Assembly (NCBI RefSeq): GCF_016342405.1
Contig: NZ_JAEINN010000002.1
Location: 186,001 to 250,000 of the forward strand
DNA length: 64,000 bases
DNA from: Maridesulfovibrio ferrireducens
Lineage (GTDB): Bacteria > Desulfobacterota > Desulfovibrionia > Desulfovibrionales > Desulfovibrionaceae
Direction: 5' to 3'
Position 1 is the first letter of the stretch. Every line of letters starts with the position of its first letter. This document shows, one piece after another, positions 1 to 64,000 of this stretch. The notes beneath the pieces are model-generated. The model saw nothing but the letters and a program-made list of their open reading frames with translations, ran no database searches and was not told the DNA's origin. The position numbers and the translations under genes were made by a program.

Positions 1-1
1 C

Positions 2-535
2 GTTGAACCGGGCCAGATTGTGACCCTGCCGCAAGGTACTAAAGTTCACGAAGCCCAATTTCAGCACCCCGGCCCGACCTATGAACCGTATGTAAAAACA
101 AGCTTGCGCGGTTCTTCCACTGGTTTCGGCATGTCTTACGAAGCCTTTTCAAACGATTATTCAGATGCCTCCTTTGCGTCCGCTCGTTCCGCCACTCTGG
201 AAGAACGGCGCGGCTATCGCGTTCAGCAAAATCTTCTAGGTCGTAAGGGCATTATGCCAACTTGGAAAATGTTCTGCCGGATGCTTTGGCTGGGCGGGCT
301 TGAGCCTTTAATGACTGGCCCGAGTGTTCCGGCAAGTTGTCAGTTCCCCGGTTGGCCTTGGGTTGATCCTATGAAGGATGCCAAGTCCGCAGACATGATG
401 CTGTCTATGGGATGCACAACGCGCCGCAAAATATGCGCGGAGCGGGGCGAAGATTATGATGAAGTTGTTGAACAGTTGGCCCGTGAAAATGACGACCTCA
501 AGAAACGGGGACTGATGGAGAACAAAAGTGAATAA
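2..535 (+). CDS. Phage portal protein, lambda gpB family (C-terminal part, cut by window start)
   Basis: The reading frame is open to the left edge, so the N-terminus lies outside. The visible residues carry the lambda-family portal C-terminal signature: EPGQI at the start, a GFGMSYEAFSNDYS segment, then SFASARSATLEERRGY, and a WPWVDPMKDAKSA segment near the end. The portal forms the dodecameric ring at the head vertex through which DNA is packaged and to which the tail attaches. The end overlaps the next gene by 8 bases, which implies coupled translation. The internal GTG at position 20 is not a start, because coding similarity continues upstream of it. I am confident of the family; the missing part cannot be judged. 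Confidence 0.85.
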   Translation, partial: VEPGQIVTLPQGTKVHEAQFQHPGPTYEPYVKTSLRGSSTGFGMSYEAFSNDYSDASFASARSATLEERRGYRVQQNLLGRKGIMPTWKMFCRMLWLGGLEPLMTGPSVPASCQFPGWPWVDPMKDAKSADMMLSMGCTTRRKICAERGEDYDEVVEQLARENDDLKKRGLMENKSE

Positions 536-2615
536 ACATTTCCCTTTGAATCTTGCAGAAAATGAAAATGCACCACTGCAATTAACAGCGGGCCTGAACC
601 TTTCAGAACAGGAAGAAGGCAAGCCGCGCCGTTTCCATATTGTCGGTTACACCGGATCAGTTATTCAGCGTTATTTTGTACGTTTTGTAATTGAGCTTTC
701 CGGCATTCGCACTGAAAAGCGCATTCCTATTCTTGAAGAACACGACCCTAAAAAGAAGATCGGTATTGCTGATTCTATCAAGCTTGAAAAATCCGGCTTG
801 GTGCTGGAAGGGTTCTTTCTGGATACGGACGAAGCCAAGGAAGTCGTTAAACTCTCTGACCAGAAATTCCCGTGGCAAGCATCCATAGGCGTGTGGCCTG
901 AAGCTGTTGAAGAAGTAAAAGCAGGCGCAACCGTTATTGTTAACGGTGAAGAGCTTGCTGGACCTTTATATGTGTGGCGCAAGTCATTTGTGCGTGAAAC
1001 ATCCTTCTGCGTTCTTGGCGCGGATGGGGAAACCGAGGCCGTAGCGATGAATGAACGGCCAAAACCTAAACCGGAGGAATCAGTCATGAAGAAATGGTTG
1101 AAACTTTTCCTGCGGGCTAATGGCCTTGAAAATGTCACTGAGGACTCTGCCCGCACCCTACTAAAAGAAATGGGGCTTGATTACGAAGCCCTGAATAATC
1201 TTGAAAATGCACCTGCATGGATGAGCGCGGTTGATGCTCCTAAAGTAGATCCTGTGCAAACTCCAACTCCGCAAGCACCTGCGAATCAGAGTGCTACTCC
1301 CCAACTACCGCAGGTTAACGAACAGGAGGTGGCTCTTGCGGAACGCCAGCGCATTAATTTTATTGATGATCAGGTAACTATGTTCGGGCTGTCTGCTGAT
1401 TTCCGTAAAAAGCTGGTTGATGGCGGTAAAGGGGCAAACGATTTGAATAAGCTTATCCTGTCTGAACTAAGTTCCCAGCACCAGCCGCTTGCTCCTTCAG
1501 GGCATATTTTTGCCGGACGTACTGAGGGTGAAAAGCTTCATGATGCCGCCGTATCCGGAATGCTTTTCCGTGCTGGAATAAGTGAAGAAAAACCCGCACC
1601 GGGTTATGAAGATTTCCGCGTGATGCGTCTTACCGATCTTGCGCGGGATATTCTGGAAAGAAGCGGCGTATCTACCCGTGGAATGTCACAATCAAAGATA
1701 GCTTCTCAAGTTCTCAGACCGCAGAACTTCGGAGCATCCACAAGTGATTTTCCGTCAATTTTTGCAGCAATAACTAATAAAGTATTGCTCAAAGCTTATG
1801 CAGAAGCTCCGGCAACATGGCGGCCTTGGGTAAACATCATCCCCGCCAATGATTTTAAAGAAATTCACGGCGTGAGTTTGTCCGAAGCTCCCGATCTGGA
1901 ACTTATCAACGAACACGGCGAATACAAGACCGGATCATTCAAGGATTCCATGGAAAGCTACCGCATTGCCCGTTACGGCAAAAACGTGCGCCTTACCCGT
2001 GAAATGCTGGTTAATGATGATCTGCGAGTCTTCACCCGTATTCCGCAACTGTTTGGTAATGCTTCGGCCCGCAAGGTTGCAGATATTGTTTACGGTTTGC
2101 TTCTTTCCAATCCAAGAATGAGCGACAATTACAACCTGTTCCATGCAAAGCATAACAACCTTGAAGCCACTGTTAAGGGGCATGTTTCTGCTGCAACTTT
2201 GAATGCTGGTCGTAAGGCTATGCGTATGCAGAAGGGACCGAATGGAGCGCGTCTTGATTTGCGTCCACGCTTTCTGCTGACTCCAGTCGCACAGGAAACC
2301 GAAGCAGAAGTGCTTATCCGTTCTGCGGCTCTGCCTGATGCAAATATGTCTTCCGGTGTCCACAATCCTTGGGCCGGAAAGCTCGAACCCATTTCTGAAC
2401 CCCGCCTTGATGATATTGACCCCGATGCACATTATCTGATCGGTGATCCCGCACAGGTGGATACTATTGAAGTGGCCTTCCTTGATGGTATTGAATCCCC
2501 ATTTGTTGATGAAGAGCCTGATTTTGATTCAGACGGCCTTAAAATCAAGGTTCGTCTCGAAGCTGGTGCAGGGCTTATGGATCATCGCGGATTCCAGAAG
2601 AACCCCGGTAAATAA
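528..2615 (+). CDS. Prohead protease / major capsid protein fusion
   Basis: This 695-residue protein starts at GTG 528 within the end of the portal gene, with GGAG a few bases upstream. Residues about 30-170 look like an HK97/ClpP-type prohead protease: a conserved His lies in LEEHDP and the expected Ser in RETSFC. A linker rich in P, Q and A (about 180-260) follows, and then a long domain to the C-terminus that fits a major capsid protein. Such fused protease-scaffold-capsid polyproteins are known in some siphophage-like head modules; the protease would cleave itself and the delta-like region during head maturation. No internal frameshift or stop is visible. The protease/capsid boundary is my estimate. 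Confidence 0.8.
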   Translation: MNKHFPLNLAENENAPLQLTAGLNLSEQEEGKPRRFHIVGYTGSVIQRYFVRFVIELSGIRTEKRIPILEEHDPKKKIGIADSIKLEKSGLVLEGFFLDTDEAKEVVKLSDQKFPWQASIGVWPEAVEEVKAGATVIVNGEELAGPLYVWRKSFVRETSFCVLGADGETEAVAMNERPKPKPEESVMKKWLKLFLRANGLENVTEDSARTLLKEMGLDYEALNNLENAPAWMSAVDAPKVDPVQTPTPQAPANQSATPQLPQVNEQEVALAERQRINFIDDQVTMFGLSADFRKKLVDGGKGANDLNKLILSELSSQHQPLAPSGHIFAGRTEGEKLHDAAVSGMLFRAGISEEKPAPGYEDFRVMRLTDLARDILERSGVSTRGMSQSKIASQVLRPQNFGASTSDFPSIFAAITNKVLLKAYAEAPATWRPWVNIIPANDFKEIHGVSLSEAPDLELINEHGEYKTGSFKDSMESYRIARYGKNVRLTREMLVNDDLRVFTRIPQLFGNASARKVADIVYGLLLSNPRMSDNYNLFHAKHNNLEATVKGHVSAATLNAGRKAMRMQKGPNGARLDLRPRFLLTPVAQETEAEVLIRSAALPDANMSSGVHNPWAGKLEPISEPRLDDIDPDAHYLIGDPAQVDTIEVAFLDGIESPFVDEEPDFDSDGLKIKVRLEAGAGLMDHRGFQKNPGK

Positions 2616-2626
2616 GGAGAACTAAC

Positions 2627-2953
2627 ATGGCTGGTAATCACGTTCAGATTGGCAAAACCATGACTTGGGTAAATAGCACCGGAGCGGATGTTCTGTCTGG
2701 TTCTCCGGTCATTGTCGGGGTTTTGGTGGGCATTGCGCTTGTTGATATTCCCGATGGCGCAACTGGTGAACTGGCAACCGAGGAAGTGTGGGAGCTTCCT
2801 AAAACAGCGGCGGCAATTGAGCATGGCGCACAGGTTTATTTAACTCCCGGAAATAGCATTACAGCATCTTCAAGCGGCAATACTAAAGCGGGCGTGGCCT
2901 TCGCTTTTGCGGCGGATATTGATGCAACAGCGCAGGTGAAGCTTAACGCTTAA
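2627..2953 (+). CDS. Head decoration / capsid cement protein (DUF2190-like)
   Basis: This 108-residue protein lies 11 bases behind the capsid fusion, with AAGGAG before its ATG. It is an all-beta sequence with the pattern MTWVNSTGADVLSGSPV, a central ELPKT and a C-terminal AFAADIDATAQVKL, typical of DUF2190 capsid cement proteins. These bind the outside of the expanded capsid lattice and stabilise it. Size and position directly after the capsid gene agree with this role. It has no signal peptide or membrane segment. Confidence 0.75.
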   Translation: MAGNHVQIGKTMTWVNSTGADVLSGSPVIVGVLVGIALVDIPDGATGELATEEVWELPKTAAAIEHGAQVYLTPGNSITASSSGNTKAGVAFAFAADIDATAQVKLNA

Positions 2954-2957
2954 TCAT

Positions 2958-2997
2958 TTTCAGGTTCGGTTCCGGCTTATCAGGGCCGGACCTGAAA
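2958..2997 (+). other. Stem-loop between decoration and holin genes
   Basis: TTTCAGGTTCGG pairs with CCGGACCTGAAA (12 pairs, one G-T) around a 16-base loop. No U-tract follows, so it is not a standard intrinsic terminator. It could protect or process the late mRNA between the head and lysis parts. No function is proven. Confidence 0.35.
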
Positions 2998-3015
2998 GAA
3001 GAATCAGAGACAGAT

Positions 3016-3585
3016 ATGAACCAATTTTTCGACAATATCACAATCAAAGCAGTCTGTTCTGTATTTTGTACATGTATTTCATGGCTGATGGGCGGTTATG
3101 ATTTGGCCCTTGCCGCTGTTTTGGTTCTTATGTGTGCGGATTTTATTTTAGGGCTTTCCTTCGCCCTGTGCGCCGGAACCTACAACCGTAATAAATTTCT
3201 TTATGGTTGTGCCAAGTTCCTCATTTACGCAGGAGTAATCGCCATTTCTAACATGGTGGACGTTACTATCGTAGAAGGTGAGTTTCCTTCGGTTTTGGCA
3301 AAGTTTCGTGAATTTGCAGTCTTTTTTTTGGCTGCTACCGAGTTCATCAGTATTTCAAATCATTTTAAAAAGTTCGGTATTTCCTTTGTTCCCAAGCGAC
3401 TTATTGAACGTCTTGAAAATTTCCGTGATGGGTATGACCCGCTTACAGGGCGTATGGATTACGGACACGGGGTTGGTCGGCACAACTCTTATCCCGGTGG
3501 ATACCAGCCTATAAGGGGGCAACGAACACCGCCGAGTTCGCCACATGTAAATAATAATGAAAACGAGGAAGATCTTTATGGTTAA
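3016..3585 (+). CDS. Phage holin (phage_holin_4-type)
   Basis: This 189-residue membrane protein has about three to four hydrophobic segments in its first 125 residues (around 10-27, 29-53, 65-85 and 95-115) and a charged, proline-rich cytoplasmic tail with the motif RTPPSSPH. The pattern fits the toxin-secretion/phage-lysis holin family. It would accumulate in the inner membrane and open it at lysis time to release the endolysin encoded next. Its end overlaps the endolysin start by 8 bases, consistent with a lysis cassette. The long tail of about 60 residues is somewhat larger than usual. Confidence 0.7.
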   Translation: MNQFFDNITIKAVCSVFCTCISWLMGGYDLALAAVLVLMCADFILGLSFALCAGTYNRNKFLYGCAKFLIYAGVIAISNMVDVTIVEGEFPSVLAKFREFAVFFLAATEFISISNHFKKFGISFVPKRLIERLENFRDGYDPLTGRMDYGHGVGRHNSYPGGYQPIRGQRTPPSSPHVNNNENEEDLYG

Positions 3586-3955
3586 TTCAGAATTCTTTTC
3601 ACTGGAAACCGATCCAAAGCTTGCCTGTGGATGTTGCGGAACTTGTGATCTTGTTCCCGGCTTGCTTGAAAAGCTGGACGTAGCCCGTTCACTTGCCGGG
3701 GTGCCGTTTACAATTAACAGCGGATTCCGTTGTCCTGAACATAATGCTGATATCGGCAGTAAGCCCACATCTTCACATGTGGGCGGGTATGCTGTGGATA
3801 TTGCGACCGGAAACGGACCTGAACGTGCTGCAATTCTTAAAGGGCTGATCATGGCAGGGTTTGAGCGTATCGGCATCGCTAAAAGTTTTATCCATGTGGA
3901 TATTGACCCCGACAAGCTTAATAGCTGGGGGCCTGTAACTTGGGTCTATTCCTAA
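3578..3955 (+). CDS. Endolysin, peptidase M15 family
   Basis: I place the start at ATG 3578, giving 125 residues, because GAGGAAG precedes it at good spacing; the earlier in-frame ATG at 3557 has none. The sequence shows INSGFRCPEHNADIG, then SSHVGGYAVDI with the first metal-binding His and Asp, and FIHVDIDPD with the last His. This matches zinc D-Ala-D-Ala/L-Ala-D-Glu peptidases of the M15A type used as endolysins. The CGCCG cluster near residue 22 is common in this subfamily. There is no signal peptide, so it depends on the upstream holin for release to the periplasm. It is followed by Rz and Rz1. Confidence 0.85.
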   Translation: MVNSEFFSLETDPKLACGCCGTCDLVPGLLEKLDVARSLAGVPFTINSGFRCPEHNADIGSKPTSSHVGGYAVDIATGNGPERAAILKGLIMAGFERIGIAKSFIHVDIDPDKLNSWGPVTWVYS

Positions 3956-3964
3956 GAGGTTATT

Positions 3965-4432
3965 ATGAATCCCATTTCATTAGTCATGGGCTTTCTAGGC
4001 GGTGGCAAAGGCAAGCTCGTAATCGGGCTTGTTGCCGCCTTGATCCTGCTGGTTGTTATCGGTGGCATGTATGTTCGGATTCAATCTTTGAAAACTGATG
4101 TTGCTAAGACTGAAAAAGCCAACGCTGAACTTGAAGCGGACATAGCTGGTTACAAGCTGGAAATAAGAACCGGGGAAACTGAAATTACATTACTTCAGCA
4201 AAGCCGTAATCAGTCCATGCGGGTAGTTCAGAGTTTACAGGGACAACTTGCAAAGGTTCAGGAATCAGCAAAGTGGTTCCGTGTTCAAAGAACTAAGGCT
4301 TTAAAGCTTTTGAATTCAGCCTGCAATTACCCGGTAACTAATTCAACAGGAGTTATCAGTCATGAAAAGAGTTGTCTTGCTGCTGAGTTTATTAACAATG
4401 CTCTCGGCTTGCAATCAGAAGCGAGTCAGTAA
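3965..4432 (+). CDS. Rz-like inner-membrane spanin
   Basis: This 155-residue protein has one N-terminal transmembrane segment (about residues 18-38, KLVIGLVAALILLVVIGG) and a long periplasmic helical region (about 40-120) with coiled-coil heptads. This is the architecture of i-spanins. It would pair with the lipoprotein encoded in the overlapping gene to fuse inner and outer membranes in the last step of lysis. It sits directly behind the endolysin. Sequence similarity to lambda Rz is weak, so the call rests on topology and context. Confidence 0.7.
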   Translation: MNPISLVMGFLGGGKGKLVIGLVAALILLVVIGGMYVRIQSLKTDVAKTEKANAELEADIAGYKLEIRTGETEITLLQQSRNQSMRVVQSLQGQLAKVQESAKWFRVQRTKALKLLNSACNYPVTNSTGVISHEKSCLAAEFINNALGLQSEASQ

Positions 4433-4649
4433 AATTGATAAAGTTCGGCGGGTTGAAGTTGTCGCTAAATATGAAAAATGTCCTGCTCCTGAAAAACCTG
4501 AACTTAAACCTCTACTTGAAGGTTTACATCTAGGTTCTAAGGAAAACGTAAACCGGATCATGGAAAATACAGTTGAAAATCAGGCTTACATCAAAGGTCT
4601 TAAAAGCACTATTGAGTGCTACGAATTTCAATCAAGCACAGGTGAGTAA
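4362..4649 (+). CDS. Rz1-like outer-membrane spanin lipoprotein
   Basis: This 95-residue protein is read in the +1 frame relative to Rz and overlaps its last 71 bases. It starts with a short lipoprotein signal peptide, MKRVVLLLSLLTMLSAC; the lipobox LSAC predicts lipidation of Cys17. The mature part contains a proline-bearing CPAPEKPELKP stretch. Overlapping Rz/Rz1 pairs of this kind form the spanin complex that disrupts the outer membrane. AGGAG stands 15-20 bases before the ATG. The stop codon overlaps the next ATG (TAATG), so translation continues into the tail genes. Confidence 0.7.
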   Translation: MKRVVLLLSLLTMLSACNQKRVSKIDKVRRVEVVAKYEKCPAPEKPELKPLLEGLHLGSKENVNRIMENTVENQAYIKGLKSTIECYEFQSSTGE

Positions 4650-4942
4650 TGGGCATTAATGATGATCTGGATATCTTCTTTATCGGGATGGATGCTGTGG
4701 AAGTAACGGTCTTCGGGCGGGAGCAACCATTCAAAGCATACAAAGACAACGACATGGATGAAGCCGTATTAGGTCGCGCAATGACCTTTAATCCTGATGA
4801 GCCTGTTTTAACATGTAAGCAGGTTGATGGAACCGGACTTGAGCGAGGCGACAGCGTGATTTTGGAAGGCAAGAGTTATGACGTTTTAGGGTTTCAACCT
4901 GATGGCTCCGGACTTGGAAAACTTGAACTTGTTTTGGCTTAG
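4649..4942 (+). CDS. Probable head-tail joining protein
   Basis: This 97-residue protein is coupled to Rz1 by a TAATG overlap. It has a small beta-rich sequence with LTCKQVDGTGLERGDSV and SYDVLGFQPDGSGL, the pattern of small lambda FII-like head-tail attachment proteins: an SH3-like barrel with the 'GD ... Y.V' rhythm. Position before the lambda Z-like gene supports this role. It would bind the connector and create the surface for the tail. The family call is moderate because the protein is short. Confidence 0.5.
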   Translation: MGINDDLDIFFIGMDAVEVTVFGREQPFKAYKDNDMDEAVLGRAMTFNPDEPVLTCKQVDGTGLERGDSVILEGKSYDVLGFQPDGSGLGKLELVLA

Positions 4943-4954
4943 TAAGGGGCGGAA

Positions 4955-5473
4955 ATGGCTACTACTTATCTTAATATCAAAGGCGATAGGCTTAAAGCGA
5001 TTGCGGACGATTTTGCCGTTACGCAAAAGCAGATTGATTTAGCATGTAAGAGGGCCATTTCTAAGCTTGCGAGGCATCTGAAAACTATTGCTTTACGCAA
5101 TATTTCTGAACTTACCGGAATTAAACAAACAGTGATCAGGCGAAGAGTTTTTTTGAGTTTAAACGGGCAACGTCAAACCGCAAGAATTTGGTTTGGTGTT
5201 TATGCAATCCCTTTAAGAGAAATGAATCCTCGGCAAACAAGGACGGGCGTAAGAGCTGGGAAAATTGAACGTAACCATGCTTTTATTCAGCAGAAAAATG
5301 GTGGGCCTGAAGTCTATAGGCGCGTTGATGATAGGCGCAAGCCTATAGCTATTCAATACGCACGGATTGAGAGCGAAGTTTCAAGCGTAATTGACGCTGA
5401 TGTTCTCAAGGCATTCGATAAGAAATTTTATGTATTTTTTGAAAGGGAAATAAAATGGGAATCAAGCAAATAG
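4955..5473 (+). CDS. Minor tail / tail completion protein, lambda gpZ-like
   Basis: This 172-residue basic protein has an N-terminal helical part (KQIDLACKRAISKLARHLKT) followed by a beta-rich middle with ARIWFGVYAIPLREM and HAFIQQKNGGPEVYRR. This is the layout of prophage minor tail protein Z, which completes the tail end that docks to the head. It lies behind the putative head-tail joining protein, and its last 19 bases overlap the next gene. It has no membrane or signal sequence. Confidence 0.65.
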   Translation: MATTYLNIKGDRLKAIADDFAVTQKQIDLACKRAISKLARHLKTIALRNISELTGIKQTVIRRRVFLSLNGQRQTARIWFGVYAIPLREMNPRQTRTGVRAGKIERNHAFIQQKNGGPEVYRRVDDRRKPIAIQYARIESEVSSVIDADVLKAFDKKFYVFFEREIKWESSK

Positions 5474-5997
5474 ACATATCCGAAGCACATGAAGCGATTG
5501 TTCAAAAGCTTAAAGAAGCTTTTCCCGCTTGTTCCGTGGGTGATTATCGTCGCGAGTCCGGAAAGGTAATTGCTCCAGCTCTTGCTCTTGAGCTTGCCCA
5601 TGTTGAGCCGGGTGAGAAAGACCCCGGAACAGGACAGCTTGAAGTCAATTTTAACTGGGTTGTTTATCCGTTGGTTCATTTCAAAGTGAAGAACGCGGCC
5701 CGCGAAGTTGCCGCTCTTGTTTGTGCTTTGGCTAAATTTATTGATGGCAACCGCTTCGGGCTTCCGGTTTCGGCTACAAAGTTTATCGGTGGTTACCCTG
5801 AAGACTTCAAGCCTTCAAAAGATGGATACGAAGAATGGCGGGTTGAATTTGAGTTTAGCGGGATGCTTGGCGAATCCGTCTGGACTGGTGAAGGCAACAC
5901 CCCGCAGACGGTTTTTCTTGGCTATACTCCATTAATCGGCGCGGAAAACGAAGAGGAATATACGGATGTCACAGGGCAACCCTTACCAGCAGTCTGA
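5455..5997 (+). CDS. Putative tail terminator / Mu gp37-like tail protein
   Basis: This 180-residue soluble protein starts inside the Z-like gene with GAAAGGG ahead of ATG. The N-terminal helix (ISEAHEAIVQKLKEAF) followed by alternating beta strands, and a C-terminus ending in a baseplate-gene overlap, resembles tail terminator proteins of the gp37/gpU type. These cap the tube and fix its length. It precedes gpV by overlap of 32 bases. I do not see a diagnostic motif, so the function is inferred from size and order. Confidence 0.45.
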   Translation: MGIKQIDISEAHEAIVQKLKEAFPACSVGDYRRESGKVIAPALALELAHVEPGEKDPGTGQLEVNFNWVVYPLVHFKVKNAAREVAALVCALAKFIDGNRFGLPVSATKFIGGYPEDFKPSKDGYEEWRVEFEFSGMLGESVWTGEGNTPQTVFLGYTPLIGAENEEEYTDVTGQPLPAV

Positions 5998-6787
5998 GAC
6001 TGACCGCCGCTTATCAAACTTAATCCGCATAGGAACCGTTGCCGAAGCTGATTACAGCAAGGCACGTGTTCGTGTGTCCTTCGGTGAAGCTGTTTCTGAT
6101 TGGCTTCCTTGGGTTACTTTCCGCGCTGGTGGCGACCACACTTGGTGGGCTCCGGAAGTGGGCGAACAGGTGATTGTTTTGTCTCCGTCCGGTGAGATTT
6201 CCGGCGGTGTTGTTTTGGGTTCTATTTTTTCCACTGACCATCCGGCCCCGGCGGATCGACCTACTATTCATCGTACTACTTATGAAGATGGCGCGGTTAT
6301 CGAGTATGACCGTTTGAATCATATTTTACACGCTTATATTCCCGGCTTTGAAAATCGCGAAATTGATAAGGATATGACTGTTCAGGTTCACAGGGATGTT
6401 TTCAGAACCATTGACCGTGATGATTTTAAGCAGGTTGTGCGTGATGTTTTTAACGATATTGGCGGCAACCGTACTGATACTATCGGCGGTAATGTTTCAG
6501 ATGATATTGGCGGGGATGTAAACCGCACTGTAGGCGGTAAGGTCGTGCTTGATGTGCAGGGCGAAGTTGTCATTAACAGCGCAAGCCGGATAACCCTTTC
6601 CGCTCCTTTACTTGTGCTTGATGGTCCGTTTGTTCAAGGCAACAGCAATCATGGTGGTGGCGGTGAATTCTACGGAAAAATAAATCAGCATAACGGTGAT
6701 TTTGTTTCCGATGGTGTCTCTCTGCAACATCATGTTCACCCTGAAAAAGGCACTGTCACAGATGAACCCACTGGCGGTGCATTATGA
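5966..6787 (+). CDS. Baseplate assembly protein V (spike)
   Basis: This is a 273-residue protein. Residues about 15-100 form the OB-fold typical of gpV/gp45 spikes (IGTVAEADYSKARVRVSFGE, WLPWVTFRAGGDHTWW, VGEQVIVLSPSGE). The region 150-195 contains a regular triple-beta-helix repeat, DxIGGNxxDxIGGDV..TVGG, which makes the needle. The C-terminus has HVHP plus a G-rich tip. The trimer forms the membrane-piercing spike of the contractile tail. The start ATG overlaps the preceding gene by 32 bases. Its end overlaps gene W by 4 bases (ATGA). Confidence 0.9.
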   Translation: MSQGNPYQQSETDRRLSNLIRIGTVAEADYSKARVRVSFGEAVSDWLPWVTFRAGGDHTWWAPEVGEQVIVLSPSGEISGGVVLGSIFSTDHPAPADRPTIHRTTYEDGAVIEYDRLNHILHAYIPGFENREIDKDMTVQVHRDVFRTIDRDDFKQVVRDVFNDIGGNRTDTIGGNVSDDIGGDVNRTVGGKVVLDVQGEVVINSASRITLSAPLLVLDGPFVQGNSNHGGGGEFYGKINQHNGDFVSDGVSLQHHVHPEKGTVTDEPTGGAL

Positions 6788-7125
6788 AAGGTGTATGCGC
6801 TCAGACTGGCAAGCATTTAGACGGGATTGCACACCTTCGCCAGTCCATTACCGACATTCTTACTACTCCAATCGGTTCAAGAATTATGCGCCGCACTTAC
6901 GGCAGTCGTTTATTCCAATTAGTTGATAGGCCGTACAGCTCCGACTTGTTGGTTGAATACTATTCTGCCGTTGCTGAAGCTCTTAAGAAATGGGAACCAC
7001 GCTATAAACTTACTCGTGTTGCCGTTGAAAGTCTCGATGCTGGCGGGCAAATCATTATCAATTTGGTTGGTAAATATCTGCCGGAAGGAAAGGAAGTAAC
7101 CTTAGACGGGATAGTTATATCATGA
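6784..7125 (+). CDS. Baseplate protein W (gp25-like)
   Basis: This 113-residue protein contains the GPW/gp25 signature: a helix HLRQSITDILTTPIGSRIMRR, then TYGSRLFQLVD and a helix with YYSAVAEALKKWEPRYKL. It is a lysozyme-less gp25 homologue that links the baseplate wedge to the first sheath ring. The start overlaps the V stop (ATGA), and the end overlaps the J start by 4 bases. Confidence 0.9.
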   Translation: MKGVCAQTGKHLDGIAHLRQSITDILTTPIGSRIMRRTYGSRLFQLVDRPYSSDLLVEYYSAVAEALKKWEPRYKLTRVAVESLDAGGQIIINLVGKYLPEGKEVTLDGIVIS

Positions 7126-8003
7126 GTGGATTTACACCAATTGATATGTCTAAGGTTCCGGCCCCTGATATTGTCGAGCTGCTTGATTATGAATCAATTC
7201 TTGCTGAACTGCTGGTAGACCTCCGCGCCCGTGATCCGCAATTCACCGCTATTGTTGAATCTGATCCGGCTTATAAAATTTTAGAAGTTGCCGCTTACCG
7301 TGAACTCAATTTGCGCCAGCGCGTTAACGATGCCGCCCGCGCGGTGATGGTTGCTTATGCGCGTGGCACTGATCTTGAAAATTTGGCGGCTCTTGCGCCA
7401 GTTGAGCGCAAGCTAATTGATGCTGGTGACTCTGAAGCCCGTCCGGTTATCCCACCTACTTATGAAGCTGATGAAGAATTTCGCGCCCGCGTTCAAATGG
7501 CCCCGGAAGGATTTTCTTCTGCTGGACCTGATGGGGCGTATGTTTTCCATGCTTTGAAAGTGCCCGCTGTACGCGGTGCTACTGCTTTAAGTCCGTTGCC
7601 GGGCGAAGTTGAGGTTTACGTTTTATCCCGTGACGGCGACGGCTTGCCGGATGCTGAAACCCTTGCCGCTGTAAACGGTGTGGTCAATGACCGTGAAGTC
7701 AGACCATTAACCGATCATGTGACCGTAAAACCTGCTGATATTGTAAACTACGAAGTTAAAGTAACACTTTACATTCAGCCCGGTCCGGCTCCTTCGTCTG
7801 TTATTGAATCAGCCCGTGCCGCCGTAATTAAATACGCAAATGAAAGGCATAGCCTCGGTTCAACCGTTCCGCTTTCTGGTATTTATGCCGCCTTGCACGT
7901 TGAAGGCGTGGCAAAAGTTGAACTTGTTTCTCCGGTTTCAGACTTGGCTATGCAACCAGAACAGGCCGCTTATTGCGCCTCATTTGAAGTAGGAGAAGGC
8001 TAA
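7122..8003 (+). CDS. Baseplate assembly protein J
   Basis: This 293-residue protein shows the Baseplate_J pattern: an N-terminal segment ESDPAYKILEVAAYRELNLRQRVNDAARAVMVAYARGTDLENLA, a middle EFRARVQMAPEGFSSAGP, and a C-terminal ferredoxin-like part with GEVEVYVLSRDGDGLP. It builds the wedge arms of the baseplate. The start overlaps W by 4 bases, and the stop overlaps the I start (TAATG). Length matches the P2 homologue. Confidence 0.9.
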   Translation: MSGFTPIDMSKVPAPDIVELLDYESILAELLVDLRARDPQFTAIVESDPAYKILEVAAYRELNLRQRVNDAARAVMVAYARGTDLENLAALAPVERKLIDAGDSEARPVIPPTYEADEEFRARVQMAPEGFSSAGPDGAYVFHALKVPAVRGATALSPLPGEVEVYVLSRDGDGLPDAETLAAVNGVVNDREVRPLTDHVTVKPADIVNYEVKVTLYIQPGPAPSSVIESARAAVIKYANERHSLGSTVPLSGIYAALHVEGVAKVELVSPVSDLAMQPEQAAYCASFEVGEG

Positions 8004-8683
8004 TGTCTGATCTTCTACCCATTAGCGCAACTAAACAGGAACGGGATTTATCCAACGCTGTTGCTAGAATTGAAGTCGTTCCGGTCGATATTCGCGATTT
8101 GTGGAACCCTGATAAATGTCCGGTTGTTTTTCTGCCTTGGCTGGCGTGGTCGCTTTCCGTGGACCTTTGGAAAGACTCATGGCCCGAAGAAACAAAGCGC
8201 GCGGTTATTAAAGCAAGCATAGCCATTCATCGTATCAAAGGCACTCCGGTTGCTGTTGAAAAGTACCTTGAAGCCCTTGGCATTTCAGCCGACGTGCTGG
8301 AGTGGTTTGAATATGATGGTGATGAATACAAGTTCAAGGTGCGTACTTTTAACCGTATGGCTAATGTGGATTATTACAAAGTTTTAGAGGCAGTCAGTGT
8401 TTCAAAAAATGTGCGTTCGCATTTAGATGCAATTCAGGTTCCACATGATTCCGAAGCACAACCTAGTGCTGTCGGTCTGCCGTTGCTCGGAATCTCCATA
8501 AACGGACACATATGGATTGATGTAAAAATTAAAGAAGTCCCAACATATGCGACGGGTGTACCTCTGCTTGGGGTTAGCCTTGAGGCAAAAATGCCTGATC
8601 CTACAATTCGCACTAATCAAGAAAATATTTATTCATCCGGCTTTGTCCGTTTAGGCAATCAGATAACAGGAGTAATGCAATGA
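8003..8683 (+). CDS. Tail protein I (baseplate wedge)
   Basis: This 226-residue protein has the P2 gpI N-terminus: LLPISATKQERDLSNAVARI, DIRDLWNPDKCP and FLPWLAWSLSVDLWKDSWPE. A short conserved helix IKGTPVAVEKYLEALG follows. The C-terminal 80 residues are less conserved and probably contact the fibre. The protein connects the J arm to the tail fibre. The end overlaps the fibre start (ATGA). Confidence 0.9.
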   Translation: MSDLLPISATKQERDLSNAVARIEVVPVDIRDLWNPDKCPVVFLPWLAWSLSVDLWKDSWPEETKRAVIKASIAIHRIKGTPVAVEKYLEALGISADVLEWFEYDGDEYKFKVRTFNRMANVDYYKVLEAVSVSKNVRSHLDAIQVPHDSEAQPSAVGLPLLGISINGHIWIDVKIKEVPTYATGVPLLGVSLEAKMPDPTIRTNQENIYSSGFVRLGNQITGVMQ

Positions 8684-10875
8684 GTGATTTTAGAAAAATG
8701 TCTCTGACTGAGTTGGGCAAAGACTTGTTAGCCCGTACTCATACCGGGGTAATTCTTGACCTTGAAAACATTGTTATAGGTAATGGCGAATGGACTGCTG
8801 AAGAACAGAACGGCAACCCGCCTACCGAGTTGAAATTCTTACAGAGAACCGTGGCTATTTCCAGTGTAGAACAAAACGGCAAAGTTGCTGTTGTTCACGG
8901 AATACTTTCAAACGCAGATCTCGAAAATGGTTTTTCGATTACTGAAATCGGGGTTACGGCTAAACATCCGATTGAAGGTGAAATCTTATATATGGCGGAC
9001 TATGCGCCAGAAGATAAGTCTTCTTACATTCAGGATAAGGACGGCGCACCCATCGAAATACCTATCAAGCTAGAAATTATGGTCAGTGATACTCAAGATG
9101 TGACGCTGACCATAACTGATAGTTTTTTCAGTGCCAGTAAAGAGGATTTGGCAAATGATCTTGCCACACATAATGCGGATGAAACTGCACACCCGGAGCT
9201 GTTTGCACAGGTAAGCAAAGAACTTCCCCGGATTTTGAAACCTGAGAATGTTTCTCCAGTTGATTTAAGCGCCGGAGTTGTCGCCCCTATCTCATTTCAG
9301 GGTTCTGCATATTTTAGCCTTTATTCAATCCCACAAAAAGCCTTGCACTATTGGATAGCAACAGACGCTAACATGGTGAATATAGTTAAATCCGGCACCG
9401 TGAATGGAGTCGGAACCGTATTCGATTTATCAAATGAAGACGTTGCTGTTGACGAGAATTATTGGTGGACAATTCAATATGAGGACAAAAAAGACAATCT
9501 ATCTGAAGTTTCAGAGCCAACAGCGTTTTCGACAGCATCTATCTTTTTAGAAATAGCCAATGACGGAATAATTGCACCTGTAAACGGCGCAACTCATATT
9601 ATGGATGGTCCAGAAATTTCTGGATTCTACCCCATCATATCCGGCCCGACATCCGCAGATTACAGCCATATAAATACTGATTGGATACTCGCTCGTGATG
9701 AAGCTTTGACTGACATTGTTGAGCAGAGTCTTGCCGATACTGTCAACCTCAATAGCTGGCTAAGTTCCAAAGGACTTGCCGAAGATTTGCCCTATTGGGT
9801 TGGTCGTCTGGTTCGTTTTTCTGATGGAGCAAATACTGTTGACGGAAATTTGCAAAAAATCAGCTTTCAAACAGCTCCTAGTTTTATCACAAACTATTGG
9901 GGCGACGGAACCGACGGCGATGTCACAATCACAGCTAATACGTTCCTGCCAGTCCCCAATGGCGATATGATCGTCAAAAATTACAAATCGCTAAAAATCA
10001 ACTCCGATGCAACGCTGACAGTTGATGACCCGTGTCGAGGGCTACTTATCTATGTTGACGGTGATTGTGAGATAAACGGAGCCTTATCATTTGATAATAT
10101 GGGATTGTGTACAGTTGATCCGACTAAAACAATAAGTAGTGACGGAGCTAAAATGCCTACCTCCGGTCTTGTAATAGCAAAACATATGGGTGGCGGGACT
10201 GATAGCGGAAACAGTAATTTACTCGGTTGTGGTTTCGCCGCTTTAAATTCTGAGCAACAGCAGCAACGAGTTGACAACGGTTTTGTACTTACGCTGACTC
10301 CTGGTTGTTGTGGAAAAGGCGGCGATGGCGGAAATGGTAATACATCAGGTTGGGGACTCGGAGGTCCGGGGGTTCTAGGTAATTATTGTGGTGGATCTGG
10401 CGGAGGTGGTGGAGCTCCATTTGTCCCGGGAGGGAGGGGTGGCGGCGGCGGTGCAGGTGGAGCAGGAACAGGTGGCAGAGGAGGAATAACTTCTCAAATG
10501 CATCCACAAAACTCACCACAAAGTGGTCTTGGTGGACTAAATGGAATTGGTGGAAATGGAGGTAGCGGAGGAGCTCCTAACTATTCTAATTCTGGAGAAA
10601 ATGGAGGTAATGGCGCAGCTGGATTGCTCATACTGATTGTTCGAGGGGAATTAAAGGGGACTGGAGTTATATCTAGTTCTTCTACTTTTTCGGGAGGCGA
10701 CGGTGGGACGGGTGGCGGTGGCCCCGGCGGCGGTTGTGTCACTGTTCTTCATGGGCAGGCATTAAGCTCAACATTGTCAGTACGCGTGGATGGAGGTTCG
10801 GGCGGAATTGGTCTTGCTAATAACGGCCATCCCGGAGCTGCCGGAACAATCGTAACCCAGCAAATTGATATATAA
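8680..10875 (+). CDS. Tail fibre / receptor-binding protein with glycine-rich tip
   Basis: This 731-residue protein has a distinct domain order. Residues 1-155 resemble the N-terminal attachment domain of P2-type tail fibres (DFRKMSLTELGKDLLAR, IVIGNGEW, ITEIGVTAKHP). Residues about 190-400 contain two Fn3/Ig-like modules (PENVSPVDLSAGVV, WWTIQYEDKKDNLSEVSEP). Residues about 410-500 form a beta region. Residues about 505-690 are very rich in glycine, with runs such as GGGGGAPFVPGGRGG and GGTGGGGPGGG. Glycine-rich tips that pack as polyglycine-II helices are known from T4-like gp38 adhesins, so this end probably determines host range. It precedes the putative fibre assembly gene. Confidence 0.8.
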   Translation: MSDFRKMSLTELGKDLLARTHTGVILDLENIVIGNGEWTAEEQNGNPPTELKFLQRTVAISSVEQNGKVAVVHGILSNADLENGFSITEIGVTAKHPIEGEILYMADYAPEDKSSYIQDKDGAPIEIPIKLEIMVSDTQDVTLTITDSFFSASKEDLANDLATHNADETAHPELFAQVSKELPRILKPENVSPVDLSAGVVAPISFQGSAYFSLYSIPQKALHYWIATDANMVNIVKSGTVNGVGTVFDLSNEDVAVDENYWWTIQYEDKKDNLSEVSEPTAFSTASIFLEIANDGIIAPVNGATHIMDGPEISGFYPIISGPTSADYSHINTDWILARDEALTDIVEQSLADTVNLNSWLSSKGLAEDLPYWVGRLVRFSDGANTVDGNLQKISFQTAPSFITNYWGDGTDGDVTITANTFLPVPNGDMIVKNYKSLKINSDATLTVDDPCRGLLIYVDGDCEINGALSFDNMGLCTVDPTKTISSDGAKMPTSGLVIAKHMGGGTDSGNSNLLGCGFAALNSEQQQQRVDNGFVLTLTPGCCGKGGDGGNGNTSGWGLGGPGVLGNYCGGSGGGGGAPFVPGGRGGGGGAGGAGTGGRGGITSQMHPQNSPQSGLGGLNGIGGNGGSGGAPNYSNSGENGGNGAAGLLILIVRGELKGTGVISSSSTFSGGDGGTGGGGPGGGCVTVLHGQALSSTLSVRVDGGSGGIGLANNGHPGAAGTIVTQQIDI

Positions 10876-10888
10876 TAGGTACACTTAA

Positions 10889-11494
10889 ATGATCATATTA
10901 TTTAACAAACATGATTCGGCAAGCGTAGCTTTTGCCGAGCAGTATAAAGATTCTGCAAATGTCATTGACTGGTACGAAAATCAATCTCTTATAAAAATAG
11001 AATTTTTAACTCGCGATATTTTGCCCCGCTCGTTTCCGTCAATCGCTAGTGACGTTTTACCCGTCATTATTGAGCCCGAAACCGATCCAGCAAGTGAACT
11101 GCTAGAAGCTGAAAAAAAATATCTACAGGCCCATCTCTCCACTTATGGAGCAACATGTTTTGGATACTCTTTTTCATCTATAGTTGCAGATGGCGTGCTT
11201 GATTTAGATCAGGCACGAAACGCAATTACTGCTGCGATAAAAGTTGAATCACAAAGGCGTATTCTCGAAATATGGTCCGCAAACGATATTGAAGAATCAC
11301 TTATCAAGCAGATGAATGTATTACGAGCTGATATGAATGATTCTCGCTTTATTAAAACTGATGCTATCCGCACCGCAAGTAATGACTTTGAAATTTCTCT
11401 CAAGAATATGACGCGTAAGGCGTTGTCCGCGTTGGTTATAGCTGAGTGGGATGGTTGGCCTAGCATCGAAACCGAAACAATTGAAGGAGAATAA
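10889..11494 (+). CDS. Putative tail fibre assembly protein (position of P2 gpG)
   Basis: This 201-residue soluble protein is mostly helical and rich in acidic and polar residues (PETDPASELLEAEKKYLQAHL, LDLDQARNAITAAIKVESQRR). I do not recognise a diagnostic domain. Its place between fibre and sheath is where P2-like phages carry the fibre chaperone, and the C-terminal helical part is compatible with that. No good ribosome site precedes the ATG (GGTACACTTAA only). It could also be an unrelated small tail protein. Confidence 0.45.
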   Translation: MIILFNKHDSASVAFAEQYKDSANVIDWYENQSLIKIEFLTRDILPRSFPSIASDVLPVIIEPETDPASELLEAEKKYLQAHLSTYGATCFGYSFSSIVADGVLDLDQARNAITAAIKVESQRRILEIWSANDIEESLIKQMNVLRADMNDSRFIKTDAIRTASNDFEISLKNMTRKALSALVIAEWDGWPSIETETIEGE

Positions 11495-11496
11495 TT

Positions 11497-12699
11497 ATGC
11501 CTGAACAATTTTTACATGGCGTTGAGGTTGTCGAAATTGACTATGGCCCGCGCTCAATCCGGACCGTTCGGTCCTCGGTTATTGGTATCATAGGCACGGC
11601 CCCTGATGCTGATGCAACGGCATTCCCGCTTAACACTCCGGTGTTGATTGCTGGTCGCCGTACTGAGGCCGCAAAACTCGATACTACTGGCGATGGTAAA
11701 GGAACACTTCCAACCGCATTAGATGCAATCTTTGATCAAATCGGGGCGGTGGTGGTTGTGATCCGCGTTGATGAAGGCGCGAATGATGCCGCAACAATGA
11801 CCAATATAATCGGCGGGGTTGATGCGAATACCGGACAGTATGAAGGCGTTCATGCTTTGCTTGGCTCAAAATCAGCAATCGGATTTACTCCGCGTATCTT
11901 ACTCGCTCCGGGCTTTACTCACCAGCAAGAAGAGGATTCAGAAAATCCTGGTACTTTTTTTAAGAATCCAGTTGTTGCGGAACTTGAAGGGCTGGCCCCT
12001 CGTTTACGTGCAATCGTTCTTGTTGATGGTCCTAACACTAATGATGCTGATGCAATCGGTATGATGAAAGATTTAGGCGCACGGTGTTACATGGTTGATC
12101 CGTGGGTGAAAGTTTTCCGTAACGGGGTTTATGTGAATGAACCGCCATCCGCACGGGTTGCCGGACTCATTGCCAAAATCGATAACGATAAAGGGTTTTG
12201 GTGGTCGCCTTCCAATCAGGCCATTATGGGCATTTCCGGTACGGCCCGCCCTGTTGATTTTGCGCTCGGTGATGCTAATTGCCGCGCTAATCTGCTGAAT
12301 GAAAAGAACGTATCCACCATTATCAATGAAGGCGGCTTTCGTCTTTGGGGCAACCGTACAGGTTCTATTGATCCGAAATGGGCTTTTCTTTCCGTGCGCC
12401 GCACTGCGGACATGATTAACGAATCTTTGCTTCAGGCTCATTTGTGGGCGGTAGATCGCAACATAACCAAAACATACATGGAAGACGTGGTTGAAGGCGT
12501 GAATGCTTATCTTCGCCACCTTATGAATGTAGGCGCGATTCTTGGCGGCACTTGTTGGGCCGATGAAGAACTGAATTCACCGGATCAGATTGCGGCGGGT
12601 AAGGTTTATTTTGATTTCGATTTCACACCGCCAGCACCAGCGGAACACGTAACTTTCCGTAGTCGTATGGTTAACGATTACTTTGAGGAGATTTTTTAA
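11497..12699 (+). CDS. Tail sheath protein (P2 FI-like)
   Basis: This 400-residue protein shows the sheath family features: an N-terminal FLHGVEVVEIDYGPRSIRTVRSSVIGIIGTAPDA, a central APGFTHQ and a C-terminal region with RLWGNRTGS, FLSVRRTADMINESL and HLMNVGAILGGTCWADEELNSP. The C-terminal motif forms the strand exchange between neighbouring subunits. The sheath contracts to drive the tube into the cell. GAAGGAG precedes the start codon, the strongest ribosome site of the tail operon, as expected for an abundant protein. Confidence 0.95.
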   Translation: MPEQFLHGVEVVEIDYGPRSIRTVRSSVIGIIGTAPDADATAFPLNTPVLIAGRRTEAAKLDTTGDGKGTLPTALDAIFDQIGAVVVVIRVDEGANDAATMTNIIGGVDANTGQYEGVHALLGSKSAIGFTPRILLAPGFTHQQEEDSENPGTFFKNPVVAELEGLAPRLRAIVLVDGPNTNDADAIGMMKDLGARCYMVDPWVKVFRNGVYVNEPPSARVAGLIAKIDNDKGFWWSPSNQAIMGISGTARPVDFALGDANCRANLLNEKNVSTIINEGGFRLWGNRTGSIDPKWAFLSVRRTADMINESLLQAHLWAVDRNITKTYMEDVVEGVNAYLRHLMNVGAILGGTCWADEELNSPDQIAAGKVYFDFDFTPPAPAEHVTFRSRMVNDYFEEIF

Positions 12700-13209
12700 A
12701 TGCCAGTAGCAGATAAGGTTTTAAAAGATTTAAATCTGACTGTGGACGGCTTCGGATTTGCCGGAAACATTGAGGAATTCAAGCCGCCGAAGCTTGCCCT
12801 TAAAACTGAGGATCACCGCGCGGGGGGTATGGATTCATCCGTGCCTGTTGAAATGGGTATGGAAGCTCTTGAAGCTTCTTTTATTTTGACCGGGCACTTT
12901 CCCGAGGTTCTTACAAAGTGGGGCGTTTCCGTTGGTGAGAAAACACAACTTACCGCGCGCGGCTCTCTTGAATCATATGATGGTTCTGTAATTCCGGTGG
13001 TGGTTAATTTGCGCGGTCTTATCACCGAAATTGAAGATGGTGCATGGAAGCCCGGCGAAAAGAATAACCAGACTTTCGCTATGAAGCTTGAATATTACAA
13101 GCGTGAACAGAACGGCGTTGTGCTTCATGAAATCGATATCCCAAACATGAAGCGACTTATTAACGGAAAAGACCAGCTTGCAGAAAGACGCAAAGCATTA
13201 GGATTATAA
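12700..13209 (+). CDS. Major tail tube protein (P2 FII-like)
   Basis: This 169-residue protein directly follows the sheath with no gap. It carries the tube signature: VLKDLNLTVDGFGFAGNIEEFKPPKLALKTEDHRAGGMD, VPVEMGMEALEASFILTGH and KMKLEYYK-like KLEYYKREQNGVVLHEIDIPNM near the end. It forms stacked hexameric rings around the tape measure. Size matches P2 FII. It is clearly assigned. Confidence 0.95.
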   Translation: MPVADKVLKDLNLTVDGFGFAGNIEEFKPPKLALKTEDHRAGGMDSSVPVEMGMEALEASFILTGHFPEVLTKWGVSVGEKTQLTARGSLESYDGSVIPVVVNLRGLITEIEDGAWKPGEKNNQTFAMKLEYYKREQNGVVLHEIDIPNMKRLINGKDQLAERRKALGL

Positions 13210-13211
13210 AA

Positions 13212-13451
13212 ATGGCCACTATTACACTTGAATATCCGGTTGAAGAGAATGGTTTGAAAATCGATAAACTTGAAATGCGCCGTCCCAAAGTTCGTGATCA
13301 GATTTCAGCGAAGAAAACTAGCAATGCGGATGAAGATGTTGAAGTTAAACTCTTTGCTAATCTTTGCGAAGTTTCCCCGGCAGTAATCGAAGACATGGAT
13401 ATGAAGGATTATAAAACTCTTCAGAAGGAATATAAAAGTTTTTTATCCTAG
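13212..13451 (+). CDS. Tail assembly protein E (zero-frame product)
   Basis: This 79-residue product begins two bases after the tube gene and ends KEYKSFLS at TAG 13449-13451. Small acidic gpE proteins act as assembly chaperones for the tape measure in P2-like tails. A slippery heptamer lies nine bases before the stop codon, and a fraction of ribosomes should shift into the -1 frame to make the longer E+E' protein (next entry). The residues LEMRRPKVRDQISAKK and FANLCEVSP fit the E/gp41 family of P2/Mu-like tails. Confidence 0.85.
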   Translation: MATITLEYPVEENGLKIDKLEMRRPKVRDQISAKKTSNADEDVEVKLFANLCEVSPAVIEDMDMKDYKTLQKEYKSFLS

Positions 13452-13588
13452 AAGCTAAAAGTGTTCGGCGCGCGGTTCTGGCTCTGGCTCATTTTACGGG
13501 CTGGAGCCGTGCCGAAATTATGAACATGGATACGGAAGACTTTAATAATGATCTGCACGAAATGAGGCGGCTTTTAGATGGCAAATAA
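13212..13588 (+). CDS. Tail assembly protein E+E' (programmed -1 frameshift product)
   Basis: Shifting back one base on T TTT TTA (13439-13445) opens a second frame that continues with ILEAKSVRRAVLALAHFTGW, SRAEIMNMDTEDFNNDLHEM and RRLLDGK, and stops at TAA 13586-13588. This extension is a typical GpE' sequence with the conserved Trp and the helix before the tape measure gene. The total is about 124 residues. No start codon or ribosome site supports independent E' translation, so frameshifting is the natural reading, as in P2 (E/E') and lambda (G/GT). It overlaps the tape measure start by 11 bases. Confidence 0.85.
13439..13445 (+). promoter_or_regulatory. Slippery heptamer T TTT TTA for -1 ribosomal frameshift
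   Basis: The zero-frame codons are TTT TTA preceded by T, an exact X XXY YYZ heptamer. It sits six bases before the E stop codon, and the -1 frame is open for 47 more codons. P2-type phages use a very similar T-run at the same place. No strong pseudoknot is evident by eye downstream. Confidence 0.85.
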
Positions 13589-15590
13589 AAAATATTCCGC
13601 AATAGTTGAAGTGGGCGGAGCTGTTAAAGAAAGCTTTAGCAGTTCTATGGGGTCCGTTCAAAGCGGCCTTGTTTCGGTAGGTAATAGCATTAAAAAGACA
13701 GATTCTAGGTTCGGCGATTTTAATACAGGAGCCGTGGAAACTGAAAGCGTGATTGATAAGGTCGGTTCCGCTTTTAAAGAAATGGAAAATCGGCAGGGGC
13801 AAATAGGGGATTCGTTGAAAATTCTGTCCGGTGATGTTTCTCATTATGCTGATAGCTTGAAAGATGCCCGGTCAAAAATGGATTTGCTAAATAAATATGA
13901 TCCTGCCGCCGTGCGTGAATCCGGTAAAGCTTATCGTGAATTAAATCGTGATGCCGTGAAAATGCGTAAGGAATATGAAAAGCATCCGAAGCCCACTAAA
14001 AAGATGCTGAACGAACTTAAACGAACCGAAGCCGCCGCAAAAAAAGCAGGTAAAGCCTACAACGCTAATCAGGATAAACTTAAAGGTTTAGGTGAAGAAT
14101 TAGCAAGGGCGGGTGTTGATACTAAGAACTTTACCGGAGCGCATAGAAAGCTTTCCAAGGAACTTGATAAGTCCCGCAAGGCTTATAAAAAAATGTCCGC
14201 TGCTGTTAAAGCTGGCGGCAAGATGAAACAGCAAGTCGGTGATTTGGCTCGGACTGGTGGCATGGTTGGCGCAACTATTGTCGCCGGGGTTGGGGCTGTT
14301 GGTGCGGCTGTTACAATCGCGAATCAGGCCACGGGTGAACAGGTTAAGCTTGCAAGGGCTCTCGGTGTTTCTGCTGAAACTTTTCAAGCATGGGGCGGAG
14401 TTGCCAAGGAAGCAGGATTCGAAGTTGATACAATTGGCGACCTGATTGAAGAAATGAATAATAAGCTCGGTGAAAGTGCCGGGCTGGAAGAAATCACTCC
14501 GGTAACTGAATCTTTAGAAATGTTGGGGCTATCATTTGAAGAGCTTCAGGGGCTTAAGCCAGAAGAGCAATTCAAGCGCATAGCCGAGGCTATCAAGGCC
14601 ATGCCGGACGGACAGCAAGCTTCTGCCGCCGCTGATATCCTTATGGGCGGTGAGGCTAATAAATTTTTTGGTTATCTGCGTTCCCGCAAAGAAGGCGTGA
14701 ATGAAATAATAGATCAGCAAAAGCGGCTTAATGTTTTATCCGAAGAAGGGCGCAAAGGCGCGGCTGATTACAATACGGCTTTTTCTCAGTTCACCACGGT
14801 TGTAGGTTCGGCGGCCTCGGAAGTTTCCGGTCTTATTGGTGGTGCGTTGGCTCCGCTCATTTCAGAATACGCTCCTAAAATTGCCGACTTTGTACGTTCC
14901 CACAAAAAAGACTTGATGGGCATAGGCGATGCCGTGCGTGATATGATTCCGGCGGTAATGGATTTCGGGCGCGGTATTTATAAGGTCGGTTCTATGGTGG
15001 CGGGTTTTATCTCTGCCGTGGGTGGGATTGAAAATGTAGCTCTCATCATTGGTGCTGTGATGGCTGGTAAGGCGACTATAGGAATGGTCAGTTTTGCAAG
15101 TTCGCTGGTGACAGTCGGGCAGAGTCTTCCCTTTGTTGCTACCGGAATAAAGGCTATCGGGGCCGCTGTAATGGCAAATCCTATAGGTTTAATTGTTGGT
15201 GCCGTTGTCGGCGGGGCTTTGCTTATCTGGAAATATTGGGAGCCGATTAAAGAATTCTTTTCAGGGCTGATTGATACGGTTGGAAGTGTTGTTTCCAGTG
15301 TAGGAAGCTTTTTCGGTTTTGGTGATGATGAAGAGGAAGCAGAATCAGTTCCGAAAGTCGGGGATGCCGTTAAAAGGTCTATCCCCGTTGCCACTGCCCG
15401 TGCTGAAACCATAACGGAAGCTATGCCCGTTGAGCTTCTTTCAAATAAGTCACAGCAAAGCGTTTCCAATAAATATGAAATTAATATTCACACCGTGCCG
15501 GGACAGTCTGCCGATGAAATAGCGGAGGCTGTAATGCAAAAATTGGCTGAAACTGATCGCGATAACGCACGTCTTGCGATGCACGATTAG
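13578..15590 (+). CDS. Tail tape measure protein
   Basis: This 670-residue protein starts at ATG 13578 inside the E' end. The N-terminal 200 residues are helical and coiled-coil (SGKAYRELNRDAVKMRKEYEKH, NELKRTEAAAKKAGKAYN). Residues about 230-250 and 470-550 are hydrophobic (MVGATIVAGVGAVGAAVTIA, ANPIGLIVGAVVGGALLIWKYW), as is usual for tape measures that reach the inner membrane. LARALGVSAETFQAWGG is a familiar TP901-type core motif. It sets tail length and is injected ahead of DNA. It follows E/E', its dedicated chaperone. Confidence 0.9.
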   Translation: MANKKYSAIVEVGGAVKESFSSSMGSVQSGLVSVGNSIKKTDSRFGDFNTGAVETESVIDKVGSAFKEMENRQGQIGDSLKILSGDVSHYADSLKDARSKMDLLNKYDPAAVRESGKAYRELNRDAVKMRKEYEKHPKPTKKMLNELKRTEAAAKKAGKAYNANQDKLKGLGEELARAGVDTKNFTGAHRKLSKELDKSRKAYKKMSAAVKAGGKMKQQVGDLARTGGMVGATIVAGVGAVGAAVTIANQATGEQVKLARALGVSAETFQAWGGVAKEAGFEVDTIGDLIEEMNNKLGESAGLEEITPVTESLEMLGLSFEELQGLKPEEQFKRIAEAIKAMPDGQQASAAADILMGGEANKFFGYLRSRKEGVNEIIDQQKRLNVLSEEGRKGAADYNTAFSQFTTVVGSAASEVSGLIGGALAPLISEYAPKIADFVRSHKKDLMGIGDAVRDMIPAVMDFGRGIYKVGSMVAGFISAVGGIENVALIIGAVMAGKATIGMVSFASSLVTVGQSLPFVATGIKAIGAAVMANPIGLIVGAVVGGALLIWKYWEPIKEFFSGLIDTVGSVVSSVGSFFGFGDDEEEAESVPKVGDAVKRSIPVATARAETITEAMPVELLSNKSQQSVSNKYEINIHTVPGQSADEIAEAVMQKLAETDRDNARLAMHD

Positions 15591-15599
15591 GGGAACATT

Positions 15600-15980
15600 A
15601 TGGGAATGTTGAAACTAGGTAAATTTATTTTCAGCGTTGATACTGCCGCGTATCAGGCTTTGCAACGGTCAACCGCTCAGAAATGGGCAAGGATTGAACG
15701 TATAGGCAAACGTGCCGCTATGCAGGACTTAGGGCCGGGCAAGGATGAAATTACCCTGCCCGGTGTTGTCTATCCTCATTACAAGGGCGGTCTAGGTCAG
15801 ATTGATAAAATGCGAGAAATGCAAGCGGCGGGTGATCCGTTGATGCTGGTAGACGGGTTGGGCAATGTCCATGATGAGTGGGTGATTCTTTCCGTTAGTC
15901 AAAAAGACTCCGTTTTTTTTAAGGACGGAGTAGCTCGTAAGCAAGAATTTACCTTAAAAATTCAGCGGTACGAAGAATGA
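15600..15980 (+). CDS. Tail protein U (P2 gpU-like)
   Basis: This 126-residue protein has MLKLGKFIFSVDTAAYQALQRS at the N-terminus and the conserved block LGPGKDEITLPGVVYPHYKGGLGQI, which is diagnostic of the P2 U family. It acts in tail completion at the baseplate/tube side. GGGGAACATT stands just upstream of the ATG. The stop overlaps the next start by four bases. Confidence 0.9.
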   Translation: MGMLKLGKFIFSVDTAAYQALQRSTAQKWARIERIGKRAAMQDLGPGKDEITLPGVVYPHYKGGLGQIDKMREMQAAGDPLMLVDGLGNVHDEWVILSVSQKDSVFFKDGVARKQEFTLKIQRYEE

Positions 15981-16177
15981 TATACAGAACTAAAGACGGC
16001 GATATTTTAGACCGGATATGTTTTGACTATTACGGTTTCGAATCTACGGTTGCAATCGTGCTTGAAGCTAATCCCGGCCTTGCTGATAATGGTCCGGTTT
16101 TTATTGCCGGCACTGAAATATTATTGCCAGAAATCGCCACGCCGGAACCGGATCAGGGAATCAGCTTATGGGATTAA
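15977..16177 (+). CDS. Tail protein X (LysM-like)
   Basis: This 66-residue protein is MIYRTKDGDILDRICFDYYG followed by VAIVLEANPGLADNGPVFIAGTEILLPE, the classic P2 gpX/LysM-like fold. The LysM part may contact peptidoglycan or the baseplate hub. It is coupled on both sides by overlaps (4 and 10 bases). Confidence 0.9.
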   Translation: MIYRTKDGDILDRICFDYYGFESTVAIVLEANPGLADNGPVFIAGTEILLPEIATPEPDQGISLWD

Positions 16178-17151
16178 CTTATAAGCCAGCATATAGAGTT
16201 GAGGCCGACGGCAACGACATAACTGAAGCCATTCGGGAAAATTTAATATCTCTTACCATAACCGATGAAGCTGGCGTTAAGTCTGATTCATTGGCTATTT
16301 CTCTGCACGATAAAGGTTACAGACTGCCGAAAGCGGGTGGACAACTCAAAGTGTGGTTAGGCTACGGACAAGCGGCAACCTTTATGGGGCTGTATGTTTC
16401 GGATGAAATCACGCTTTCAGGTCCGCCGGATAAAATGGACATTAAAGCGGCTGGCGCACCGCAGGAAAAGAGCGCGGCTTATTCCCATCTTCAGACGCAG
16501 AAAACCCGCTCATGGCTTCCGCAAACTATAGGCGCATTGGTGGCAACCGTCGGAGCTGACCACGGCCTTGACCCTGCCGTTGCTTCTGATTTGTCCGGTG
16601 TAGGTTTGCCGCATATCGACCAGATAAACGAATCTGACATGCACCTGCTTACTCGCATTGCGGCGGATCACGATGCAATAGCAAAGGCCAACGGGGGCAA
16701 GCTTGTATTTGCTCACAAGGGGCAAGGTAAAACTATTTCCGGCAAATCAATGCCCACCATGGCCCTGATCCCCTCAGAAGTTACAAACTACCGCGCAACT
16801 ATCACCGCCCGAACTGACTATAATAAAGTTGTCGCTATTTGGCGTTCTGTAGAGTCCGCAAAGGATATTGAAGAGATTGCGGGAGTAGGGGAACCTGTTC
16901 ACCGTATTCGGCATATTTATCCAACACCTGAAGCGGCGGCAAAAGCGGCAAAGGCTAAGCTTGAGGCTTTCCAAAGGGGTAAACAAAGCCTTTCGGTAAG
17001 CCTTCCGGGAAGGCCAGAATTAAGGGCAGAGTGTAGGCTTTCGCTTTCCGGCTTTCGTGATGGGGTTAATGGTCTTTGGAGTATTACCCGTGCTACTCAT
17101 AAGTTGGGGAGTGGTGGGTATGTAACTAGTGTTGAGGGGGAGAGGGTGTAA
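16168..17151 (+). CDS. Late control / baseplate hub protein D
   Basis: This 327-residue protein shows the phage late control D family pattern: YKPAYRVEADGNDITEAIRENLISLTITDEAG at the N-terminus, KVWLGYGQAATFMGLYVSDE, and a C-terminal RHIYPTPEAAAKAAKAKLEAFQRG. In P2-like tails this protein forms the hub that holds the spike. It is the last plus-strand phage gene here. Only five bases separate its stop from the stop of the oppositely oriented retron RT, with no terminator between, so late transcription can run antisense into the retron. Confidence 0.92.
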   Translation: MGLTYKPAYRVEADGNDITEAIRENLISLTITDEAGVKSDSLAISLHDKGYRLPKAGGQLKVWLGYGQAATFMGLYVSDEITLSGPPDKMDIKAAGAPQEKSAAYSHLQTQKTRSWLPQTIGALVATVGADHGLDPAVASDLSGVGLPHIDQINESDMHLLTRIAADHDAIAKANGGKLVFAHKGQGKTISGKSMPTMALIPSEVTNYRATITARTDYNKVVAIWRSVESAKDIEEIAGVGEPVHRIRHIYPTPEAAAKAAKAKLEAFQRGKQSLSVSLPGRPELRAECRLSLSGFRDGVNGLWSITRATHKLGSGGYVTSVEGERV

Positions 17152-17156
17152 GTTAT

Positions 17157-18194
17157 TTATTTTTTGTTTAACAAAGGTTTTAAAACGGAAAGAGCATTAA
17201 GGGCATCAGCGTCTTTTGGGTTTATGAAAAGTATATGATTAGCTATTCCAAGTAGATGTCTTACGTAATTTGATTTGTATATTTTTTCATGATTTTGGTG
17301 TGAGGAAATTCCATATTTTTTTATATAGAATATAGATTGGCGCAGATTTCGTCTTGTTTTACGAGGTACCTGCATTTTTTCATTTACGACTATCCCCGTG
17401 ACTCTTTGTTGCTGACCTTGGCCTAATATTCGTGTTTTAGTTGGATTAAGATCCATTTTTAAATCAGATAATGCGGATGTAATAAATCTGATTATTTCTT
17501 TTGGAAAAAAAGTGCCTGAAAAAGTTAAATCGTCGGCATATCGTGTATATCTTATTTCGCGTTTTTTGCAAAAACCAGCTGCCCTTTGGTCAAATCCTTT
17601 CATAATAATATTAGATAGAGCCGGACTTGTTGGTGCTCCTTGTGGCAATGCGTCATCGTAAATACATAAGTTTGTTAATAAGCTTGCAATGCTCGATCGA
17701 TAGCCTATTGTTCGAAATAAATTAAATATTATGCCTCCGTGGATACTTCCAAAAAAATCTTTTATATCAAGGCATAAAACTGTGGGTTGTTTGCGGTGGA
17801 ATCGGGCATTTGATTTGATAGATTCTTTGCTTATGTATGCCTTAGCATACTTGCTGACAGGAATGTTGTTTAAGATGTTTGTAAGAATCCAGTGTTGAAT
17901 TTCTTTTAGGCTGGGGAGTGGTTCAGTTATGTTTCTAGATCCACCATTTTTTTTAGAAATTGAAAATTGTCTATAAAAATTATCAGGACTATTAGTTACA
18001 GCCATTATATATTTGGGAGAATAACCTACTAATAAGCTAAAATGTACAGGGTCAAATATTATAGGAGCTGATCTTTTATACAATTGTTCTGCATAGTTGA
18101 GGCAAGTATGTATATATTCTTTGCTGTGCCCTTCTTTTTTGCCTTTTTTGGCGAATGCTTGAGAATATTTTTTCCAGATTAAAGAGCTAGGCAT
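17157..18194 (-). CDS. Retron reverse transcriptase
   Basis: This 345-residue reverse transcriptase starts at ATG 18194 (MPSSLIWKKYSQAF). GGAG precedes it by six bases, and the ATG lies inside the a2 repeat of the retron RNA; upstream in-frame codons belong to that RNA. Retron hallmarks are all present: NAxxH (SNARFHRKQ), catalytic YADD in RYTRYADDLTFSG, LDIKDFFGSI for the first Asp, PQGAPTSPALSN, and VTG (RVTGIVVNEK) in the Y region. It would start a 2'-5'-linked cDNA at the branching G of the RNA encoded just upstream. Together with the PRTase and winged-helix genes it forms one operon. The region is clearly AT-richer than the phage genes beside it. Confidence 0.95.
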   Translation of the reverse strand: MPSSLIWKKYSQAFAKKGKKEGHSKEYIHTCLNYAEQLYKRSAPIIFDPVHFSLLVGYSPKYIMAVTNSPDNFYRQFSISKKNGGSRNITEPLPSLKEIQHWILTNILNNIPVSKYAKAYISKESIKSNARFHRKQPTVLCLDIKDFFGSIHGGIIFNLFRTIGYRSSIASLLTNLCIYDDALPQGAPTSPALSNIIMKGFDQRAAGFCKKREIRYTRYADDLTFSGTFFPKEIIRFITSALSDLKMDLNPTKTRILGQGQQQRVTGIVVNEKMQVPRKTRRNLRQSIFYIKKYGISSHQNHEKIYKSNYVRHLLGIANHILFINPKDADALNALSVLKPLLNKK

Positions 18195-18198
18195 GACA
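18187..18198 (-). repeat. Retron a2 repeat containing the RT start codon
   Basis: TGTCATGCCTAG on the minus strand is the perfect complement of a1. The ATG inside it (first base 18194) is the start codon of the reverse transcriptase, so pairing of a1 with a2 would hide the start. Confidence 0.88.
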
Positions 18199-18407
18199 AA
18201 CTCCACTACACACAAATCGTATCTTAGCACTATCCTTCCAGCCTGCTTCAGGGTGGAAGGATAGTGCGCGAGAGCCCGCAGCGTTATGATTGTAGTAGCT
18301 GTCTCCTCCGGAGCAGCTGCTACGATCATAAAAGGCTTGAAAGGATGTTCGTTCGGGAATGGCGACTCGCCACTCTATTGGGAGTAATCCCAAAGTTCTA
18401 ATGAAGC

Positions 18408-18419
18408 TGTCATGCCTAG
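18408..18419 (-). repeat. Retron a1 repeat
   Basis: CTAGGCATGACA on the minus strand. It overlaps the stop codon TAG of the winged-helix gene and pairs perfectly with a2 at 18187-18198, forming the base stem of the retron RNA. The branching G follows directly. Confidence 0.88.
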
Positions 18420-18724
18420 TCAAAAGTAAATTCCTTAGGAATGTATGTTTCGTCAACCTTTATTTTGTCAATCCTAAAATCGTTAGCAGGTTCAATCCAG
18501 CCTGCGTCGGTTCTAGGTTTGCTCATAGGGCCATTTGTTTGAAGAAATTGATTACCTTCAAATGTCAAAGTGAGACCTTCCGTTGATTCTTTCAAATAGC
18601 TAAGTGATATTGCTATGCCAATTAAGTCAAATATTTGTGAATAATCTAAGCCTTGATTTAATAACGCCTCAATGCTTGATGATTTTTTTACTAGCCGAAG
18701 AAGTAGACCTAGTTTGGGCTCCAT
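18416..18724 (-). CDS. Retron-associated small winged-helix protein
   Basis: This 102-residue protein has helices LGLLLRLVKK, SIEALLNQGL and YSQIFDLIGIAISLSYLK, followed by a beta wing TEGLTLTFEGNQFLQ, a compact winged-helix layout. The C-terminal 40 residues are not recognisable. It starts on the stop codon of the PRTase gene (TAATG), and its own stop lies in a1 of the retron RNA, so the three genes and the RNA form a single unit. PRTase plus winged-helix pairs next to retron RTs are, to my recollection, the hallmark of type III retrons in the published classification. Role: effector or regulator; DNA/msDNA binding is inferred. Confidence 0.7.
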   Translation of the reverse strand: MEPKLGLLLRLVKKSSSIEALLNQGLDYSQIFDLIGIAISLSYLKESTEGLTLTFEGNQFLQTNGPMSKPRTDAGWIEPANDFRIDKIKVDETYIPKEFTFD

Positions 18725-19584
18725 TAAAACCTCGGAAATGGTACATCAAGTTTTTTGTTAGTGAACCAAAAAAGTGGAAAAGTGTTGTTAGGTGTACGTA
18801 TCATAGAAATAAGTGCTTCAGAGCGACCGTATCCCAGTTCGTACGTAGGGGGAACTGAAAATTCTTTTTCAATGTCTAACATGGTATTTATGTTTTCGGT
18901 GATTTTTCCTGATAGATATGGATCATCACTAATTCCTTTGTTTGCCATTTCTCCTACTCCAATATTAACACCGGAGTCGTAAAGTCTTTCAAGCCCATGC
19001 TGCATTGCTACTAGTGATATCAGATATATGTCTTTAAAATCAATATTATACTCATCAGAAAATTCATTTATAGTTCTAATTGCGGTATCTCCAGTTCCAA
19101 TGAAATCATCAAAAAAAATAAAGCATTTTTTTTGAGTTTTAAATGATTCTTTTTTGGAATCGTAAGCAACATAGTCTCTAAGAATTTCGATTTTTTTACC
19201 GTGCAGTGGTGGAGCTATCTTTATAAATGATTGATTTTGGATTTGATATAAAAAACTGTGACCGCTTTTAAATTTTTCTTTCTTTATATCTTTCCAATGT
19301 ACTAAAGGAATAAGATAAATTATTTTTGCATCTTGATGATTTGAAAAACTTATATCTTCAAATGCTTTTTTTAATAAAAATGAATAGTTATCAGCTTTGT
19401 ATATCTTGAACTTGCTAATAAGGTGAAGTAAGAGAAGGGATTGTTTTTCATTTAACTGTTCCATAATCTCAGCGAAAATCTGGAAAAGTTTTTTTCCAGA
19501 TTTCTTTTCTTCGCGATCTGTCCCCCATCCTTTTTCAGTTAAGATGGTATGTAGTTTTGTTATTAGTTTTATATTAGTGCTCAT
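18724..19584 (-). CDS. Retron effector, phosphoribosyltransferase-like protein
   Basis: This 286-residue protein has KKCFIFFDDFIGTGDTAIRT at about residues 150-170, matching the PRPP-binding loop of type I phosphoribosyltransferases: hydrophobic strand, two acidic residues, then (T/G)xGxT. The surrounding pattern (KIIYLIPLVHWKD upstream; IYLISLVAMQHGLERL downstream) fits the Rossmann-like core. The N-terminal 90 residues are helical. In retrons such PRTase proteins are the toxic effector, held in check by RT-msDNA; the substrate is unknown. It leads the operon. No clear ribosome site precedes its ATG (ATTAATTTAATC), so translation may be weak. Base composition is AT-rich relative to neighbouring phage genes. 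Confidence 0.75.
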   Translation of the reverse strand: MSTNIKLITKLHTILTEKGWGTDREEKKSGKKLFQIFAEIMEQLNEKQSLLLLHLISKFKIYKADNYSFLLKKAFEDISFSNHQDAKIIYLIPLVHWKDIKKEKFKSGHSFLYQIQNQSFIKIAPPLHGKKIEILRDYVAYDSKKESFKTQKKCFIFFDDFIGTGDTAIRTINEFSDEYNIDFKDIYLISLVAMQHGLERLYDSGVNIGVGEMANKGISDDPYLSGKITENINTMLDIEKEFSVPPTYELGYGRSEALISMIRTPNNTFPLFWFTNKKLDVPFPRF

Positions 19585-19920
19585 GATTAAATTAATTAAT
19601 AAGAAATAAAGGTGTTGATGTAAAGGAAGATAACCATATACTTGTTTAAAATACGTGTTAGGGACAAAATGCGCATTAGAGCCTATTGAAGATGGTCTGG
19701 GCGTGTGTGAAATGTGTAGTTTATAGTTTTATGAATTTTCAAAGTAATTGTTTGTACCATCTGTAAAGTACTGAGTTGCCAGTATGGAAATTATACATAT
19801 TTATGGGCTAAAATGTCACTCACGATTTACTCACCTTTCCACCAGCAATAACCATATTTCAAGGGAATAGAATGGGTGTTAACTAGCTGAAATAACATGA
19901 TGCACATTCCCTTTCGTGGA
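19585..19920. other. Intergenic region between retron and attachment site
   Basis: I see no credible gene here. The stretch must contain the retron promoter, which reads leftwards, but no convincing -35/-10 pair can be named by eye. The last part adjoins the tRNA fragment and holds phage-side attachment DNA. Confidence 0.5.
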
Positions 19921-19965
19921 CTCCGGAGCTGAAGGTCGCAGGTTCGAATCTTGCATTGCCCACCA
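19921..19965 (+). other. attR: 3' half of a tRNA-Arg(CCG) gene
   Basis: From the anticodon loop CTCCGGA on, every tRNA element has canonical length: 3' anticodon stem GCTGA, variable loop AGGTC, T arm GCAGG-TTCGAAT-CTTGC, acceptor ATTGCCC, discriminator A and encoded CCA. The 5' half is absent: the preceding GTGGA does not pair with GCTGA, and no GGGCAAT is found about 76 bases upstream of the CCA. This is what an attR looks like when a phage integrates in the 3' half of a tRNA gene; the intact gene would be at the other prophage end. Confidence 0.85.
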
Positions 19966-19971
19966 TATTTT

Positions 19972-20005
19972 AAAAGCCCATCCTGTGTAAACAGGGTGGG
20001 CTTTT
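19972..20005 (+). terminator. Intrinsic terminator after the tRNA-Arg fragment
   Basis: AAAAGCCCATCCTGT pairs with ACAGGGTGGGCTTTT around GTAA and runs into TTTTGTTG. It is the former tRNA terminator and supports the boundary. Confidence 0.85.
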
Positions 20006-20040
20006 GTTGTTTGCTGATCAAAATTAGTTAAAAATATATA

Positions 20041-20088
20041 GTTCACCACATTCGGCATATTTACCCAACACCTGAAGCAGCAAAGGCT
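20041..20088 (+). pseudogene. Relic of a second phage gene D
   Basis: About 41 bases match positions 16897-16937 of gene D at 37 positions, and translate as VHHIRHIYPTPEAA against VHRIRHIYPTPEAA in the intact protein; AAAGGCT follows in both. Sequence on either side is unrelated. It lies outside attR, so it is not part of the resident prophage but probably the remnant of an earlier related one. Confidence 0.7.
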
Positions 20089-20215
20089 CTCCCTTTACCC
20101 GCTTTCTTTTGGTTCATCCGGCTCGAGTTTATTTTTCGCAAAAAAGGTTTTGTGGCGAAATTGCAAGTGTCTTTCCTGTTTGATTGCGGTTTATTCGAAT
20201 AATTACGCTATTTCC

Positions 20216-20243
20216 TAAAGATTTTAAGAACATGTGTCGATAA
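20216..20243 (+). promoter_or_regulatory. Candidate sigma-28 (FliA-type) promoter
   Basis: TAAAG is followed 15 bases later by GTCGATAA, close to TAAA-N15-GCCGATAA but with the spacer one base longer and one mismatch in the -10. It ends 38 bases before the start codon of the small gene at 20282. This suggests expression with the motility regulon. Confidence 0.5.
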
Positions 20244-20281
20244 TAATTACAAGAATAAAAAAGAGATCCAAGGAGGATTGC

Positions 20282-20539
20282 ATGGAAATCAGTGGAATCA
20301 GTCAAACGATGGTACTGCCCAAGCAGCAAGCAGCTGAGCAGAGAGTGACGGAGCAGCAGCAAAGCGGTGCAGAATCGAACGCGAACGATATTAAGAACAT
20401 CAAAAAAGCAAAGATGGAGCGGCAGGTCATGGCTGATCCTTCCCTTGCGGGCAAGCTTGTAGCAACTAAAGCTGCTCCCACTTACAACACAAATGGGTCT
20501 GTTATCCAAGCCACGTCTAACTCTCTGGGTGAAGTATAG
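20282..20539 (+). CDS. Small hypothetical protein, possibly motility-associated
   Basis: This 85-residue protein starts at ATG 20282 with a strong AAGGAGGA seven bases upstream; the longer in-frame start at 20234 lacks a ribosome site and lies in the promoter. The sequence begins MEISGISQTMVLPKQQ, is rich in Q, A, S and charged residues, has no membrane or signal segment, and contains the basic helix DIKNIKKAKMERQVM. I do not recognise a family with certainty; a vague resemblance to short motility-linked proteins and the sigma-28-like promoter point in the same direction. It is monocistronic and followed by its own terminator. Confidence 0.65.
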   Translation: MEISGISQTMVLPKQQAAEQRVTEQQQSGAESNANDIKNIKKAKMERQVMADPSLAGKLVATKAAPTYNTNGSVIQATSNSLGEV

Positions 20540-20570
20540 TCGGCAACGTTTCTTTTATATGACAAGATAG

Positions 20571-20599
20571 GCCCTCTGTATTATGTGCAGGGGGCTTTT
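20571..20599 (+). terminator. Intrinsic terminator after 20282 gene
   Basis: GCCCTCTG pairs with CAGGGGGC (one G-T) around a nine-base loop, followed by TTTTCTGCTTCTT. Confidence 0.75.
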
Positions 20600-20775
20600 C
20601 TGCTTCTTCGTCTTATCATGCAATTTGTTGTTTTTATAGTTTGAGATTAAAAGAAGGAATGCGGAAAAGTTAAATTTTTCTATTGAAGAGTATTAGATAA
20701 ATAGTCTTAATTGGAGCCGACACGGGGGGCTAAGCATCCAGCTTTTTTTTGGGGGGGGCGGATGTAAAAGAAAAA

Positions 20776-20958
20776 TTATTCTTCAGTAAGTATGTTCGTT
20801 AGCAAATCTAAGGCAATCTTGGCTATTGCTGTTGCGAAAACTAGAAGTAAAACATGGTCCCATGACGGTTCACAGGCTACCTTAAATATGGCGTAAAAGA
20901 ATGGAGCCCAAAAGGGGAATGAAAAGATAATCGCTATGATAGCCAATATATACTTCAT
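20776..20958 (-). CDS. Small two-segment membrane protein
   Basis: This 60-residue protein has two predicted membrane segments, YILAIIAIIFSFPFWAPFFY and VLLLVFATAIAKIALDLLTN. The family is unknown. The ribosome site is weak (AAAAGAA immediately before ATG). It lies downstream of the adhesin operon on the same strand, about 120 bases away, and might belong to its tail end or be separate. The composition and clean two-helix pattern argue that it is real, but it is too short to be sure. Confidence 0.45.
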   Translation of the reverse strand: MKYILAIIAIIFSFPFWAPFFYAIFKVACEPSWDHVLLLVFATAIAKIALDLLTNILTEE

Positions 20959-21080
20959 TTCTTTTTATAGAGTAGTCGAATGTTAGTAGTAAATACTAAT
21001 TGTTATAACTGATAGAAGTGAGTCTGCTGCGCGAAGCTCTTACTACTAATCAGTGTTTATCTTGAATTCGGGCAGTAATT

Positions 21081-23090
21081 TTAAAACTCAATTTTATTTT
21101 CAGTGAGAATCTTTTTACCGCGTTGTGAATTGATAACAGCATTCAGAGCATGAATTACTGTTCCATCAAATTTTTTATCTGCCATGCTTTGCAGAACTCC
21201 AACGGCTTCTTGAGCTGTTTTAGCTTTTCTGTATGAGCGATGCTGTACCAATGCACTGAAGGTGTTTGTTACCCCCAGAATTCTTGCGAGGAGTGAAACT
21301 TCTGTTCCCTTTAGTCCGTTTGGATACCCTGAACCGTCGATGTTTTCCTGCATCTGCCAAAGAGTTTGTGTGATGGGAAGAGAAAATTCGATTCCTTCTA
21401 ATATCTTACAAGTGTGCTCAATATATCTTTGTGTTTCAAGAAGTTCTTCCGGAGTAAGCTTACCCGTTTTTTGCATAATTTCTTTTGGAATAAAACTTTT
21501 CCCGACCTGAGACAAAATAGCCGATGCTTCAACGGTTGCACAGTCTGCATTGCTTAAAAGCAGGGTCTCAGCAATTTCTACGGAGAGGAGACGCATGAGA
21601 GCGGTGTGACCGTCGAGGAAAGGTACGCTTTCTACAGCACGGACCAAAGCATCAATAATCTGCTGGCGCATTTCAACATTTTGTGTGTTGGTTATTTTTT
21701 CTTCGGATATATCTCTAAAGAGTCTTAGTATTGAGTCGTTATCCTTTTTTTGTTTATACGGTATTCCAAGCACTTGAAGATGAGTTTGGTTAGAGCCTCT
21801 GTCTAAAGTCATTTCTTGAGAATAGATATTTTCTGACATATTAGTCATTTGCCCAATATGCGTTAATATTTTTGTCTCAGAGTTAAGGAAAGTTCTTTGG
21901 TCTGTTGAGCCTATTGCATTGTTAAAATTAGTTCCGGTTAAATCGGCAAAAGCTTTATTCACAAAGACATATGATTCTGTTGTGTTGTCTTTTAAACAGA
22001 GTGGAATCGGCAAAGTTTTGCAAATTTTTTCCAGCATGTCTTTACGTATTTTTGTCGGGATAAGTTCTGAATTAAGTTCCTGACTTCGGTTAAGATATTT
22101 TTTGCGTGAGAAAAGTAAGATTATGGTCAGGAGAAGAAAAGTTGTAGCAGCATAAGCAATAATAGCTATTGTTTCAGCAAGTTCCTTATTCTTATTTAAT
22201 TGAGCGTAAATTTGATCTGCATCAGTTTCCACCATAACCCACCAATGAATTGTCGGGATGCTTATAGCAGAGGAATAGACTTGTTTTGCTTTATATAAAT
22301 CGGAGCGTATTCCAAACTGTATTTCAGAAACACCTTTTAAAGAAACACCTACAGATTGCAGTTTGAGGTTGTCCGGGTAGCTAAAAGAAACTTCCTGAAA
22401 TTTATTTTCATCTTCTTGAATAATATGAACCGTACTTCCATAATTCAGTCTTTGATCGGTGGCTAAAAAGATGCGAAGAATTTCAGTCATGGGAACGGTC
22501 AGTACAAGTACTTTTATCGGGGCAACAGAATCCGAAAGCGCTTTGGCGGGAAAGATAGGAAGAAAAAGTTCTGATACTAACTGACCATATGACGGGCGCA
22601 GTCTGGAAAAAACAGGAGTTCGAGTTTGTAATACGTACTGAATGGATTTTTGATATGAATTTTCAGAACCTTCGAGTCTTCCTTCAGTGGTTGCAAATAA
22701 TTTGCCGTCTAAGTTAAAAAGATGGCCGGCTGTAAAACCGGATACTTTGATAAAGTTGTCAAAATCTTCTTGAGCTTTTTGGACTTTTTCTTCTTTTGTA
22801 CTGGCTAAACCTTCAAGGGAAAGCCTGAAAATTCTGGCTTTAGCAAGATTTCTTCCCTGAACAACAAATTTAACCAGTTGTGAAGAGAGTGATTCAGTCT
22901 CACTATTCAGCACTACCGATTGATATTTTTCCAAGTCATTGATTAAAATATTCTCTTGTTTTTCCAAAAAGATTGAAACGAAGTAAATTGTTCCTGCTGC
23001 AATGAAAAGTAGAGCACACAAGAGGAAAACTTTTTTTCTGTTAAAAAGTTTTTTAATCTTATTCAATACATTTAATATTTTATTTGCCAT
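21081..23090 (-). CDS. Membrane sensor with periplasmic domain, PAS and degenerate HD-GYP domain
   Basis: This 669-residue protein has a TM at about 21-41 (FLLCALLFIAAGTIYFVSIF), a periplasmic Cache-like sensor (about 42-305), a second TM (about 307-330), a PAS domain (about 355-470, CLKDNTTESYVFVNKAFADL) and an HD-GYP domain (about 490-660). The HD-GYP fold is clear (GYPNGLKGTEVSLLARILGV, GKLTPEELLETQRYIEH). However, the metal ligands are lost: the HD pair reads SQ in AILSQVGK, the HHE block reads MQE before NIDGSGYP, and the late Asp is Asn in GVTNTFSAL. It is therefore probably non-catalytic, perhaps a c-di-GMP receptor. It is the last gene of the adhesin operon, 28 bases from HlyD; a regulatory role for adhesin display is inferred. 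Confidence 0.8.
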   Translation of the reverse strand: MANKILNVLNKIKKLFNRKKVFLLCALLFIAAGTIYFVSIFLEKQENILINDLEKYQSVVLNSETESLSSQLVKFVVQGRNLAKARIFRLSLEGLASTKEEKVQKAQEDFDNFIKVSGFTAGHLFNLDGKLFATTEGRLEGSENSYQKSIQYVLQTRTPVFSRLRPSYGQLVSELFLPIFPAKALSDSVAPIKVLVLTVPMTEILRIFLATDQRLNYGSTVHIIQEDENKFQEVSFSYPDNLKLQSVGVSLKGVSEIQFGIRSDLYKAKQVYSSAISIPTIHWWVMVETDADQIYAQLNKNKELAETIAIIAYAATTFLLLTIILLFSRKKYLNRSQELNSELIPTKIRKDMLEKICKTLPIPLCLKDNTTESYVFVNKAFADLTGTNFNNAIGSTDQRTFLNSETKILTHIGQMTNMSENIYSQEMTLDRGSNQTHLQVLGIPYKQKKDNDSILRLFRDISEEKITNTQNVEMRQQIIDALVRAVESVPFLDGHTALMRLLSVEIAETLLLSNADCATVEASAILSQVGKSFIPKEIMQKTGKLTPEELLETQRYIEHTCKILEGIEFSLPITQTLWQMQENIDGSGYPNGLKGTEVSLLARILGVTNTFSALVQHRSYRKAKTAQEAVGVLQSMADKKFDGTVIHALNAVINSQRGKKILTENKIEF

Positions 23091-23118
23091 CAGAAGTACC
23101 TAATTTTTCGTAAATTAA

Positions 23119-24414
23119 CTATCGCGTATTGTGTTCGGAAAGAGCGCCACGCATCCCGCGGGTGATGGGCGAGAGGAGATATTCCAGTACGCTTTCTTCC
23201 CCTGAAAGAATGTTGACCTCAACAATCATTCCTGGCAAAAAATTCTTTGTTTTGTCCATGTCATCTCCAACAGTGTCAAATATCACACGGTAATACCATG
23301 CTCTAGTCAGGTCATCGAAATATGTCTTTGCAGAGATATTAACAATCTTTGCATGAAGCATAGTGTCATTTGAAAATTCATATGACGAAGGCCTTATTTT
23401 TGCCAGCATCCCGTTCCAAATTTTAGTACGGTCGCTAGGTTGTATTTTTCCCTCAATGCGAATGGTTGCGGCAGAAGGAACAATTTCAGCAAGGGCCTCA
23501 CCGGATCTAACAATTCCGCCGATGGTATTTGCGCTGAGTTTGTAAATGGTTCCCTCAATAGGAGATCTTATTAAACTTCGTATTATTTGTTCATTAGCCG
23601 CATTAAGTTCTTCAGTTACAGTCTGAATCTCAGAGCTGACGGTGCTCATTTCTTCACGGATATCACGATAAAAATTAAGTTGTTCACCTTTTATACGCTG
23701 TTTAAGTTCTGTAATTTCCAAAGAATATTCTTCGCGTTTACTGAAAATTTCAGCAATGCTGGTAGTAATTTTAGCAAGCTCTGCTTTTCTTTGTAAAAGA
23801 AGCTGTCTTGAGCCTATTCCTTTTTTTACCATTGGTTCCAGCATGTCATATTGCTGTTTCAAAACGGACTCTTCATCAAGCATGTTTTTCATGTGATTTT
23901 CACTGGCAGCGATGGCGGCTTGAGTCTGTTGTATTTGTGTTTTTAATATGTTGATTTTTTCGTCTAAAGAATCCTGTCTGTAGCGTGCGAATTGTAATTC
24001 TCCAAGTTCTTCAGAATCCATTGAATCTTTTTGAAGATCGTCAGTTGTATTGCCTATTTCTGCTGAAAGACGACCCAGTTTAGCCTTTAAAAGTTTAAGC
24101 TTAATCAAAGATTTATTTCTTTCTTTGGTAATGTTTAAATTGGCGATAGTAAGCAGCTTTTGCCCCTTTTTAACCTTGTCGCCTTCCCGAACAAATACAT
24201 TTTCAACGATTCCACCTTCAAAATGGCCTACGATCTTATCTGTCAGGTTGGTTTCAACGACTCCTTGGGCTCGAACCGTTTTTTCAATTTGATTAAAATT
24301 AGCCCAGACCAAAAAAGAAATTACAAATATAAGAATGAGAATGAGGACAACAAGGTTGCCCATACTTCTTTCAAGAGACCAAAAAAGGTTATATTTCCAA
24401 GAATTACGTTTCAT
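23119..24414 (-). CDS. HlyD-family membrane fusion protein of type I secretion
   Basis: This 431-residue protein has a short cytoplasmic start and a TM at about 19-38 (LVVLILILIFVISFLVWANF). It continues with a biotinyl-lipoyl half (GVVETNLTDKIVGHFEGGIVENVFVREGDKVKKGQKLLTI), a long coiled coil (about 85-280) and the second lipoyl half with the beta-barrel (SPIEGTIYKL, GEALAEIVPSAATIRIEGKI). This is the periplasmic adaptor that joins the ABC exporter to the TolC channel. Its start lies two bases behind the ABC gene stop. The final segment EYLLSPITRGMRGALSEH is the usual HlyD-type ending. Confidence 0.93.
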   Translation of the reverse strand: MKRNSWKYNLFWSLERSMGNLVVLILILIFVISFLVWANFNQIEKTVRAQGVVETNLTDKIVGHFEGGIVENVFVREGDKVKKGQKLLTIANLNITKERNKSLIKLKLLKAKLGRLSAEIGNTTDDLQKDSMDSEELGELQFARYRQDSLDEKINILKTQIQQTQAAIAASENHMKNMLDEESVLKQQYDMLEPMVKKGIGSRQLLLQRKAELAKITTSIAEIFSKREEYSLEITELKQRIKGEQLNFYRDIREEMSTVSSEIQTVTEELNAANEQIIRSLIRSPIEGTIYKLSANTIGGIVRSGEALAEIVPSAATIRIEGKIQPSDRTKIWNGMLAKIRPSSYEFSNDTMLHAKIVNISAKTYFDDLTRAWYYRVIFDTVGDDMDKTKNFLPGMIVEVNILSGEESVLEYLLSPITRGMRGALSEHNTR

Positions 24415-24416
24415 AT

Positions 24417-26675
24417 CTATTGGTTGGATAATTTAGAAATTATGCGGTCTCTTGTGTCATCCGCGACTATTTTTCCCTGATCAATAACTAAGATTCTATC
24501 CACAATCTGTAAAATATGGGGTCTGTGTGTCACTATAAAAAGTGTTTTCTTCGCCATAGTGTTTTTCATACGTTGAATGAAAATTTTTTCCTGTGTGGAA
24601 TCCATTGAACTGGTTGGTTCATCCAGCAACATTAAGGGAGGATTATCAATGAGAGCTCTGGCTATTGCTACAGCTTGCCGCTGTCCTCTGGAGAGGTTTT
24701 TACCACCTTCAAGTATTTGCATTTTTAGCCCGAGTGGATGTTTTGATACAAATTTTTCAATTCCGGAAATAGCCAGCGCATTCTGTAAAGTTTCCTGGGT
24801 AACTGTGCGGGCCCCCATCAAAAGATTAAATTCTAATGTACCATAAAAAAGAACCGGAGATTGCGGAACAACTCCCATATGCTCGCGTACTTTTTCGATA
24901 TTCAAATAAGCCATGTTGTGGTCGTCCAAAAGAATTACTCCCTCTGTAGGAGTGGCAAGTCCGGCAATCAATTTCAAAAGGGTTGTTTTTCCGCTTCCCA
25001 TAGGCCCGATGATACCTATTTTCTCGCCCGCTTTTGTTTTAAATGAAACATTTTCTAAAACAAACGGAGATTCTGGAAAGTAGCGAAAAGAGACTCCGTC
25101 AAAGCTTATAGCTCCATGAACTTGTTGAACTTTATATTGTTTTACTTCAGTGGTTTCTTTTTCGAGGCTGAGTAATTCTTTTAAATCTTTGTAGGATCTT
25201 CTGGCGAAAAGGTAGGATGTTATCAAGTTTGACATGCTTGCAGATGCAGCAATGCAGCGGCCTGAAAGTACCATCGTGGCAAGAAGAGCTCCGCTTGTCA
25301 TTGATCCTTCGCTAATCAGAAAAAAGGCAACTATCAGTAATCCCGCAGAGTTAAGTTGACCCAAAAAGCCTGTAGTCATGGAACATCGGGCTTGAGCAAT
25401 GCGGTATTTGGAACTCATTTCGCCTGATTTTTCTACTTCGGTAGTCCAGCGTGAAATAAAGAGGCGGGCCGCATTTGTGGTCTTAATTGATTCGATGCCT
25501 TGAAACACTTCATTCAAGAAGGAGCTTTTACGCGATTGTAGTTTGCTTTGTGCCGAGACATTGTTGTCAATGAAGAAACCGTAAACAATAGAAACAAGAA
25601 GAACCAGAAAGGATATTAATGCTGGTACGATAAAAAGCATTCCGCTGTTCAGATAGATAACGAAAAGGAAAAAGAATAAGAAGAAAAAGTCAATAGATCC
25701 AACAACAAGCTGAGTTGTGAAAAGAGATTTTATGCGAGAAAATTCTTGAACAGAGTGAGTAAGGTGGCCTGATGATGATGGAAGCTTTGCATGAATGGTG
25801 TCGAGTATCTGGGCCAATAAGTATGGCTCTGCTTCCCGTTCAACTCGTAATGCCGCTTTTTCAACCAATGATGTGCGGATATTTTTCAGGATGTAATCAA
25901 AAAATAAAACGAAAATTGCGCCTGTTATAAGAACCCGCAAAGAGTTTTCTGCAAGGTTGGGGAGAATTCGGTCATAAAAAATCCCCATTAATAACGGGAT
26001 TACCAAAGTAAAACAATGAATAAGAACTGTTGCCAGAATTACTTGAGAATACAAAGGCCACATTTTTACGACCTGTCCGATAAACCAAGATAGGCTTAGG
26101 AATGAAACCCTGTCCGTTTCGAATATTATATCGAAAGAGCAAGTCCAATCGTTAAAATGGCATAAGTCTTCTTTATTATTTCTAATTGTTTCATTTTTGC
26201 CACTCCATATTGAAAGTTGTTTACCTATTTTTTTTTCAATTACGGCAAAACTTCCATCGGGATATTGAACTATCGCAGGGATATCTTCTTTGGTCAGTTT
26301 TGGAGGAAGTGGAGTGAATGTGGTGTCAAGTCCCATGTTTTCGGCTTGCAGTCGCAGATACTCATTGAGTGAAGAAGTGTTTCCCATCTGTAAGGACTGT
26401 TCCGTTGCCACTATACCGAATTTGTCTGCAACTTTCTTCAAACATGAAGCAATGGTCGTGCCTAGTTCTTCTATTTCGTCATCTTCATTATCGAAGATTC
26501 CGATATCTTCATCAGCTTCTGCGCTATCACTGTCATTTTCTATTTTCGTACTCACAAGAGAACCGTCGGTTGCTTCTTTAGAAGTAGCAACACCGACTGA
26601 ACCGGAGTTAACAGTTGTACAATCCTCGTTTTGAGTTTGTTCAGAAGAGCTGTTTTGATCATTTGAAGAAGTCAA
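24417..26675 (-). CDS. Type I secretion ABC transporter with degenerate C39-like domain
   Basis: This 752-residue exporter begins with an unusually long acidic, Ser/Thr-rich N-terminus (about 1-75). Next is a C39-like domain (about 75-170: SCLKKVADKFGI, LQAENMGLDTTFTPLPPKL, DIPAIVQYPDGSFAVIEKK). Where peptidase C39 has its His, this domain shows S/F, so it should bind rather than cut substrate, as in HlyB/LapB-type exporters. Six TM helices span about 205-480. The ATPase shows Walker A GPMGSGKTT, signature LSRGQ, Walker B LMLLDEPTSSMD and the switch THR. It powers export of the giant adhesin encoded upstream. A gap of 85 bases separates it from the MotB-like gene. Confidence 0.93.
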   Translation of the reverse strand: MTSSNDQNSSSEQTQNEDCTTVNSGSVGVATSKEATDGSLVSTKIENDSDSAEADEDIGIFDNEDDEIEELGTTIASCLKKVADKFGIVATEQSLQMGNTSSLNEYLRLQAENMGLDTTFTPLPPKLTKEDIPAIVQYPDGSFAVIEKKIGKQLSIWSGKNETIRNNKEDLCHFNDWTCSFDIIFETDRVSFLSLSWFIGQVVKMWPLYSQVILATVLIHCFTLVIPLLMGIFYDRILPNLAENSLRVLITGAIFVLFFDYILKNIRTSLVEKAALRVEREAEPYLLAQILDTIHAKLPSSSGHLTHSVQEFSRIKSLFTTQLVVGSIDFFFLFFFLFVIYLNSGMLFIVPALISFLVLLVSIVYGFFIDNNVSAQSKLQSRKSSFLNEVFQGIESIKTTNAARLFISRWTTEVEKSGEMSSKYRIAQARCSMTTGFLGQLNSAGLLIVAFFLISEGSMTSGALLATMVLSGRCIAASASMSNLITSYLFARRSYKDLKELLSLEKETTEVKQYKVQQVHGAISFDGVSFRYFPESPFVLENVSFKTKAGEKIGIIGPMGSGKTTLLKLIAGLATPTEGVILLDDHNMAYLNIEKVREHMGVVPQSPVLFYGTLEFNLLMGARTVTQETLQNALAISGIEKFVSKHPLGLKMQILEGGKNLSRGQRQAVAIARALIDNPPLMLLDEPTSSMDSTQEKIFIQRMKNTMAKKTLFIVTHRPHILQIVDRILVIDQGKIVADDTRDRIISKLSNQ

Positions 26676-26760
26676 TAATACTGTCCTTTAAATAAAAACA
26701 TAATGAGACTGGAGCTTAACATGTTGTATTAGGTTATCGCACTTTAATTACGGGTAATTT

Positions 26761-27624
26761 TTATTTTTTACCTAAATTAATGACCACCTGATTAGTTCCG
26801 GGGACACCATCACCTAATGCTCTGAATGTGATTTTGGCTTTCGGGATTTTTCCGTCCTGATTAACAACCTTTATCAGCCCGTAGAGCCTTTTATATGAGA
26901 CTGAGTTAGACATGCTGGAAGAAACACCATTGTGGTTGAGAGTTGCAGTTAACTGCAATCCTTTTTGCATAATGGCTGCTTTGTTTTTCGCAATCCATGA
27001 CAGTAATTCAGTTCTTGTTGAATCTTCAAGAGTACTTGTGAGCTGGTTATATAGGATAATAATACGGTTTTTACTATCTATACCTTTTACCAGTTTAGTC
27101 ACGAATGGTGTGTTCTGAGGCGTTTCTTTTGCGTCTATTTCGCGTTCTATTCCTCCGCTGGAGGATTCGAGCTCTGCAATTCTAGCTAAGGCTTGTTGCA
27201 GTTTTTTTTCTGTTGCCGGATCATTTACAAATAGCCTTATTTTTTTTGCGGCAGCTTCAGCTTTGATAAGGCGTGCTTGAAGGACTGCTTTTTCCTGCTC
27301 AATTTGTTCAATAGTAACTTCCGGTTGAGCCGGGGTGGGCATGAGGTCTTCTTTTTTTAATACAACAGCCTCATTCAATGTATCTTGCAGGGCCGTCATA
27401 GCTGTAGAGCTTTCCGGAGATGCAAGGTCTTGAGAGGCGGCGACCATTGTCTCAACCTGTTCTGTTGAGGCCGACGCATTCGGGGTGACTTCTTTTAACG
27501 CAACAATATACGACAAAGTCCCGACGACTAAGACCATGATCAAGGTAAAGAATACCATCATCATTAAAACTGTTGATAGAGCATCAACAAATCCAGGCCA
27601 CGGAGGCCCGTTATCAGCGGACAT
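26761..27624 (-). CDS. MotB/TolR-like membrane protein of the adhesin locus
   Basis: This 287-residue protein has one N-terminal TM at about 18-42 (LSTVLMMMVFFTLIMVLVV). A conserved Asp precedes it in PGFVDAL, at the place of the proton-binding Asp of MotB/ExbD/TolR. A coiled coil follows (about 100-155, IEQEKAVLQARLIKAEAAAKK), then a periplasmic C-terminal domain with NSVSYKRLYGLIKVV, reminiscent of OmpA/MotB peptidoglycan-binding domains though diverged. It lies directly behind the adhesin gene (42 bases). Its natural partner is the MotA-like protein at the other end of the operon. I infer energy coupling or cell-wall anchoring for adhesin secretion; no experiment supports this here. Confidence 0.7.
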   Translation of the reverse strand: MSADNGPPWPGFVDALSTVLMMMVFFTLIMVLVVGTLSYIVALKEVTPNASASTEQVETMVAASQDLASPESSTAMTALQDTLNEAVVLKKEDLMPTPAQPEVTIEQIEQEKAVLQARLIKAEAAAKKIRLFVNDPATEKKLQQALARIAELESSSGGIEREIDAKETPQNTPFVTKLVKGIDSKNRIIILYNQLTSTLEDSTRTELLSWIAKNKAAIMQKGLQLTATLNHNGVSSSMSNSVSYKRLYGLIKVVNQDGKIPKAKITFRALGDGVPGTNQVVINLGKK

Positions 27625-27666
27625 ATAGTTTCATTCCCTTTTTGTTATTAACGTAAAGTTTTATAA

Positions 27667-30600
27667 TCAAGCTAAGCTGTCAATATGTTCAGGTTCAACA
27701 GGCGGGGTGTCAACTCCGTCAGTTGTAAAATGAGAGTTTTCTTCTGCCGGTCCATCACTTTCAGCCGGAGGTTCACTGGAACTTTCAAATAAACTTTCGT
27801 TTTGGACGGCTTCTGACAGTTCGCTTGCAAGCACAGAAAAGTCATATGTCTGATCGCCTGCTAAATCAACAACCTCACCACTTGTATTTAAAGCTTCAAA
27901 GTTGAGGTCATAAGTTCCTTCACCAAGCTCATCAAGGAAGTCGTAAGACCAACTGCCATTCTCTCCATCTACTGAAATTGTTTCTTCAATGACAATATCA
28001 GGATTGTTGTCTCCGTCAGTATCCCCTTCAATAGTAAGCTTTATTTCAGTTACATCAGAATTATGAACAACTCCTTCTATCGTGGGAGTGTCCGTGTCGG
28101 CAATGTCATCACCATCTGCATCGGAAGATTCAGAGAGAGACATTGATGATTCTTCGCTGCTGTCTGCTTCGTCATCAGGAGTGTCCGCTTCTGGCTCGTC
28201 AGTGGAATCCGAGGAAGGTTCAGACTCTTCCGGAGCGGCGGCATGTACCTCTTCTTCAGGAGAAGGATTGCGGTCCGGTTCCGAATCTGGTTCTGCGTCA
28301 GGCTCTGTGTCCGGTTCAGGTGCGGCCGCGTTCATCATCATAGGAGCCGCCATTGCACTCGATGTCGGTGCAGGTGCCGGCGGAGTTATTCCGTCAGTTG
28401 TATCAAGATCTACAACAGTCTGGGCAGATACGTTACCTGCCGGGTCCAAAACTTCGGCAGTCACATAGTCATATTCGGAAATTTCAGGCAGGGAAACAGC
28501 AATACTACCTGAGCGCTGGGCTAAGATTGTTATGACTTCACTCGCATCACTACCGTCTATGCCGTGGAATGTCAGTCTTACCTTACACTCATGGTCTTCC
28601 GCTACTGCAAATCCGGTGTTACCGACAAGCAGGAGGGTTCCCCATGCATCCACCAGATTCAAAGTTGGAGCCGCCAGAACTTTATCGTAAACAGTAAAGC
28701 CTATTGAACTGTTACTGACGTTACCGGCGAGATCTTCTGTGTGAGAGGTCGCCACGTAGTGAGCGTTGTCAAGAGAACTCAAATCTCCTTCACCGAAGTT
28801 AATTTCCCAATTACCGTCAGCATCAAGTGTCAGATTATCCTGTGTGAAAGTTTTGAAAGCCGCACCGTCTTTAGTGATGGTGATGCTGTATTTTCCCGTA
28901 TCGGTGACTATCCGTCCGTTTAAACTGAGATTTTCATCACAGGTCAGATTGTCATTATTATGAAATCCAAGGTCATCAGCTGCTGGTAAATCAATTGAGG
29001 TGACGGGATTTTCAGTGTCAACAACCAAATTGAAGGACTTGGAGTCTGCGTTATTGTAGTTACCCGCTGTGTCACTGAATCGCACTGTTACTGGATATGA
29101 GCCGTCGACCACCGCAGGATCGACTGTGAATTGAACAATACCGTCTTCATCTGTGTCTTTTGCCCAGTGTCCACTGAAACCTGCTCCGCTGATGGAAGCC
29201 CATGTTCCCTTTTCCACATTAATTTGCAGAGTGGGATTGTTTACATTGGTTATGAAGTCGCCTTGAACTCCGCCGTCCTGCAAAAGAACAACAGGGGTAT
29301 CCTGAATGAATGGATTATTTGTATCAATGGTTATGGTCAGGGGAGAGGATTGCTCTACATGTCCTGCCTGATCCGCTGTTACCAGTTTATAGATGTGTTC
29401 CCCGTCTGGAAGATCATCGTCAGGTGTGTAGCTCGCATAAGTACCGTTGAACACGTCTGTTTTTACGAGCACATCATTTAAAAACAACAGGTAAGTTGCT
29501 CCGTTGTCTCCATATAAGGTGAATGAAGGTCTGGATGTGTTGGTAATATTATCATGCAGATAGCTGCTTAGGGACGTTCCAAACGGGCCGTGATCCGAGG
29601 ACTCATGCATATCAATGGATGTAGATCTTGTCTGGGTATCTATGGTTACATCAAGTGATGGAGTGTGAAATTCATTACCTGCCATATCTACAGACGTAAC
29701 AACGAAAGAGTAAGACCCGTCCGGCATTACTCCGGTGGGGTAGGTCCATTTTCCGCTATCATCCACGATGAACACATCGGATTCACCATAAAGTTCGCCA
29801 CCATTATAGTAGGTGGTTATTTTTATTCTTGAGCCTGCTTCGGCTGTTCCTTCCAACGGAAGATTGTTCACGCTTGTGAATCCGTCTTTATGGGAGGAAA
29901 AGTTATCCGGTAAATCTGATATCTTAGCCGGAAGTGGAACAGATTCAACCATTGTGTCGGCACTGTCCGGCAGATCCACAAAAGGCATATTCAAAGTAGA
30001 GTCAACTTTTAAAGATTGCTCAACACCTACAACAGTGTTGCCGGCTTCGTCGGTGTTGATGATTCTGATGGTATATTCGTCATTAGCCAACTGTGGGAAA
30101 GTGAAAGCCCAATCTCCGTTAGTTTCCATAGCTTCTGGGGTAATTATTCCCATGTTGATAAATTTGAAGCCGCCGGGAGATTCTGAGTCTTCAACTTTTC
30201 GTTGAACTTGAACAGTACTGCCGATTTCAACAGAACCCTCAATAGTAGGACTGGCATAGTTAGTTTCCCAGTCCTTGTAGGTTTCAGTGTTAAAATCTAT
30301 TCCTTCTGCAATTTCTTTAGGGGTGCGCCATTCATTATCAAGACCTGTGTCAACATTTTCAGCAAGTCTCAGAGTAGATGCTGCTGTCCCTGAATCTATT
30401 TTCAGTTCAAACGGTTCGGATGTATAAGTTGTTCCGTTAAAATAGGTACTTTTGACGTAGTAGGAGTAATCACCGTCGGCAACTTCTCCTTCTGAGTTTT
30501 CAGGAAGATCCCATTTCCATATACCGTTACCGGCAGATCGGACAGTTGTAACGAGGGCATTGTTTTTGTCGTATATTTCAACATCTGTGAATGATTCGGC

Positions 30601-33600
30601 AATACCTGTCAGGGTTACGTCTTTATTAATATTTGTTATTCCATCTAGTAAAACATTGGAATCATCTTCTTCGATCAAACCGATGGTGGGCGGCTCAGGG
30701 TCGACCGCACTGACCAGAAGGCTGGTAGTGCTTGTACTGCTGTTACCGGCATCGTCTGTACTGGTTATGATCGCGTCATAAGGTCCGTTAGGAAGTTGAT
30801 CCGAATCCGGAATCTGATATGACCATTTGTTGTCCGTACTATCTACTTTGAAAGAGTATTTTCTGAATTCATCCTCTCCACCATACGCTAGTGTCACAGT
30901 AACCGTTGTTCCGTGTTCAGCTGTTCCGGAAAGCATCGGAGTAACATCTTTGGTCATATTCGGGGTTAAGGGATCAATATCCCCACCGGTTCCGAATTGC
31001 ATGGTAGGAAGCTCTGGATCTACCGTGTCTATAGATACTACAGTTGTGACAGTTCGCGTATGCCCGGCTTTATCTTCCGAAACAACGGTGATTTTATATG
31101 ATCCGTCACCGGTTGTAATGCTTGGAGTATAATCCCATGAATTTGTATCGTCTGGGAGTATAAATTCTGATTTTAAACTGCCGCGTTCTGTACTTTCTTC
31201 CGCTATTGTTTTGGTTTCATATCGTTCGCTGACAAAGACCTGGATAGCACTTCCGGCTTCGGCGTTTCCGCCGAATTTAGGTGAAGGTGTATTTGTCAGA
31301 CCGTCTGAGTTTGAAATTCCGGAATCTGAATCAGTATGAAGCTGAACAGAAAGTTCCGGAGTATACGAAAAGTCAACAGTTATAGGCAGTGTCGTTGTAC
31401 TGGAATTTCCGGCACGATCAGTACTTACTATAGTATAAGTGTGATCATCGTTCGTCAGTTTGTCGACTTGCTTATAAGTGTATGAGCCTGTGTTTGCTCC
31501 CGGTTCAAGGGTAAATGCAGGAGTAGCTGAACCGTCCAGGAATATTTTAACCTGAGTATCGGCTTCTGTTGTGATCTTGAACTGCGGAGTTTTGGAACTG
31601 GTTATGTTATCCGTATCGCTTCCAAAGAATGTTCCTTTGGAGTCAAACGCTTCCAACATATCTACGCCTGGTTCCATGGGGTTCACAAGGTCTACCGTAT
31701 AACTGAGAACTTTATCTACGGTATTTCCTACGCTGTCAGTTGCCCGCAGGGTGTAGGTATGTGTTGTTGTCGTTCCGTCTGTTTCGGCAGGGAAAGAAAA
31801 TGTCCAGTCTCCGTTAGCATCTACTGCTCCGGCTGAATAAACAACATTCTCACCATCAAGAATTGTGATAATAGAACCGGTTTCTCCGTTGGTCCCGAGT
31901 ATCGTTACAATCTCTGTATTTACTATGTTGTCATTATCAAACAGTCCGGTGTCGGTTGCAATTTTAAAATCAAAATCTGGCAGAGCTCCGTCGATGGTCA
32001 ATGTTTCTGAATGGGTGGAAGGATTTCCTGCTTTGTCCTTCGCTTCAATCACGATTGTGTATGACCCCGTATCAAGGGAAATGTTGGCCTCAGAAAGTGC
32101 CGGTTCCCATATGCCATTTGCCGGAGGTGTGTTTTCCGTGAGAGAGTAAAGGGTATCACCATCGCTGTTAAGGATGGTGAGAACTGCTTTGTCTGAATTA
32201 GGTTCCAGAGTGATATGAAATGTCGGGTCAAGGACACTTGTTTTCATATCGGTGTTGGATATACCGGTATCGTGGGCGGAAACAAGAGCGATAACCGGAA
32301 CATCTCCAGCTTTGTCTATTGTTACAGTGATCGGATTCGAGTGTTCGGAAAGATTGCCAGCCACGTCATAGTCTTTGACAGTAACGAGGTGATTCCCTTC
32401 AGAAAGGGCTGCCTTATCGGCGGGGAAGGGGAGTTCCCATTCTCCGGCTGCGTTAGCTGTAGTTGTTCCGTATAGTTTATAGTCAACGTAGACCTGTACT
32501 TCAGTATTGGCTTCTGCTCCGCTACCTTTGAGGTCGGGAGTGTCATCACTTGTGTAACCGTCAGAAGTATTTTCACCTGTGTCGGAAGAGCTTGTTACTT
32601 CCGTCAGTAAAAGATCTTTATTCGGTGCGGTTGTATCTATTACAACTACACCTGTTATAGAAGCCGTGTTTTCAGCTTCATCCTTGATGTCGGCTATGAA
32701 AGTGTTCTCTCCTTCAGTCAGATTCACTTTATCAACTTTTATAGACCAGTTACCTTCGTCGTCAGCCAGAGCTGTATGTGAGCCTGCCAGTATCTTGTTT
32801 CCGGACCCATCTTCCCAATATAACGTAACAGTTGAACCCGGCTCGGTTTTACCTGTGATAGTCGGGTTTTTGTTGCTGGTAATATTATCTGTAGTGTCGC
32901 CGGTATTGGAGATAGGATCGGAACTAAGTAAAACTTCACCTGTTGGAGAAACTGAACGGTCGATCGTAAGTGTTTTTTCAATAGAAGTTTTGTTGCCGGC
33001 AACATCCTCTGTTACAACTTCGATGGAATTGTCGCCGTCGTGAACAGAATCTGCAGGCAGGGTGTAAGACCAGTTTCCGCTAGCGTCGACTGTTAGGTAA
33101 CCGTCCCCTTCGGTATTAACTTGACCTTTTTTGACGTAAATATAGAGACGGGATCCGCCTTCGGTAGACCCGGTTAAAGTCAAGTTTGCAACATTACCGT
33201 TAGTGGTCCAGTCTCCTTTGGTACCTGCGTCGGAGTCGTTGTGCAGGTTAACTTCAACAGCAGGGCCGATGTTATCCACGACAAGGTCACTGACGATTTC
33301 TGTGGCGGAAATGTTGTCGGACACATCTTTGAAAACAGCTTCTACCCTGTAATTGCCGTCATCAAGGGATTCTTCACCGGGGATACTCCATATATTGTTT
33401 CCGGTTGGGGAATTTACCGTGAAGGTTTTAATCAGAGTATTGTCATCTTTGTTATATACTGAGATCGTTGCAGTTAAATCTTCTTTTGCGATCCAAGTAA
33501 AAGTTGGTGTCGCATTCTGCGTGTTATGGTCATTGTTTTCAAAACCTGAGTCGTTTCCATCTCCGGCAAGCATATTAAAGTCGGTGGAATCTACGCTTTT

Positions 33601-36600
33601 ATCAATTTCGAAATCATAAGTAGTGGTCGCAGAGTTACCGGCGTAGTCGGTTGATTTGATGGTGGCTGTATAGTTACCTTCATCAAGTTTTGCCTGACTG
33701 TCAGGAACAGCGTATGTCCATTCACCAGCTCCGTTTGCGGTTGTTGTCCCGGTTTTACCGTTGATAGTTACTTCAATGGTTGATCCGGCTTCCGCCTTAC
33801 CTTCAATTTGCGGGCGGGTGACATTGGTGATGGCATCATTTAATGCTCCGGAATTGGATATATCGGAGAGTGATACTCCTAATATCTCTTTTGCGTAGGT
33901 ATCAACATTGAAAGTATAAGTCACTGTCTGCGAAGAATTACCAGCCTCATCTACCGCTGTTACGGATATGTTGTGTTCTTCGTTGGGGGTAAATGTGGTG
34001 TTGTCGTATGTATATGTGCCGCTTGCGTCGACAATTGGAGAATCTACGGTTACGCCGTCTACTTTGATATTAAGCTTGGTTCCTTCTTCAAGGTTGGTTA
34101 AGTTGAACGAAGGTCTTGTGGAATTTGTGTATACACCGTCGTTTATGCCGTTATTGATATCAGCATGAGCGGTTGTCATGGATATTATCGGGTCAACTGG
34201 GTCAACGCGATCGACAGTGACTGTGATATTTTCTGACGTTTCAGATTCATTCCCTGCAATATCGATGGCTTTTACATAAAATTTATACTCGGTATTATCG
34301 GGTATGGAACTCTTAGGAACAGTGATACTCCAGCTTGTCGCATCATCAGTAAGGGTTACTGAACCTACAGGTGTATCCACTCCTTCGATATAGAGATAAA
34401 CTTCGGAGCCGGCTTCAACTGTTCCAGTCAAAGTTATATTATCTTTGTTTGTTAAATTGTCGCTATCGCTACCGAAAGCGAAACTACCATCTTTATAATT
34501 TGAATCGGAAGTAGTCTCGAGATCAATATCACCGGGTTTGTCTATTTTCCTGTCTATTTCAACGGGAACAGATGCTGATGAATTAGGGTTTCCGGCATCA
34601 TCTTCAGTTTCGATATGGAAAGTGTAGGAGCCGTTAGCATCAATCTGTGTTTTGTCGGCATTGTCAGCATGGGCTGAACTGCCGATTGTGTAAGTCCAGT
34701 TTGCGTTTTCAGCAACAAAACTTCCTACTTCTGCTTTGGCTCCATTTTCATAAACTTTATAGACAGTTACAGTGTCTCCTAAATCCGAAGTTCCAGAGAA
34801 AACTAGATCCGCTGCGTTTGTGATATTGTCGTCGTTCTCACGTCCGAGGTCCGATTCCGTATTTAAAATAAAAGTCGGGTTGGTGATTTTTCTGTCTATT
34901 TCAATAACAACATCAGCATGGCTTTCGTTGCCGGCATTGTCAGTTGTTATACCTCTGAAAGTATAGAACCCGTTGTCAAAAGCTGAGGCATTCATTTCAA
35001 GAGACCAGTCAGAACCACTTGTTGGATAGCTAATGTGTCCTTCCACTTCTGTCAGCGAGTTATCGCTGTTCACAAGGTAGACTTTAAATTTACTGTCACC
35101 AGTTAAATCTGTGTCACCGCTGAAATTCAGTGTGGTGGCGTTGGTCAGATTATCGTCGCTTGTGCCTTGTCCGCCCATGGTGTCGGAATCAAGATTGATG
35201 GTGGTATCTGCGATAGTCCTGTCGACCGTGATATCAAGAACATCGGACCATGTTTCATTTCCGGCTTCATCCTGAATGCGGACTTTAAAGACATGGTTTC
35301 CTTCGCTAAGGTTGTTGTCGGCGAGTGCATCATTGTCATTAAAAGTATAGCGCCATCCAGACCCGGCGTTATACTCGGCTTCACCTATTTCGGTAGGTTC
35401 TGCTCCGCTTACTTCAAATAGGGTGACGGAAACTTTGTCAGAAACTTCTACGACATTGCCGATATTCAGTCTGATAAGCTTGGAATTGGTTAGCGAATCA
35501 CTCTTGTCGGCAGAGTTGGAGGTGTCATCCAGCTCCAAAGTAGGTTTTTCAGGGTCTACACGGTCAGAAGTTACAGAAATGGTTGCCGGAGCCGTGTTGC
35601 CAGCCAAATCTTCTGCAACAGCGGTGAGATCCATTACTTCATATGTATTATCTGTCGTATCGACTTGTGCTGTCCATGTTGTTACACCGTCGACCGTTGT
35701 GACAACTGCTGTGGCTACATGTGTGCTGTCATTAAAAGTGTCTGCGCTGTTGTAAATTTTTACAATGCTTCCTTTTTCAACCGTTCCCGTGAGATTGAGA
35801 GTTTCAGCATTGGTAATAGAGTCTGTATCAGACCCGATATGCTGACCTTTCGAGTCTGAGTCGGTATGAAGGTCAATATCGACGGCAGGGGGGCTGTTAT
35901 CAACCACAACTTCCTGCACTGGGGATGCGGTAATGTTGCCGGCGTTATCTTCCACCAGAATCTGATATTTATATGTTCCGTCGAGATTATTAAGGTTGTC
36001 TCCGCTGAAGGTCCATGTCTTGTCTGCGTTGATGGTAGCTTCACCGAGAGCTGGTATTGCTTTGAGTTGCTCGGCGGTGTTCTCTCCGTTTACAAGGTAA
36101 ACATGTACGGAAACATCATTCGCCCCTTCGTCAAGTGTGCCTTCAAGTACGATATTTGTAGCACTGGTAATATTATCATCAGTGTCACGTCCAAGGTCTG
36201 TTGCATCAGTAAGTGAGGGGGCGTGTGCAACAGGTGCGGTGCGGTCTATGGTAATGTCCAATTCTTTTGTCAAAAAATTACCCGCAAGGTCTTCTGCAAC
36301 GGCTATAATTTTATAGCTTCCGTCATTTAGCGCAGTGGAAACATCTTCGGGTATGTCAATGTTCCATTGTTTGTCACTGCCGACAGTATATGTGTACTCA
36401 ATTGCAGTCCCTTGAACAGTCAGCGTTACGGTGCTTCCGGCATCAGCTTCACCGTCAAAAGAAAGAATCTTTGCGTTGGTCCGGTTGTCTGTATTTGATC
36501 CATCAGGCTCGTTACCCGAAGAATCTGAAATATCCATAAGATTTAGACTTAAAGTCTCAAATGTTCTGTCGACTGTTACAACCAGCTCTGTCGATTCATC

Positions 36601-39600
36601 GGACTTGTTACCTGCATTATCAACTACATATGCAGTGAGTTTGTGTTTATCTTGTGTTGGAGTATAGCTGTAGGTCCATGTGTTTGTTCCGTTGTCTATG
36701 GTGGCTTCACCTACAAAGACGTTGTCATCATAAAGATAGACAGACACAGCGTCACTGTCTTCTGCCACAGCTCCGGTAAGAACCAGCGGAGAGCCTTGTG
36801 TGTTGTTATCCTCGGCAGATGAACCTGTGTCGCTTCCGGTGGCAATATTGACTGTGGTTGCATCAGGAGTGGTGCGGTCAACAGTTATGTCATGTGTTGA
36901 AGTCTTGTGGTTGTTAGCGTTGTCTTCCACTCTAGCTTCAATGGTAAGCCCCTTGGTCTCTCCGTCAGCCACGTAAGAACTGACATCTATTGTGGTGGAC
37001 CAGTTGCCGGAGGCATCAACATTTATTCCGGCAACAGATCCGACCGAAGGGTCTACTTCGGCGATAAGTACTGTTCCGATATATAAAGAAACTGTGCTGT
37101 CTGTGTCTATTTTCCCGGTTAGTTCCAAGCTTGTATTTTTTGTAGTGTTATCAAAGTCTGTTCCGGTATTTGCACCGTCCGGGTTTTCGAAATAACTGTC
37201 TGATGTCGCTTCAAGGTCAATGGTCGAAGCCGAAATCTCTCTATCTAGGGTTATGGTGAGATCTGTAGAATTTATATTTCCTGCAATATCAGTGGCAACG
37301 GCGGACAGAGTGTATTCTCCGTCGTCAGCGAAATCTGCATCTCCGTCGATATTAATCGCGAAGGTGTAATCTCCGGTGACTGCGTTTGTTATGGTAGCGT
37401 TACCTAGTGAGCGTGTGCCGTAGAATATTTCAACAGTGCTGTCTGTGTCAGTTGAACCGGAGAACTGTAGGTTTTCAATATTGGTAAGGGTGTCCTCAGG
37501 GGTTCCGACGTTTCCTATAGAGTTTGAATCAAGCTGAAAGTTGGGTGCTGCGAGTGTCCGATCGATTTCAACAGGAAGTGCGTCAAGAGTCGTTTGATTT
37601 CCTGCGTTATCTTCAACCACGGCCGAAAATGAATGATCTCCTTCGGTTATGTAGTTTAGCACAGAACCGTCATTGCCGACAGTGAAGCTCCACTTGTAAC
37701 CATCGGTTGCATTTCCGGTTACGTCTGCAAGGCCGAGTTTTGTTGTACCATCAAAGATTGTTACTTTAACAGCTTCGGCACCTTCTGCACCTTCTGCAAG
37801 AGTTCCGGTTAAGAGAATCTCTTTAGCATTGGTAATTTCATCGTGTCCGTCTTTTCCAAGGTCGGAAGCATCAGCAAGGTCAATGATTCCGGCAACCGGA
37901 TTTACATCATCGAGAGTAAAAGAATATTCTTTTAAATCTGTGTTTCCGGCTCCGTCGGTAGAAACCGCAACAAATGTCAGGTCTGTAGTCTGTCCGACAT
38001 AGGTTGAGGCTGAGGCATCAAACGGAACCAGTGACCAGTCTCCGTTTGAGTCTACAGTCGAAGTGCCGACATAAAGATCATCACCACCGGATACTTTGAG
38101 AAAAACTTCGATGGTACTGTCAGAGTCTCCGCTAACACGCAGATTCAGGATGTTTCCATTACCTTCAACGAATCCGGTGTAATCATCCCCGACAACTCCG
38201 GCAGGGCCGCCTGTTGTATCTGTGCTGCTGTCGAGGCTTATGTCCGGAGTATTGATATCCCGGTCGACTGTTACGGCTAATGGGTCAGAATAAGTTGTGT
38301 TACCTGCTTTGTCCTGCACGAGAACACTGAAATTATATTGGCCCTTATCCAGTTTCACATTGGTGTCAGCGTAATTGTAAGTCCATTCACCCGTAGTAGC
38401 GTTTATGTCAGCCTGTCCGACAATGTCGTCACCGTTTTTAAGGTAAACAACTACATCGTCATTTGGATCGTTTAACCAGCCTTTGAGTACAAGATAGTCT
38501 GAGTTGGTTATATTATCCGCTATACCTGTGTCGCTATCGAGTGAGATTGCAGGGTCACCGAGTTCGGGAAAATCTTTATCAACAACCAGTTCAAGGTCAA
38601 CAGTCTTGTCATTGCCTGCAATATCGACAACTTTTGCTTCAAAAGTGTAGGTGTCTGAATCTTTCACCCAATCACTGTCGACGGCATATTCCCATGTTCC
38701 GTCTGTTGCAGTGACTGTGCCCAGTATATGCGTAACACTATCACTGTCACTGCCTGTTACAGAGATTGTTACGGAGCTGCCTTTTTCGGCATTACCTAAA
38801 AGTTTAAATTTCGTGAGCGATGTATATTTGTCTGTGTTGTCGCCGTAGTATTCACCATACGTATTATGATCCTCAAAAAGTTCAATAGTCGGGTCTGTAA
38901 GTTCAGTGTCGACCGAGACTGTGAGTGATGAGGACTGATTAGTGTTTCCGGCATTATCTTCAATGATAACATAGAAGCTGTGATCACCGTGTGTGACATC
39001 AATATCGGGATATTCCCACACGTATTCTGTTCCCACGAGGGATATAGTAGCTTCTCCGGCGGCTTTGGTCCCATCAACGTACAAAAATACCGCAACAGGG
39101 TCAGTTGTCGGATTATATGAAGCAAATTTACCTGTGAGGGTAATCTGTTTAAGTTTGGTTATGGTGTCACTTTGGCTTCCGGTATTGCTTGCATCTGCCA
39201 AGGTAATAGACGGAGCGTCAACAATTGTTGTGTCGCGAGTCACAACAAGATTTTCGGTCGCGGACCTGTTACCTGCGGCATCAACAGCGACAGCAGTAAA
39301 ATTGTATTTGCCGTCAGCATCACTGGCGTCAAAGGTTGCGGTGTGTTCCCATTTGCCGTGAACATCTGCGGTAACGGTTGCTATGTAAGTTCCGTTCCTG
39401 AATATTTCAACAGTGGAATCGGCTTCGGCATTTCCGTTGAAAGTTGTGTTGAAAAATTTGGTCTGGTTGTCCTGAGCTGTTCCTTCGTTACCGTAGGAAT
39501 CAGACGTATCGAGCATGTCGATGGTTGTCTGATCTATGGTGCGGTCAAGGGTAACCTCAAGAACGTCCGAGACGCGGCTGTTGCCCGCAGTGTCGGTAAC

Positions 39601-42600
39601 CTTGGTGACAAAATCATGTTTGGCGTTAGCCAGGGATGAAGCGTCATAGGTTAACTGCCATGTGCCGGTGGCGGAAATATATACAAGATTACCGGACTCT
39701 ACAGTAAGCGCCGCGCCTATGGGGTTTCCGGATGCGTCGGCTTTGTAAAGTTCGACAGTGTTTTCCTGTCCTGACTTAATATCGAAAACAAGAGTTCCAT
39801 CCGCACGAGCCTGTGTGATTTTGTCAGAGTTCGACCCCACATCAACGTGGTGGTCTGTTACGCCGTAAGTATCACTTCCGGCTTGAAGGTCTAATTCAGG
39901 AATCTGAAGAGAGTTGTCATAATTCACGACAAATTGTGTTGAGTCGGAATAGTTTCCGGCATTGTCTACTGCCCGGGCGACAAATGTATATTCAATTTCA
40001 CCTTCTGAAAGATTATATTCGAAACTCCATGTCCCATCGGTAACAGAATCCGCATCTGCGACATAAACTAATGTCCCGGCACCGTTTACACGGTAGATTT
40101 CAACACCAACAGAACCGTCGGTTTCTGTGATTGATCCAGTGAGCACGACCGGGTTGGCATTGGTCAGTCCGTCAGTGTGGTCGTCTCCTGTATCGGTCGC
40201 CATGGTTAGCTGGATATCAGGAGTGCTCGGTGGAATTTTGTCAAATTTTATATCTATGCTTGATGTTGCAAGGTTGTCTGCAATATCTACAGATTCGACC
40301 GTATAAGTGATAGTTTCAAGACCTGCATCTCCGTAAGTTCCGGTAGAAACATTAGGCAGTGTCCAGTGTCCGGTGGCGTCGGTTGCCACACTTCCGATAA
40401 CGGTATCACCGATAGAAACAGTTATATACGTTCCGAGATCGGCAGTGCCTTCAAGGACAATGGTATTCTTATTGGTCAGATTATCTACGGAGGTTCCAGT
40501 ATGTCCTTCGGAGTCTGATACGGTTGCCAGATCAATGGTGACGCCGCTGTTTAATCTGTCAAAAGTCAAATCCAGATTCTGAACTGAATCAGCAGTGTTT
40601 CCGGCGTGGTCAGTGGCTTTAGCAACAAATGAGACTTCTCCGTTAAGACCGGAGACATCAAGATCTTCAAGAGTCCAGTTACCGTCTGCATCAGGAGTAA
40701 GTGTTGCAATCGGATTTATCAGATCGTTGGTATTGAATATTTCAACAGTACTGTCAGTGTCCGTAGTTCCTTTAAGGGTGATAGTAGTTTTATTTGTGAT
40801 ATTGTCAGTGTTGGAGCCGAGGGTTCCGATACCGAAACTGTCCGATTCATCTATAAGGTCAATGGTCGGGGGTGTTACATCGCGGTCAATCAGAACTGAA
40901 TATTCATCAGATTCTGAGTGGTTACCTGCAACGTCTTCGGCAACGGCAATAAATTTGTATGACCCTTCATCAATGCTCCCGTAATCATAAGACCAGGTAA
41001 AAGTTCCGTTACCGTTGTCAGTGATGGTAATATCATTTGTTCCGTCAGCGTCGGAATCAGTTGCACTGTTGGCAAGTTCTGTTCTGGTTGTACCGTCGAT
41101 TTTGTAGATGGTTACAATCAGGTCATCTCCGCCTTCGGTGACAACTCCTTTGAGGGTGGCCTCAGTATGTTTGACGATGGCATCATAAGTTGCGTCAGTT
41201 GACCCGTCCATATTATCAAGCTCAATGGTGGGTACTGCGGGCAAAGTGCGGTCAACATTAACAACAAGATTTGTTTCAGCTGTGTTGTTCGCTTTGTCAC
41301 TGGCAACAGCTCTGAAATTGAGAGATTCTTTTCCAGCCAGTCCGTTATTTGTGGAGTCGTACGAATATTCCCACAAACCGGTAGTGCTGTCGGCGTAAAT
41401 GGTACTAAGCAGTGTTTCTGTGCCGTCTGCAACGGTCAGATATAGATCGATAGGATCGCCTAATCCGGCTGTTCCTTTCAGAAGAAGGGTCTCGGATTTG
41501 GTGTAGTTGTCATGATCATTCCCGATTAAATTATGAATTTCCGATGTATCGGAATCTTCATGCAGATCAAGCGTCGGCTTAGTCGGTGGAGTTCTGTCGA
41601 TTGTTATGCTGATGCCTGCGTCGGTTGATATATCCTCGACGTTTCCAGCTATATCAGTAGCTTGAGCTACAAACTTGTATTTCCCGTCGTTATCAATGTA
41701 GGTGTTTTGAACTTCAAAAATCCAGTCTCCACCAACTTTCGAAGCAAAACCGATGGATGTGTATGTTGTTCCGATAACTTTGAAAATTTCAACAGTTGCG
41801 GTGTCCGAACTGCTGTTGATTGTAAGATTCAGAGTTTTTTCGTTTGTATAATTATCAGTATTTTCCCCGCCGGCCTCAGTATCAAAGGAGTCGGATTCGT
41901 CATTAAGGTCAATACTTGATGAGGGTAGAATATGGTCGATAGTTACTTTTAGCGGAGTTGCCGAGTCTATGAAGTTTCCGGCATTATCCACTGCTCTGGC
42001 GTAATAATTGTGTTCTCCTTCGGCTGGATCATAAGTGAAGGTCCATGACGTTCCTACTACGGTTGCCTGTCCGATGGAATTTATGTTGCCTTCTTCAAAT
42101 ATATAAACAGCTACCGCGTCCGGGCCTGCATCATCCGGGGACAAAGTCCCTTTTAAGGTGACGGTGGTTGCGCTGGTTATATTATCAGTGTCTAAAATTC
42201 CGAGATCGCTTGCACTGTCTAGGTCAACCTGAGTGGCAGCCGGAGGGGTGCGGTCTATCTCAATACTGAATGGGTTGGTCTGCACCATGCCGGCTAAGTC
42301 GGTGGTATGAGCTGTGAATTGGTAAGTTGCATCATCGTAATCCGTTGCATCTATTTCAATAGACCATTCACCCGTAAGTGAGTTTGCAATTACAGTGCTT
42401 CCGACCTGTGTGCCGTTGAGAGTTATATATACTTCGGAGGAACCTTCGGTCACACCTGTGATCAGCAGTTTGTTAGATGAAGTGAGAAGGTCGTGATTAG
42501 TTCCTATATTACCGGATGTATTTGTGCTGGTATCCAGAGCAATAGTAGTTCCCGCATTGGTACGGTCAATTGTTACATCAAAGATTTCAGAGGTTGTGAC

Positions 42601-45600
42601 GTTTCCGGCAGCATCCTCAACTTCAATTTTGAAATTGTATTTACCTTCTGCAATGGAATCATAATCGTATTCCCAATATGAACCGTTAACATCTGTTTTT
42701 ATGTCCGCAGTACTTTTAAGAATTCCGTCTTGAAATACCCGGACTTCAACAGCGGCTTCGCCGAGTCGGCCTGTGAGGACTACATCCTCTGCTTTTGAAA
42801 TGTCGTCGTTGTTGAATCTTCCGCTGTCAGTCTCATCGGAAAGTCCGGCCTCCGCTTGAGTGGGAGGGGTGCGGTCGATTGTTACACTTTGAAGAATGTC
42901 ATCCGAGACGTTACCCGCAATGTCTTCGGAGCGGGCATAGAAATTATGCACTCCGTTATCATAATCCGTAGCGTCAATAGCTTTGGTCCAGTTGCCGTTT
43001 TTATCGGCAATGGTATAGCCTATGATATTTCCTTTATAAACAATTGATACTGTTGAAAAAGCTTCCGCATCTGTTCCGTCAAAGGTTAGGAAATTTTCAT
43101 TAGTGAGGTTGTCTGTCTTGGTTCCGCCGGTACTTGCCGGACCTGTGGAATCAGAGGCAGAGTTTAAATCAATGGTCGGATTCTTTGTGTCGTAATCTAC
43201 TTCAACAGTAAGAGTGTCGGAAACAATTGATCTGTTTCCAGCGTAATCTTCGACTACGGCCGTAAACTTGTGAGTACCTACTCCAGCTTTAATGGCGTCT
43301 GCTGGATAGGTGTAGCTCCATGTTTTTCCGTCAATGATAGCTTCCCCGAGATAGACTCCGTCTTCATATATATAGACGCTGACTGCGTCTTCAGTCTCAG
43401 TAATATTCCCTTTCAGCTTTAAGATCTTTGCATTTGTGATGTTATCAGTGGACGATCTGCCGAGGTCCGATGAACCATCAAGATCAATGGTACTTTTTGT
43501 CGGATCTGTTGTGTCCAGAGTAATTTCCAGAGACTTGGAAGCGGAGTTGTCAGCTTTGTCCGTAGCAGTGGCTGTGAATGTGTAGGTGTCATCCACAAAT
43601 CCGGTGGCATCGACTTCAAAAGTCCAGTCCGTTCCATTGTGGGCTATTGTTGCAAAACCTAGAGATTCATTGCCCCTAAAAATTTCAAGAGTTTTTGTGT
43701 CGGAATCGGTTGTTCCAGTGAGCAGAAGTTTAGAATCTCCGCCACCGCTGGTGTACATATCACCCGCAACACCGTTACTGCCGATGGTATCATCAGCAGG
43801 GTCGAGAATCATTGTCGGAGCATTTATTTCTTTGTCGAGTTCTATCTCAAGCATACTGGAATTTGCAGAAGGGTTACCGGCTATGTCGGTTGATTTTACA
43901 ACGACTTTGTAAGTTCCATTCGTAGTTCCAAGGCCGGAAGTCTGATATTCCCAGTTTCCGCTGTCGTCTGCTTTTACAGTGTTACCTGTATTGAGTTTTA
44001 CTGTCGTATTGTCAGGCTTGGTTACATAAATTTCGATAACACTTTTAGCTTCTGCTGTTCCGGTTAGCAGAACATTACTAATATTGGTTATATTGTCCGA
44101 TGTGTCACCGGAATTGGAGCTGCTGTCCAAAACTACTGTCGGTTGAATTGTGGTCCGGTCAATTACAACGGGCAGTTCGTTTATTTCAGAAACATTACCT
44201 GCGGCGTCAGTTGCAGTGGCTTTAAAAGTATAAGTTCCATTTGAACTTAGTGCGGAGTTGGGTATTTCCTGTGATACCCAGTTTCCGGCTGCGTCAGCAG
44301 TAACGGAATAGGTTATGCCGTTCAGAATCAAATTAACGGTGCTGTCCGGTTCAGTGGTTCCTTTAAGGACGAGAGAATCTTTGTTGGTGATATTATCACC
44401 GTCGATATTGCTGTCATATCCGTCAGCAAGTTCCATGAACGGTTTTTCTGGAGCACCAGTATCAAGATAAATATTAATGGTTTTAGTGGTGACATTTCCA
44501 GCTCCGTCTTCAGCTTCGACTGTGACGAAGTTTTCTCCTTCGTTCAGAGAAACTGTGTTGGGGGCGAAAGTAAAATTCCACGCTCCATCTGGTTCAAAAA
44601 AATTATGCTGTTCACCGTTTGCAATGATCTTGAAATATAACCCTTTATCACCGCTTCCGGTTAATGTTGCAGTGGGTTCATTGGTAATATTGTCATATTC
44701 ACCGGAAGACAGCCCGTCTTCAAGATTTACGCTGAAAATAGGATCTATTGAGTCATAGGTGAACGTTATATCAGTCGGAGTGGATTCATTTCCGGCGAGG
44801 TCTTTGGATATGACTGTATAAGTGTGCTCACCCTGAGTCATGTTTGAATTAAGCACAGGGTGATCACTGAGGTTCAGTTTCCATGTTCCGTTGGGATTAA
44901 GAACAGCTTCATATTGGTTGTTTATGTCTTTATCAAGCGTAACCAGCACTTGATTAACTTCATCCCGATCAAATGTTCCAGTCAGGTCTGCAACGTTGGT
45001 AATATTGTCGCTGTCAAGACCGGAATCTGTGAAAGCCACACCGGGGGCGGGCGGATTCACTGTGTCGATAATCAAGCTCGGAGTAAGAGTTCTGCTTGCG
45101 GTATTTCCTGCTTTATCTTCTGAAGTGATAGAGACTGCATAGGTTCCGTCATCCAAATAGTTTCCGTTATTCAAGTCAGATGGAATGTCGTAGTGCCATG
45201 CTCCATGTTCGTCCGCAGTAAGAGATATAGATGGAAGCCCCCCAATGGTAAGGGTCAACTCTGTGTTCGCTTCTGCTGTTCCTTCCAAAGTAGGTGTTTT
45301 TATAGAAGTGCAGTTGTCGTCTTTAAAATTGGTGTTGTCGTCACTGTTCAGTTGAATTGTCGGTGTCGCAATCTCGTTATCAATGGTTATTTCTATTGTT
45401 TTGACAACAGACTTGTTACCCGCCAGATCTTCGGCAAAAACTTTTACGGAATACTTACCGTCTTCCAGATTTAAATCATTCTGAGCGATTTCCCATTTAC
45501 CGTCAGCACCGACACTTGTGTCTACTAGTACTGCGTCATTAACCTTGGTTCCGTCTTCTTTATATATATTAAGAAATACATGAGAACCTTCTTCAACTAT

Positions 45601-48600
45601 GCCTGTGTAGGTAGGGTTGGTGTCCGTTGTGATCAAGTCATCATTCGACCCTGAATTGGAATCATCATCCAGATCGAATGCCGTAATCTCAGGAGGTGTT
45701 TTGTCAATAACAAGTTGATACGGTGTTGCTTCATTGGAAGCCATGTTACCGGCGATATCTTTAACTTCGACTATTACAGTGTAGTTGTTTTCTGGGATTC
45801 CTTCCAATTCCGTAGTATATAAATTGGGATCAGAAGATGTAGCATTATCGATCTGAAATGTTTTTACCAGATTGTCTTTGGGGTCAAATACTTTTACAGT
45901 GACAGTGCTGTTTTTTTCTGCACGTACATCAAGATATGGGCTGGCAACATTGGTAACCCCGTCAGTTTGATCTCTTCCCGAATCACTGTGATATTGTATA
46001 TTTACACTGTCGAGGTGAGTATTTGTGTCTATGGTAACGTTGAAATCTGTTCTCGTGAGGGATTCATTTCCTGCAACATCAGTTGTGTTGATGGTGTAGG
46101 TTTTGTCTCTGTCTATTCCTATTTTTGGAAGATCGGTAGTCCAGTTACCAAGGTTATCGGCTACAGCTTCCCCTACCTTGATACTCCCATCAAAAATTCT
46201 AACTGTGGAGTTCGCTTCCGCAGTACCAGTGATGGTAATAGGATCAATGTTTGTAATGTTATCCCCTAAAAGTTCGCTGTCTGTAACAAGAGTTACATCT
46301 GCCGGAGCATCGGGAGGAATTGTATCAATTGTAAAATCATAAGTTGCATCTTCAGAAACGTTTCCTGCCGCATCAGTGACTTTAACCGTTAAAGTATATT
46401 CTGCTGAAACGAGATCATTTTCAGGATGCCAGTCCCATTTACCGTCAGCTCCTGTTCTGAAAGAATCATTGCTGACTTCTGTTCCGCTTGAATTGGTGAG
46501 AATTATTTCTACTCTGGCGTTTTTTTCACATTCGCCACTGAAATCAGGTTTGATTACATTTGTTATGTAATCAAGTTTGGCGCCTGAATCATCTGCCGGA
46601 TCAAGCACAATAGAGGAAACTTCAGGCTTTACGGTATCTATTTCAAAACTGATTGACGATTCTTTTGTATTAGATGCGATGTCAGTTGCTTTGACAGTTG
46701 CGGTATACTTGCCGTCGTCAAGATTTTCAGGGTTGTTAAGATACCATGTCCCGGAGTTTTGCCCGAGATCGTATGTCTCAACTGTTGCACCACTTTCATT
46801 TTTAATGACGACTACAATCTTACAGTCCGCATCGACGTGACCTTTAAAATGAGGATGATTCATATTGGTAATCAGCAATGCGTCTGATTGGTCTCCATGA
46901 TCATCTGCTGCATCCATCTCAATATCGAGAGTGCTGATACTGCGGTCGATTGTTAACGTTTCGACCTTTGTTCCGGATGAATTTCCGGCCTGATCAGTTC
47001 GGGTTACTTTTATTTCGTATTCACCCTCGCTGTAATTTTCGAGGTCGGAGGTCCATTCTCCAGACACACTATCCGGAATGGCTGTGTAAATTGGTCCACC
47101 GTTAATTTGTATGGAAATTTTATCTGTAGGATCTACGGTTCCGCCCAAGGTGACGGTGTCGCTGTTAGTGGTCCAGTCTATGGGGTCGCCGAGGTTGCCG
47201 GAATTTGTAAGCAGTTCAACATTTGGAATAGTGGGGGCCAGAGTATCTATGACCAGAGGACTGAGCACCGCCGCCGGTGATTTGTTTCCGGCTGCGTCTG
47301 TTGCAACAACGGAAACCGTGTAAGTTCCGTCTCCGAGTGTGTCGGTTCCGTAGTTGTTATAGATCCAGTTTCCGTGTGCATCGGTAGTCACATCTGCGGT
47401 ATGAACAACTATTTCCTCACGTTCAAAATCAAGAGTGACCGTAGAGTTTTTTTCGGCTTTACCTGTTAATTTTGGAGTGGAATCATTTGTATAATCATCG
47501 GTTGCATATTCAGGATTTTCTGGAAAACCTGAATCAGAGGTGGCAGCAAGATCAACAGTCGGCGCAATCGGTGCTGTTCCGTCAATAACCAGAGTTCTTT
47601 CTAAAAAGGCTTCATCGGATTCATTGTCAGCCACGTCTGTAGCAACGGCCTTAATAGTGTAGGTTCCGTCTGTTAAATTTGAAGAGAGAGAAGAAGTGTT
47701 CCATTGTCCGAGGTCATCTGCTGTTGCTGATGCTGTCGCGACAACAACTCCTAAGTTATTAACAACGGAAACAATAACCGTACTGTCTTTTTCTGCTGAG
47801 CCGCTGAAGAGGGGAGTCCTTTCGCTTGTAAGAAAGTCTCCAAGAGTTTCTGTGTCGGAAAGTGAGTTCAGATTGATTGTCGGTAAATCAGTCTGTGAAT
47901 CAATTGTCAGATCAAGTGCAGCCGACTGCACTGAACTTGTTCCGACGTCATTTGTAGCCGCTGCGCGTATTTCGTATTCGCCGTCCGTCAGGTCTACCGG
48001 ACTTGTCCATTCCCAGTTTCCACCGCCTTTCATTGTCGCGGAGTATTCCGTGATTACACCGGTTGTTACGTGCGTAACATATACCGTAACTTCAGTGTCC
48101 GGATCAGCGGTACCTGTTATAAGGGGCTTCTTGAAAGATGTTATGTTGTCTGTGGTTATTCCTGAGTCAAACGCGGCAGGCAGGTCCAAAGTCGGCACTG
48201 TCGGGTTTGATGTATCGATTGTAAAAGAATATTCAACAGTCTCTTCATTTCCCGCATAATCAGTAAGAACCAGCTTGGCGGTGTATGTCCCGTCGCCGCC
48301 ATGCAGGGTGGGAAGTTGTTGTGTCCATGTTTCGCTGCCTTCAGGAATATTAACGGCATGCAGTGTGACAACGCCGTCCGGACCTTTGACCGTCAGTTGT
48401 CCTGTTGATCGTTCTTCTCCGGTTCCGGTAAGGATAGGATTGAGAATATTGGTTATGCCGTCGATTGCGCCGCTGTCGGAGCCTGCCGCCAAAGTTATTG
48501 TCGGATCAGGGCTGACATCTGTATCTATGACAAGCGTATGTTCAGTAGGGTGCTCACAGGTATTTCCTGCTAAATCCACAGCAGTGGCAGTTACTTGATA

Positions 48601-50127
48601 AGTTCCGTCAGAAAGTTCTCCTGAAGGATGAATGAGGTCAAGATTTAAATCGGCAGTGGATAAATTCCAATTTCCGAACTCGTCTGAGGTCGTGGTTCCA
48701 ACAAGTTTTCCGTCAATAGAAAGTCTTATTTCTGAATTTTTATCAGTGGTTCCTGAAAATTCTGGAGTGGTGTCTTTTGTAAGCCAGTCTAAAGCATCTT
48801 CACCGCTGTCTTCAGTTAAATTTAATACAGGTGCAGCCGGTCGCGTGGTATCAATGGTTACGTGATGAAGATAGGCCGCTTCGCCATCGGAACTGGTGTT
48901 TCCTGCAAGATCAGTTGCGGTTAATTTAAAGGAGTATTCTCCTTCCGGGAGTTCTTCTGTAAGTGTGTATTTCCATGTTCCGTCTTCTCCTATCTCGATG
49001 GGGGTAGTTGTTTCGATTTCAATATAATCACCACTGCCAACTAATAAATAAGAAAGAGTTAGAGTGCTGTTCGGGTCTCCGCCTGTCCCCTGTAAGGTCG
49101 GAGTAGTGTCTTTTGTATAGTTGTCGGTTGCATAGTCGGGATTTGATAATGTTCCTGTGTCTGATTCAGGAGCGAGGTCCAATGTCGGGACCGGCGGAGG
49201 GGTAAGGTCGATTACCAGTTTAAATGAGGCTGAACGGGCGGACATTCCACCGATGGTGGAAACCGCGTATACAGTGTGATCTCCCTCATCAAGAGAGGGT
49301 ATGCTGGTGAAAAGAAATTTGCCGTCTCCGCTGGATGCGGTAGTACTTTCTACAAGTGTTCCGTCAACATAAATTTGGACAATAGAATTAGGTTCGGCTG
49401 TACCTTCAAAATCCGGCTCTACTTCATTGGTGACATTGTCAGTCTTGAGTCCGCTGTTGGTATCTTCCGTAAGATGCAACATCGGGGTGGCAATTGTTTT
49501 GGGAATGACAGTTACCGGATTACCACCTTCGTTTTCATTAGGGTCGGCATTTTCAGGGGCGGAAGTACTTTTTACCGGTTCAACACGATCAATTTTCTCA
49601 TTTTGAGTTTGAAAATGTCCGGATCTTGTGGAGGTATTCGGATTGAATGGTTGTTCTAGATTATCGTTTGCCCCTTCACCGTTTTTTTGCTCGAGTTCTT
49701 CCTGATCCTGCATAAGTGCCTGATTCAGATCTTGAGGAACCTCTGCCTGTGCGGGGGGGGTCTCGGGGTCTTTTGATCCTATTTCTTCTGAAACATTGCC
49801 TTCTTTTTCATCTCCGCTGTCTTCGTCCCGCTGGTTGGCATCCCAGATAGTTTCTTCTTCGTCGAACCTTTCCATGTCGGGGATTTCTGCGCGAGTGAAA
49901 AGTTCATGAGATTCGAGGGCTTGTCCACTGGCAAATTCCATGCGGACATTGCCTTCAAGGCTCATTATGTTACCGACAAATAGAAAAACCTGTTCTTGAT
50001 TGTTGCCATCAATAAGAACGAGGTCCGCTCCTCGGAGTTCAAAAGTATAGTCGTCTGGAGACCCAGTTACGTTATAAATCGTTGAAGGAGCGATTCTCTC
50101 CTGTGATGCTGTCTTTTGTTCTGCCAT
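27667..50127 (-). CDS. Giant type I-secreted adhesin with about 65 Ig-like repeats
   Basis: A 7486-residue protein in one unbroken frame. Residues 1-90 form a distinct N-terminal module with DYTFELRGADLVLIDG, resembling in pattern the prefix domain of Bap-type adhesins. About 90-220 is acidic and glutamine-rich. From about 220 to 7100 run roughly 65 Ig-like repeats of 85-115 residues, each with a SDSGxxxDNITN entry, a LxGTAExxSTV strand, a GxW strand and an ATDxAGN exit before VTIDRTxP. The repeats are divergent rather than identical. The end has a PEPDxEPD linker, one acidic Ig-like module with a DTDGDNNPDI calcium-type loop, and a last acidic segment ending PEHIDSLA. I see no GGxGxDxLx RTX nonapeptides. 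It lies between TolC and MotB-like genes and ahead of ABC/HlyD; surface adhesion/biofilm is inferred. Confidence 0.95.
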   Translation of the reverse strand: MAEQKTASQERIAPSTIYNVTGSPDDYTFELRGADLVLIDGNNQEQVFLFVGNIMSLEGNVRMEFASGQALESHELFTRAEIPDMERFDEEETIWDANQRDEDSGDEKEGNVSEEIGSKDPETPPAQAEVPQDLNQALMQDQEELEQKNGEGANDNLEQPFNPNTSTRSGHFQTQNEKIDRVEPVKSTSAPENADPNENEGGNPVTVIPKTIATPMLHLTEDTNSGLKTDNVTNEVEPDFEGTAEPNSIVQIYVDGTLVESTTASSGDGKFLFTSIPSLDEGDHTVYAVSTIGGMSARSASFKLVIDLTPPPVPTLDLAPESDTGTLSNPDYATDNYTKDTTPTLQGTGGDPNSTLTLSYLLVGSGDYIEIETTTPIEIGEDGTWKYTLTEELPEGEYSFKLTATDLAGNTSSDGEAAYLHHVTIDTTRPAAPVLNLTEDSGEDALDWLTKDTTPEFSGTTDKNSEIRLSIDGKLVGTTTSDEFGNWNLSTADLNLDLIHPSGELSDGTYQVTATAVDLAGNTCEHPTEHTLVIDTDVSPDPTITLAAGSDSGAIDGITNILNPILTGTGEERSTGQLTVKGPDGVVTLHAVNIPEGSETWTQQLPTLHGGDGTYTAKLVLTDYAGNEETVEYSFTIDTSNPTVPTLDLPAAFDSGITTDNITSFKKPLITGTADPDTEVTVYVTHVTTGVITEYSATMKGGGNWEWTSPVDLTDGEYEIRAAATNDVGTSSVQSAALDLTIDSQTDLPTINLNSLSDTETLGDFLTSERTPLFSGSAEKDSTVIVSVVNNLGVVVATASATADDLGQWNTSSLSSNLTDGTYTIKAVATDVADNESDEAFLERTLVIDGTAPIAPTVDLAATSDSGFPENPEYATDDYTNDSTPKLTGKAEKNSTVTLDFEREEIVVHTADVTTDAHGNWIYNNYGTDTLGDGTYTVSVVATDAAGNKSPAAVLSPLVIDTLAPTIPNVELLTNSGNLGDPIDWTTNSDTVTLGGTVDPTDKISIQINGGPIYTAIPDSVSGEWTSDLENYSEGEYEIKVTRTDQAGNSSGTKVETLTIDRSISTLDIEMDAADDHGDQSDALLITNMNHPHFKGHVDADCKIVVVIKNESGATVETYDLGQNSGTWYLNNPENLDDGKYTATVKATDIASNTKESSISFEIDTVKPEVSSIVLDPADDSGAKLDYITNVIKPDFSGECEKNARVEIILTNSSGTEVSNDSFRTGADGKWDWHPENDLVSAEYTLTVKVTDAAGNVSEDATYDFTIDTIPPDAPADVTLVTDSELLGDNITNIDPITITGTAEANSTVRIFDGSIKVGEAVADNLGNWTTDLPKIGIDRDKTYTINTTDVAGNESLTRTDFNVTIDTNTHLDSVNIQYHSDSGRDQTDGVTNVASPYLDVRAEKNSTVTVKVFDPKDNLVKTFQIDNATSSDPNLYTTELEGIPENNYTVIVEVKDIAGNMASNEATPYQLVIDKTPPEITAFDLDDDSNSGSNDDLITTDTNPTYTGIVEEGSHVFLNIYKEDGTKVNDAVLVDTSVGADGKWEIAQNDLNLEDGKYSVKVFAEDLAGNKSVVKTIEITIDNEIATPTIQLNSDDNTNFKDDNCTSIKTPTLEGTAEANTELTLTIGGLPSISLTADEHGAWHYDIPSDLNNGNYLDDGTYAVSITSEDKAGNTASRTLTPSLIIDTVNPPAPGVAFTDSGLDSDNITNVADLTGTFDRDEVNQVLVTLDKDINNQYEAVLNPNGTWKLNLSDHPVLNSNMTQGEHTYTVISKDLAGNESTPTDITFTYDSIDPIFSVNLEDGLSSGEYDNITNEPTATLTGSGDKGLYFKIIANGEQHNFFEPDGAWNFTFAPNTVSLNEGENFVTVEAEDGAGNVTTKTINIYLDTGAPEKPFMELADGYDSNIDGDNITNKDSLVLKGTTEPDSTVNLILNGITYSVTADAAGNWVSQEIPNSALSSNGTYTFKATATDAAGNVSEINELPVVIDRTTIQPTVVLDSSSNSGDTSDNITNISNVLLTGTAEAKSVIEIYVTKPDNTTVKLNTGNTVKADDSGNWEYQTSGLGTTNGTYKVVVKSTDIAGNPSANSSMLEIELDKEINAPTMILDPADDTIGSNGVAGDMYTSGGGDSKLLLTGTTDSDTKTLEIFRGNESLGFATIAHNGTDWTFEVDATGFVDDTYTFTATATDKADNSASKSLEITLDTTDPTKSTIDLDGSSDLGRSSTDNITNAKILKLKGNITETEDAVSVYIYEDGVYLGEAIIDGKTWSYTYPADAIKAGVGTHKFTAVVEDYAGNRSIVSDTLTVEVDYDTKNPTIDLNSASDSTGPASTGGTKTDNLTNENFLTFDGTDAEAFSTVSIVYKGNIIGYTIADKNGNWTKAIDATDYDNGVHNFYARSEDIAGNVSDDILQSVTIDRTPPTQAEAGLSDETDSGRFNNDDISKAEDVVLTGRLGEAAVEVRVFQDGILKSTADIKTDVNGSYWEYDYDSIAEGKYNFKIEVEDAAGNVTTSEIFDVTIDRTNAGTTIALDTSTNTSGNIGTNHDLLTSSNKLLITGVTEGSSEVYITLNGTQVGSTVIANSLTGEWSIEIDATDYDDATYQFTAHTTDLAGMVQTNPFSIEIDRTPPAATQVDLDSASDLGILDTDNITSATTVTLKGTLSPDDAGPDAVAVYIFEEGNINSIGQATVVGTSWTFTYDPAEGEHNYYARAVDNAGNFIDSATPLKVTIDHILPSSSIDLNDESDSFDTEAGGENTDNYTNEKTLNLTINSSSDTATVEIFKVIGTTYTSIGFASKVGGDWIFEVQNTYIDNDGKYKFVAQATDIAGNVEDISTDAGISITIDRTPPTKPTLDLHEDSDTSEIHNLIGNDHDNYTKSETLLLKGTAGLGDPIDLYLTVADGTETLLSTIYADSTTGLWEYSYDSTNNGLAGKESLNFRAVASDKANNTAETNLVVNVDRTLPAVPTIELDNMDGSTDATYDAIVKHTEATLKGVVTEGGDDLIVTIYKIDGTTRTELANSATDSDADGTNDITITDNGNGTFTWSYDYGSIDEGSYKFIAVAEDVAGNHSESDEYSVLIDRDVTPPTIDLIDESDSFGIGTLGSNTDNITNKTTITLKGTTDTDSTVEIFNTNDLINPIATLTPDADGNWTLEDLDVSGLNGEVSFVAKATDHAGNTADSVQNLDLTFDRLNSGVTIDLATVSDSEGHTGTSVDNLTNKNTIVLEGTADLGTYITVSIGDTVIGSVATDATGHWTLPNVSTGTYGDAGLETITYTVESVDIADNLATSSIDIKFDKIPPSTPDIQLTMATDTGDDHTDGLTNANPVVLTGSITETDGSVGVEIYRVNGAGTLVYVADADSVTDGTWSFEYNLSEGEIEYTFVARAVDNAGNYSDSTQFVVNYDNSLQIPELDLQAGSDTYGVTDHHVDVGSNSDKITQARADGTLVFDIKSGQENTVELYKADASGNPIGAALTVESGNLVYISATGTWQLTYDASSLANAKHDFVTKVTDTAGNSRVSDVLEVTLDRTIDQTTIDMLDTSDSYGNEGTAQDNQTKFFNTTFNGNAEADSTVEIFRNGTYIATVTADVHGKWEHTATFDASDADGKYNFTAVAVDAAGNRSATENLVVTRDTTIVDAPSITLADASNTGSQSDTITKLKQITLTGKFASYNPTTDPVAVFLYVDGTKAAGEATISLVGTEYVWEYPDIDVTHGDHSFYVIIEDNAGNTNQSSSLTVSVDTELTDPTIELFEDHNTYGEYYGDNTDKYTSLTKFKLLGNAEKGSSVTISVTGSDSDSVTHILGTVTATDGTWEYAVDSDWVKDSDTYTFEAKVVDIAGNDKTVDLELVVDKDFPELGDPAISLDSDTGIADNITNSDYLVLKGWLNDPNDDVVVYLKNGDDIVGQADINATTGEWTYNYADTNVKLDKGQYNFSVLVQDKAGNTTYSDPLAVTVDRDINTPDISLDSSTDTTGGPAGVVGDDYTGFVEGNGNILNLRVSGDSDSTIEVFLKVSGGDDLYVGTSTVDSNGDWSLVPFDASASTYVGQTTDLTFVAVSTDGAGNTDLKEYSFTLDDVNPVAGIIDLADASDLGKDGHDEITNAKEILLTGTLAEGAEGAEAVKVTIFDGTTKLGLADVTGNATDGYKWSFTVGNDGSVLNYITEGDHSFSAVVEDNAGNQTTLDALPVEIDRTLAAPNFQLDSNSIGNVGTPEDTLTNIENLQFSGSTDTDSTVEIFYGTRSLGNATITNAVTGDYTFAINIDGDADFADDGEYTLSAVATDIAGNINSTDLTITLDREISASTIDLEATSDSYFENPDGANTGTDFDNTTKNTSLELTGKIDTDSTVSLYIGTVLIAEVDPSVGSVAGINVDASGNWSTTIDVSSYVADGETKGLTIEARVEDNANNHKTSTHDITVDRTTPDATTVNIATGSDTGSSAEDNNTQGSPLVLTGAVAEDSDAVSVYLYDDNVFVGEATIDNGTNTWTYSYTPTQDKHKLTAYVVDNAGNKSDESTELVVTVDRTFETLSLNLMDISDSSGNEPDGSNTDNRTNAKILSFDGEADAGSTVTLTVQGTAIEYTYTVGSDKQWNIDIPEDVSTALNDGSYKIIAVAEDLAGNFLTKELDITIDRTAPVAHAPSLTDATDLGRDTDDNITSATNIVLEGTLDEGANDVSVHVYLVNGENTAEQLKAIPALGEATINADKTWTFSGDNLNNLDGTYKYQILVEDNAGNITASPVQEVVVDNSPPAVDIDLHTDSDSKGQHIGSDTDSITNAETLNLTGTVEKGSIVKIYNSADTFNDSTHVATAVVTTVDGVTTWTAQVDTTDNTYEVMDLTAVAEDLAGNTAPATISVTSDRVDPEKPTLELDDTSNSADKSDSLTNSKLIRLNIGNVVEVSDKVSVTLFEVSGAEPTEIGEAEYNAGSGWRYTFNDNDALADNNLSEGNHVFKVRIQDEAGNETWSDVLDITVDRTIADTTINLDSDTMGGQGTSDDNLTNATTLNFSGDTDLTGDSKFKVYLVNSDNSLTEVEGHISYPTSGSDWSLEMNASAFDNGFYTFRGITTDNAGNESHADVVIEIDRKITNPTFILNTESDLGRENDDNITNAADLVFSGTSDLGDTVTVYKVYENGAKAEVGSFVAENANWTYTIGSSAHADNADKTQIDANGSYTFHIETEDDAGNPNSSASVPVEIDRKIDKPGDIDLETTSDSNYKDGSFAFGSDSDNLTNKDNITLTGTVEAGSEVYLYIEGVDTPVGSVTLTDDATSWSITVPKSSIPDNTEYKFYVKAIDIAGNESETSENITVTVDRVDPVDPIISMTTAHADINNGINDGVYTNSTRPSFNLTNLEEGTKLNIKVDGVTVDSPIVDASGTYTYDNTTFTPNEEHNISVTAVDEAGNSSQTVTYTFNVDTYAKEILGVSLSDISNSGALNDAITNVTRPQIEGKAEAGSTIEVTINGKTGTTTANGAGEWTYAVPDSQAKLDEGNYTATIKSTDYAGNSATTTYDFEIDKSVDSTDFNMLAGDGNDSGFENNDHNTQNATPTFTWIAKEDLTATISVYNKDDNTLIKTFTVNSPTGNNIWSIPGEESLDDGNYRVEAVFKDVSDNISATEIVSDLVVDNIGPAVEVNLHNDSDAGTKGDWTTNGNVANLTLTGSTEGGSRLYIYVKKGQVNTEGDGYLTVDASGNWSYTLPADSVHDGDNSIEVVTEDVAGNKTSIEKTLTIDRSVSPTGEVLLSSDPISNTGDTTDNITSNKNPTITGKTEPGSTVTLYWEDGSGNKILAGSHTALADDEGNWSIKVDKVNLTEGENTFIADIKDEAENTASITGVVVIDTTAPNKDLLLTEVTSSSDTGENTSDGYTSDDTPDLKGSGAEANTEVQVYVDYKLYGTTTANAAGEWELPFPADKAALSEGNHLVTVKDYDVAGNLSEHSNPITVTIDKAGDVPVIALVSAHDTGISNTDMKTSVLDPTFHITLEPNSDKAVLTILNSDGDTLYSLTENTPPANGIWEPALSEANISLDTGSYTIVIEAKDKAGNPSTHSETLTIDGALPDFDFKIATDTGLFDNDNIVNTEIVTILGTNGETGSIITILDGENVVYSAGAVDANGDWTFSFPAETDGTTTTHTYTLRATDSVGNTVDKVLSYTVDLVNPMEPGVDMLEAFDSKGTFFGSDTDNITSSKTPQFKITTEADTQVKIFLDGSATPAFTLEPGANTGSYTYKQVDKLTNDDHTYTIVSTDRAGNSSTTTLPITVDFSYTPELSVQLHTDSDSGISNSDGLTNTPSPKFGGNAEAGSAIQVFVSERYETKTIAEESTERGSLKSEFILPDDTNSWDYTPSITTGDGSYKITVVSEDKAGHTRTVTTVVSIDTVDPELPTMQFGTGGDIDPLTPNMTKDVTPMLSGTAEHGTTVTVTLAYGGEDEFRKYSFKVDSTDNKWSYQIPDSDQLPNGPYDAIITSTDDAGNSSTSTTSLLVSAVDPEPPTIGLIEEDDSNVLLDGITNINKDVTLTGIAESFTDVEIYDKNNALVTTVRSAGNGIWKWDLPENSEGEVADGDYSYYVKSTYFNGTTYTSEPFELKIDSGTAASTLRLAENVDTGLDNEWRTPKEIAEGIDFNTETYKDWETNYASPTIEGSVEIGSTVQVQRKVEDSESPGGFKFINMGIITPEAMETNGDWAFTFPQLANDEYTIRIINTDEAGNTVVGVEQSLKVDSTLNMPFVDLPDSADTMVESVPLPAKISDLPDNFSSHKDGFTSVNNLPLEGTAEAGSRIKITTYYNGGELYGESDVFIVDDSGKWTYPTGVMPDGSYSFVVTSVDMAGNEFHTPSLDVTIDTQTRSTSIDMHESSDHGPFGTSLSSYLHDNITNTSRPSFTLYGDNGATYLLFLNDVLVKTDVFNGTYASYTPDDDLPDGEHIYKLVTADQAGHVEQSSPLTITIDTNNPFIQDTPVVLLQDGGVQGDFITNVNNPTLQINVEKGTWASISGAGFSGHWAKDTDEDGIVQFTVDPAVVDGSYPVTVRFSDTAGNYNNADSKSFNLVVDTENPVTSIDLPAADDLGFHNNDNLTCDENLSLNGRIVTDTGKYSITITKDGAAFKTFTQDNLTLDADGNWEINFGEGDLSSLDNAHYVATSHTEDLAGNVSNSSIGFTVYDKVLAAPTLNLVDAWGTLLLVGNTGFAVAEDHECKVRLTFHGIDGSDASEVITILAQRSGSIAVSLPEISEYDYVTAEVLDPAGNVSAQTVVDLDTTDGITPPAPAPTSSAMAAPMMMNAAAPEPDTEPDAEPDSEPDRNPSPEEEVHAAAPEESEPSSDSTDEPEADTPDDEADSSEESSMSLSESSDADGDDIADTDTPTIEGVVHNSDVTEIKLTIEGDTDGDNNPDIVIEETISVDGENGSWSYDFLDELGEGTYDLNFEALNTSGEVVDLAGDQTYDFSVLASELSEAVQNESLFESSSEPPAESDGPAEENSHFTTDGVDTPPVEPEHIDSLA

Positions 50128-50165
50128 GACTCCCCAGTCCTCCTGCGCTCCACAACGCTAATTTA

Positions 50166-51824
50166 TTATAAAAAACCTTTTTCTATCGGTAAGTTAAGAA
50201 CTTCTGCAAGTCGTCCTTCTTCTAAAATAATATTCAAAGTTGCCCGGATTCTGGCAAATCGTGCGTTTACTTCTCTTACTGCCGCACTGGTCTGTCCTTC
50301 TCTTGCTGTAATAAGGTCCAGCAGAGTTCGTATTCCGAGATCAAACTCGCTTAAGTAAAGGCTCATCAAATAAATGCTTGAATCATAGGCTTCTTTTGCA
50401 AGCTGGTATTCTTTTGCAGAAGAGTCGTAAGAGTTAAATGCATTATCTAAAATGTTTTTGATTTCCAGTTCGGTTGTATGTTTTGTCGCTTCCAATCTTT
50501 TTAATATTGCTTCTTCTTTTTTTATCTTTTCGTCTGTAGCAAATCCGTTAAAAAGATTCCAATTCAGTGTTAGTTGTGCGTCAAAAGAGTTTTTGTCGTC
50601 ATTGTGTTGTTGCATCTCATTTTTTGCCTGTAATTTATAACCTAGAGATGGAAGGTATTCTGTCGATTTAGCTGAAATAACCATTTTCTGAGATTCTATT
50701 TCTGCTTGGGTTGCTCTTAAGCTTATATTAAAATTTAATGCTCTGGAATAAGAGTCTTCAGCATTACCGAGTATTCCCACTTTGAGTAAATTTACATTCG
50801 GTTCAATATCTGTGACCGATTGTTTTATTATGTTTTCAAGAAGTACTTTAGCCGTCTTGAATTGTTCATTTTGAATGACAAGTTGTGATTCAGTCGATTT
50901 AAGAGATACTTCTACTTTTTGAGCATCAGCTTTGGATGAAATACCTGCGTTGTATCTTTCCCAAAAGGTTTCAAGCAGTTTTTGGTAAAACTGCAGCGAA
51001 TTTTCATAAACCCGTAAAAGTTGTTTTGCCTGTAAAATGGTCAAGTATGAATTTATGGTAAGGGCGGCAATATCTTCATTTGTTCTCGCAAAACGTAATT
51101 GTGCACTGTCTGCTTTCAGTCTTGCGCTTGCAACTTCGTCTTGCAGTCCACCGAAGTTAAAAATGGTTTGAGTCATGGATACTGAGCTGTCGCCATATTC
51201 CGTGATATCGGTTTTCAGATCATGCTTAGGTCCAAGGTTAGCTTGAAAATCAATGCGCGGATAATAGACGCTTTTAGAAATATTGTAGTTGGCTTCTTCT
51301 TCCTGTCTGGTCGCTAAAGCTCTATCTATTAATGGATGGTGTATCACTGCAAGGCGGCACGCCTCGTGTAACGTAAGTACAGCGCCTTTGTCCGTGGAAG
51401 CAGGGTTTGCTGTCGTAGAAGCTGTTGCGTTTTGTGTAATCTCTGGTTTGGCTACTTCTATTTGAGTTGCATTGGAGACCGATGGACCCGTTTGATTCGC
51501 CGTAGATTCTCTTTTAATCGGTGTCGCATTGGTATCAAAAAAGTTTATATCGTCTGCACTGATATATTCTTCATCAACATTAATTTGAGAGAGCGCGTTT
51601 GAACCCGTTTCTTGAGCAGGTACCAAATCATTCTGGGCAATCTGTGTGGAAAGTTCATTTAAAGAATTCGAAGGATTTTGTTTTAAGTGTTGTGCTGTGT
51701 TGCTATTAAGTTCTGGTTTTGTTTTTAGGTCAGGAGTGACAGCATAAGCGTTCCCGTTCAAAGGAAAAAAGGGGGCGCATATTACAAAAAGAATACAAAT
51801 AATATTAAAAGTAGCCTGAAACAT
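50166..51824 (-). CDS. TolC-family outer membrane channel
   Basis: This 552-residue protein has an N-terminal signal peptide (MFQATFNIICILFVICAPFF ending near NAYA). About 120 residues of low-complexity linker rich in N, Q, T and S follow, and then the outer-membrane efflux family domain in two halves (about 150-350: LTLHEACRLAVIHHPLIDRALATRQ; about 350-552: LNFNISLRATQAEIESQKMVISAKSTEYLPSLG). The final AREGQTSAAVREVNARFARIRATLNI is typical of the helical barrel. It makes the outer-membrane exit for the adhesin with ABC and HlyD proteins. The linker is longer than in E. coli TolC. It is followed after 38 bases by the adhesin gene. Confidence 0.92.
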   Translation of the reverse strand: MFQATFNIICILFVICAPFFPLNGNAYAVTPDLKTKPELNSNTAQHLKQNPSNSLNELSTQIAQNDLVPAQETGSNALSQINVDEEYISADDINFFDTNATPIKRESTANQTGPSVSNATQIEVAKPEITQNATASTTANPASTDKGAVLTLHEACRLAVIHHPLIDRALATRQEEEANYNISKSVYYPRIDFQANLGPKHDLKTDITEYGDSSVSMTQTIFNFGGLQDEVASARLKADSAQLRFARTNEDIAALTINSYLTILQAKQLLRVYENSLQFYQKLLETFWERYNAGISSKADAQKVEVSLKSTESQLVIQNEQFKTAKVLLENIIKQSVTDIEPNVNLLKVGILGNAEDSYSRALNFNISLRATQAEIESQKMVISAKSTEYLPSLGYKLQAKNEMQQHNDDKNSFDAQLTLNWNLFNGFATDEKIKKEEAILKRLEATKHTTELEIKNILDNAFNSYDSSAKEYQLAKEAYDSSIYLMSLYLSEFDLGIRTLLDLITAREGQTSAAVREVNARFARIRATLNIILEEGRLAEVLNLPIEKGFL

Positions 51825-51879
51825 TTTTCACCATAGGGTTATTAAAAACTGAAGAATGAAGTGTTAAATAGAAAAATTT

Positions 51880-52947
51880 TTAACTATCCGTTTTTTTGGT
51901 TTCAAGGGCTTGCTCAAGAGCTATGACCATCTGTCGGGATTCTTTTATAAGCCGTCCGGAAAGTTCATTTCCAAGTTTGACTTCTTTTGTTGTTTCGATG
52001 GACTGGTCTTGGACAGTTTTCATTACTTCTGCTGAACTTTGCTGCAAAATAGTCATTTCAAGTAAAAATCTATTTGTATTAGTTAACGTTTCGATAAGGG
52101 CTTTGTTATGTTGGACAAGTTGTTTTGAAATAGCTTTAAGCTGGCTTGATAATCCTTCATCTGAAGGAAAGTCTAGAGAGTCCTCAGAGTCAGTTTTACA
52201 GGCAAAGTTAGTTTTTTGGTTTAGCCAATTTTCCAGTTTACTTTTGAGCTGATCATGTATCCGGCTTAAAAAAATGGAAAGAATGCCTACAACTCCGCTA
52301 CCTGCAAGCCCGAAGAGCGATGTTGAGAAGGCCGTTCCCATACCCGCCATGGGTTCTTTTAACTGTATGATAAGTTGAACCATAACAGTTAAAATGGAGC
52401 TGTCTCCTGTATCGCTGAGTCCTCCGGCAAGCGCGCTTAATATCTCACCCATAGATTGTAAGGTAATTGTTAGCCCTAAGAAGGTACCCATAAGCCCCAG
52501 TAAGACGAGGAATCCACCCAAAAAAGAGACTAGAGAGGTTCTGGACGATATGCTTTGTTCAAGTCCTTCAACGATAGATCTAGTGTCACTTGAAGAGTTT
52601 ACAAGAATATATCCATTCTTTTGAACGGATGAGATCATAGGTTTTAATACTGTAGTAAGGAGGCCGCTTTTATAATCTTCTGCGTCGAAAGATGATTCTG
52701 AGGGGTTTTCACACCACTTGGTAAATTTTTCAAATATAGATATTTCATAACAGACAGAGACAATATAATGAAAGACTAAATAAATACTGCCAACGATAAC
52801 GGTTGTAATAATTGAATTAATTGGAATTGAAGTCTTAAATAGTGACGTTATGAAATCGAAACTCAGCACTACTCCAAGCAAAAGCGTGGCTAAAAATGCA
52901 ATAGAAAAATATAAATAAAGTTTATATTTGTTAGATTCTTTAAACAT
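51880..52947 (-). CDS. MotA/TolQ/ExbB-like proton channel protein of the adhesin locus
   Basis: The start is placed at ATG 52947 (MFKESNKYK), with AGGA eight bases upstream; the longer version would begin inside the palindrome. It has 355 residues with four TM segments: near 10-32 and 42-66, a central pair at about 140-163 (LVSFLGGFLVLLGLMGTFLGLTI) and about 200-225 (MGTAFSTSLFGLAGSGVVGIL). The motif GLMGTFLGLT and the GTAFSTSLFGL block are those of the MotA/TolQ/ExbB channel family. A coiled coil forms the C-terminus (about 260-355). It is the first gene of the adhesin operon, separated from its probable MotB/TolR-like partner by TolC and the giant adhesin. Function in powering secretion or surface retention is inferred. 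Confidence 0.8.
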   Translation of the reverse strand: MFKESNKYKLYLYFSIAFLATLLLGVVLSFDFITSLFKTSIPINSIITTVIVGSIYLVFHYIVSVCYEISIFEKFTKWCENPSESSFDAEDYKSGLLTTVLKPMISSVQKNGYILVNSSSDTRSIVEGLEQSISSRTSLVSFLGGFLVLLGLMGTFLGLTITLQSMGEILSALAGGLSDTGDSSILTVMVQLIIQLKEPMAGMGTAFSTSLFGLAGSGVVGILSIFLSRIHDQLKSKLENWLNQKTNFACKTDSEDSLDFPSDEGLSSQLKAISKQLVQHNKALIETLTNTNRFLLEMTILQQSSAEVMKTVQDQSIETTKEVKLGNELSGRLIKESRQMVIALEQALETKKTDS

Positions 52948-52967
52948 TATATAAATCCTAATAATAT

Positions 52968-52992
52968 AGAATGTTTGCATTGCAAACATTCT
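52968..52992 (-). promoter_or_regulatory. Perfect 12+1+12 palindrome, candidate operator of the adhesin operon
   Basis: Arms AGAATGTTTGCA and TGCAAACATTCT are perfectly complementary around a single base. It ends about 21 bases before the start codon of the first operon gene. It could be an operator for a dimeric regulator or a hairpin in the mRNA leader that hides the ribosome site. No terminator-like U-tract follows. Confidence 0.6.
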
Positions 52993-53520
52993 AAGATTTG
53001 TAGTAGATTATTGTGACTTTAATAATAAAATCAAATGTATTTAGAAGAGCCCAACCCCTCGTTTCGAGTATAGGCCTTATAACGCAGCAATGTAAAGCTT
53101 AAGGGCTTTATTTACTTGATAACACGACTCCCTATCATGTTCAAATTTATTGTCAATAAAAAACTATAAAAAATAACTGAATAGTGTTTTGAGATCAATT
53201 TGTCGGTAGAAATTGTGTAAAATTAAAAAATGTAGAAATAATTATGGATATTCACGATAGGGTGAAGCTTTTAAGATTCAGCAAGATCTAAATGAAAAAA
53301 TGGGTAAGTTTGAGCAGATTAGAAATGGTTTTGAGTCGAAGTCTAAGAAAAATATTAATAATAAAAAATTGAAGGAATATTCTTTTAATCAGTTTGTTTG
53401 TCTGTTAAAAATCAGTCTCTTAATTCAGGACATATTATTATAGATAAGAGTTCTGTTTAATTTATCACGGAATATATTAACGGTTAACTAAGTAAAATAT
53501 TCCTTTCAGCAGAAGGACAT
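52993..53520. other. Long intergenic region between adhesin operon and small membrane gene
   Basis: About 530 bases without a convincing gene. It should contain the leftward promoter of the 32-kb operon; a TTGACA on the minus strand near 53153 has no good -10. Positions about 53260-53450 hold an open stretch reading QQDLNEKMGKFEQIRNGFES that lacks a start and ribosome site, possibly a decayed gene. I do not see repeats or an RNA gene. Confidence 0.4.
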
Positions 53521-53655
53521 ATGATGGATTGGTGGGGAACACTTCCGGTTTTTTGGCAAGGCTTTATTGTTGGCGGCGTGGTTGTCCCGCTTTCTATTGT
53601 GTTAATTGAGATTGTTGTAAAAATGGTCTTGTCCCGGAAAGTCATACTGAAATAA
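53521..53655 (+). CDS. Small single-pass membrane protein (44 residues)
   Basis: This 44-residue open frame follows AGAAGGA at suitable spacing (two adjacent ATG codons, 53521 and 53524). It reads MMDWWGTLPVFWQGFIVGG then VVVPLSIVLIEIVVKMVL and ends SRKVILK. One hydrophobic helix with a basic C-terminus is typical of tiny inner-membrane proteins. The family is not recognised. It stands alone, with no partner within 240 bases on its strand. Confidence 0.55.
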   Translation: MMDWWGTLPVFWQGFIVGGVVVPLSIVLIEIVVKMVLSRKVILK

Positions 53656-53798
53656 GGTTATAGCTTCTAATCTTATCTTTCTAAATAAAGCTGTTAAGGA
53701 TTTACGTTGTTAATGCACCGTGAACCCTTTTTTTATAAGTTATAATTGCGAATTTTAATTGAGTTTAAAAAAGTTTTTAAAAATAACCCCGAAATTCA

Positions 53799-53827
53799 TT
53801 GACAATGAAAGTCAATATCAATACATT
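53799..53827 (+). promoter_or_regulatory. Promoter overlapped by a Fur-box-like sequence
   Basis: TTGACA (53799-53804) and TACATT (53822-53827) are separated by exactly 17 bases. Positions 53801-53819 match the classic 19-bp Fur box at 15 of 19 positions (GACAATGAAAGTCAATATC). The box covers both -35 and spacer, so a repressor bound there would block RNA polymerase. It lies 74 bases before the TPR gene. Confidence 0.6.
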
Positions 53828-53900
53828 GTGCTCGTTGAGTGTGTCGATGAAAACAAATTATTAGATTGAAATAAGATATTAGATTTGAAAGGAGTCAGTT

Positions 53901-54212
53901 ATGTGTAGTTTCAGCAATGCTTGGAAATTGAACAGGGAAGGAATGGCCGCTTGTAATGAAGGAGATTTTGAAAAAGCTGAGGATAGTCTTCTAGAGGCTA
54001 TCAGGTTGGCTTCATGTAAATCTCGTAAAATTCACCGGGCAACAATGTTTAACAATTTATCAGTAATATATCAGATGAGTGGTAGAATAAACGATGCCGT
54101 ACAAGCTTATAGTTCTGCGATCAGTTACTTAAATCCAGAACATAAAGGTCAAGCCGCGTTGATTGCCAGAATGAAAGGTAAGCTTGAATCTCTGAAAGAT
54201 ATTGCAGCGTAA
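53901..54212 (+). CDS. Small TPR-repeat protein, probably iron-regulated
   Basis: This 103-residue cytosolic protein starts with AAAGGAG before ATG. It contains two to three TPR motifs: KLNREGMAACNEGDFEKAEDSLLEAIRLA, then ATMFNNLSVIYQMSGRINDAVQAYSSAISYL, and a capping helix AALIARMKGKLESLKD. TPRs mediate protein-protein contacts; the partner is unknown. Upstream is a promoter overlapped by a Fur-like box, so iron limitation probably induces it. It is a one-gene unit closed by a strong terminator. Confidence 0.8.
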   Translation: MCSFSNAWKLNREGMAACNEGDFEKAEDSLLEAIRLASCKSRKIHRATMFNNLSVIYQMSGRINDAVQAYSSAISYLNPEHKGQAALIARMKGKLESLKDIAA

Positions 54213-54232
54213 CAATAGCCTATTCTATTTTT

Positions 54233-54278
54233 AATAAACCGGAAAATCTGAGAGGGTTTTCCGGTTTATTTTTTTTTA
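54233..54278 (+). terminator. Intrinsic terminator after TPR gene
   Basis: AATAAACCGGAAAA pairs with TTTTCCGGTTTATT around TCTGAGAGGG, then a run of T. Confidence 0.9.
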
Positions 54279-54334
54279 CAAAATCAATTATCCATATATT
54301 TTAGTCTAATTTATAAAGGAATCCTTAACAGGGC

Positions 54335-54362
54335 TTGACTTTGTGTGGAAACTGCCTAAATA
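54335..54362 (+). promoter_or_regulatory. Probable sigma-70 promoter of tig
   Basis: TTGACT, 16-base spacer, TAAATA; about 120 bases before the trigger factor start. Confidence 0.5.
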
Positions 54363-54482
54363 ATCCCAGTTCTTTTGCTATATATTGTGAAAGGGTTCAC
54401 TTGCCTTTTTTATAGCATTGCTTACGTACACAACCGTCGTATTTTCGAGCACGGCGAATATATTTTAGAAGGAGTACTTAAA

Positions 54483-55790
54483 ATGGAATTTAATATTGAA
54501 GAGACATCCCCGGTAGAAAGAGCTGTTAAAGTTGTTGTTCCAGCAGAAGAAGTTGGCGCAGCCCTTGATGCGACTATCGCTTTGTATAAAGTTCAGACAC
54601 CTATTAAAGGATTCAGAAAGGGCAAGGTCCCTGCTTCTGTCGTTCAGTCTAAGTACAAAAAACAGATTGTAACCGAAGCAACAACTGATCTGATTAACTA
54701 CCAGATCAATGAAATTCTTAATGGTCAGTCTATCGTGCCTGTTTCCAAAATTGATGTTGATGCAGCTGAACTTGTTAGAGGCGAAGACTTCAATTACACT
54801 ATTTCATTTGAAATTGTTCCTGAATTTGATACCCCTGTATACCTTGGCCTTGCTGTTGAAGAAGAACGTGCTGAAGTTGCTGAAAGTGAACTGAAAGACG
54901 TTGAAACAAGACTTCTCCAGAATATGGCTACTATTGCACCTATCGAGGATGATCGTCCTGCAAAAGACGGCGAACTTGCTTCTGTCACTTTCTCTGCTGA
55001 AATGGACGGACAGCCTATTCCCGGTGTTCAGGCTGACAACTTCGACCTTCCCATCGGTGAAGGGCATTCTTTGAAAGAATTTGAAGAGTACGTAAAGACT
55101 CTTAAGTCCGGCGAATCCGGACAGACTGATATTACTTTCCCTGATGATTTCATCAACGCTGAATTGGCAGGTAAGACAGCAACTATGAAAGTTACTGTTC
55201 ATGCAATTAAAGAGCGTAAAATGCCTGAATTGACTGATGAGATTGTTAAGCAGATCGGCGGTTTTGAATCCGTTGATAAAATGCGTGAAATCATTAAACA
55301 GTCCTACACTGCTAACCGTAAACAGCTTTGCAAGAGCACCGCTCTGACCAAACTGATCAGTAGCATTGTTAAGGATCTTGACTTCCCGCTTCCTCCTTCT
55401 CTTCTTGCCGACCGCACAGACCGTATGGTTGCTGACGTTATTACCCGCGCTGAACGTTCAGGACGCAGCTTTGAATCTATTGGTAAGAGCATGGAAGAAC
55501 TTCGCGCAGAACAGGCTACTCTTGCAGAAGAAAGTGTCCGCACTGAAATCTTCCTTCTTACTGTTTCCAACCGTGAAGAACTCACCGTTGAACCTCAGGA
55601 AGTTGAGGGAGCTCTTCAGCAGATCGCTCAGCAGACACGTCAGGACTTAAATTCTGTCAAGTCTTACTATGAAGAAAACAATCTTCTTATGCCTCTGAAA
55701 GATAGACTTCTTGCTGATAAAGCTGCTGAGTTCATCTACGAAAATGCAAGTGTTACTGAAGTAGAGCCTGAAACAAAGGGTGACAAGTAA
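54483..55790 (+). CDS. tig: Trigger factor (ribosome-associated chaperone, peptidyl-prolyl isomerase)
   Basis: The start is at ATG 54483, giving 435 residues (usual length 430-450); AGGAG precedes it, while the longer open frame upstream has none. The N-terminal ribosome-binding domain shows the signature GFRKGKVP at about residues 43-50. The PPIase domain lies at about 150-240 (PAKDGELASVTFSAEMDG, LKSGESGQTDITFP), and a long helical C-terminal chaperone domain follows. It binds nascent chains at the ribosome exit. It heads the tig-clpP-clpX-lon cluster and has its own terminator, so clpP is probably transcribed also from its own promoter. Confidence 0.95.
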   Translation: MEFNIEETSPVERAVKVVVPAEEVGAALDATIALYKVQTPIKGFRKGKVPASVVQSKYKKQIVTEATTDLINYQINEILNGQSIVPVSKIDVDAAELVRGEDFNYTISFEIVPEFDTPVYLGLAVEEERAEVAESELKDVETRLLQNMATIAPIEDDRPAKDGELASVTFSAEMDGQPIPGVQADNFDLPIGEGHSLKEFEEYVKTLKSGESGQTDITFPDDFINAELAGKTATMKVTVHAIKERKMPELTDEIVKQIGGFESVDKMREIIKQSYTANRKQLCKSTALTKLISSIVKDLDFPLPPSLLADRTDRMVADVITRAERSGRSFESIGKSMEELRAEQATLAEESVRTEIFLLTVSNREELTVEPQEVEGALQQIAQQTRQDLNSVKSYYEENNLLMPLKDRLLADKAAEFIYENASVTEVEPETKGDK

Positions 55791-55818
55791 CACTTACGTT
55801 TTGCTATAGACAAAAAAT

Positions 55819-55853
55819 GGCGGCACGGTTTACAAAAACGTGCCGCCTTTTTT
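55819..55853 (+). terminator. Intrinsic terminator after tig
   Basis: GGCGGCACG pairs with CGTGCCGCC around GTTTACAAAAA, followed by TTTTTT. Confidence 0.92.
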
Positions 55854-55944
55854 CTTTATCCGGGAAAAAGGTTGTCTATGATCGTATATCTCGTTAACTA
55901 CTGAAATTAGAAAGGGCTGAAATCGGTTTTGTTCCGATTTATAC

Positions 55945-55973
55945 TTGTACTTGGGCTTTCAAATGATTAGAAT
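55945..55973 (+). promoter_or_regulatory. Probable sigma-70 promoter of clpP-clpX
   Basis: TTGTAC, 17-base spacer, TAGAAT. A 7-bp hairpin, AAATCGG/CCGATTT, lies just upstream (about 55919-55940). The start codon is about 100 bases downstream. Confidence 0.5.
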
Positions 55974-56075
55974 ATTTTTTTGGTAAAATGGCCCTTATGA
56001 AGGGTGGTTGAATTCATAATTGTGAGAATTTTACCCTTCTTAATTATATTACATTTCTTCTCCCGGGAGATATTG

Positions 56076-56684
56076 ATGTCTGGAACTATACCTATTGTTA
56101 TTGAAACTACCGGACGCTCTGAACGCGCTTACGATATTTACTCACGCCTTCTAAAAGATCGAATTATAGTACTTGGAAGCGCGATTGATGATCATGTTGC
56201 AAGTGTTATTTGCGCACAGTTACTTTTTCTGGAATCGGAAGATCCTGAAAAAGAAATTTATATGTACATCAATTCCCCCGGCGGGTCCGTAACTGCCGGT
56301 TTGGCAATTTATGATACCATGCAATACATTTCAGCACCTGTGGCAACCCTTTGTATGGGCCAGGCTGCAAGCATGGGCGCATTTCTTTTATGTGCCGGAG
56401 AGAAAGGAAGCCGCTATTCTCTGCCGAACAGTCGTATCCTTATTCATCAGCCTTTGGGCGGTGCACAGGGACAGGCTACTGATATTGAAATTCAGGCGAA
56501 AGAGATTCTTAGACTAAAGGCGAACCTGAATGCCATCATGGCTGAGAACACAGGAAAGAGCCTTGATGAAATTCAGAAAGATACGGATCGCGACTTTTTC
56601 ATGTCAGCCGAAGAGGCCATTGAGTATGGTCTTATTGATAAAGTTCTAACTTCGCGTGGCAAACTTGAAGCCAAGGAAGGTTAA
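56076..56684 (+). CDS. clpP: ATP-dependent Clp protease proteolytic subunit
   Basis: The start is at ATG 56076 ([20 protein letters not shown]), 202 residues, with GGGAGA before it. The catalytic triad is visible: Ser in [12 protein letters not shown], His in ILIHQPLGG and Asp in TDRDFFMSA. The N-terminal axial loop and the [19 protein letters not shown] oxyanion region are intact. Fourteen subunits form the chamber fed by ClpX, encoded six bases downstream. No propeptide beyond a few residues. Confidence 0.97.
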
Positions 56685-56690
56685 TTCCTG

Positions 56691-57941
56691 ATGAGTAAAG
56701 ATAAAAAAGGTTCAGGACAGGACCTTCATTGCTCCTTTTGTTCTAAATCTCAGGATGAGGTTCAGAGACTGATTGCCGGACCTGATGTTTATATCTGTGA
56801 TGAATGTGTTCAACTTTGTAATGACATCATGGCACAGGAAGCGGTTAGCGAGGAGTTTGATGCAGGAAATCTGCTGTCTCCTCAAGAAATTAAAGAATTG
56901 CTTGATGAATATGTTATCGGACAGGACCATGCTAAAAAGATTTTGGCGGTTGCTGTTCATAATCATTACAAGCGTGTATTTTATACTAAATCAGGTACTG
57001 ATGATGTTGAAATCGATAAAAGCAACATCCTTTTAATCGGCCCTACCGGATCTGGTAAGACTCTGTTAGCTCAGACTCTCGCAAGAGTTTTAAAAGTACC
57101 TTTTGCAATTGCTGATGCTACAACTCTCACCGAAGCAGGTTATGTTGGTGAAGATGTTGAAAATATTCTTGTTCAGCTTTTGCAGAATGCTGATTATGAT
57201 ATTGAATCAGCTTCCCGCGGAATTATCTATATCGATGAAATAGACAAAATATCCCGTAAGGGTGACGGCCCGTCTATCACTCGTGATGTTTCCGGTGAAG
57301 GTGTTCAGCAGGCATTGTTGAAAATAATTGAAGGAACCGAAGCTAATATTCCTCCTAAGGGCGGTCGTAAGCATCCTCAGCAGGAATTTATCAGACTTGA
57401 TACTTCGAATATTCTATTTATTCTTGGCGGTGCATTTATCGGGCTTGATTCGATTGTACAGCAGAGATTGCAGGGAGCCGGAATCGGTTTCGGAGCAAAT
57501 GTTGAATCCAAAAAAGAATTGGGTATCAGCGAAATGTTCCGTAAATCAGAACCAGCTGACCTTGTTAAATTTGGTTTAATTCCCGAATTTGTTGGGCGTA
57601 TTCCTGTTCAGACAGCTTTATCAGAGTTGACTGAAGAAGATCTTGTCCGCATTCTTCAGGAACCTAAGAACGCTCTGGTTAAACAATACAAAAAAATGTT
57701 TGATCTGGATGGAGTCCGTTTGACTTTTACAGCGAATGCTCTTGTCAGCATTGCCAGTCTGGCTGTTAAAAGAAAAACAGGTGCCCGTGGTCTTAGAAAT
57801 GTTCTTGAATCAATCATGCTTGATATAATGTATACGCTTCCTTCCCTCACTGGAGTGAAAGAGTGTGTTATCAATAAAAGTGTGGTTGAAACGGGAATGG
57901 AACCCTTGCTGTTTTTTCAAAACGAAGTAAAAAGTGCATAA
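56691..57941 (+). CDS. clpX: ClpX ATPase, substrate-unfolding subunit of ClpXP
   Basis: 416 residues, the usual length. The N-terminal zinc-binding domain has Cys pairs CSFCSK and CDECVQLC. Next come AAA+ Walker A GPTGSGKT, Walker [10 protein letters not shown], sensor and arginine-finger regions, and the GIGFGANV loop containing the IGF tripeptide that docks on ClpP. It recognises tagged proteins, unfolds them and threads them into ClpP. It is co-transcribed with clpP (6-base gap) and closed by a strong terminator. Confidence 0.97.
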
Positions 57942-57949
57942 ACTTCTCA

Positions 57950-57986
57950 GCGCCTCCAGTCGATAAAACTGGGGGCGCTTTTTTTT
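57950..57986 (+). terminator. Intrinsic terminator after clpX
   Basis: GCGCCTCCAGT pairs with ACTGGGGGCGC around CGATAAA, followed by eight T. Confidence 0.93.
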
Positions 57987-58160
57987 AGTTCGCCCGCCTT
58001 GATCAATTTTCTATATAATTTTTTCAATTTTTGTTATTTATTGATATTGCAATAAATATTCGTTTTTCGGTTTGACAAAACTGTTGTGGGTATTATTTCA
58101 AGTTCTTAAAGGTTTATAGTTAATTTTGAAAACTTTTCCAGATTAAAAGCAGGAGGATAA

Positions 58161-60614
58161 ATGTCGTCCACAATATTCGAAGGTGGCAACGAATCCGCCG
58201 AAAAAAATATTCTTCCAATGATGTCACTGCGGGAAGTCGTAATGTTCCCGCGTTCTATAGTACCTCTTTTTGTAGGGCGCGAGGCATCTATAAAAGCCAT
58301 TGAAGAAGCTATTTCGGAACATGACAAAAAGATTTTTCTTGTCACTCAGGAATTTCCAGAGAAGGAAAAACCTGAGCCTGAAGACCTTTTCAGGGTCGGT
58401 ACAGTAAGTAAAATTCTCCAGATGCTCAGACTTCCTGACGGCACAATTAAAGTCCTTTTTGAAGGTCTTTACCGTGCACAGTGGGATCCTCAGGCTGACG
58501 GGAAAACTTTTGATGATGTTTTTCCTCTGGTCAGTCTGGAAACGATTGAAGATCTTCCGGCTGATGTAAATGTTACAGAGGCGCTTGTCCGTTCTGTTCA
58601 CACCGCTCTTGAGAGTTTTGGGAAAGTTAATAAAAAGTTGGCTCCGGAAACTGTTCTGGCTATTTCGACCATTCGAACAGCTGGAAAGTTAGCTGATTCA
58701 ATTATGCCTCATCTTAAAGTCGAGTTTACCAAGAAGCAGGTTATTCTTGAAATGACTGACCCGCTTAAGAGACTTGAGGCTGTTTATGAACTTTTGCTGG
58801 GTGAAATTGAAATCGTGTCCATCGAAAAGCGTGTGAAAAATCGCGTGAAAGGGCAGATGGAAAAGAACCAGCGTGAATATTATCTTAACGAACAACTCAA
58901 AGCCATCAACAAAGAGATGGGACGCGAGGATGATCCGCAGTCGGAAGCTCAAGCTCTTGAAGAACAACTTGACGCTAAAAAGATGGATGATGAATCCCGC
59001 GAGCGCGTTCGTAAAGAAATTAAAAAACTTCGCCAGATGGCTCCTTCTTCCGCAGAATACACAGTTGTCCGTAACTATGTTGACTGGATTATGGAGCTGC
59101 CTTGGAACGAATATAAAAAAGTTGAACTTAATATTGCAGAAGCCCGTAATATCCTGGATGAAGATCATTATGGTCTTGAGAAGCCGAAAGAGCGCATTCT
59201 CGAATATATGGCTGTTCAGTCTCTTGTTGAAACAATAAAGGGACCGATTCTCTGTTTTGTTGGTCCTCCCGGAGTTGGTAAGACTTCTATCGCCCGGTCC
59301 ATTGCAAGAGCTATGGATCGTGAGTTTGTTCGTCTGTCTCTCGGTGGTGTGCGCGATGAGGCCGAGATCAGAGGTCATCGCCGTACATATGTCGGAGCGC
59401 TTCCCGGTAAGATCATTCATTCACTCAGACGTTGCGAATACAGCAACCCCGTTATCTGTCTTGATGAAGTTGATAAAATGAGCACTGATTTCAGAGGCGA
59501 TCCTTCTTCTGCCTTGCTTGAAGTCCTTGATCCTGAGCAGAACGGAACCTTTAGTGATCATTACCTTGATTTGGACTATGATCTTTCAAAGATCTTTTTC
59601 ATAACTACTGCTAATGATCTAAATTCTATTCCGGGTCCGTTGCAGGACAGAATGGAAATTATACGTCTTCCGGGGTATCTTGAAACTGAAAAAACTCAAA
59701 TAGCCAAGAAGTTTCTTTTGCCCAAACAGATCTCTGAGCACGGTTTAAAAACTGATAATATTGCTGTTTCTGACAGTGCTATGCTTGAGATTGTCCGTAC
59801 ATATACAAGAGAAGCCGGTGTTCGAAGTCTTGAACGTGAGATTGCTAAAATATGCCGCAAGACTGCAATGAAGATTGTTGAGGCTGACGATAAAGCTCAG
59901 AATATTCATGTAACAAAAAATAATCTTGCAAAGATACTGGGTGTTCATAAATACAGTCATGGCTCCAGTGAAGAAAAGTCTCTTATAGGTGTTGCCACAG
60001 GACTGGCTTATACTCAGGTCGGCGGCGAAATGCTTATGGTTGAAGTCGTTCTTATGCCGGGTAAAGGGAAAGTTGTTATCACCGGGAAGCTTGGCGAAGT
60101 TATGCAGGAGTCTGCACAGGCCGCTCTTTCATATATCCGCTCACGTTCGGACCTGTTCGGTTTGAAGCCTAACTTCCATGAGAAGATAGACATTCATGTT
60201 CATGTTCCCGAAGGGGCAATCCCTAAAGACGGACCTTCTGCGGGGATTACTCTTTGTACCGCGATGGCGTCAGCGTTTTTGAACGTGCCGGTGCGCCATG
60301 ATCTAGCCATGACAGGTGAAATTACGTTGCGTGGACGAGTCCTTCCCATCGGGGGGCTTAGAGAAAAACTGCTTGCCGCTCATAGAGGACTTTCAAAGGT
60401 AGTTCTTATTCCTGCTGAGAATGAAAAAGATCTTAAAGAAGTTCCAGATACAATTTTGAAAGATCTGGAAATTATCCCGGTTGAAAATATGGATCAGGTT
60501 TTAAGTCATGCTCTTGAAAGTCTGACGGCGGAAGAATTATTCAGAGGAAAGAATAACATTACTCCTATCGCCTTGACTCTTATAAAGGAGGAGTATCAGC
60601 CTCCTACTCATTAA
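58161..60614 (+). CDS. lon: ATP-dependent Lon protease
   Basis: 817 residues, starting at ATG 58161 behind AGGAGGA. Order: LAN substrate domain (about 15-205, [19 protein letters not shown]), coiled coil (about 210-310), AAA+ module with Walker [10 protein letters not shown] and Walker [10 protein letters not shown], and the protease domain with Ser in KDGPSAGI and Lys in [10 protein letters not shown]. It degrades damaged and regulatory proteins. It is transcribed apart from clpPX: about 175 AT-rich bases precede it, in which TTGACA (58072) has no well-spaced -10. A terminator follows. Confidence 0.97.
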
Positions 60615-60641
60615 TTTATATCACTGAAATTGTTTTTGTGA

Positions 60642-60675
60642 AGGGTGTTCTCTTAAAGGGAGCACCCTTTTTTTA
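60642..60675 (+). terminator. Intrinsic terminator after lon
   Basis: GGGTGTTCTC pairs with GGGAGCACCC (two G-T) around TTAAA, then seven T. Confidence 0.9.
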
Positions 60676-60759
60676 TAAGCATTTTTTAACAGGTTTATTA
60701 TTAATCTTAGTTTGTGTTAGTGTGAGAAGAAAGGTGAATTGATATAAAAAAGATAAATT

Positions 60760-61917
60760 ATGAATCACATAAAACTAAAAAAGATAATTGTAACATTCAT
60801 TTTTATCATAGCACTTGGGATAGCTGTGAGGACTGCTGTTTCAGCTTCTACAAGTGCGACTGATCGTAATGAACTTGAAACAGCTTTTAAAGGTGCTGTA
60901 CAGGAGCTTCATATTCCAGGAGGGGTTATGTTTATTCGTAGTCCTACTGGAGAGCGATGGGCTTTTTCTGCTGGAGTAAGGACTATCAGCCGTGGTGGGC
61001 CATTGGTTCCCATGACTTCAAATTTAAAATTTAGAATAGGAAGCATAACTAAAACATTTGTTGCATCAGTAATGCTCATGCTTGTGCAGGAAGGAATTGT
61101 AAATCTTGATACTCTTGTGCGTGATGTTTTGCCCGGAGTTATCGAAGAGGATGATAACGTTACAATTCGTCAGCTTTTACAAATGAGAAGCGGACTCGGA
61201 AATTTTTCAACCGATAAATTATTTTTAAAAAATTTTAGAAAACAGCCGTGGAAATCATGGTCTCCTGTCGAACTCCTGTCTTTTAGTCCTGATAAAAAAT
61301 CTAGATCAGTTTCCAATGTTTCCTTCGATTCAAGTTATTCTTTTGAGTACAGTAATTCAAATTACGTTGTGCTTGGGTTGATTATTGAAAAACTCACCAA
61401 AGACAAAATTGAAAATCAGATATACCGCAGAATTTTGAAACCTTTAAAACTGAAAAATACGTCCTTTCCAACCCGCAGTTCCAGTTTGTCCGAGCCTTAC
61501 GCAAAAGGGTATGATTTCAATCCGGTAACTGGAGAAGTTACTAACTTGAGTCAGAGGATTAATCCTTCGTGGGCATGGGGTTCTGGAAACGGTGTTTCAA
61601 CGGCACAAGATTTAATGAAATGGCTTAGGGCTTATTTAAACGGATTCAAAATTGATGAGAGTTTACTGAGCGAGCAGATGAAACTGATTCCGACAGGTTT
61701 TTCGGGCGTTTCGTATGGTCTTGGAGTAATGAGTAAGCATGGAGCCATTGGTCATAATGGTAATTATGCAGGAATATACACTTCAATTGCATGTAGATTC
61801 AGAGGTTATGATTTTGTTATTTTAACAAATGGCCAATCAAACGGAGGAGGGAGTGATGCCACTGCTGAATCTGTTTTTTGGCAGGTCGTTAATAATTCGG
61901 GTCTTTTCAAAAACTAA
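60760..61917 (+). CDS. Exported serine hydrolase, beta-lactamase / DD-peptidase fold
   Basis: 385 residues with an N-terminal signal or anchor segment (IIVTFIFIIALGIAVRTAVSA). The class C-type motifs are complete: SxxK in GSITKTFVAS, YxN in YSNSNYVV, and HxG in IGHNGNYAG. Family members include DD-carboxypeptidases, esterases and AmpC-like enzymes; the substrate cannot be told. It should act in the periplasm. The ribosome site is weak. Its last 11 bases overlap the end of the convergent gene on the other strand. Confidence 0.85.
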   Translation: MNHIKLKKIIVTFIFIIALGIAVRTAVSASTSATDRNELETAFKGAVQELHIPGGVMFIRSPTGERWAFSAGVRTISRGGPLVPMTSNLKFRIGSITKTFVASVMLMLVQEGIVNLDTLVRDVLPGVIEEDDNVTIRQLLQMRSGLGNFSTDKLFLKNFRKQPWKSWSPVELLSFSPDKKSRSVSNVSFDSSYSFEYSNSNYVVLGLIIEKLTKDKIENQIYRRILKPLKLKNTSFPTRSSSLSEPYAKGYDFNPVTGEVTNLSQRINPSWAWGSGNGVSTAQDLMKWLRAYLNGFKIDESLLSEQMKLIPTGFSGVSYGLGVMSKHGAIGHNGNYAGIYTSIACRFRGYDFVILTNGQSNGGGSDATAESVFWQVVNNSGLFKN

Positions 61918-62212
61918 AGCTTAGTCCCACCCCAACGTCACGCCCTTTTTTTTCAGGGGTAATCCTCTGATTGTTTTTTGGTGTATTTTCGTTATGTTCA
62001 AAAAGAAGACCTGCACTAACCCCTTCTGATATTTTAACATCATCGTGCGGTTTAAATTGTTTTTCAATATTATCCTTCATTAAAGAGGTCTTTTTACTTG
62101 AATCCTGTTTAACGGTTAAATCATTTCCCAGATTAATTTCAGCAGCCTGAACTTGAATTGCTGCTATTGATAGAATTAAGGATATTATTAATGTGATGGT
62201 GAATTTAGACAT
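61907..62212 (-). CDS. Small exported protein, paralogue A
   Basis: The start is at ATG 62212 (MSKFTITLIISLILSIAAI), giving 101 residues with a signal peptide cleaved near VQAAEI; the longer open frame upstream has no signal logic. The mature part is charged, with KISEGVSAGLLFEHNE and a C-terminus TPEKKGRDVGVGLSFSF. The ending in alternating hydrophobic residues and a terminal Phe resembles outer-membrane beta strands, but the protein is too short for a barrel. It is paralogous to the gene at 62406. Unknown function. Confidence 0.65.
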   Translation of the reverse strand: MSKFTITLIISLILSIAAIQVQAAEINLGNDLTVKQDSSKKTSLMKDNIEKQFKPHDDVKISEGVSAGLLFEHNENTPKNNQRITPEKKGRDVGVGLSFSF

Positions 62213-62405
62213 ATGATATTTTTCTTGAATTTGTATAAAATTGTTAAAATTTTTTCTTTCATTATTAATATAAGAAATATGAAGCATTAGTATAAAATCA
62301 ATAAACTTAAAGTTTGAATAATGAGTATTATTATATTCAATAATATTTTCGTTATAAATGGGTGCTCATTAACATGGAGGGAAGCACGTAATTAAGACGA
62401 TTTTT

Positions 62406-62714
62406 TTAAAAGCTGAAACTGAATCCCAGTCCAAGGCCGAATCCCTGTTTCTCGGGGGTATAGCTCTGACTGTTTTCAGGAATATTCGAATCAAGTCCGA
62501 AGATGAACCCGGCGCTTACTCCCTCAGATATGTTAAAACTATTAGTAACTTTAGAGTTATTAGTCAGACGACTTGTATTGCGGGAATTGTTTTTTTCAGT
62601 ATCAAGCCTGATAGTAAGCTCTTTCCCTGCATAACGTTCTGCAGCCTGAATTGAGGCTGTAGTCAGTCCTATAAGTATAATAGTTGTTATGATTATGATG
62701 ATCGTTTTCCACAT
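62406..62714 (-). CDS. Small exported protein, paralogue B
   Basis: This 102-residue protein has a signal peptide (MWKTIIIIITTIILIGLTTA) cleaved near IQAAER. The mature part shares NISEGVSAGFIFGLDSN and TPEKQGFGLGLGFSFSF with the neighbour at 61907, so the two are a tandem duplication that has diverged strongly. AAGGAAGG stands upstream of the ATG. The function is unknown; the terminal Phe suggests periplasmic or outer-membrane targeting. Confidence 0.7.
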   Translation of the reverse strand: MWKTIIIIITTIILIGLTTASIQAAERYAGKELTIRLDTEKNNSRNTSRLTNNSKVTNSFNISEGVSAGFIFGLDSNIPENSQSYTPEKQGFGLGLGFSFSF

Positions 62715-62831
62715 AAAATCACCTTCCTTTTATGGCTCGCGGAAAAATTTTCTGAGACCTCCTTTCTGTATATAATTTATACAAGAAACAGACCGTCTTG
62801 GTATAAAACTAATAAATTTAAGGAGTGCGAA

Positions 62832-62951
62832 ATGGGGATTTTTTTTAAGGGAAAAAAGTGCACTGGGAATTGTAAATTCAGGAAAGCGAATCTGGATTGC
62901 AATGCAAAAAAAGAGCCTGAAGATGAATGTCTTCAGGCTCTTTTTTTGTAG
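62832..62951 (+). CDS. Possible 39-residue Cys-containing protein
   Basis: An open frame starts at ATG 62832 behind AAGGAG at good spacing; TATAAA-like sequence lies about 20-30 bases upstream. It reads MGIFFKGKKCTGNCKFRKA, then NLDCNAKKEPEDECLQALFL, with four Cys that might bind metal. Its end runs through the bidirectional terminator stem, which is unusual and weakens the case. I regard it as a candidate only. Confidence 0.35.
   Translation: MGIFFKGKKCTGNCKFRKANLDCNAKKEPEDECLQALFL
62905..62947. terminator. Bidirectional intrinsic terminator before M23 gene end
   Basis: AAAAAGAGCCTGAAGA pairs with TCTTCAGGCTCTTTTT around TGAATG. It has T or A runs on both sides, so it can stop transcription from either direction; it closes the M23 gene on the minus strand. 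Confidence 0.9.
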
Positions 62952-62975
62952 TATTATGTTTTAATAATTAACTGT

Positions 62976-64000
62976 TTAGTCCGATGGCTGGTCCATTTTG
63001 CTGGTGATATTGTTTTTTATCCATGTTTCGTCCCACCATTCATATGGATTGACGGGAATTCCGGAACAAATAACTCCATAGTGGAGATGATCTCCACCGG
63101 CCATACCGGTTGCTCCTGTTTTTCCTATTATCTGTCCGGAGTCTACGACATCCCCTACAGCAACGTCGATCTGGCTGAGGTGTGAGTACAGAGTTTGCAG
63201 TCCTAAGCCGTGATCAATAATGACTGCATTTCCATATATCCCGAAATCCTGAGCGGCCAGAATAATGCGCCCTTTGTTAGCCGCTGGAATAGGAGCATGT
63301 CTTGTGCTTGCGAGGTCTATTCCCAAATGAGTCTGGTTATCTATTTTTTTGCCATTGTGCAGGTAGGTTCTACGATCCCCAAAGCTGGCACGTGATGCGG
63401 AATTCGGCAATCTCAAGAATTTCTTTTCAAAGAGAAAGGTCGGAGAGGTATCAAGCCCGAGTTTTCGTAGTTCAGCTCTGTTGGTTACACGTAATTCGCG
63501 ATTAACTTTCAGAAAGAGATCTACCGGATTTGTAACTCCCGGGAAACTGCTTTCAAATTGAGGCATTTTTGTGCTCAAAAAGCGGTCTGAAATATTAATG
63601 TTGTCGTGTTTATATTTTTTGGCATTCGTATGATACCAAAAGGTGCTGGTTCTTTTGTTTTTTGCTGCATCTTCAGCTACTAAAACTGGATTGAAGGTTT
63701 TTACATCAGAGTAAAACGGCATGGCAAAAAGGCACGCATATTCGCCGTTAGGTTGTTTATACCCCGGGAAAAAATCATCTCCCGACTTCACGCCTGTTTT
63801 CATTGGAGTTTCATCAAGCGTATAAAGAATCAAAGCGCAGCCGCCTTGAGTCAGGTTATGAGTGCTTGTCTGCACTGTTATTTTGGGGGCAATGGTATCA
63901 AGCGTGTAGTTGCCTCTGGCAATAATCGCATTTCCGCTGCCGAATCCGGCAAGCGAGCTGTCTACAGCCCATACAGCAATCTCAAAATCACCTTGTTTAA
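62976..64000 (-). CDS. M23 family metallopeptidase (N-terminus cut by window end)
   Basis: The frame is open to the window end (no stop up to 63998), so the N-terminus lies outside; the GTG at 63875 is internal. The visible part begins with an Ig-like segment (AVWAVDSSLAGFGSGNAII), continues with a linker region, and ends in a complete LytM domain: HLGIDLAS with the first zinc His and Asp, LYSHLSQIDVAVGD, and GDHLHYGV with the HxH pair. It probably cleaves peptidoglycan cross-links or activates an amidase in the periplasm. A terminator follows on the minus strand. Confidence 0.88.
   Translation of the reverse strand, partial: KQGDFEIAVWAVDSSLAGFGSGNAIIARGNYTLDTIAPKITVQTSTHNLTQGGCALILYTLDETPMKTGVKSGDDFFPGYKQPNGEYACLFAMPFYSDVKTFNPVLVAEDAAKNKRTSTFWYHTNAKKYKHDNINISDRFLSTKMPQFESSFPGVTNPVDLFLKVNRELRVTNRAELRKLGLDTSPTFLFEKKFLRLPNSASRASFGDRRTYLHNGKKIDNQTHLGIDLASTRHAPIPAANKGRIILAAQDFGIYGNAVIIDHGLGLQTLYSHLSQIDVAVGDVVDSGQIIGKTGATGMAGGDHLHYGVICSGIPVNPYEWWDETWIKNNITSKMDQPSD

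Follow-up and report, generated by a model that had tools for sequence, protein, structure and literature searches.

In the published Lap- and Dvh-type systems considered here, control of adhesin retention by c-di-GMP ends in proteolysis. What, then, could a receptor of this kind control at a giant adhesin locus where neither the protease nor its cleavage site is found? The question is raised by a 64,000-nucleotide stretch of the Maridesulfovibrio ferrireducens genome (contig NZ_JAEINN010000002.1, positions 186,001 to 250,000), hereafter the window, whose coordinates are used throughout. We describe a new clade of DvhD-like receptors, DvhD2, which comes without the LapG-like protease DvhG and with a MotA/MotB-like gene pair. 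Because the protease is missing and a proton-channel-like pair stands in the operon instead, this arrangement suggests a second, non-cutting control of adhesion in bacteria.

An operon of seven genes around a giant adhesin

A sequence-only reading of the window had assigned the open reading frame at 21081 to 23090 to a giant-adhesin operon, and it is indeed the last of seven genes, all on the minus strand and separated by gaps of 2 to 85 bp, in the order exb-tolC-adhesin-cc-abc-hlyD-dvhD2. The MotA/TolQ/ExbB-like gene exb (51880 to 52989) is followed by a TolC-type outer membrane channel (50166 to 51824; PF02321, TIGR01844), the adhesin (27667 to 50127), the MotB-like gene cc (26761 to 27624), an LssB-like ABC transporter for type I secretion (24417 to 26675; TIGR03375, E = 3e-175, below the cut-off of that model), and an HlyD-type membrane fusion protein of the type I system (23119 to 24414; TIGR01843, E = 7e-87). 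The same gene order recurred in the DvhD2 loci that were read through. Two operons (G622 and G631) were read in part, owing to contig ends or a low-reading stretch, and their other genes are known from genome searches.

The adhesin is a Ca2+-tandem-repeat protein of 7486 aa (NF033510). No RTX cores were found in it, and the adhesins of the DvhD2 operons are likewise without RTX repeats. At the position of a retention domain it carries an N-terminal domain (aa 1 to 95; 49843 to 50127, minus strand) with the signature GSPDDYxYxLRGADLVLxD...FLFVGNIMSLDG, which is strongly conserved among DvhD2 operons, as is an acidic stretch behind it that ends in a conserved Trp. The domain matched no Pfam family and no PDB chain, and profile comparison with known retention domains did not support its assignment as a canonical one. 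Within the adhesin gene (30454 to 30527) there is also a sub-threshold fluoride riboswitch match, which at 28.3 bits against a gathering threshold of 34 is probably due to chance.

The region on the other side of the receptor gene is occupied by contractile-tailed (Mu-like) prophage genes (528 to 17151), including those for capsid, baseplate V and J, tail fibre, sheath, tape measure, and hub. At the prophage end, between these genes and the adhesin operon, lies a complete-looking type III-A retron cassette (17157 to 19584) with a reverse transcriptase (PADLOC RT_III-A, E = 1e-144), a winged-helix protein (WH_III-A), and a phosphoribosyltransferase effector (PRTase_III-A); the retron ncRNA was sought by Rfam scan alone.

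A membrane receptor with a dead HD-GYP domain

DvhD2 is a protein of 669 aa with the order TM-dCache-TM-PAS-HD-GYP. The sequence-only reading had described a membrane receptor with Cache-like and PAS domains and a well-kept HD-GYP fold, and each element could be located. Hydropathy peaks at residues 22 to 40 and 308 to 326 mark two transmembrane helices on either side of a dCache-like periplasmic domain (approximately aa 46 to 300; 22191 to 22955). A PAS domain follows (aa 365 to 463; 21702 to 21998), recognized by alignment with the solved chain 9rc0 and by a weak PAS_9 match (PF13426, E = 3.4e-4, below its cut-off). The C-terminal part (aa 466 to 669; 21084 to 21695) comprises a stalk helix and the HD-GYP domain, which matches HD_5 (PF13487) over residues 485 to 645 with an E value of 3.1e-46, aligns with 9rbz and 9rc0, and retains DGSGYP at 585 to 590. 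The GGDEF-EAL module and the LapD/MoxY domain are absent from DvhD2, in which Pfam recognized HD_5 and PAS alone.

The replacement of metal ligands proposed in that reading also held. Residues 527 and 528 (21507 to 21512) are S and Q at the HD position of active HD-GYP enzymes, M580 replaces H, and N609 replaces the late D, so that the metal ligands of an active phosphodiesterase are missing. Of ten further HD-GYP domains encoded by this genome, nine have H-D, and all ten have H and the late D. The SQ, M, and N residues were invariant in every aligned row of both DvhD2 and canonical DvhD, which makes the degenerate site a fixed family trait and not the product of chance decay. In both this site and its domain architecture, DvhD2 is a member of the DvhD family.

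A sister clade of DvhD

The closest solved chains to DvhD2 are 9rc0 (E = 4e-44), 9rbz (E = 2e-38), and 9rc2 (E = 5e-11), the last covering residues 112 to 294 of the periplasmic part. Their entries name no gene and label them "HD domain/sensory box protein." By our own identification they appear to be the constructs of DvhD crystallized by Font et al. (2026, Nat Commun, PMC13090378), namely, PAS/HD-GYP, HD-GYP, and dCache, because the residue types and spacings given there for the nucleotide site fit the letters of the chains exactly. DvhD (DVU1020/BfsD) is a receptor of Desulfovibrio vulgaris Hildenborough that is reported to bind c-di-GMP with an effective Kd of about 0.1 uM without hydrolysis and to change conformation upon binding, with splaying of its stalk. 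Its target is the LapG-like protease DvhG, whose cleavage site in the adhesin is [T/A/P]AAG (PMC13090378).

Judged from sequence, the window receptor is not DvhD itself but a member of a sister clade. In our tree, DvhD2 formed a single clade (support, 100/100) set apart from 36 canonical DvhD proteins; it comprises 13 genomes, which do not represent independent events because they belong to two genera of one family. Identity between the two groups is about 25 to 30%, and the pair found within the window genome shares 25 to 29%. The dCache domain has a membrane-distal stretch of 25 aa in 13/13 DvhD2 proteins versus 44 to 91 aa in the 36 canonical ones, and a Trp shared by 94% of canonical DvhD proteins is replaced in DvhD2 by Gln or Arg (Gln71 in the window protein). 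A scan of genome contigs returned a single ortholog (L072), from the MAG Desulfovibrio sp. Glu_egg_str_bin110.

Binding of c-di-GMP by the window protein is likely, judging from its alignment with DvhD. It retains R650, Y652, R653, P567, L577, and Y621 of the nucleotide site. Of the residues among these that DvhD needs for binding, as shown by mutation, R650, R653, and P567 are kept in all aligned DvhD2 rows, and Y652 is kept in all but one. Lost in DvhD2 are H588, the first two residues of the RPR motif (RP648-649), and K582, through which DvhD contacts a phosphate; affinity for the nucleotide may be low as a result. The surroundings of the operon yielded no c-di-GMP riboswitch.

Absence of the protease and its cleavage site

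Canonical DvhD and DvhG go together: across 149 genomes of the family, all 65 with canonical DvhD also encode DvhG (Fisher P = 8.7e-37, a nominal value, as the genomes are related). In that set, a DvhD-type protein occurred without DvhG in four genomes, all of which have DvhD2 only. When genome searches included an order-wide sample, DvhG (Peptidase_C93) was wholly absent from 8 of the 13 DvhD2 genomes (G048, G074, G117, G140, G610, G624, G640, and G648); these are 99 to 100% complete, and G048, G117, G140, and G610 are single contigs. The other five, including the window genome, have DvhG accompanying a separate canonical DvhD. In one of these five (G608, contig C1, 3450702 to 3451086; L108 and L109), two reading frames share the Peptidase_C93 match, and its DvhG may therefore be broken while canonical DvhD remains. 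The main text of PMC13090378 makes no mention of DvhD without DvhG, its phylogenetic map being drawn from organisms with both, although its supplement may list some DvhD2 proteins.

The second system of the window genome, on another contig (C4), is a canonical Dvh set of ABC transporter, HlyD, DvhG, and DvhD, with TolC and an RTX-repeat adhesin on the opposite strand that runs off the contig end. Its DvhG-DvhD pair (L003, 4365 to 7169) contains the only DvhG of this genome. Neither DvhG nor any other protease gene was found within the DvhD2 operons read, and in the window none lies beside the receptor.

The cleavage site is missing as well. At canonical loci, TAAG or PAAG was present within residues 100 to 109 of three adhesins, whereas [TAP]AAG was found behind the N-terminal domain in none of the adhesins of DvhD2 operons, that of the window included. 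Across these adhesins, [TAPS]AAG is rare and always at residue 959 or beyond; for [TAP]AAG, 3 occurrences were seen in all 13 versus 6.8 expected, all in the repeat body. The motif is absent from the whole window adhesin, which is weak evidence because only 0.75 was expected; the absence behind the N-terminal domain is the part that counts.

These results divide the parallel with LapD drawn in the sequence-only reading. An inactive c-di-GMP-related domain serving as receptor at an adhesin locus stands and has been published for the homolog DvhD, so the analogy is right in kind without being new. The protease part does not stand: the protease-restraint logic of LapD and DvhD does not extend to an operon without LapG or DvhG, present in eight genomes that lack DvhG altogether, whose adhesins have no N-terminal cleavage site.

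A MotA/MotB-like pair that accompanies DvhD2

In the order-wide sample, exb occurred in 13 of 297 genomes, and 13/13 of these carry DvhD2. It was absent from all canonical-DvhD loci examined; a distant match in another family (G317, 86 bits) lies outside any type I secretion operon. The Exb protein contains four hydrophobic segments as well as the motifs GLMGTFLGL and GMGTAFSTSLFGL; it matches PF01618 (MotA_ExbB) over the cut-off, as did 5/5 of its relatives. The cc product starts with PPWPGFVDALSTVLMMM, which forms one N-terminal TM helix containing Asp14, and continues as a coiled coil. Asp14 was invariant in 12/12 cc sequences read. Assignment of cc relied on alignments, on a weak ExbD match in 3/5 sequences, and on its best family match, the peptidoglycan-binding model PRK09039 (E = 5e-9, far below the cut-off). 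We infer that its C-terminal region may be OmpA/MotB-like because a low-confidence model weakly predicts the order strand-helix-strand-helix-strand-strand.

The adhesin operon thus encodes a MotA/TolQ/ExbB-like protein together with a MotB-like protein with a TM Asp, as in SiiAB-type systems. In Salmonella, SiiAB is a Mot/Exb/Tol-type proton channel that governs retention and release of SiiE, and LapG-like processing of SiiE has not been observed (PMC12607715, PMC6272769). Profile searches of the PDB with exb and cc gave no match to SiiA or SiiB, and kinship would lie at the superfamily level alone. Two-sequence alignments gave AlphaFold models too poor for use (mean pLDDT, 34 for DvhD2 and 44 for cc), and Foldseek returned no match to the cc model at an E value of 0.001.

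A possible protease-free switch and its alternatives

On balance, we lean toward DvhD2 being an inside-out c-di-GMP receptor with a dead HD-GYP domain that governs adhesin retention without DvhG, probably via the SiiAB-like exb/cc pair. A more specific version, in which the receptor reads c-di-GMP and gates a MotA/MotB-like proton channel, and the channel retains or frees the giant adhesin without a protease, we put forward tentatively and with rather less than even confidence. The nucleotide would bind the dead HD-GYP dimer, as the retained R650, R653, P567, L577, and Y621 and the published DvhD data lead us to expect. The stalk would then splay, the TM helices move, and the dCache domain change state, as proposed from the DvhD structures. 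From the genome context, we infer that this might switch the exb/cc pair, through the periplasm or the membrane, and that the adhesin N terminus, remaining uncut, might be kept in TolC or released from it.

The canonical operon on the other contig offers a more conventional explanation, in which DvhD2 restrains the DvhG encoded there and this protease acts in trans on the window adhesin. The window genome does have one DvhG, beside canonical DvhD, and a single LapD/LapG pair can govern several adhesins (PMC13090378). However, the DvhD2 operon is kept in eight genomes without any DvhG, [TAP]AAG does not follow the N-terminal domain of its adhesins, and neither the distal dCache extension nor the conserved Trp is present in DvhD2, all of which make this account highly improbable. 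DvhD2 might also control an unrelated periplasmic protease encoded at an unlinked locus, whose cleavage site in the adhesin has a different sequence; the conserved acidic stretch ending in Trp could serve for processing or docking. Yet the operons read hold no protease gene and no candidate was seen, and we regard this possibility as improbable.

It is also conceivable, though unlikely, that DvhD2 no longer reads c-di-GMP, its HD-GYP domain being a dimerization scaffold and its input an external ligand or redox state sensed via dCache or PAS. The changes at K582, H588, and RP648-649 are compatible with such a role, as is the stronger conservation of the dCache domain (64 columns conserved at >=90% in DvhD2 versus 17 in DvhD, the DvhD2 sample also being less diverse). 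Nevertheless, conservation within DvhD2 is highest in the HD-GYP part (122/204 columns), including the R, Y, P, and L of the nucleotide site, and the genome encodes about 30 GGDEF domains as a potential source of c-di-GMP. A somewhat stronger but still doubtful case can be made that exb/cc merely energizes or anchors secretion and that DvhD2 acts directly on the secretion system or the adhesin. SiiE secretion in Salmonella persists without siiA/siiB, so a pair of the exb/cc type can be separate from transport; the strict co-occurrence of exb with DvhD2 in 13 genomes and its absence from canonical-DvhD loci argue against this case.

If the protease-free switch is real, it would provide a second-messenger input for SiiAB-type systems. 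It would also offer an entry to a question from the SiiE literature, namely, how a proton-channel pair governs retention and which signal it obeys. A series of genomes that have the receptor but neither the protease nor its cleavage site implies that this receptor module can be coupled to a different output, and the paralogous DvhDG and DvhD2 systems within one genome make a clean comparison possible.

Comparison with known systems

DvhD2 has the HD-GYP fold and GYP motif in common with PmGH and other active HD-GYP phosphodiesterases, which possess the metal ligands that it lacks. With DvhD it shares the TM-dCache-TM-PAS-HD-GYP architecture, the SQ/M/N site, and its place as the last gene of a type I secretion adhesin operon; it differs in forming a separate clade, in lacking the distal dCache stretch and Trp, and in an operon that has MotA/MotB-like genes and no DvhG. 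LapD of Pseudomonas fluorescens is likewise an inside-out receptor encoded at the locus of a giant adhesin and derived from a c-di-GMP enzyme domain that is dead. Its HAMP-GGDEF-EAL module, its LapD/MoxY periplasmic domain, and its target LapG are all missing from the DvhD2 system. The SPI-4 locus of Salmonella enterica (SiiA-F) also combines type I secretion, a giant Ca2+-binding non-RTX adhesin, and a MotA/MotB-like pair, and SiiE resembles the window adhesin in having Ca-binding tandem repeats, no RTX cores, and no LapG-type cleavage. Unlike SPI-4, whose six genes siiA-F include no c-di-GMP receptor, the DvhD2 operon adds a receptor of the DvhD family.

Follow-up and report, generated by a model that had tools for sequence, protein, structure and literature searches.

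A conserved double Fur box predicts iron-dependent control of a genZ-type TPR gene in Maridesulfovibrio ferrireducens

The window analysed here is a stretch of 64,000 nt from M. ferrireducens (contig NZ_JAEINN010000002.1, positions 186,001 to 250,000 of the forward strand), and the coordinates given below refer to it. Its plus strand carries an ATG ORF coding for a 103-aa TPR protein (53901–54212), which we call genZ-type for reasons given below, preceded by the ribosome-binding site AGGAG (53890–53894), whose GGA columns were kept in the alignment of the orthologues from 17 genomes of the genus. On the same strand lie the −35 hexamer TTGACA (53799–53804), the same in all 17 orthologues, and the −10 hexamer TACATT (53822–53827), which starts with TA in all of them; the two are separated by a 17-nt spacer, the whole promoter spanning 53799–53827, and both coordinates and sequence were as a preliminary description of the window had reported. 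The −35 hexamer also forms the left edge of a doublet of predicted Fur boxes on the plus strand, the first (TGACAATGAAAGTCA, 53800–53814) being a 15-mer scored with a Fur matrix and the second (TGAAAGTCAATATCA, 53806–53820) lying 6 bp further on, a shift found in 17/17 orthologues. Downstream of the gene, a stem–loop resembling an intrinsic terminator (54233–54270, plus strand; a 17-pair stem followed by a T run) suggests that the genZ-type gene may be transcribed as a single-gene transcript. The next gene on this strand, tig (trigger factor, 54483–55790), lies outside the Fur unit and was found 3' of the genZ-type gene in 16 of the 17 orthologous loci, the exception being G009 (L014), with other genes at this position. 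The genes that follow the genZ-type gene are presumably tig, clpP and clpX, names that we gave by recognition from the sequence. Reading by eye also revealed an ORF of 44 codons with a hydrophobic stretch (MMDWWGTLPVFWQGFIVGGVVVPLS...) 5' of the promoter (53521–53655, plus strand).

The sequence GACAATGAAAGTCAATATC at 53801–53819 equals the E. coli-type Fur consensus GATAATGATAATCATTATC at 15 of 19 positions, bearing out the match over the promoter claimed in the preliminary description. The likeness to the E. coli-type box extends to an overlapping array of hexamers over the promoter, while the site in the window differs from it in being a doublet shifted by 6 bp. Taken alone, the 15/19 match in a single genome is suggestive and not decisive. 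Among 5,000 sequences made by dinucleotide shuffling of the intergenic region (53656–53900), 14 equalled it. Matches to the Fur consensus with at most four mismatches were present at three distinct places in the window (four hits, both strands), where 50 shuffles of the window gave 0.4 on average and never more than 3. The exact E. coli Fur consensus, searched with up to 3 mismatches, had no match anywhere in the window. As for the promoter, the plus strand between 53000 and 55000 held two σ70-like sites matching at 10 of 12 positions, one of them TTGACA-N17-TACATT, and both strands together held 10 such sites as compared with 6.6 (SD 2.0) in shuffles, so that the σ70 match by itself says little.

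For scoring, we used a symmetrised Fur matrix derived from 34 sites published for two Desulfovibrio species, with the genYZ sites left out (site list from the accessible part of PMC545781). These 34 sites take in both frames of doublets, and the 6-nt shift is therefore partly built into the matrix; the raw alignment of the 17 orthologues makes the array visible without the matrix. The two frames of the doublet ranked first and third among all 17-mers of the window with this matrix, from which the genYZ sites were absent. Twelve 17-mers of the window scored at least 13, two of them being the doublet, and the matrix on its own is therefore not specific. Further 17-mers at 22395, 15475 and 56479 had scores between 17.4 and 18.9.

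Each of the 17 genomes of the genus has an orthologue of the genZ-type gene. Aligning their upstream sequences, all read on the coding strand, showed TTGACA, the TGA next to it, a C in the centre, the TCA on the right and the first two bases (TA) of the −10 hexamer to be invariant, and the 17-nt spacer held TGA-N4-C-N4-TCA in 17/17 promoters. The repeated TGA..TCA pattern pointed out earlier is, more precisely, an overlapping doublet. When the 250 nt upstream of each orthologue were scanned with the Fur matrix (with a background other than that of the outside-genus, DUF2325 and 3-kb/window scans, so that scores are not comparable between them), the top match was the doublet site in every locus and the second-best match lay exactly 6 nt away, again in 17/17. 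The score of the site was reached by at most 2 of 300 shuffles in 16 loci; the weakest box was that of orthologue L010, with 6 of 300 shuffles reaching its score and a second frame of only 6.7. Across about 3 kb around each of the 17 loci no other 17-mer outscored the doublet, with 19.4 for the doublet at the window's own locus against 14.4 for the best other one. We considered whether the conserved block could be just a strong constitutive σ70 promoter, its likeness to a Fur site being incidental, as the invariant TTGACA and the 17-nt spacer in 17/17 orthologues would fit. Such a promoter, however, needs no set spacer sequence, yet TGA-N4-C-N4-TCA occupies all 17 spacers. Moreover, g5 homologues have a strong box but other bases at the position of TTGACA (CTTGAAATTGAAAATCAATATCA in L151 and L156), and the box is therefore the shared element. 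We rejected the plain σ70 promoter because of the spacer sequence conserved in 17/17 orthologues, and regard it as hardly credible.

A search with a profile of the protein matched 99 of the 199 genomes of the taxonomic family, and 83 of these belong to other genera. From these 83 we examined 76, belonging to 22 genera (G110, G150, G171, G190, G205, G208 and G214 were left out), and one copy was taken from each genome with two. A site was called strong in this set if it scored at least 14 and at most 1 of 100 shuffles was as good. By this definition, 68 of the 76 homologues had a strong Fur site within 700 nt upstream, and in five of the eight misses a strong site was located farther up, before a flavodoxin gene, which brings the count to 73 of 76 within 1,300 nt. 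The three homologues with no box within 1,300 nt were L188 (g37) and L166 and L176 (both g48). L126 was counted with a box, since one lies upstream regardless of the fact that this locus is cut by a contig end and its assumed start is wrong. In a set of named genomes fetched separately, whose organisms overlap in part with the first set, the box was present in 7 of 8 relatives, namely seven Desulfovibrionaceae, and absent from one Anaerolineae assembly. With the box conserved in all 17 orthologues and in most homologues outside the genus, we rejected a chance match. The presence of the box ahead of homologues, the check proposed with the original guess, was thus observed in 17/17 loci of the genus and 73/76 outside it, turning a guess from one genome into a well-supported regulon assignment over 23 genera, with the box in 22 of these.

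To look at the site in its genomic setting, we wrote the promoter pattern TTGACANTGANANTCNNTNTCA from the orthologous promoters, so that its match at the window promoter is by construction, and searched the 4.2 Mb of the window's genome, which codes for three FUR-family proteins. Perfect matches were two, the window promoter and a site some 40 nt ahead of a DUF2325 gene. At most two mismatches gave ten places, four of them within ORFs; the six others precede the genZ-type gene, the DUF2325 gene, an HD-domain gene, a gene for a solute-binding protein, feoB and a P-type ATPase gene that neighbours a FUR-family gene. The solute-binding protein behind the Fur-type site is one that we take, by recognition, to be of the iron type, its Pfam name being generic. 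With up to three mismatches the pattern had 81 matches, compared with 39 for the reversed control. The stricter single palindrome TGANAAYNRTTNTCA had five further matches in the genome, of which four fell within ORFs and one between the ORF of a metal-type P-type ATPase and a phosphoribosyltransferase-like ORF; none of the five lay at a gene recognised as an iron gene. The P-type ATPase gene behind the promoter pattern codes for an HMA_2 domain and adjoins the FUR-family gene on contig C17 (around 34462), the Fur-like site being 5' of the ATPase. This pair may be akin to the ferrosome (fez) loci found in other anaerobes. The Desulfovibrio Fur targets listed in the accessible part of PMC545781 include feoAB, an HD-domain gene, a P-type ATPase gene and genY-genZ.

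Another member of the FUR family, PerR-like or Zur-like, or a Fur that senses a different metal, could also bind the doublet, which would make the gene part of a response to oxidative stress or to another metal. The three FUR-family genes of the genome leave room for such a binder, and FUR-family boxes generally resemble one another. Against it, the promoter pattern also stands before feoB in this genome and the matrix was built from sites assigned to Fur. We set Zur aside in particular since the Desulfovibrio Zur motif as printed, ATGCAACnnnGTTGCAT, differs from the doublet (PMC545781, accessible part). Overall, binding by another FUR-type regulator appears improbable. Together, the conserved box, its detection with a matrix free of genYZ sites, the FUR-family genes and the occurrence of the pattern before feoB and other genes of the listed types lead us to conclude, from sequence comparison, that the genZ-type promoter is very probably under the control of Fur.

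The preliminary description had called the gene otherwise anonymous, a statement that did not hold, as it fits genZ, a predicted Fur target since 2004 (PMC545781). In the part of that article available (Rodionov et al. 2004, PMC545781), the product of genZ is a protein of about 100 aa that has two TPR motifs, and the gene is clustered with genY under the control of Fur in Desulfovibrio; in D. vulgaris and D. desulfuricans G20, two Fur boxes with a 6-bp shift and of the form tTGAcAtTGATTTTCgTTTTCAa lie 5' of the cluster, and such shifted doublets are said to set the Fur regulons of Desulfovibrio apart. Fur control of genZ in related species is thus known as a prediction since 2004, and the same text calls the functions of genY and genZ hard to predict from genomes alone (PMC545781). 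The window protein has the size, fold and Fur doublet of this description, from which we know genZ: the 103-aa protein agrees with a length of about 100 aa and two TPR motifs, and the double box with a 6-bp shift was present in 17/17 loci of the genus. It differs from genZ in its surroundings, since the window gene stands by itself before tig, the DUF2325 gene is on another contig, and each of the two has a doublet to itself. Clustering with genY was not observed, the DUF2325 gene being elsewhere in all 17 genomes of the genus. We therefore use the name genZ-type rather than genZ, because this clustering is absent and the published protein is known to us by its description.

Published genY sits 5' of genZ (PMC545781, accessible part), and 28 of the 76 homologues from other genera likewise have a DUF2325 gene just upstream of the TPR match, within about 240 nt. 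Both DUF2325 and flavodoxin neighbours were sought with one tblastn query each, by which strongly diverged neighbours would be missed. Since the DUF2325 gene adjoins the TPR gene upstream in these homologues, we infer that the C-terminal domain of GenY corresponds to DUF2325. In the window's genome the DUF2325 gene codes for 91 aa (contig C15:41062–41393) and is probably a genY C-terminal form, and the DUF2325 gene had a Fur doublet of its own in 17/17 congeneric genomes. A pattern made to fit both published genY sites (PMC545781, accessible part) matched in 3 of 288 genomes of the family, with a perfect match at the DUF2325 gene of G008, a genome of the genus. The genY- and genZ-type genes are thus apart in all 17 genomes with a doublet at each, suggesting that expression under iron starvation has been kept and operon membership has not. 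We take the loci DVU0303 and DVU0304 to be genY and genZ of D. vulgaris, and found no paper for either locus tag.

A second arrangement was observed outside the genus, where 17 of the 76 homologues, from five genera (g13, g37, g39, g40 and g41), have the TPR gene behind a flavodoxin gene. These loci are L171, L177, L178, L179, L181, L183, L184, L186, L187, L189, L190, L192, L194, L195, L196, L197 and L198, and in all 17 the flavodoxin gene is in turn preceded by a Fur doublet. The doublet at the flavodoxin genes before TPR homologues in these five genera recalls the iron-regulated fld described in the accessible part of PMC545781; the window differs in that its genZ-type gene has no adjoining flavodoxin gene. 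These relatives hint at iron-sparing electron transfer, and a role without GenY is conceivable that is compatible with control by Fur, the protein being an accessory of iron-sparing electron transfer that, for example, docks or handles flavodoxin or a protein losing its Fe-S cluster. The position of the TPR gene after the flavodoxin gene and downstream of the Fur doublet in 17/76 homologues speaks for such a role; against it, a flavodoxin query had no match in the window's genome (one query, with no positive control), the upstream neighbour is DUF2325 in 28/76 homologues, and the 17 flavodoxin-linked rows fall in a different part of the tree from the genus of the window. That tree comprised 92 rows, L126 being left out, and was built from few columns, with long branches and a midpoint root that serves for drawing only. 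The 17 rows of the genus formed one clade (100/99). The genus side of the midpoint also took in 25 solo rows and 8 of the 28 with an adjacent DUF2325 gene; on the opposite side lay the other 20 DUF2325-adjacent rows, 5 solo rows and the 17 flavodoxin-linked rows. Nearest to the genus were two DUF2325-adjacent rows of g48 (93/82, not starred; possibly a long-branch join), both of them among the three rows that lack a box. On balance, we consider a role as an electron-transfer accessory rather unlikely for the protein in the window.

The protein itself scored above the cut-off for the Pfam domains TPR_2, TPR_12 and TPR_1, and its structure model consists of five helices (residues 4–19, 23–36, 43–60, 63–75 and 82–102; mean pLDDT 92.6), in keeping with a five-helix TPR protein. 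A fold search of the PDB returned generic and designed TPR proteins, with TPR arrays closest and a best E value of 1.1e-3. Cys2 and Cys18 were present in at least 90% of 20 aligned rows, and many members outside the genus had short cysteine motifs before the first helix (e.g. CCGRCK, CVNGKC or CGAC), while the protein starts examined in g5 had no N-terminal cysteine motifs. In the g9 members L126 and L018 the cysteine cluster runs on into a Cys-rich tail. Met-Cys is also the start of the DUF2325 proteins in the genus. The TPR fold usually mediates protein–protein contacts, and we therefore propose an adaptor role for the genZ-type protein. The same property of the fold is stated in the accessible part of PMC545781. 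More speculatively, genZ-type proteins might form a family-wide iron-starvation adaptor whose client module changes with the genus: some genera would pair it with DUF2325 (GenY) and others with flavodoxin, while the genus of the window and several more keep it as a free-standing gene under Fur, and the short cysteine motifs of many members would allow it to sense or carry iron or clusters. We consider this scheme rather unlikely.

Sequence comparison leads us to infer that Fur binds the site, occludes the promoter and makes the gene respond to iron; for the protein, an adaptor that works with GenY is what we propose. With ample iron, Fur carrying the metal would occupy the overlapping doublet (53799–53821), covering the −35 hexamer and the spacer, and the bound protein would keep σ70 RNA polymerase off the genZ-type promoter. 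When iron becomes scarce, Fur would leave the site, a short single-gene mRNA would be made and the 103-aa TPR protein would accumulate, while GenY would be produced at the same time from a separate mRNA under its own Fur doublet. The TPR protein may then serve as a small protein–protein adaptor in the iron-starvation response, with GenY (DUF2325) as its likeliest partner, a pairing that we put forward as a serious candidate falling somewhat short of probable.

In the literature searched, which included few subscription papers and no regulon databases, we found no description of the separation of genY and genZ with a doublet at each or of the flavodoxin-linked relatives, an absence that is a weak sign of novelty. 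The same search returned no later functional study of genY or genZ, and no iron response or molecular function for the genZ-type gene. A D. vulgaris fur mutant was reportedly studied in Appl Environ Microbiol in 2007. As far as the texts searched were accessible, they held no Desulfovibrio Fur expression study, and the accessible part of one mentions the Fur regulon in passing (PMC4114195).

Elsewhere in the window, two small ORFs on the minus strand (61907–62287 and 62406–62714) appear to code for exported proteins, both containing ISEGVSAG and both ending in FSF; matches to the Fur consensus with four mismatches lie 30 nt before the first (62317) and inside the second (62691). A single ORF of 7,486 aa made up of many Ig-like repeats spans 27667–50127 on the minus strand and adjoins a TolC-like ORF (50166–51824); from the impression given by its translation, it looks like a giant adhesin secreted by a type I system.
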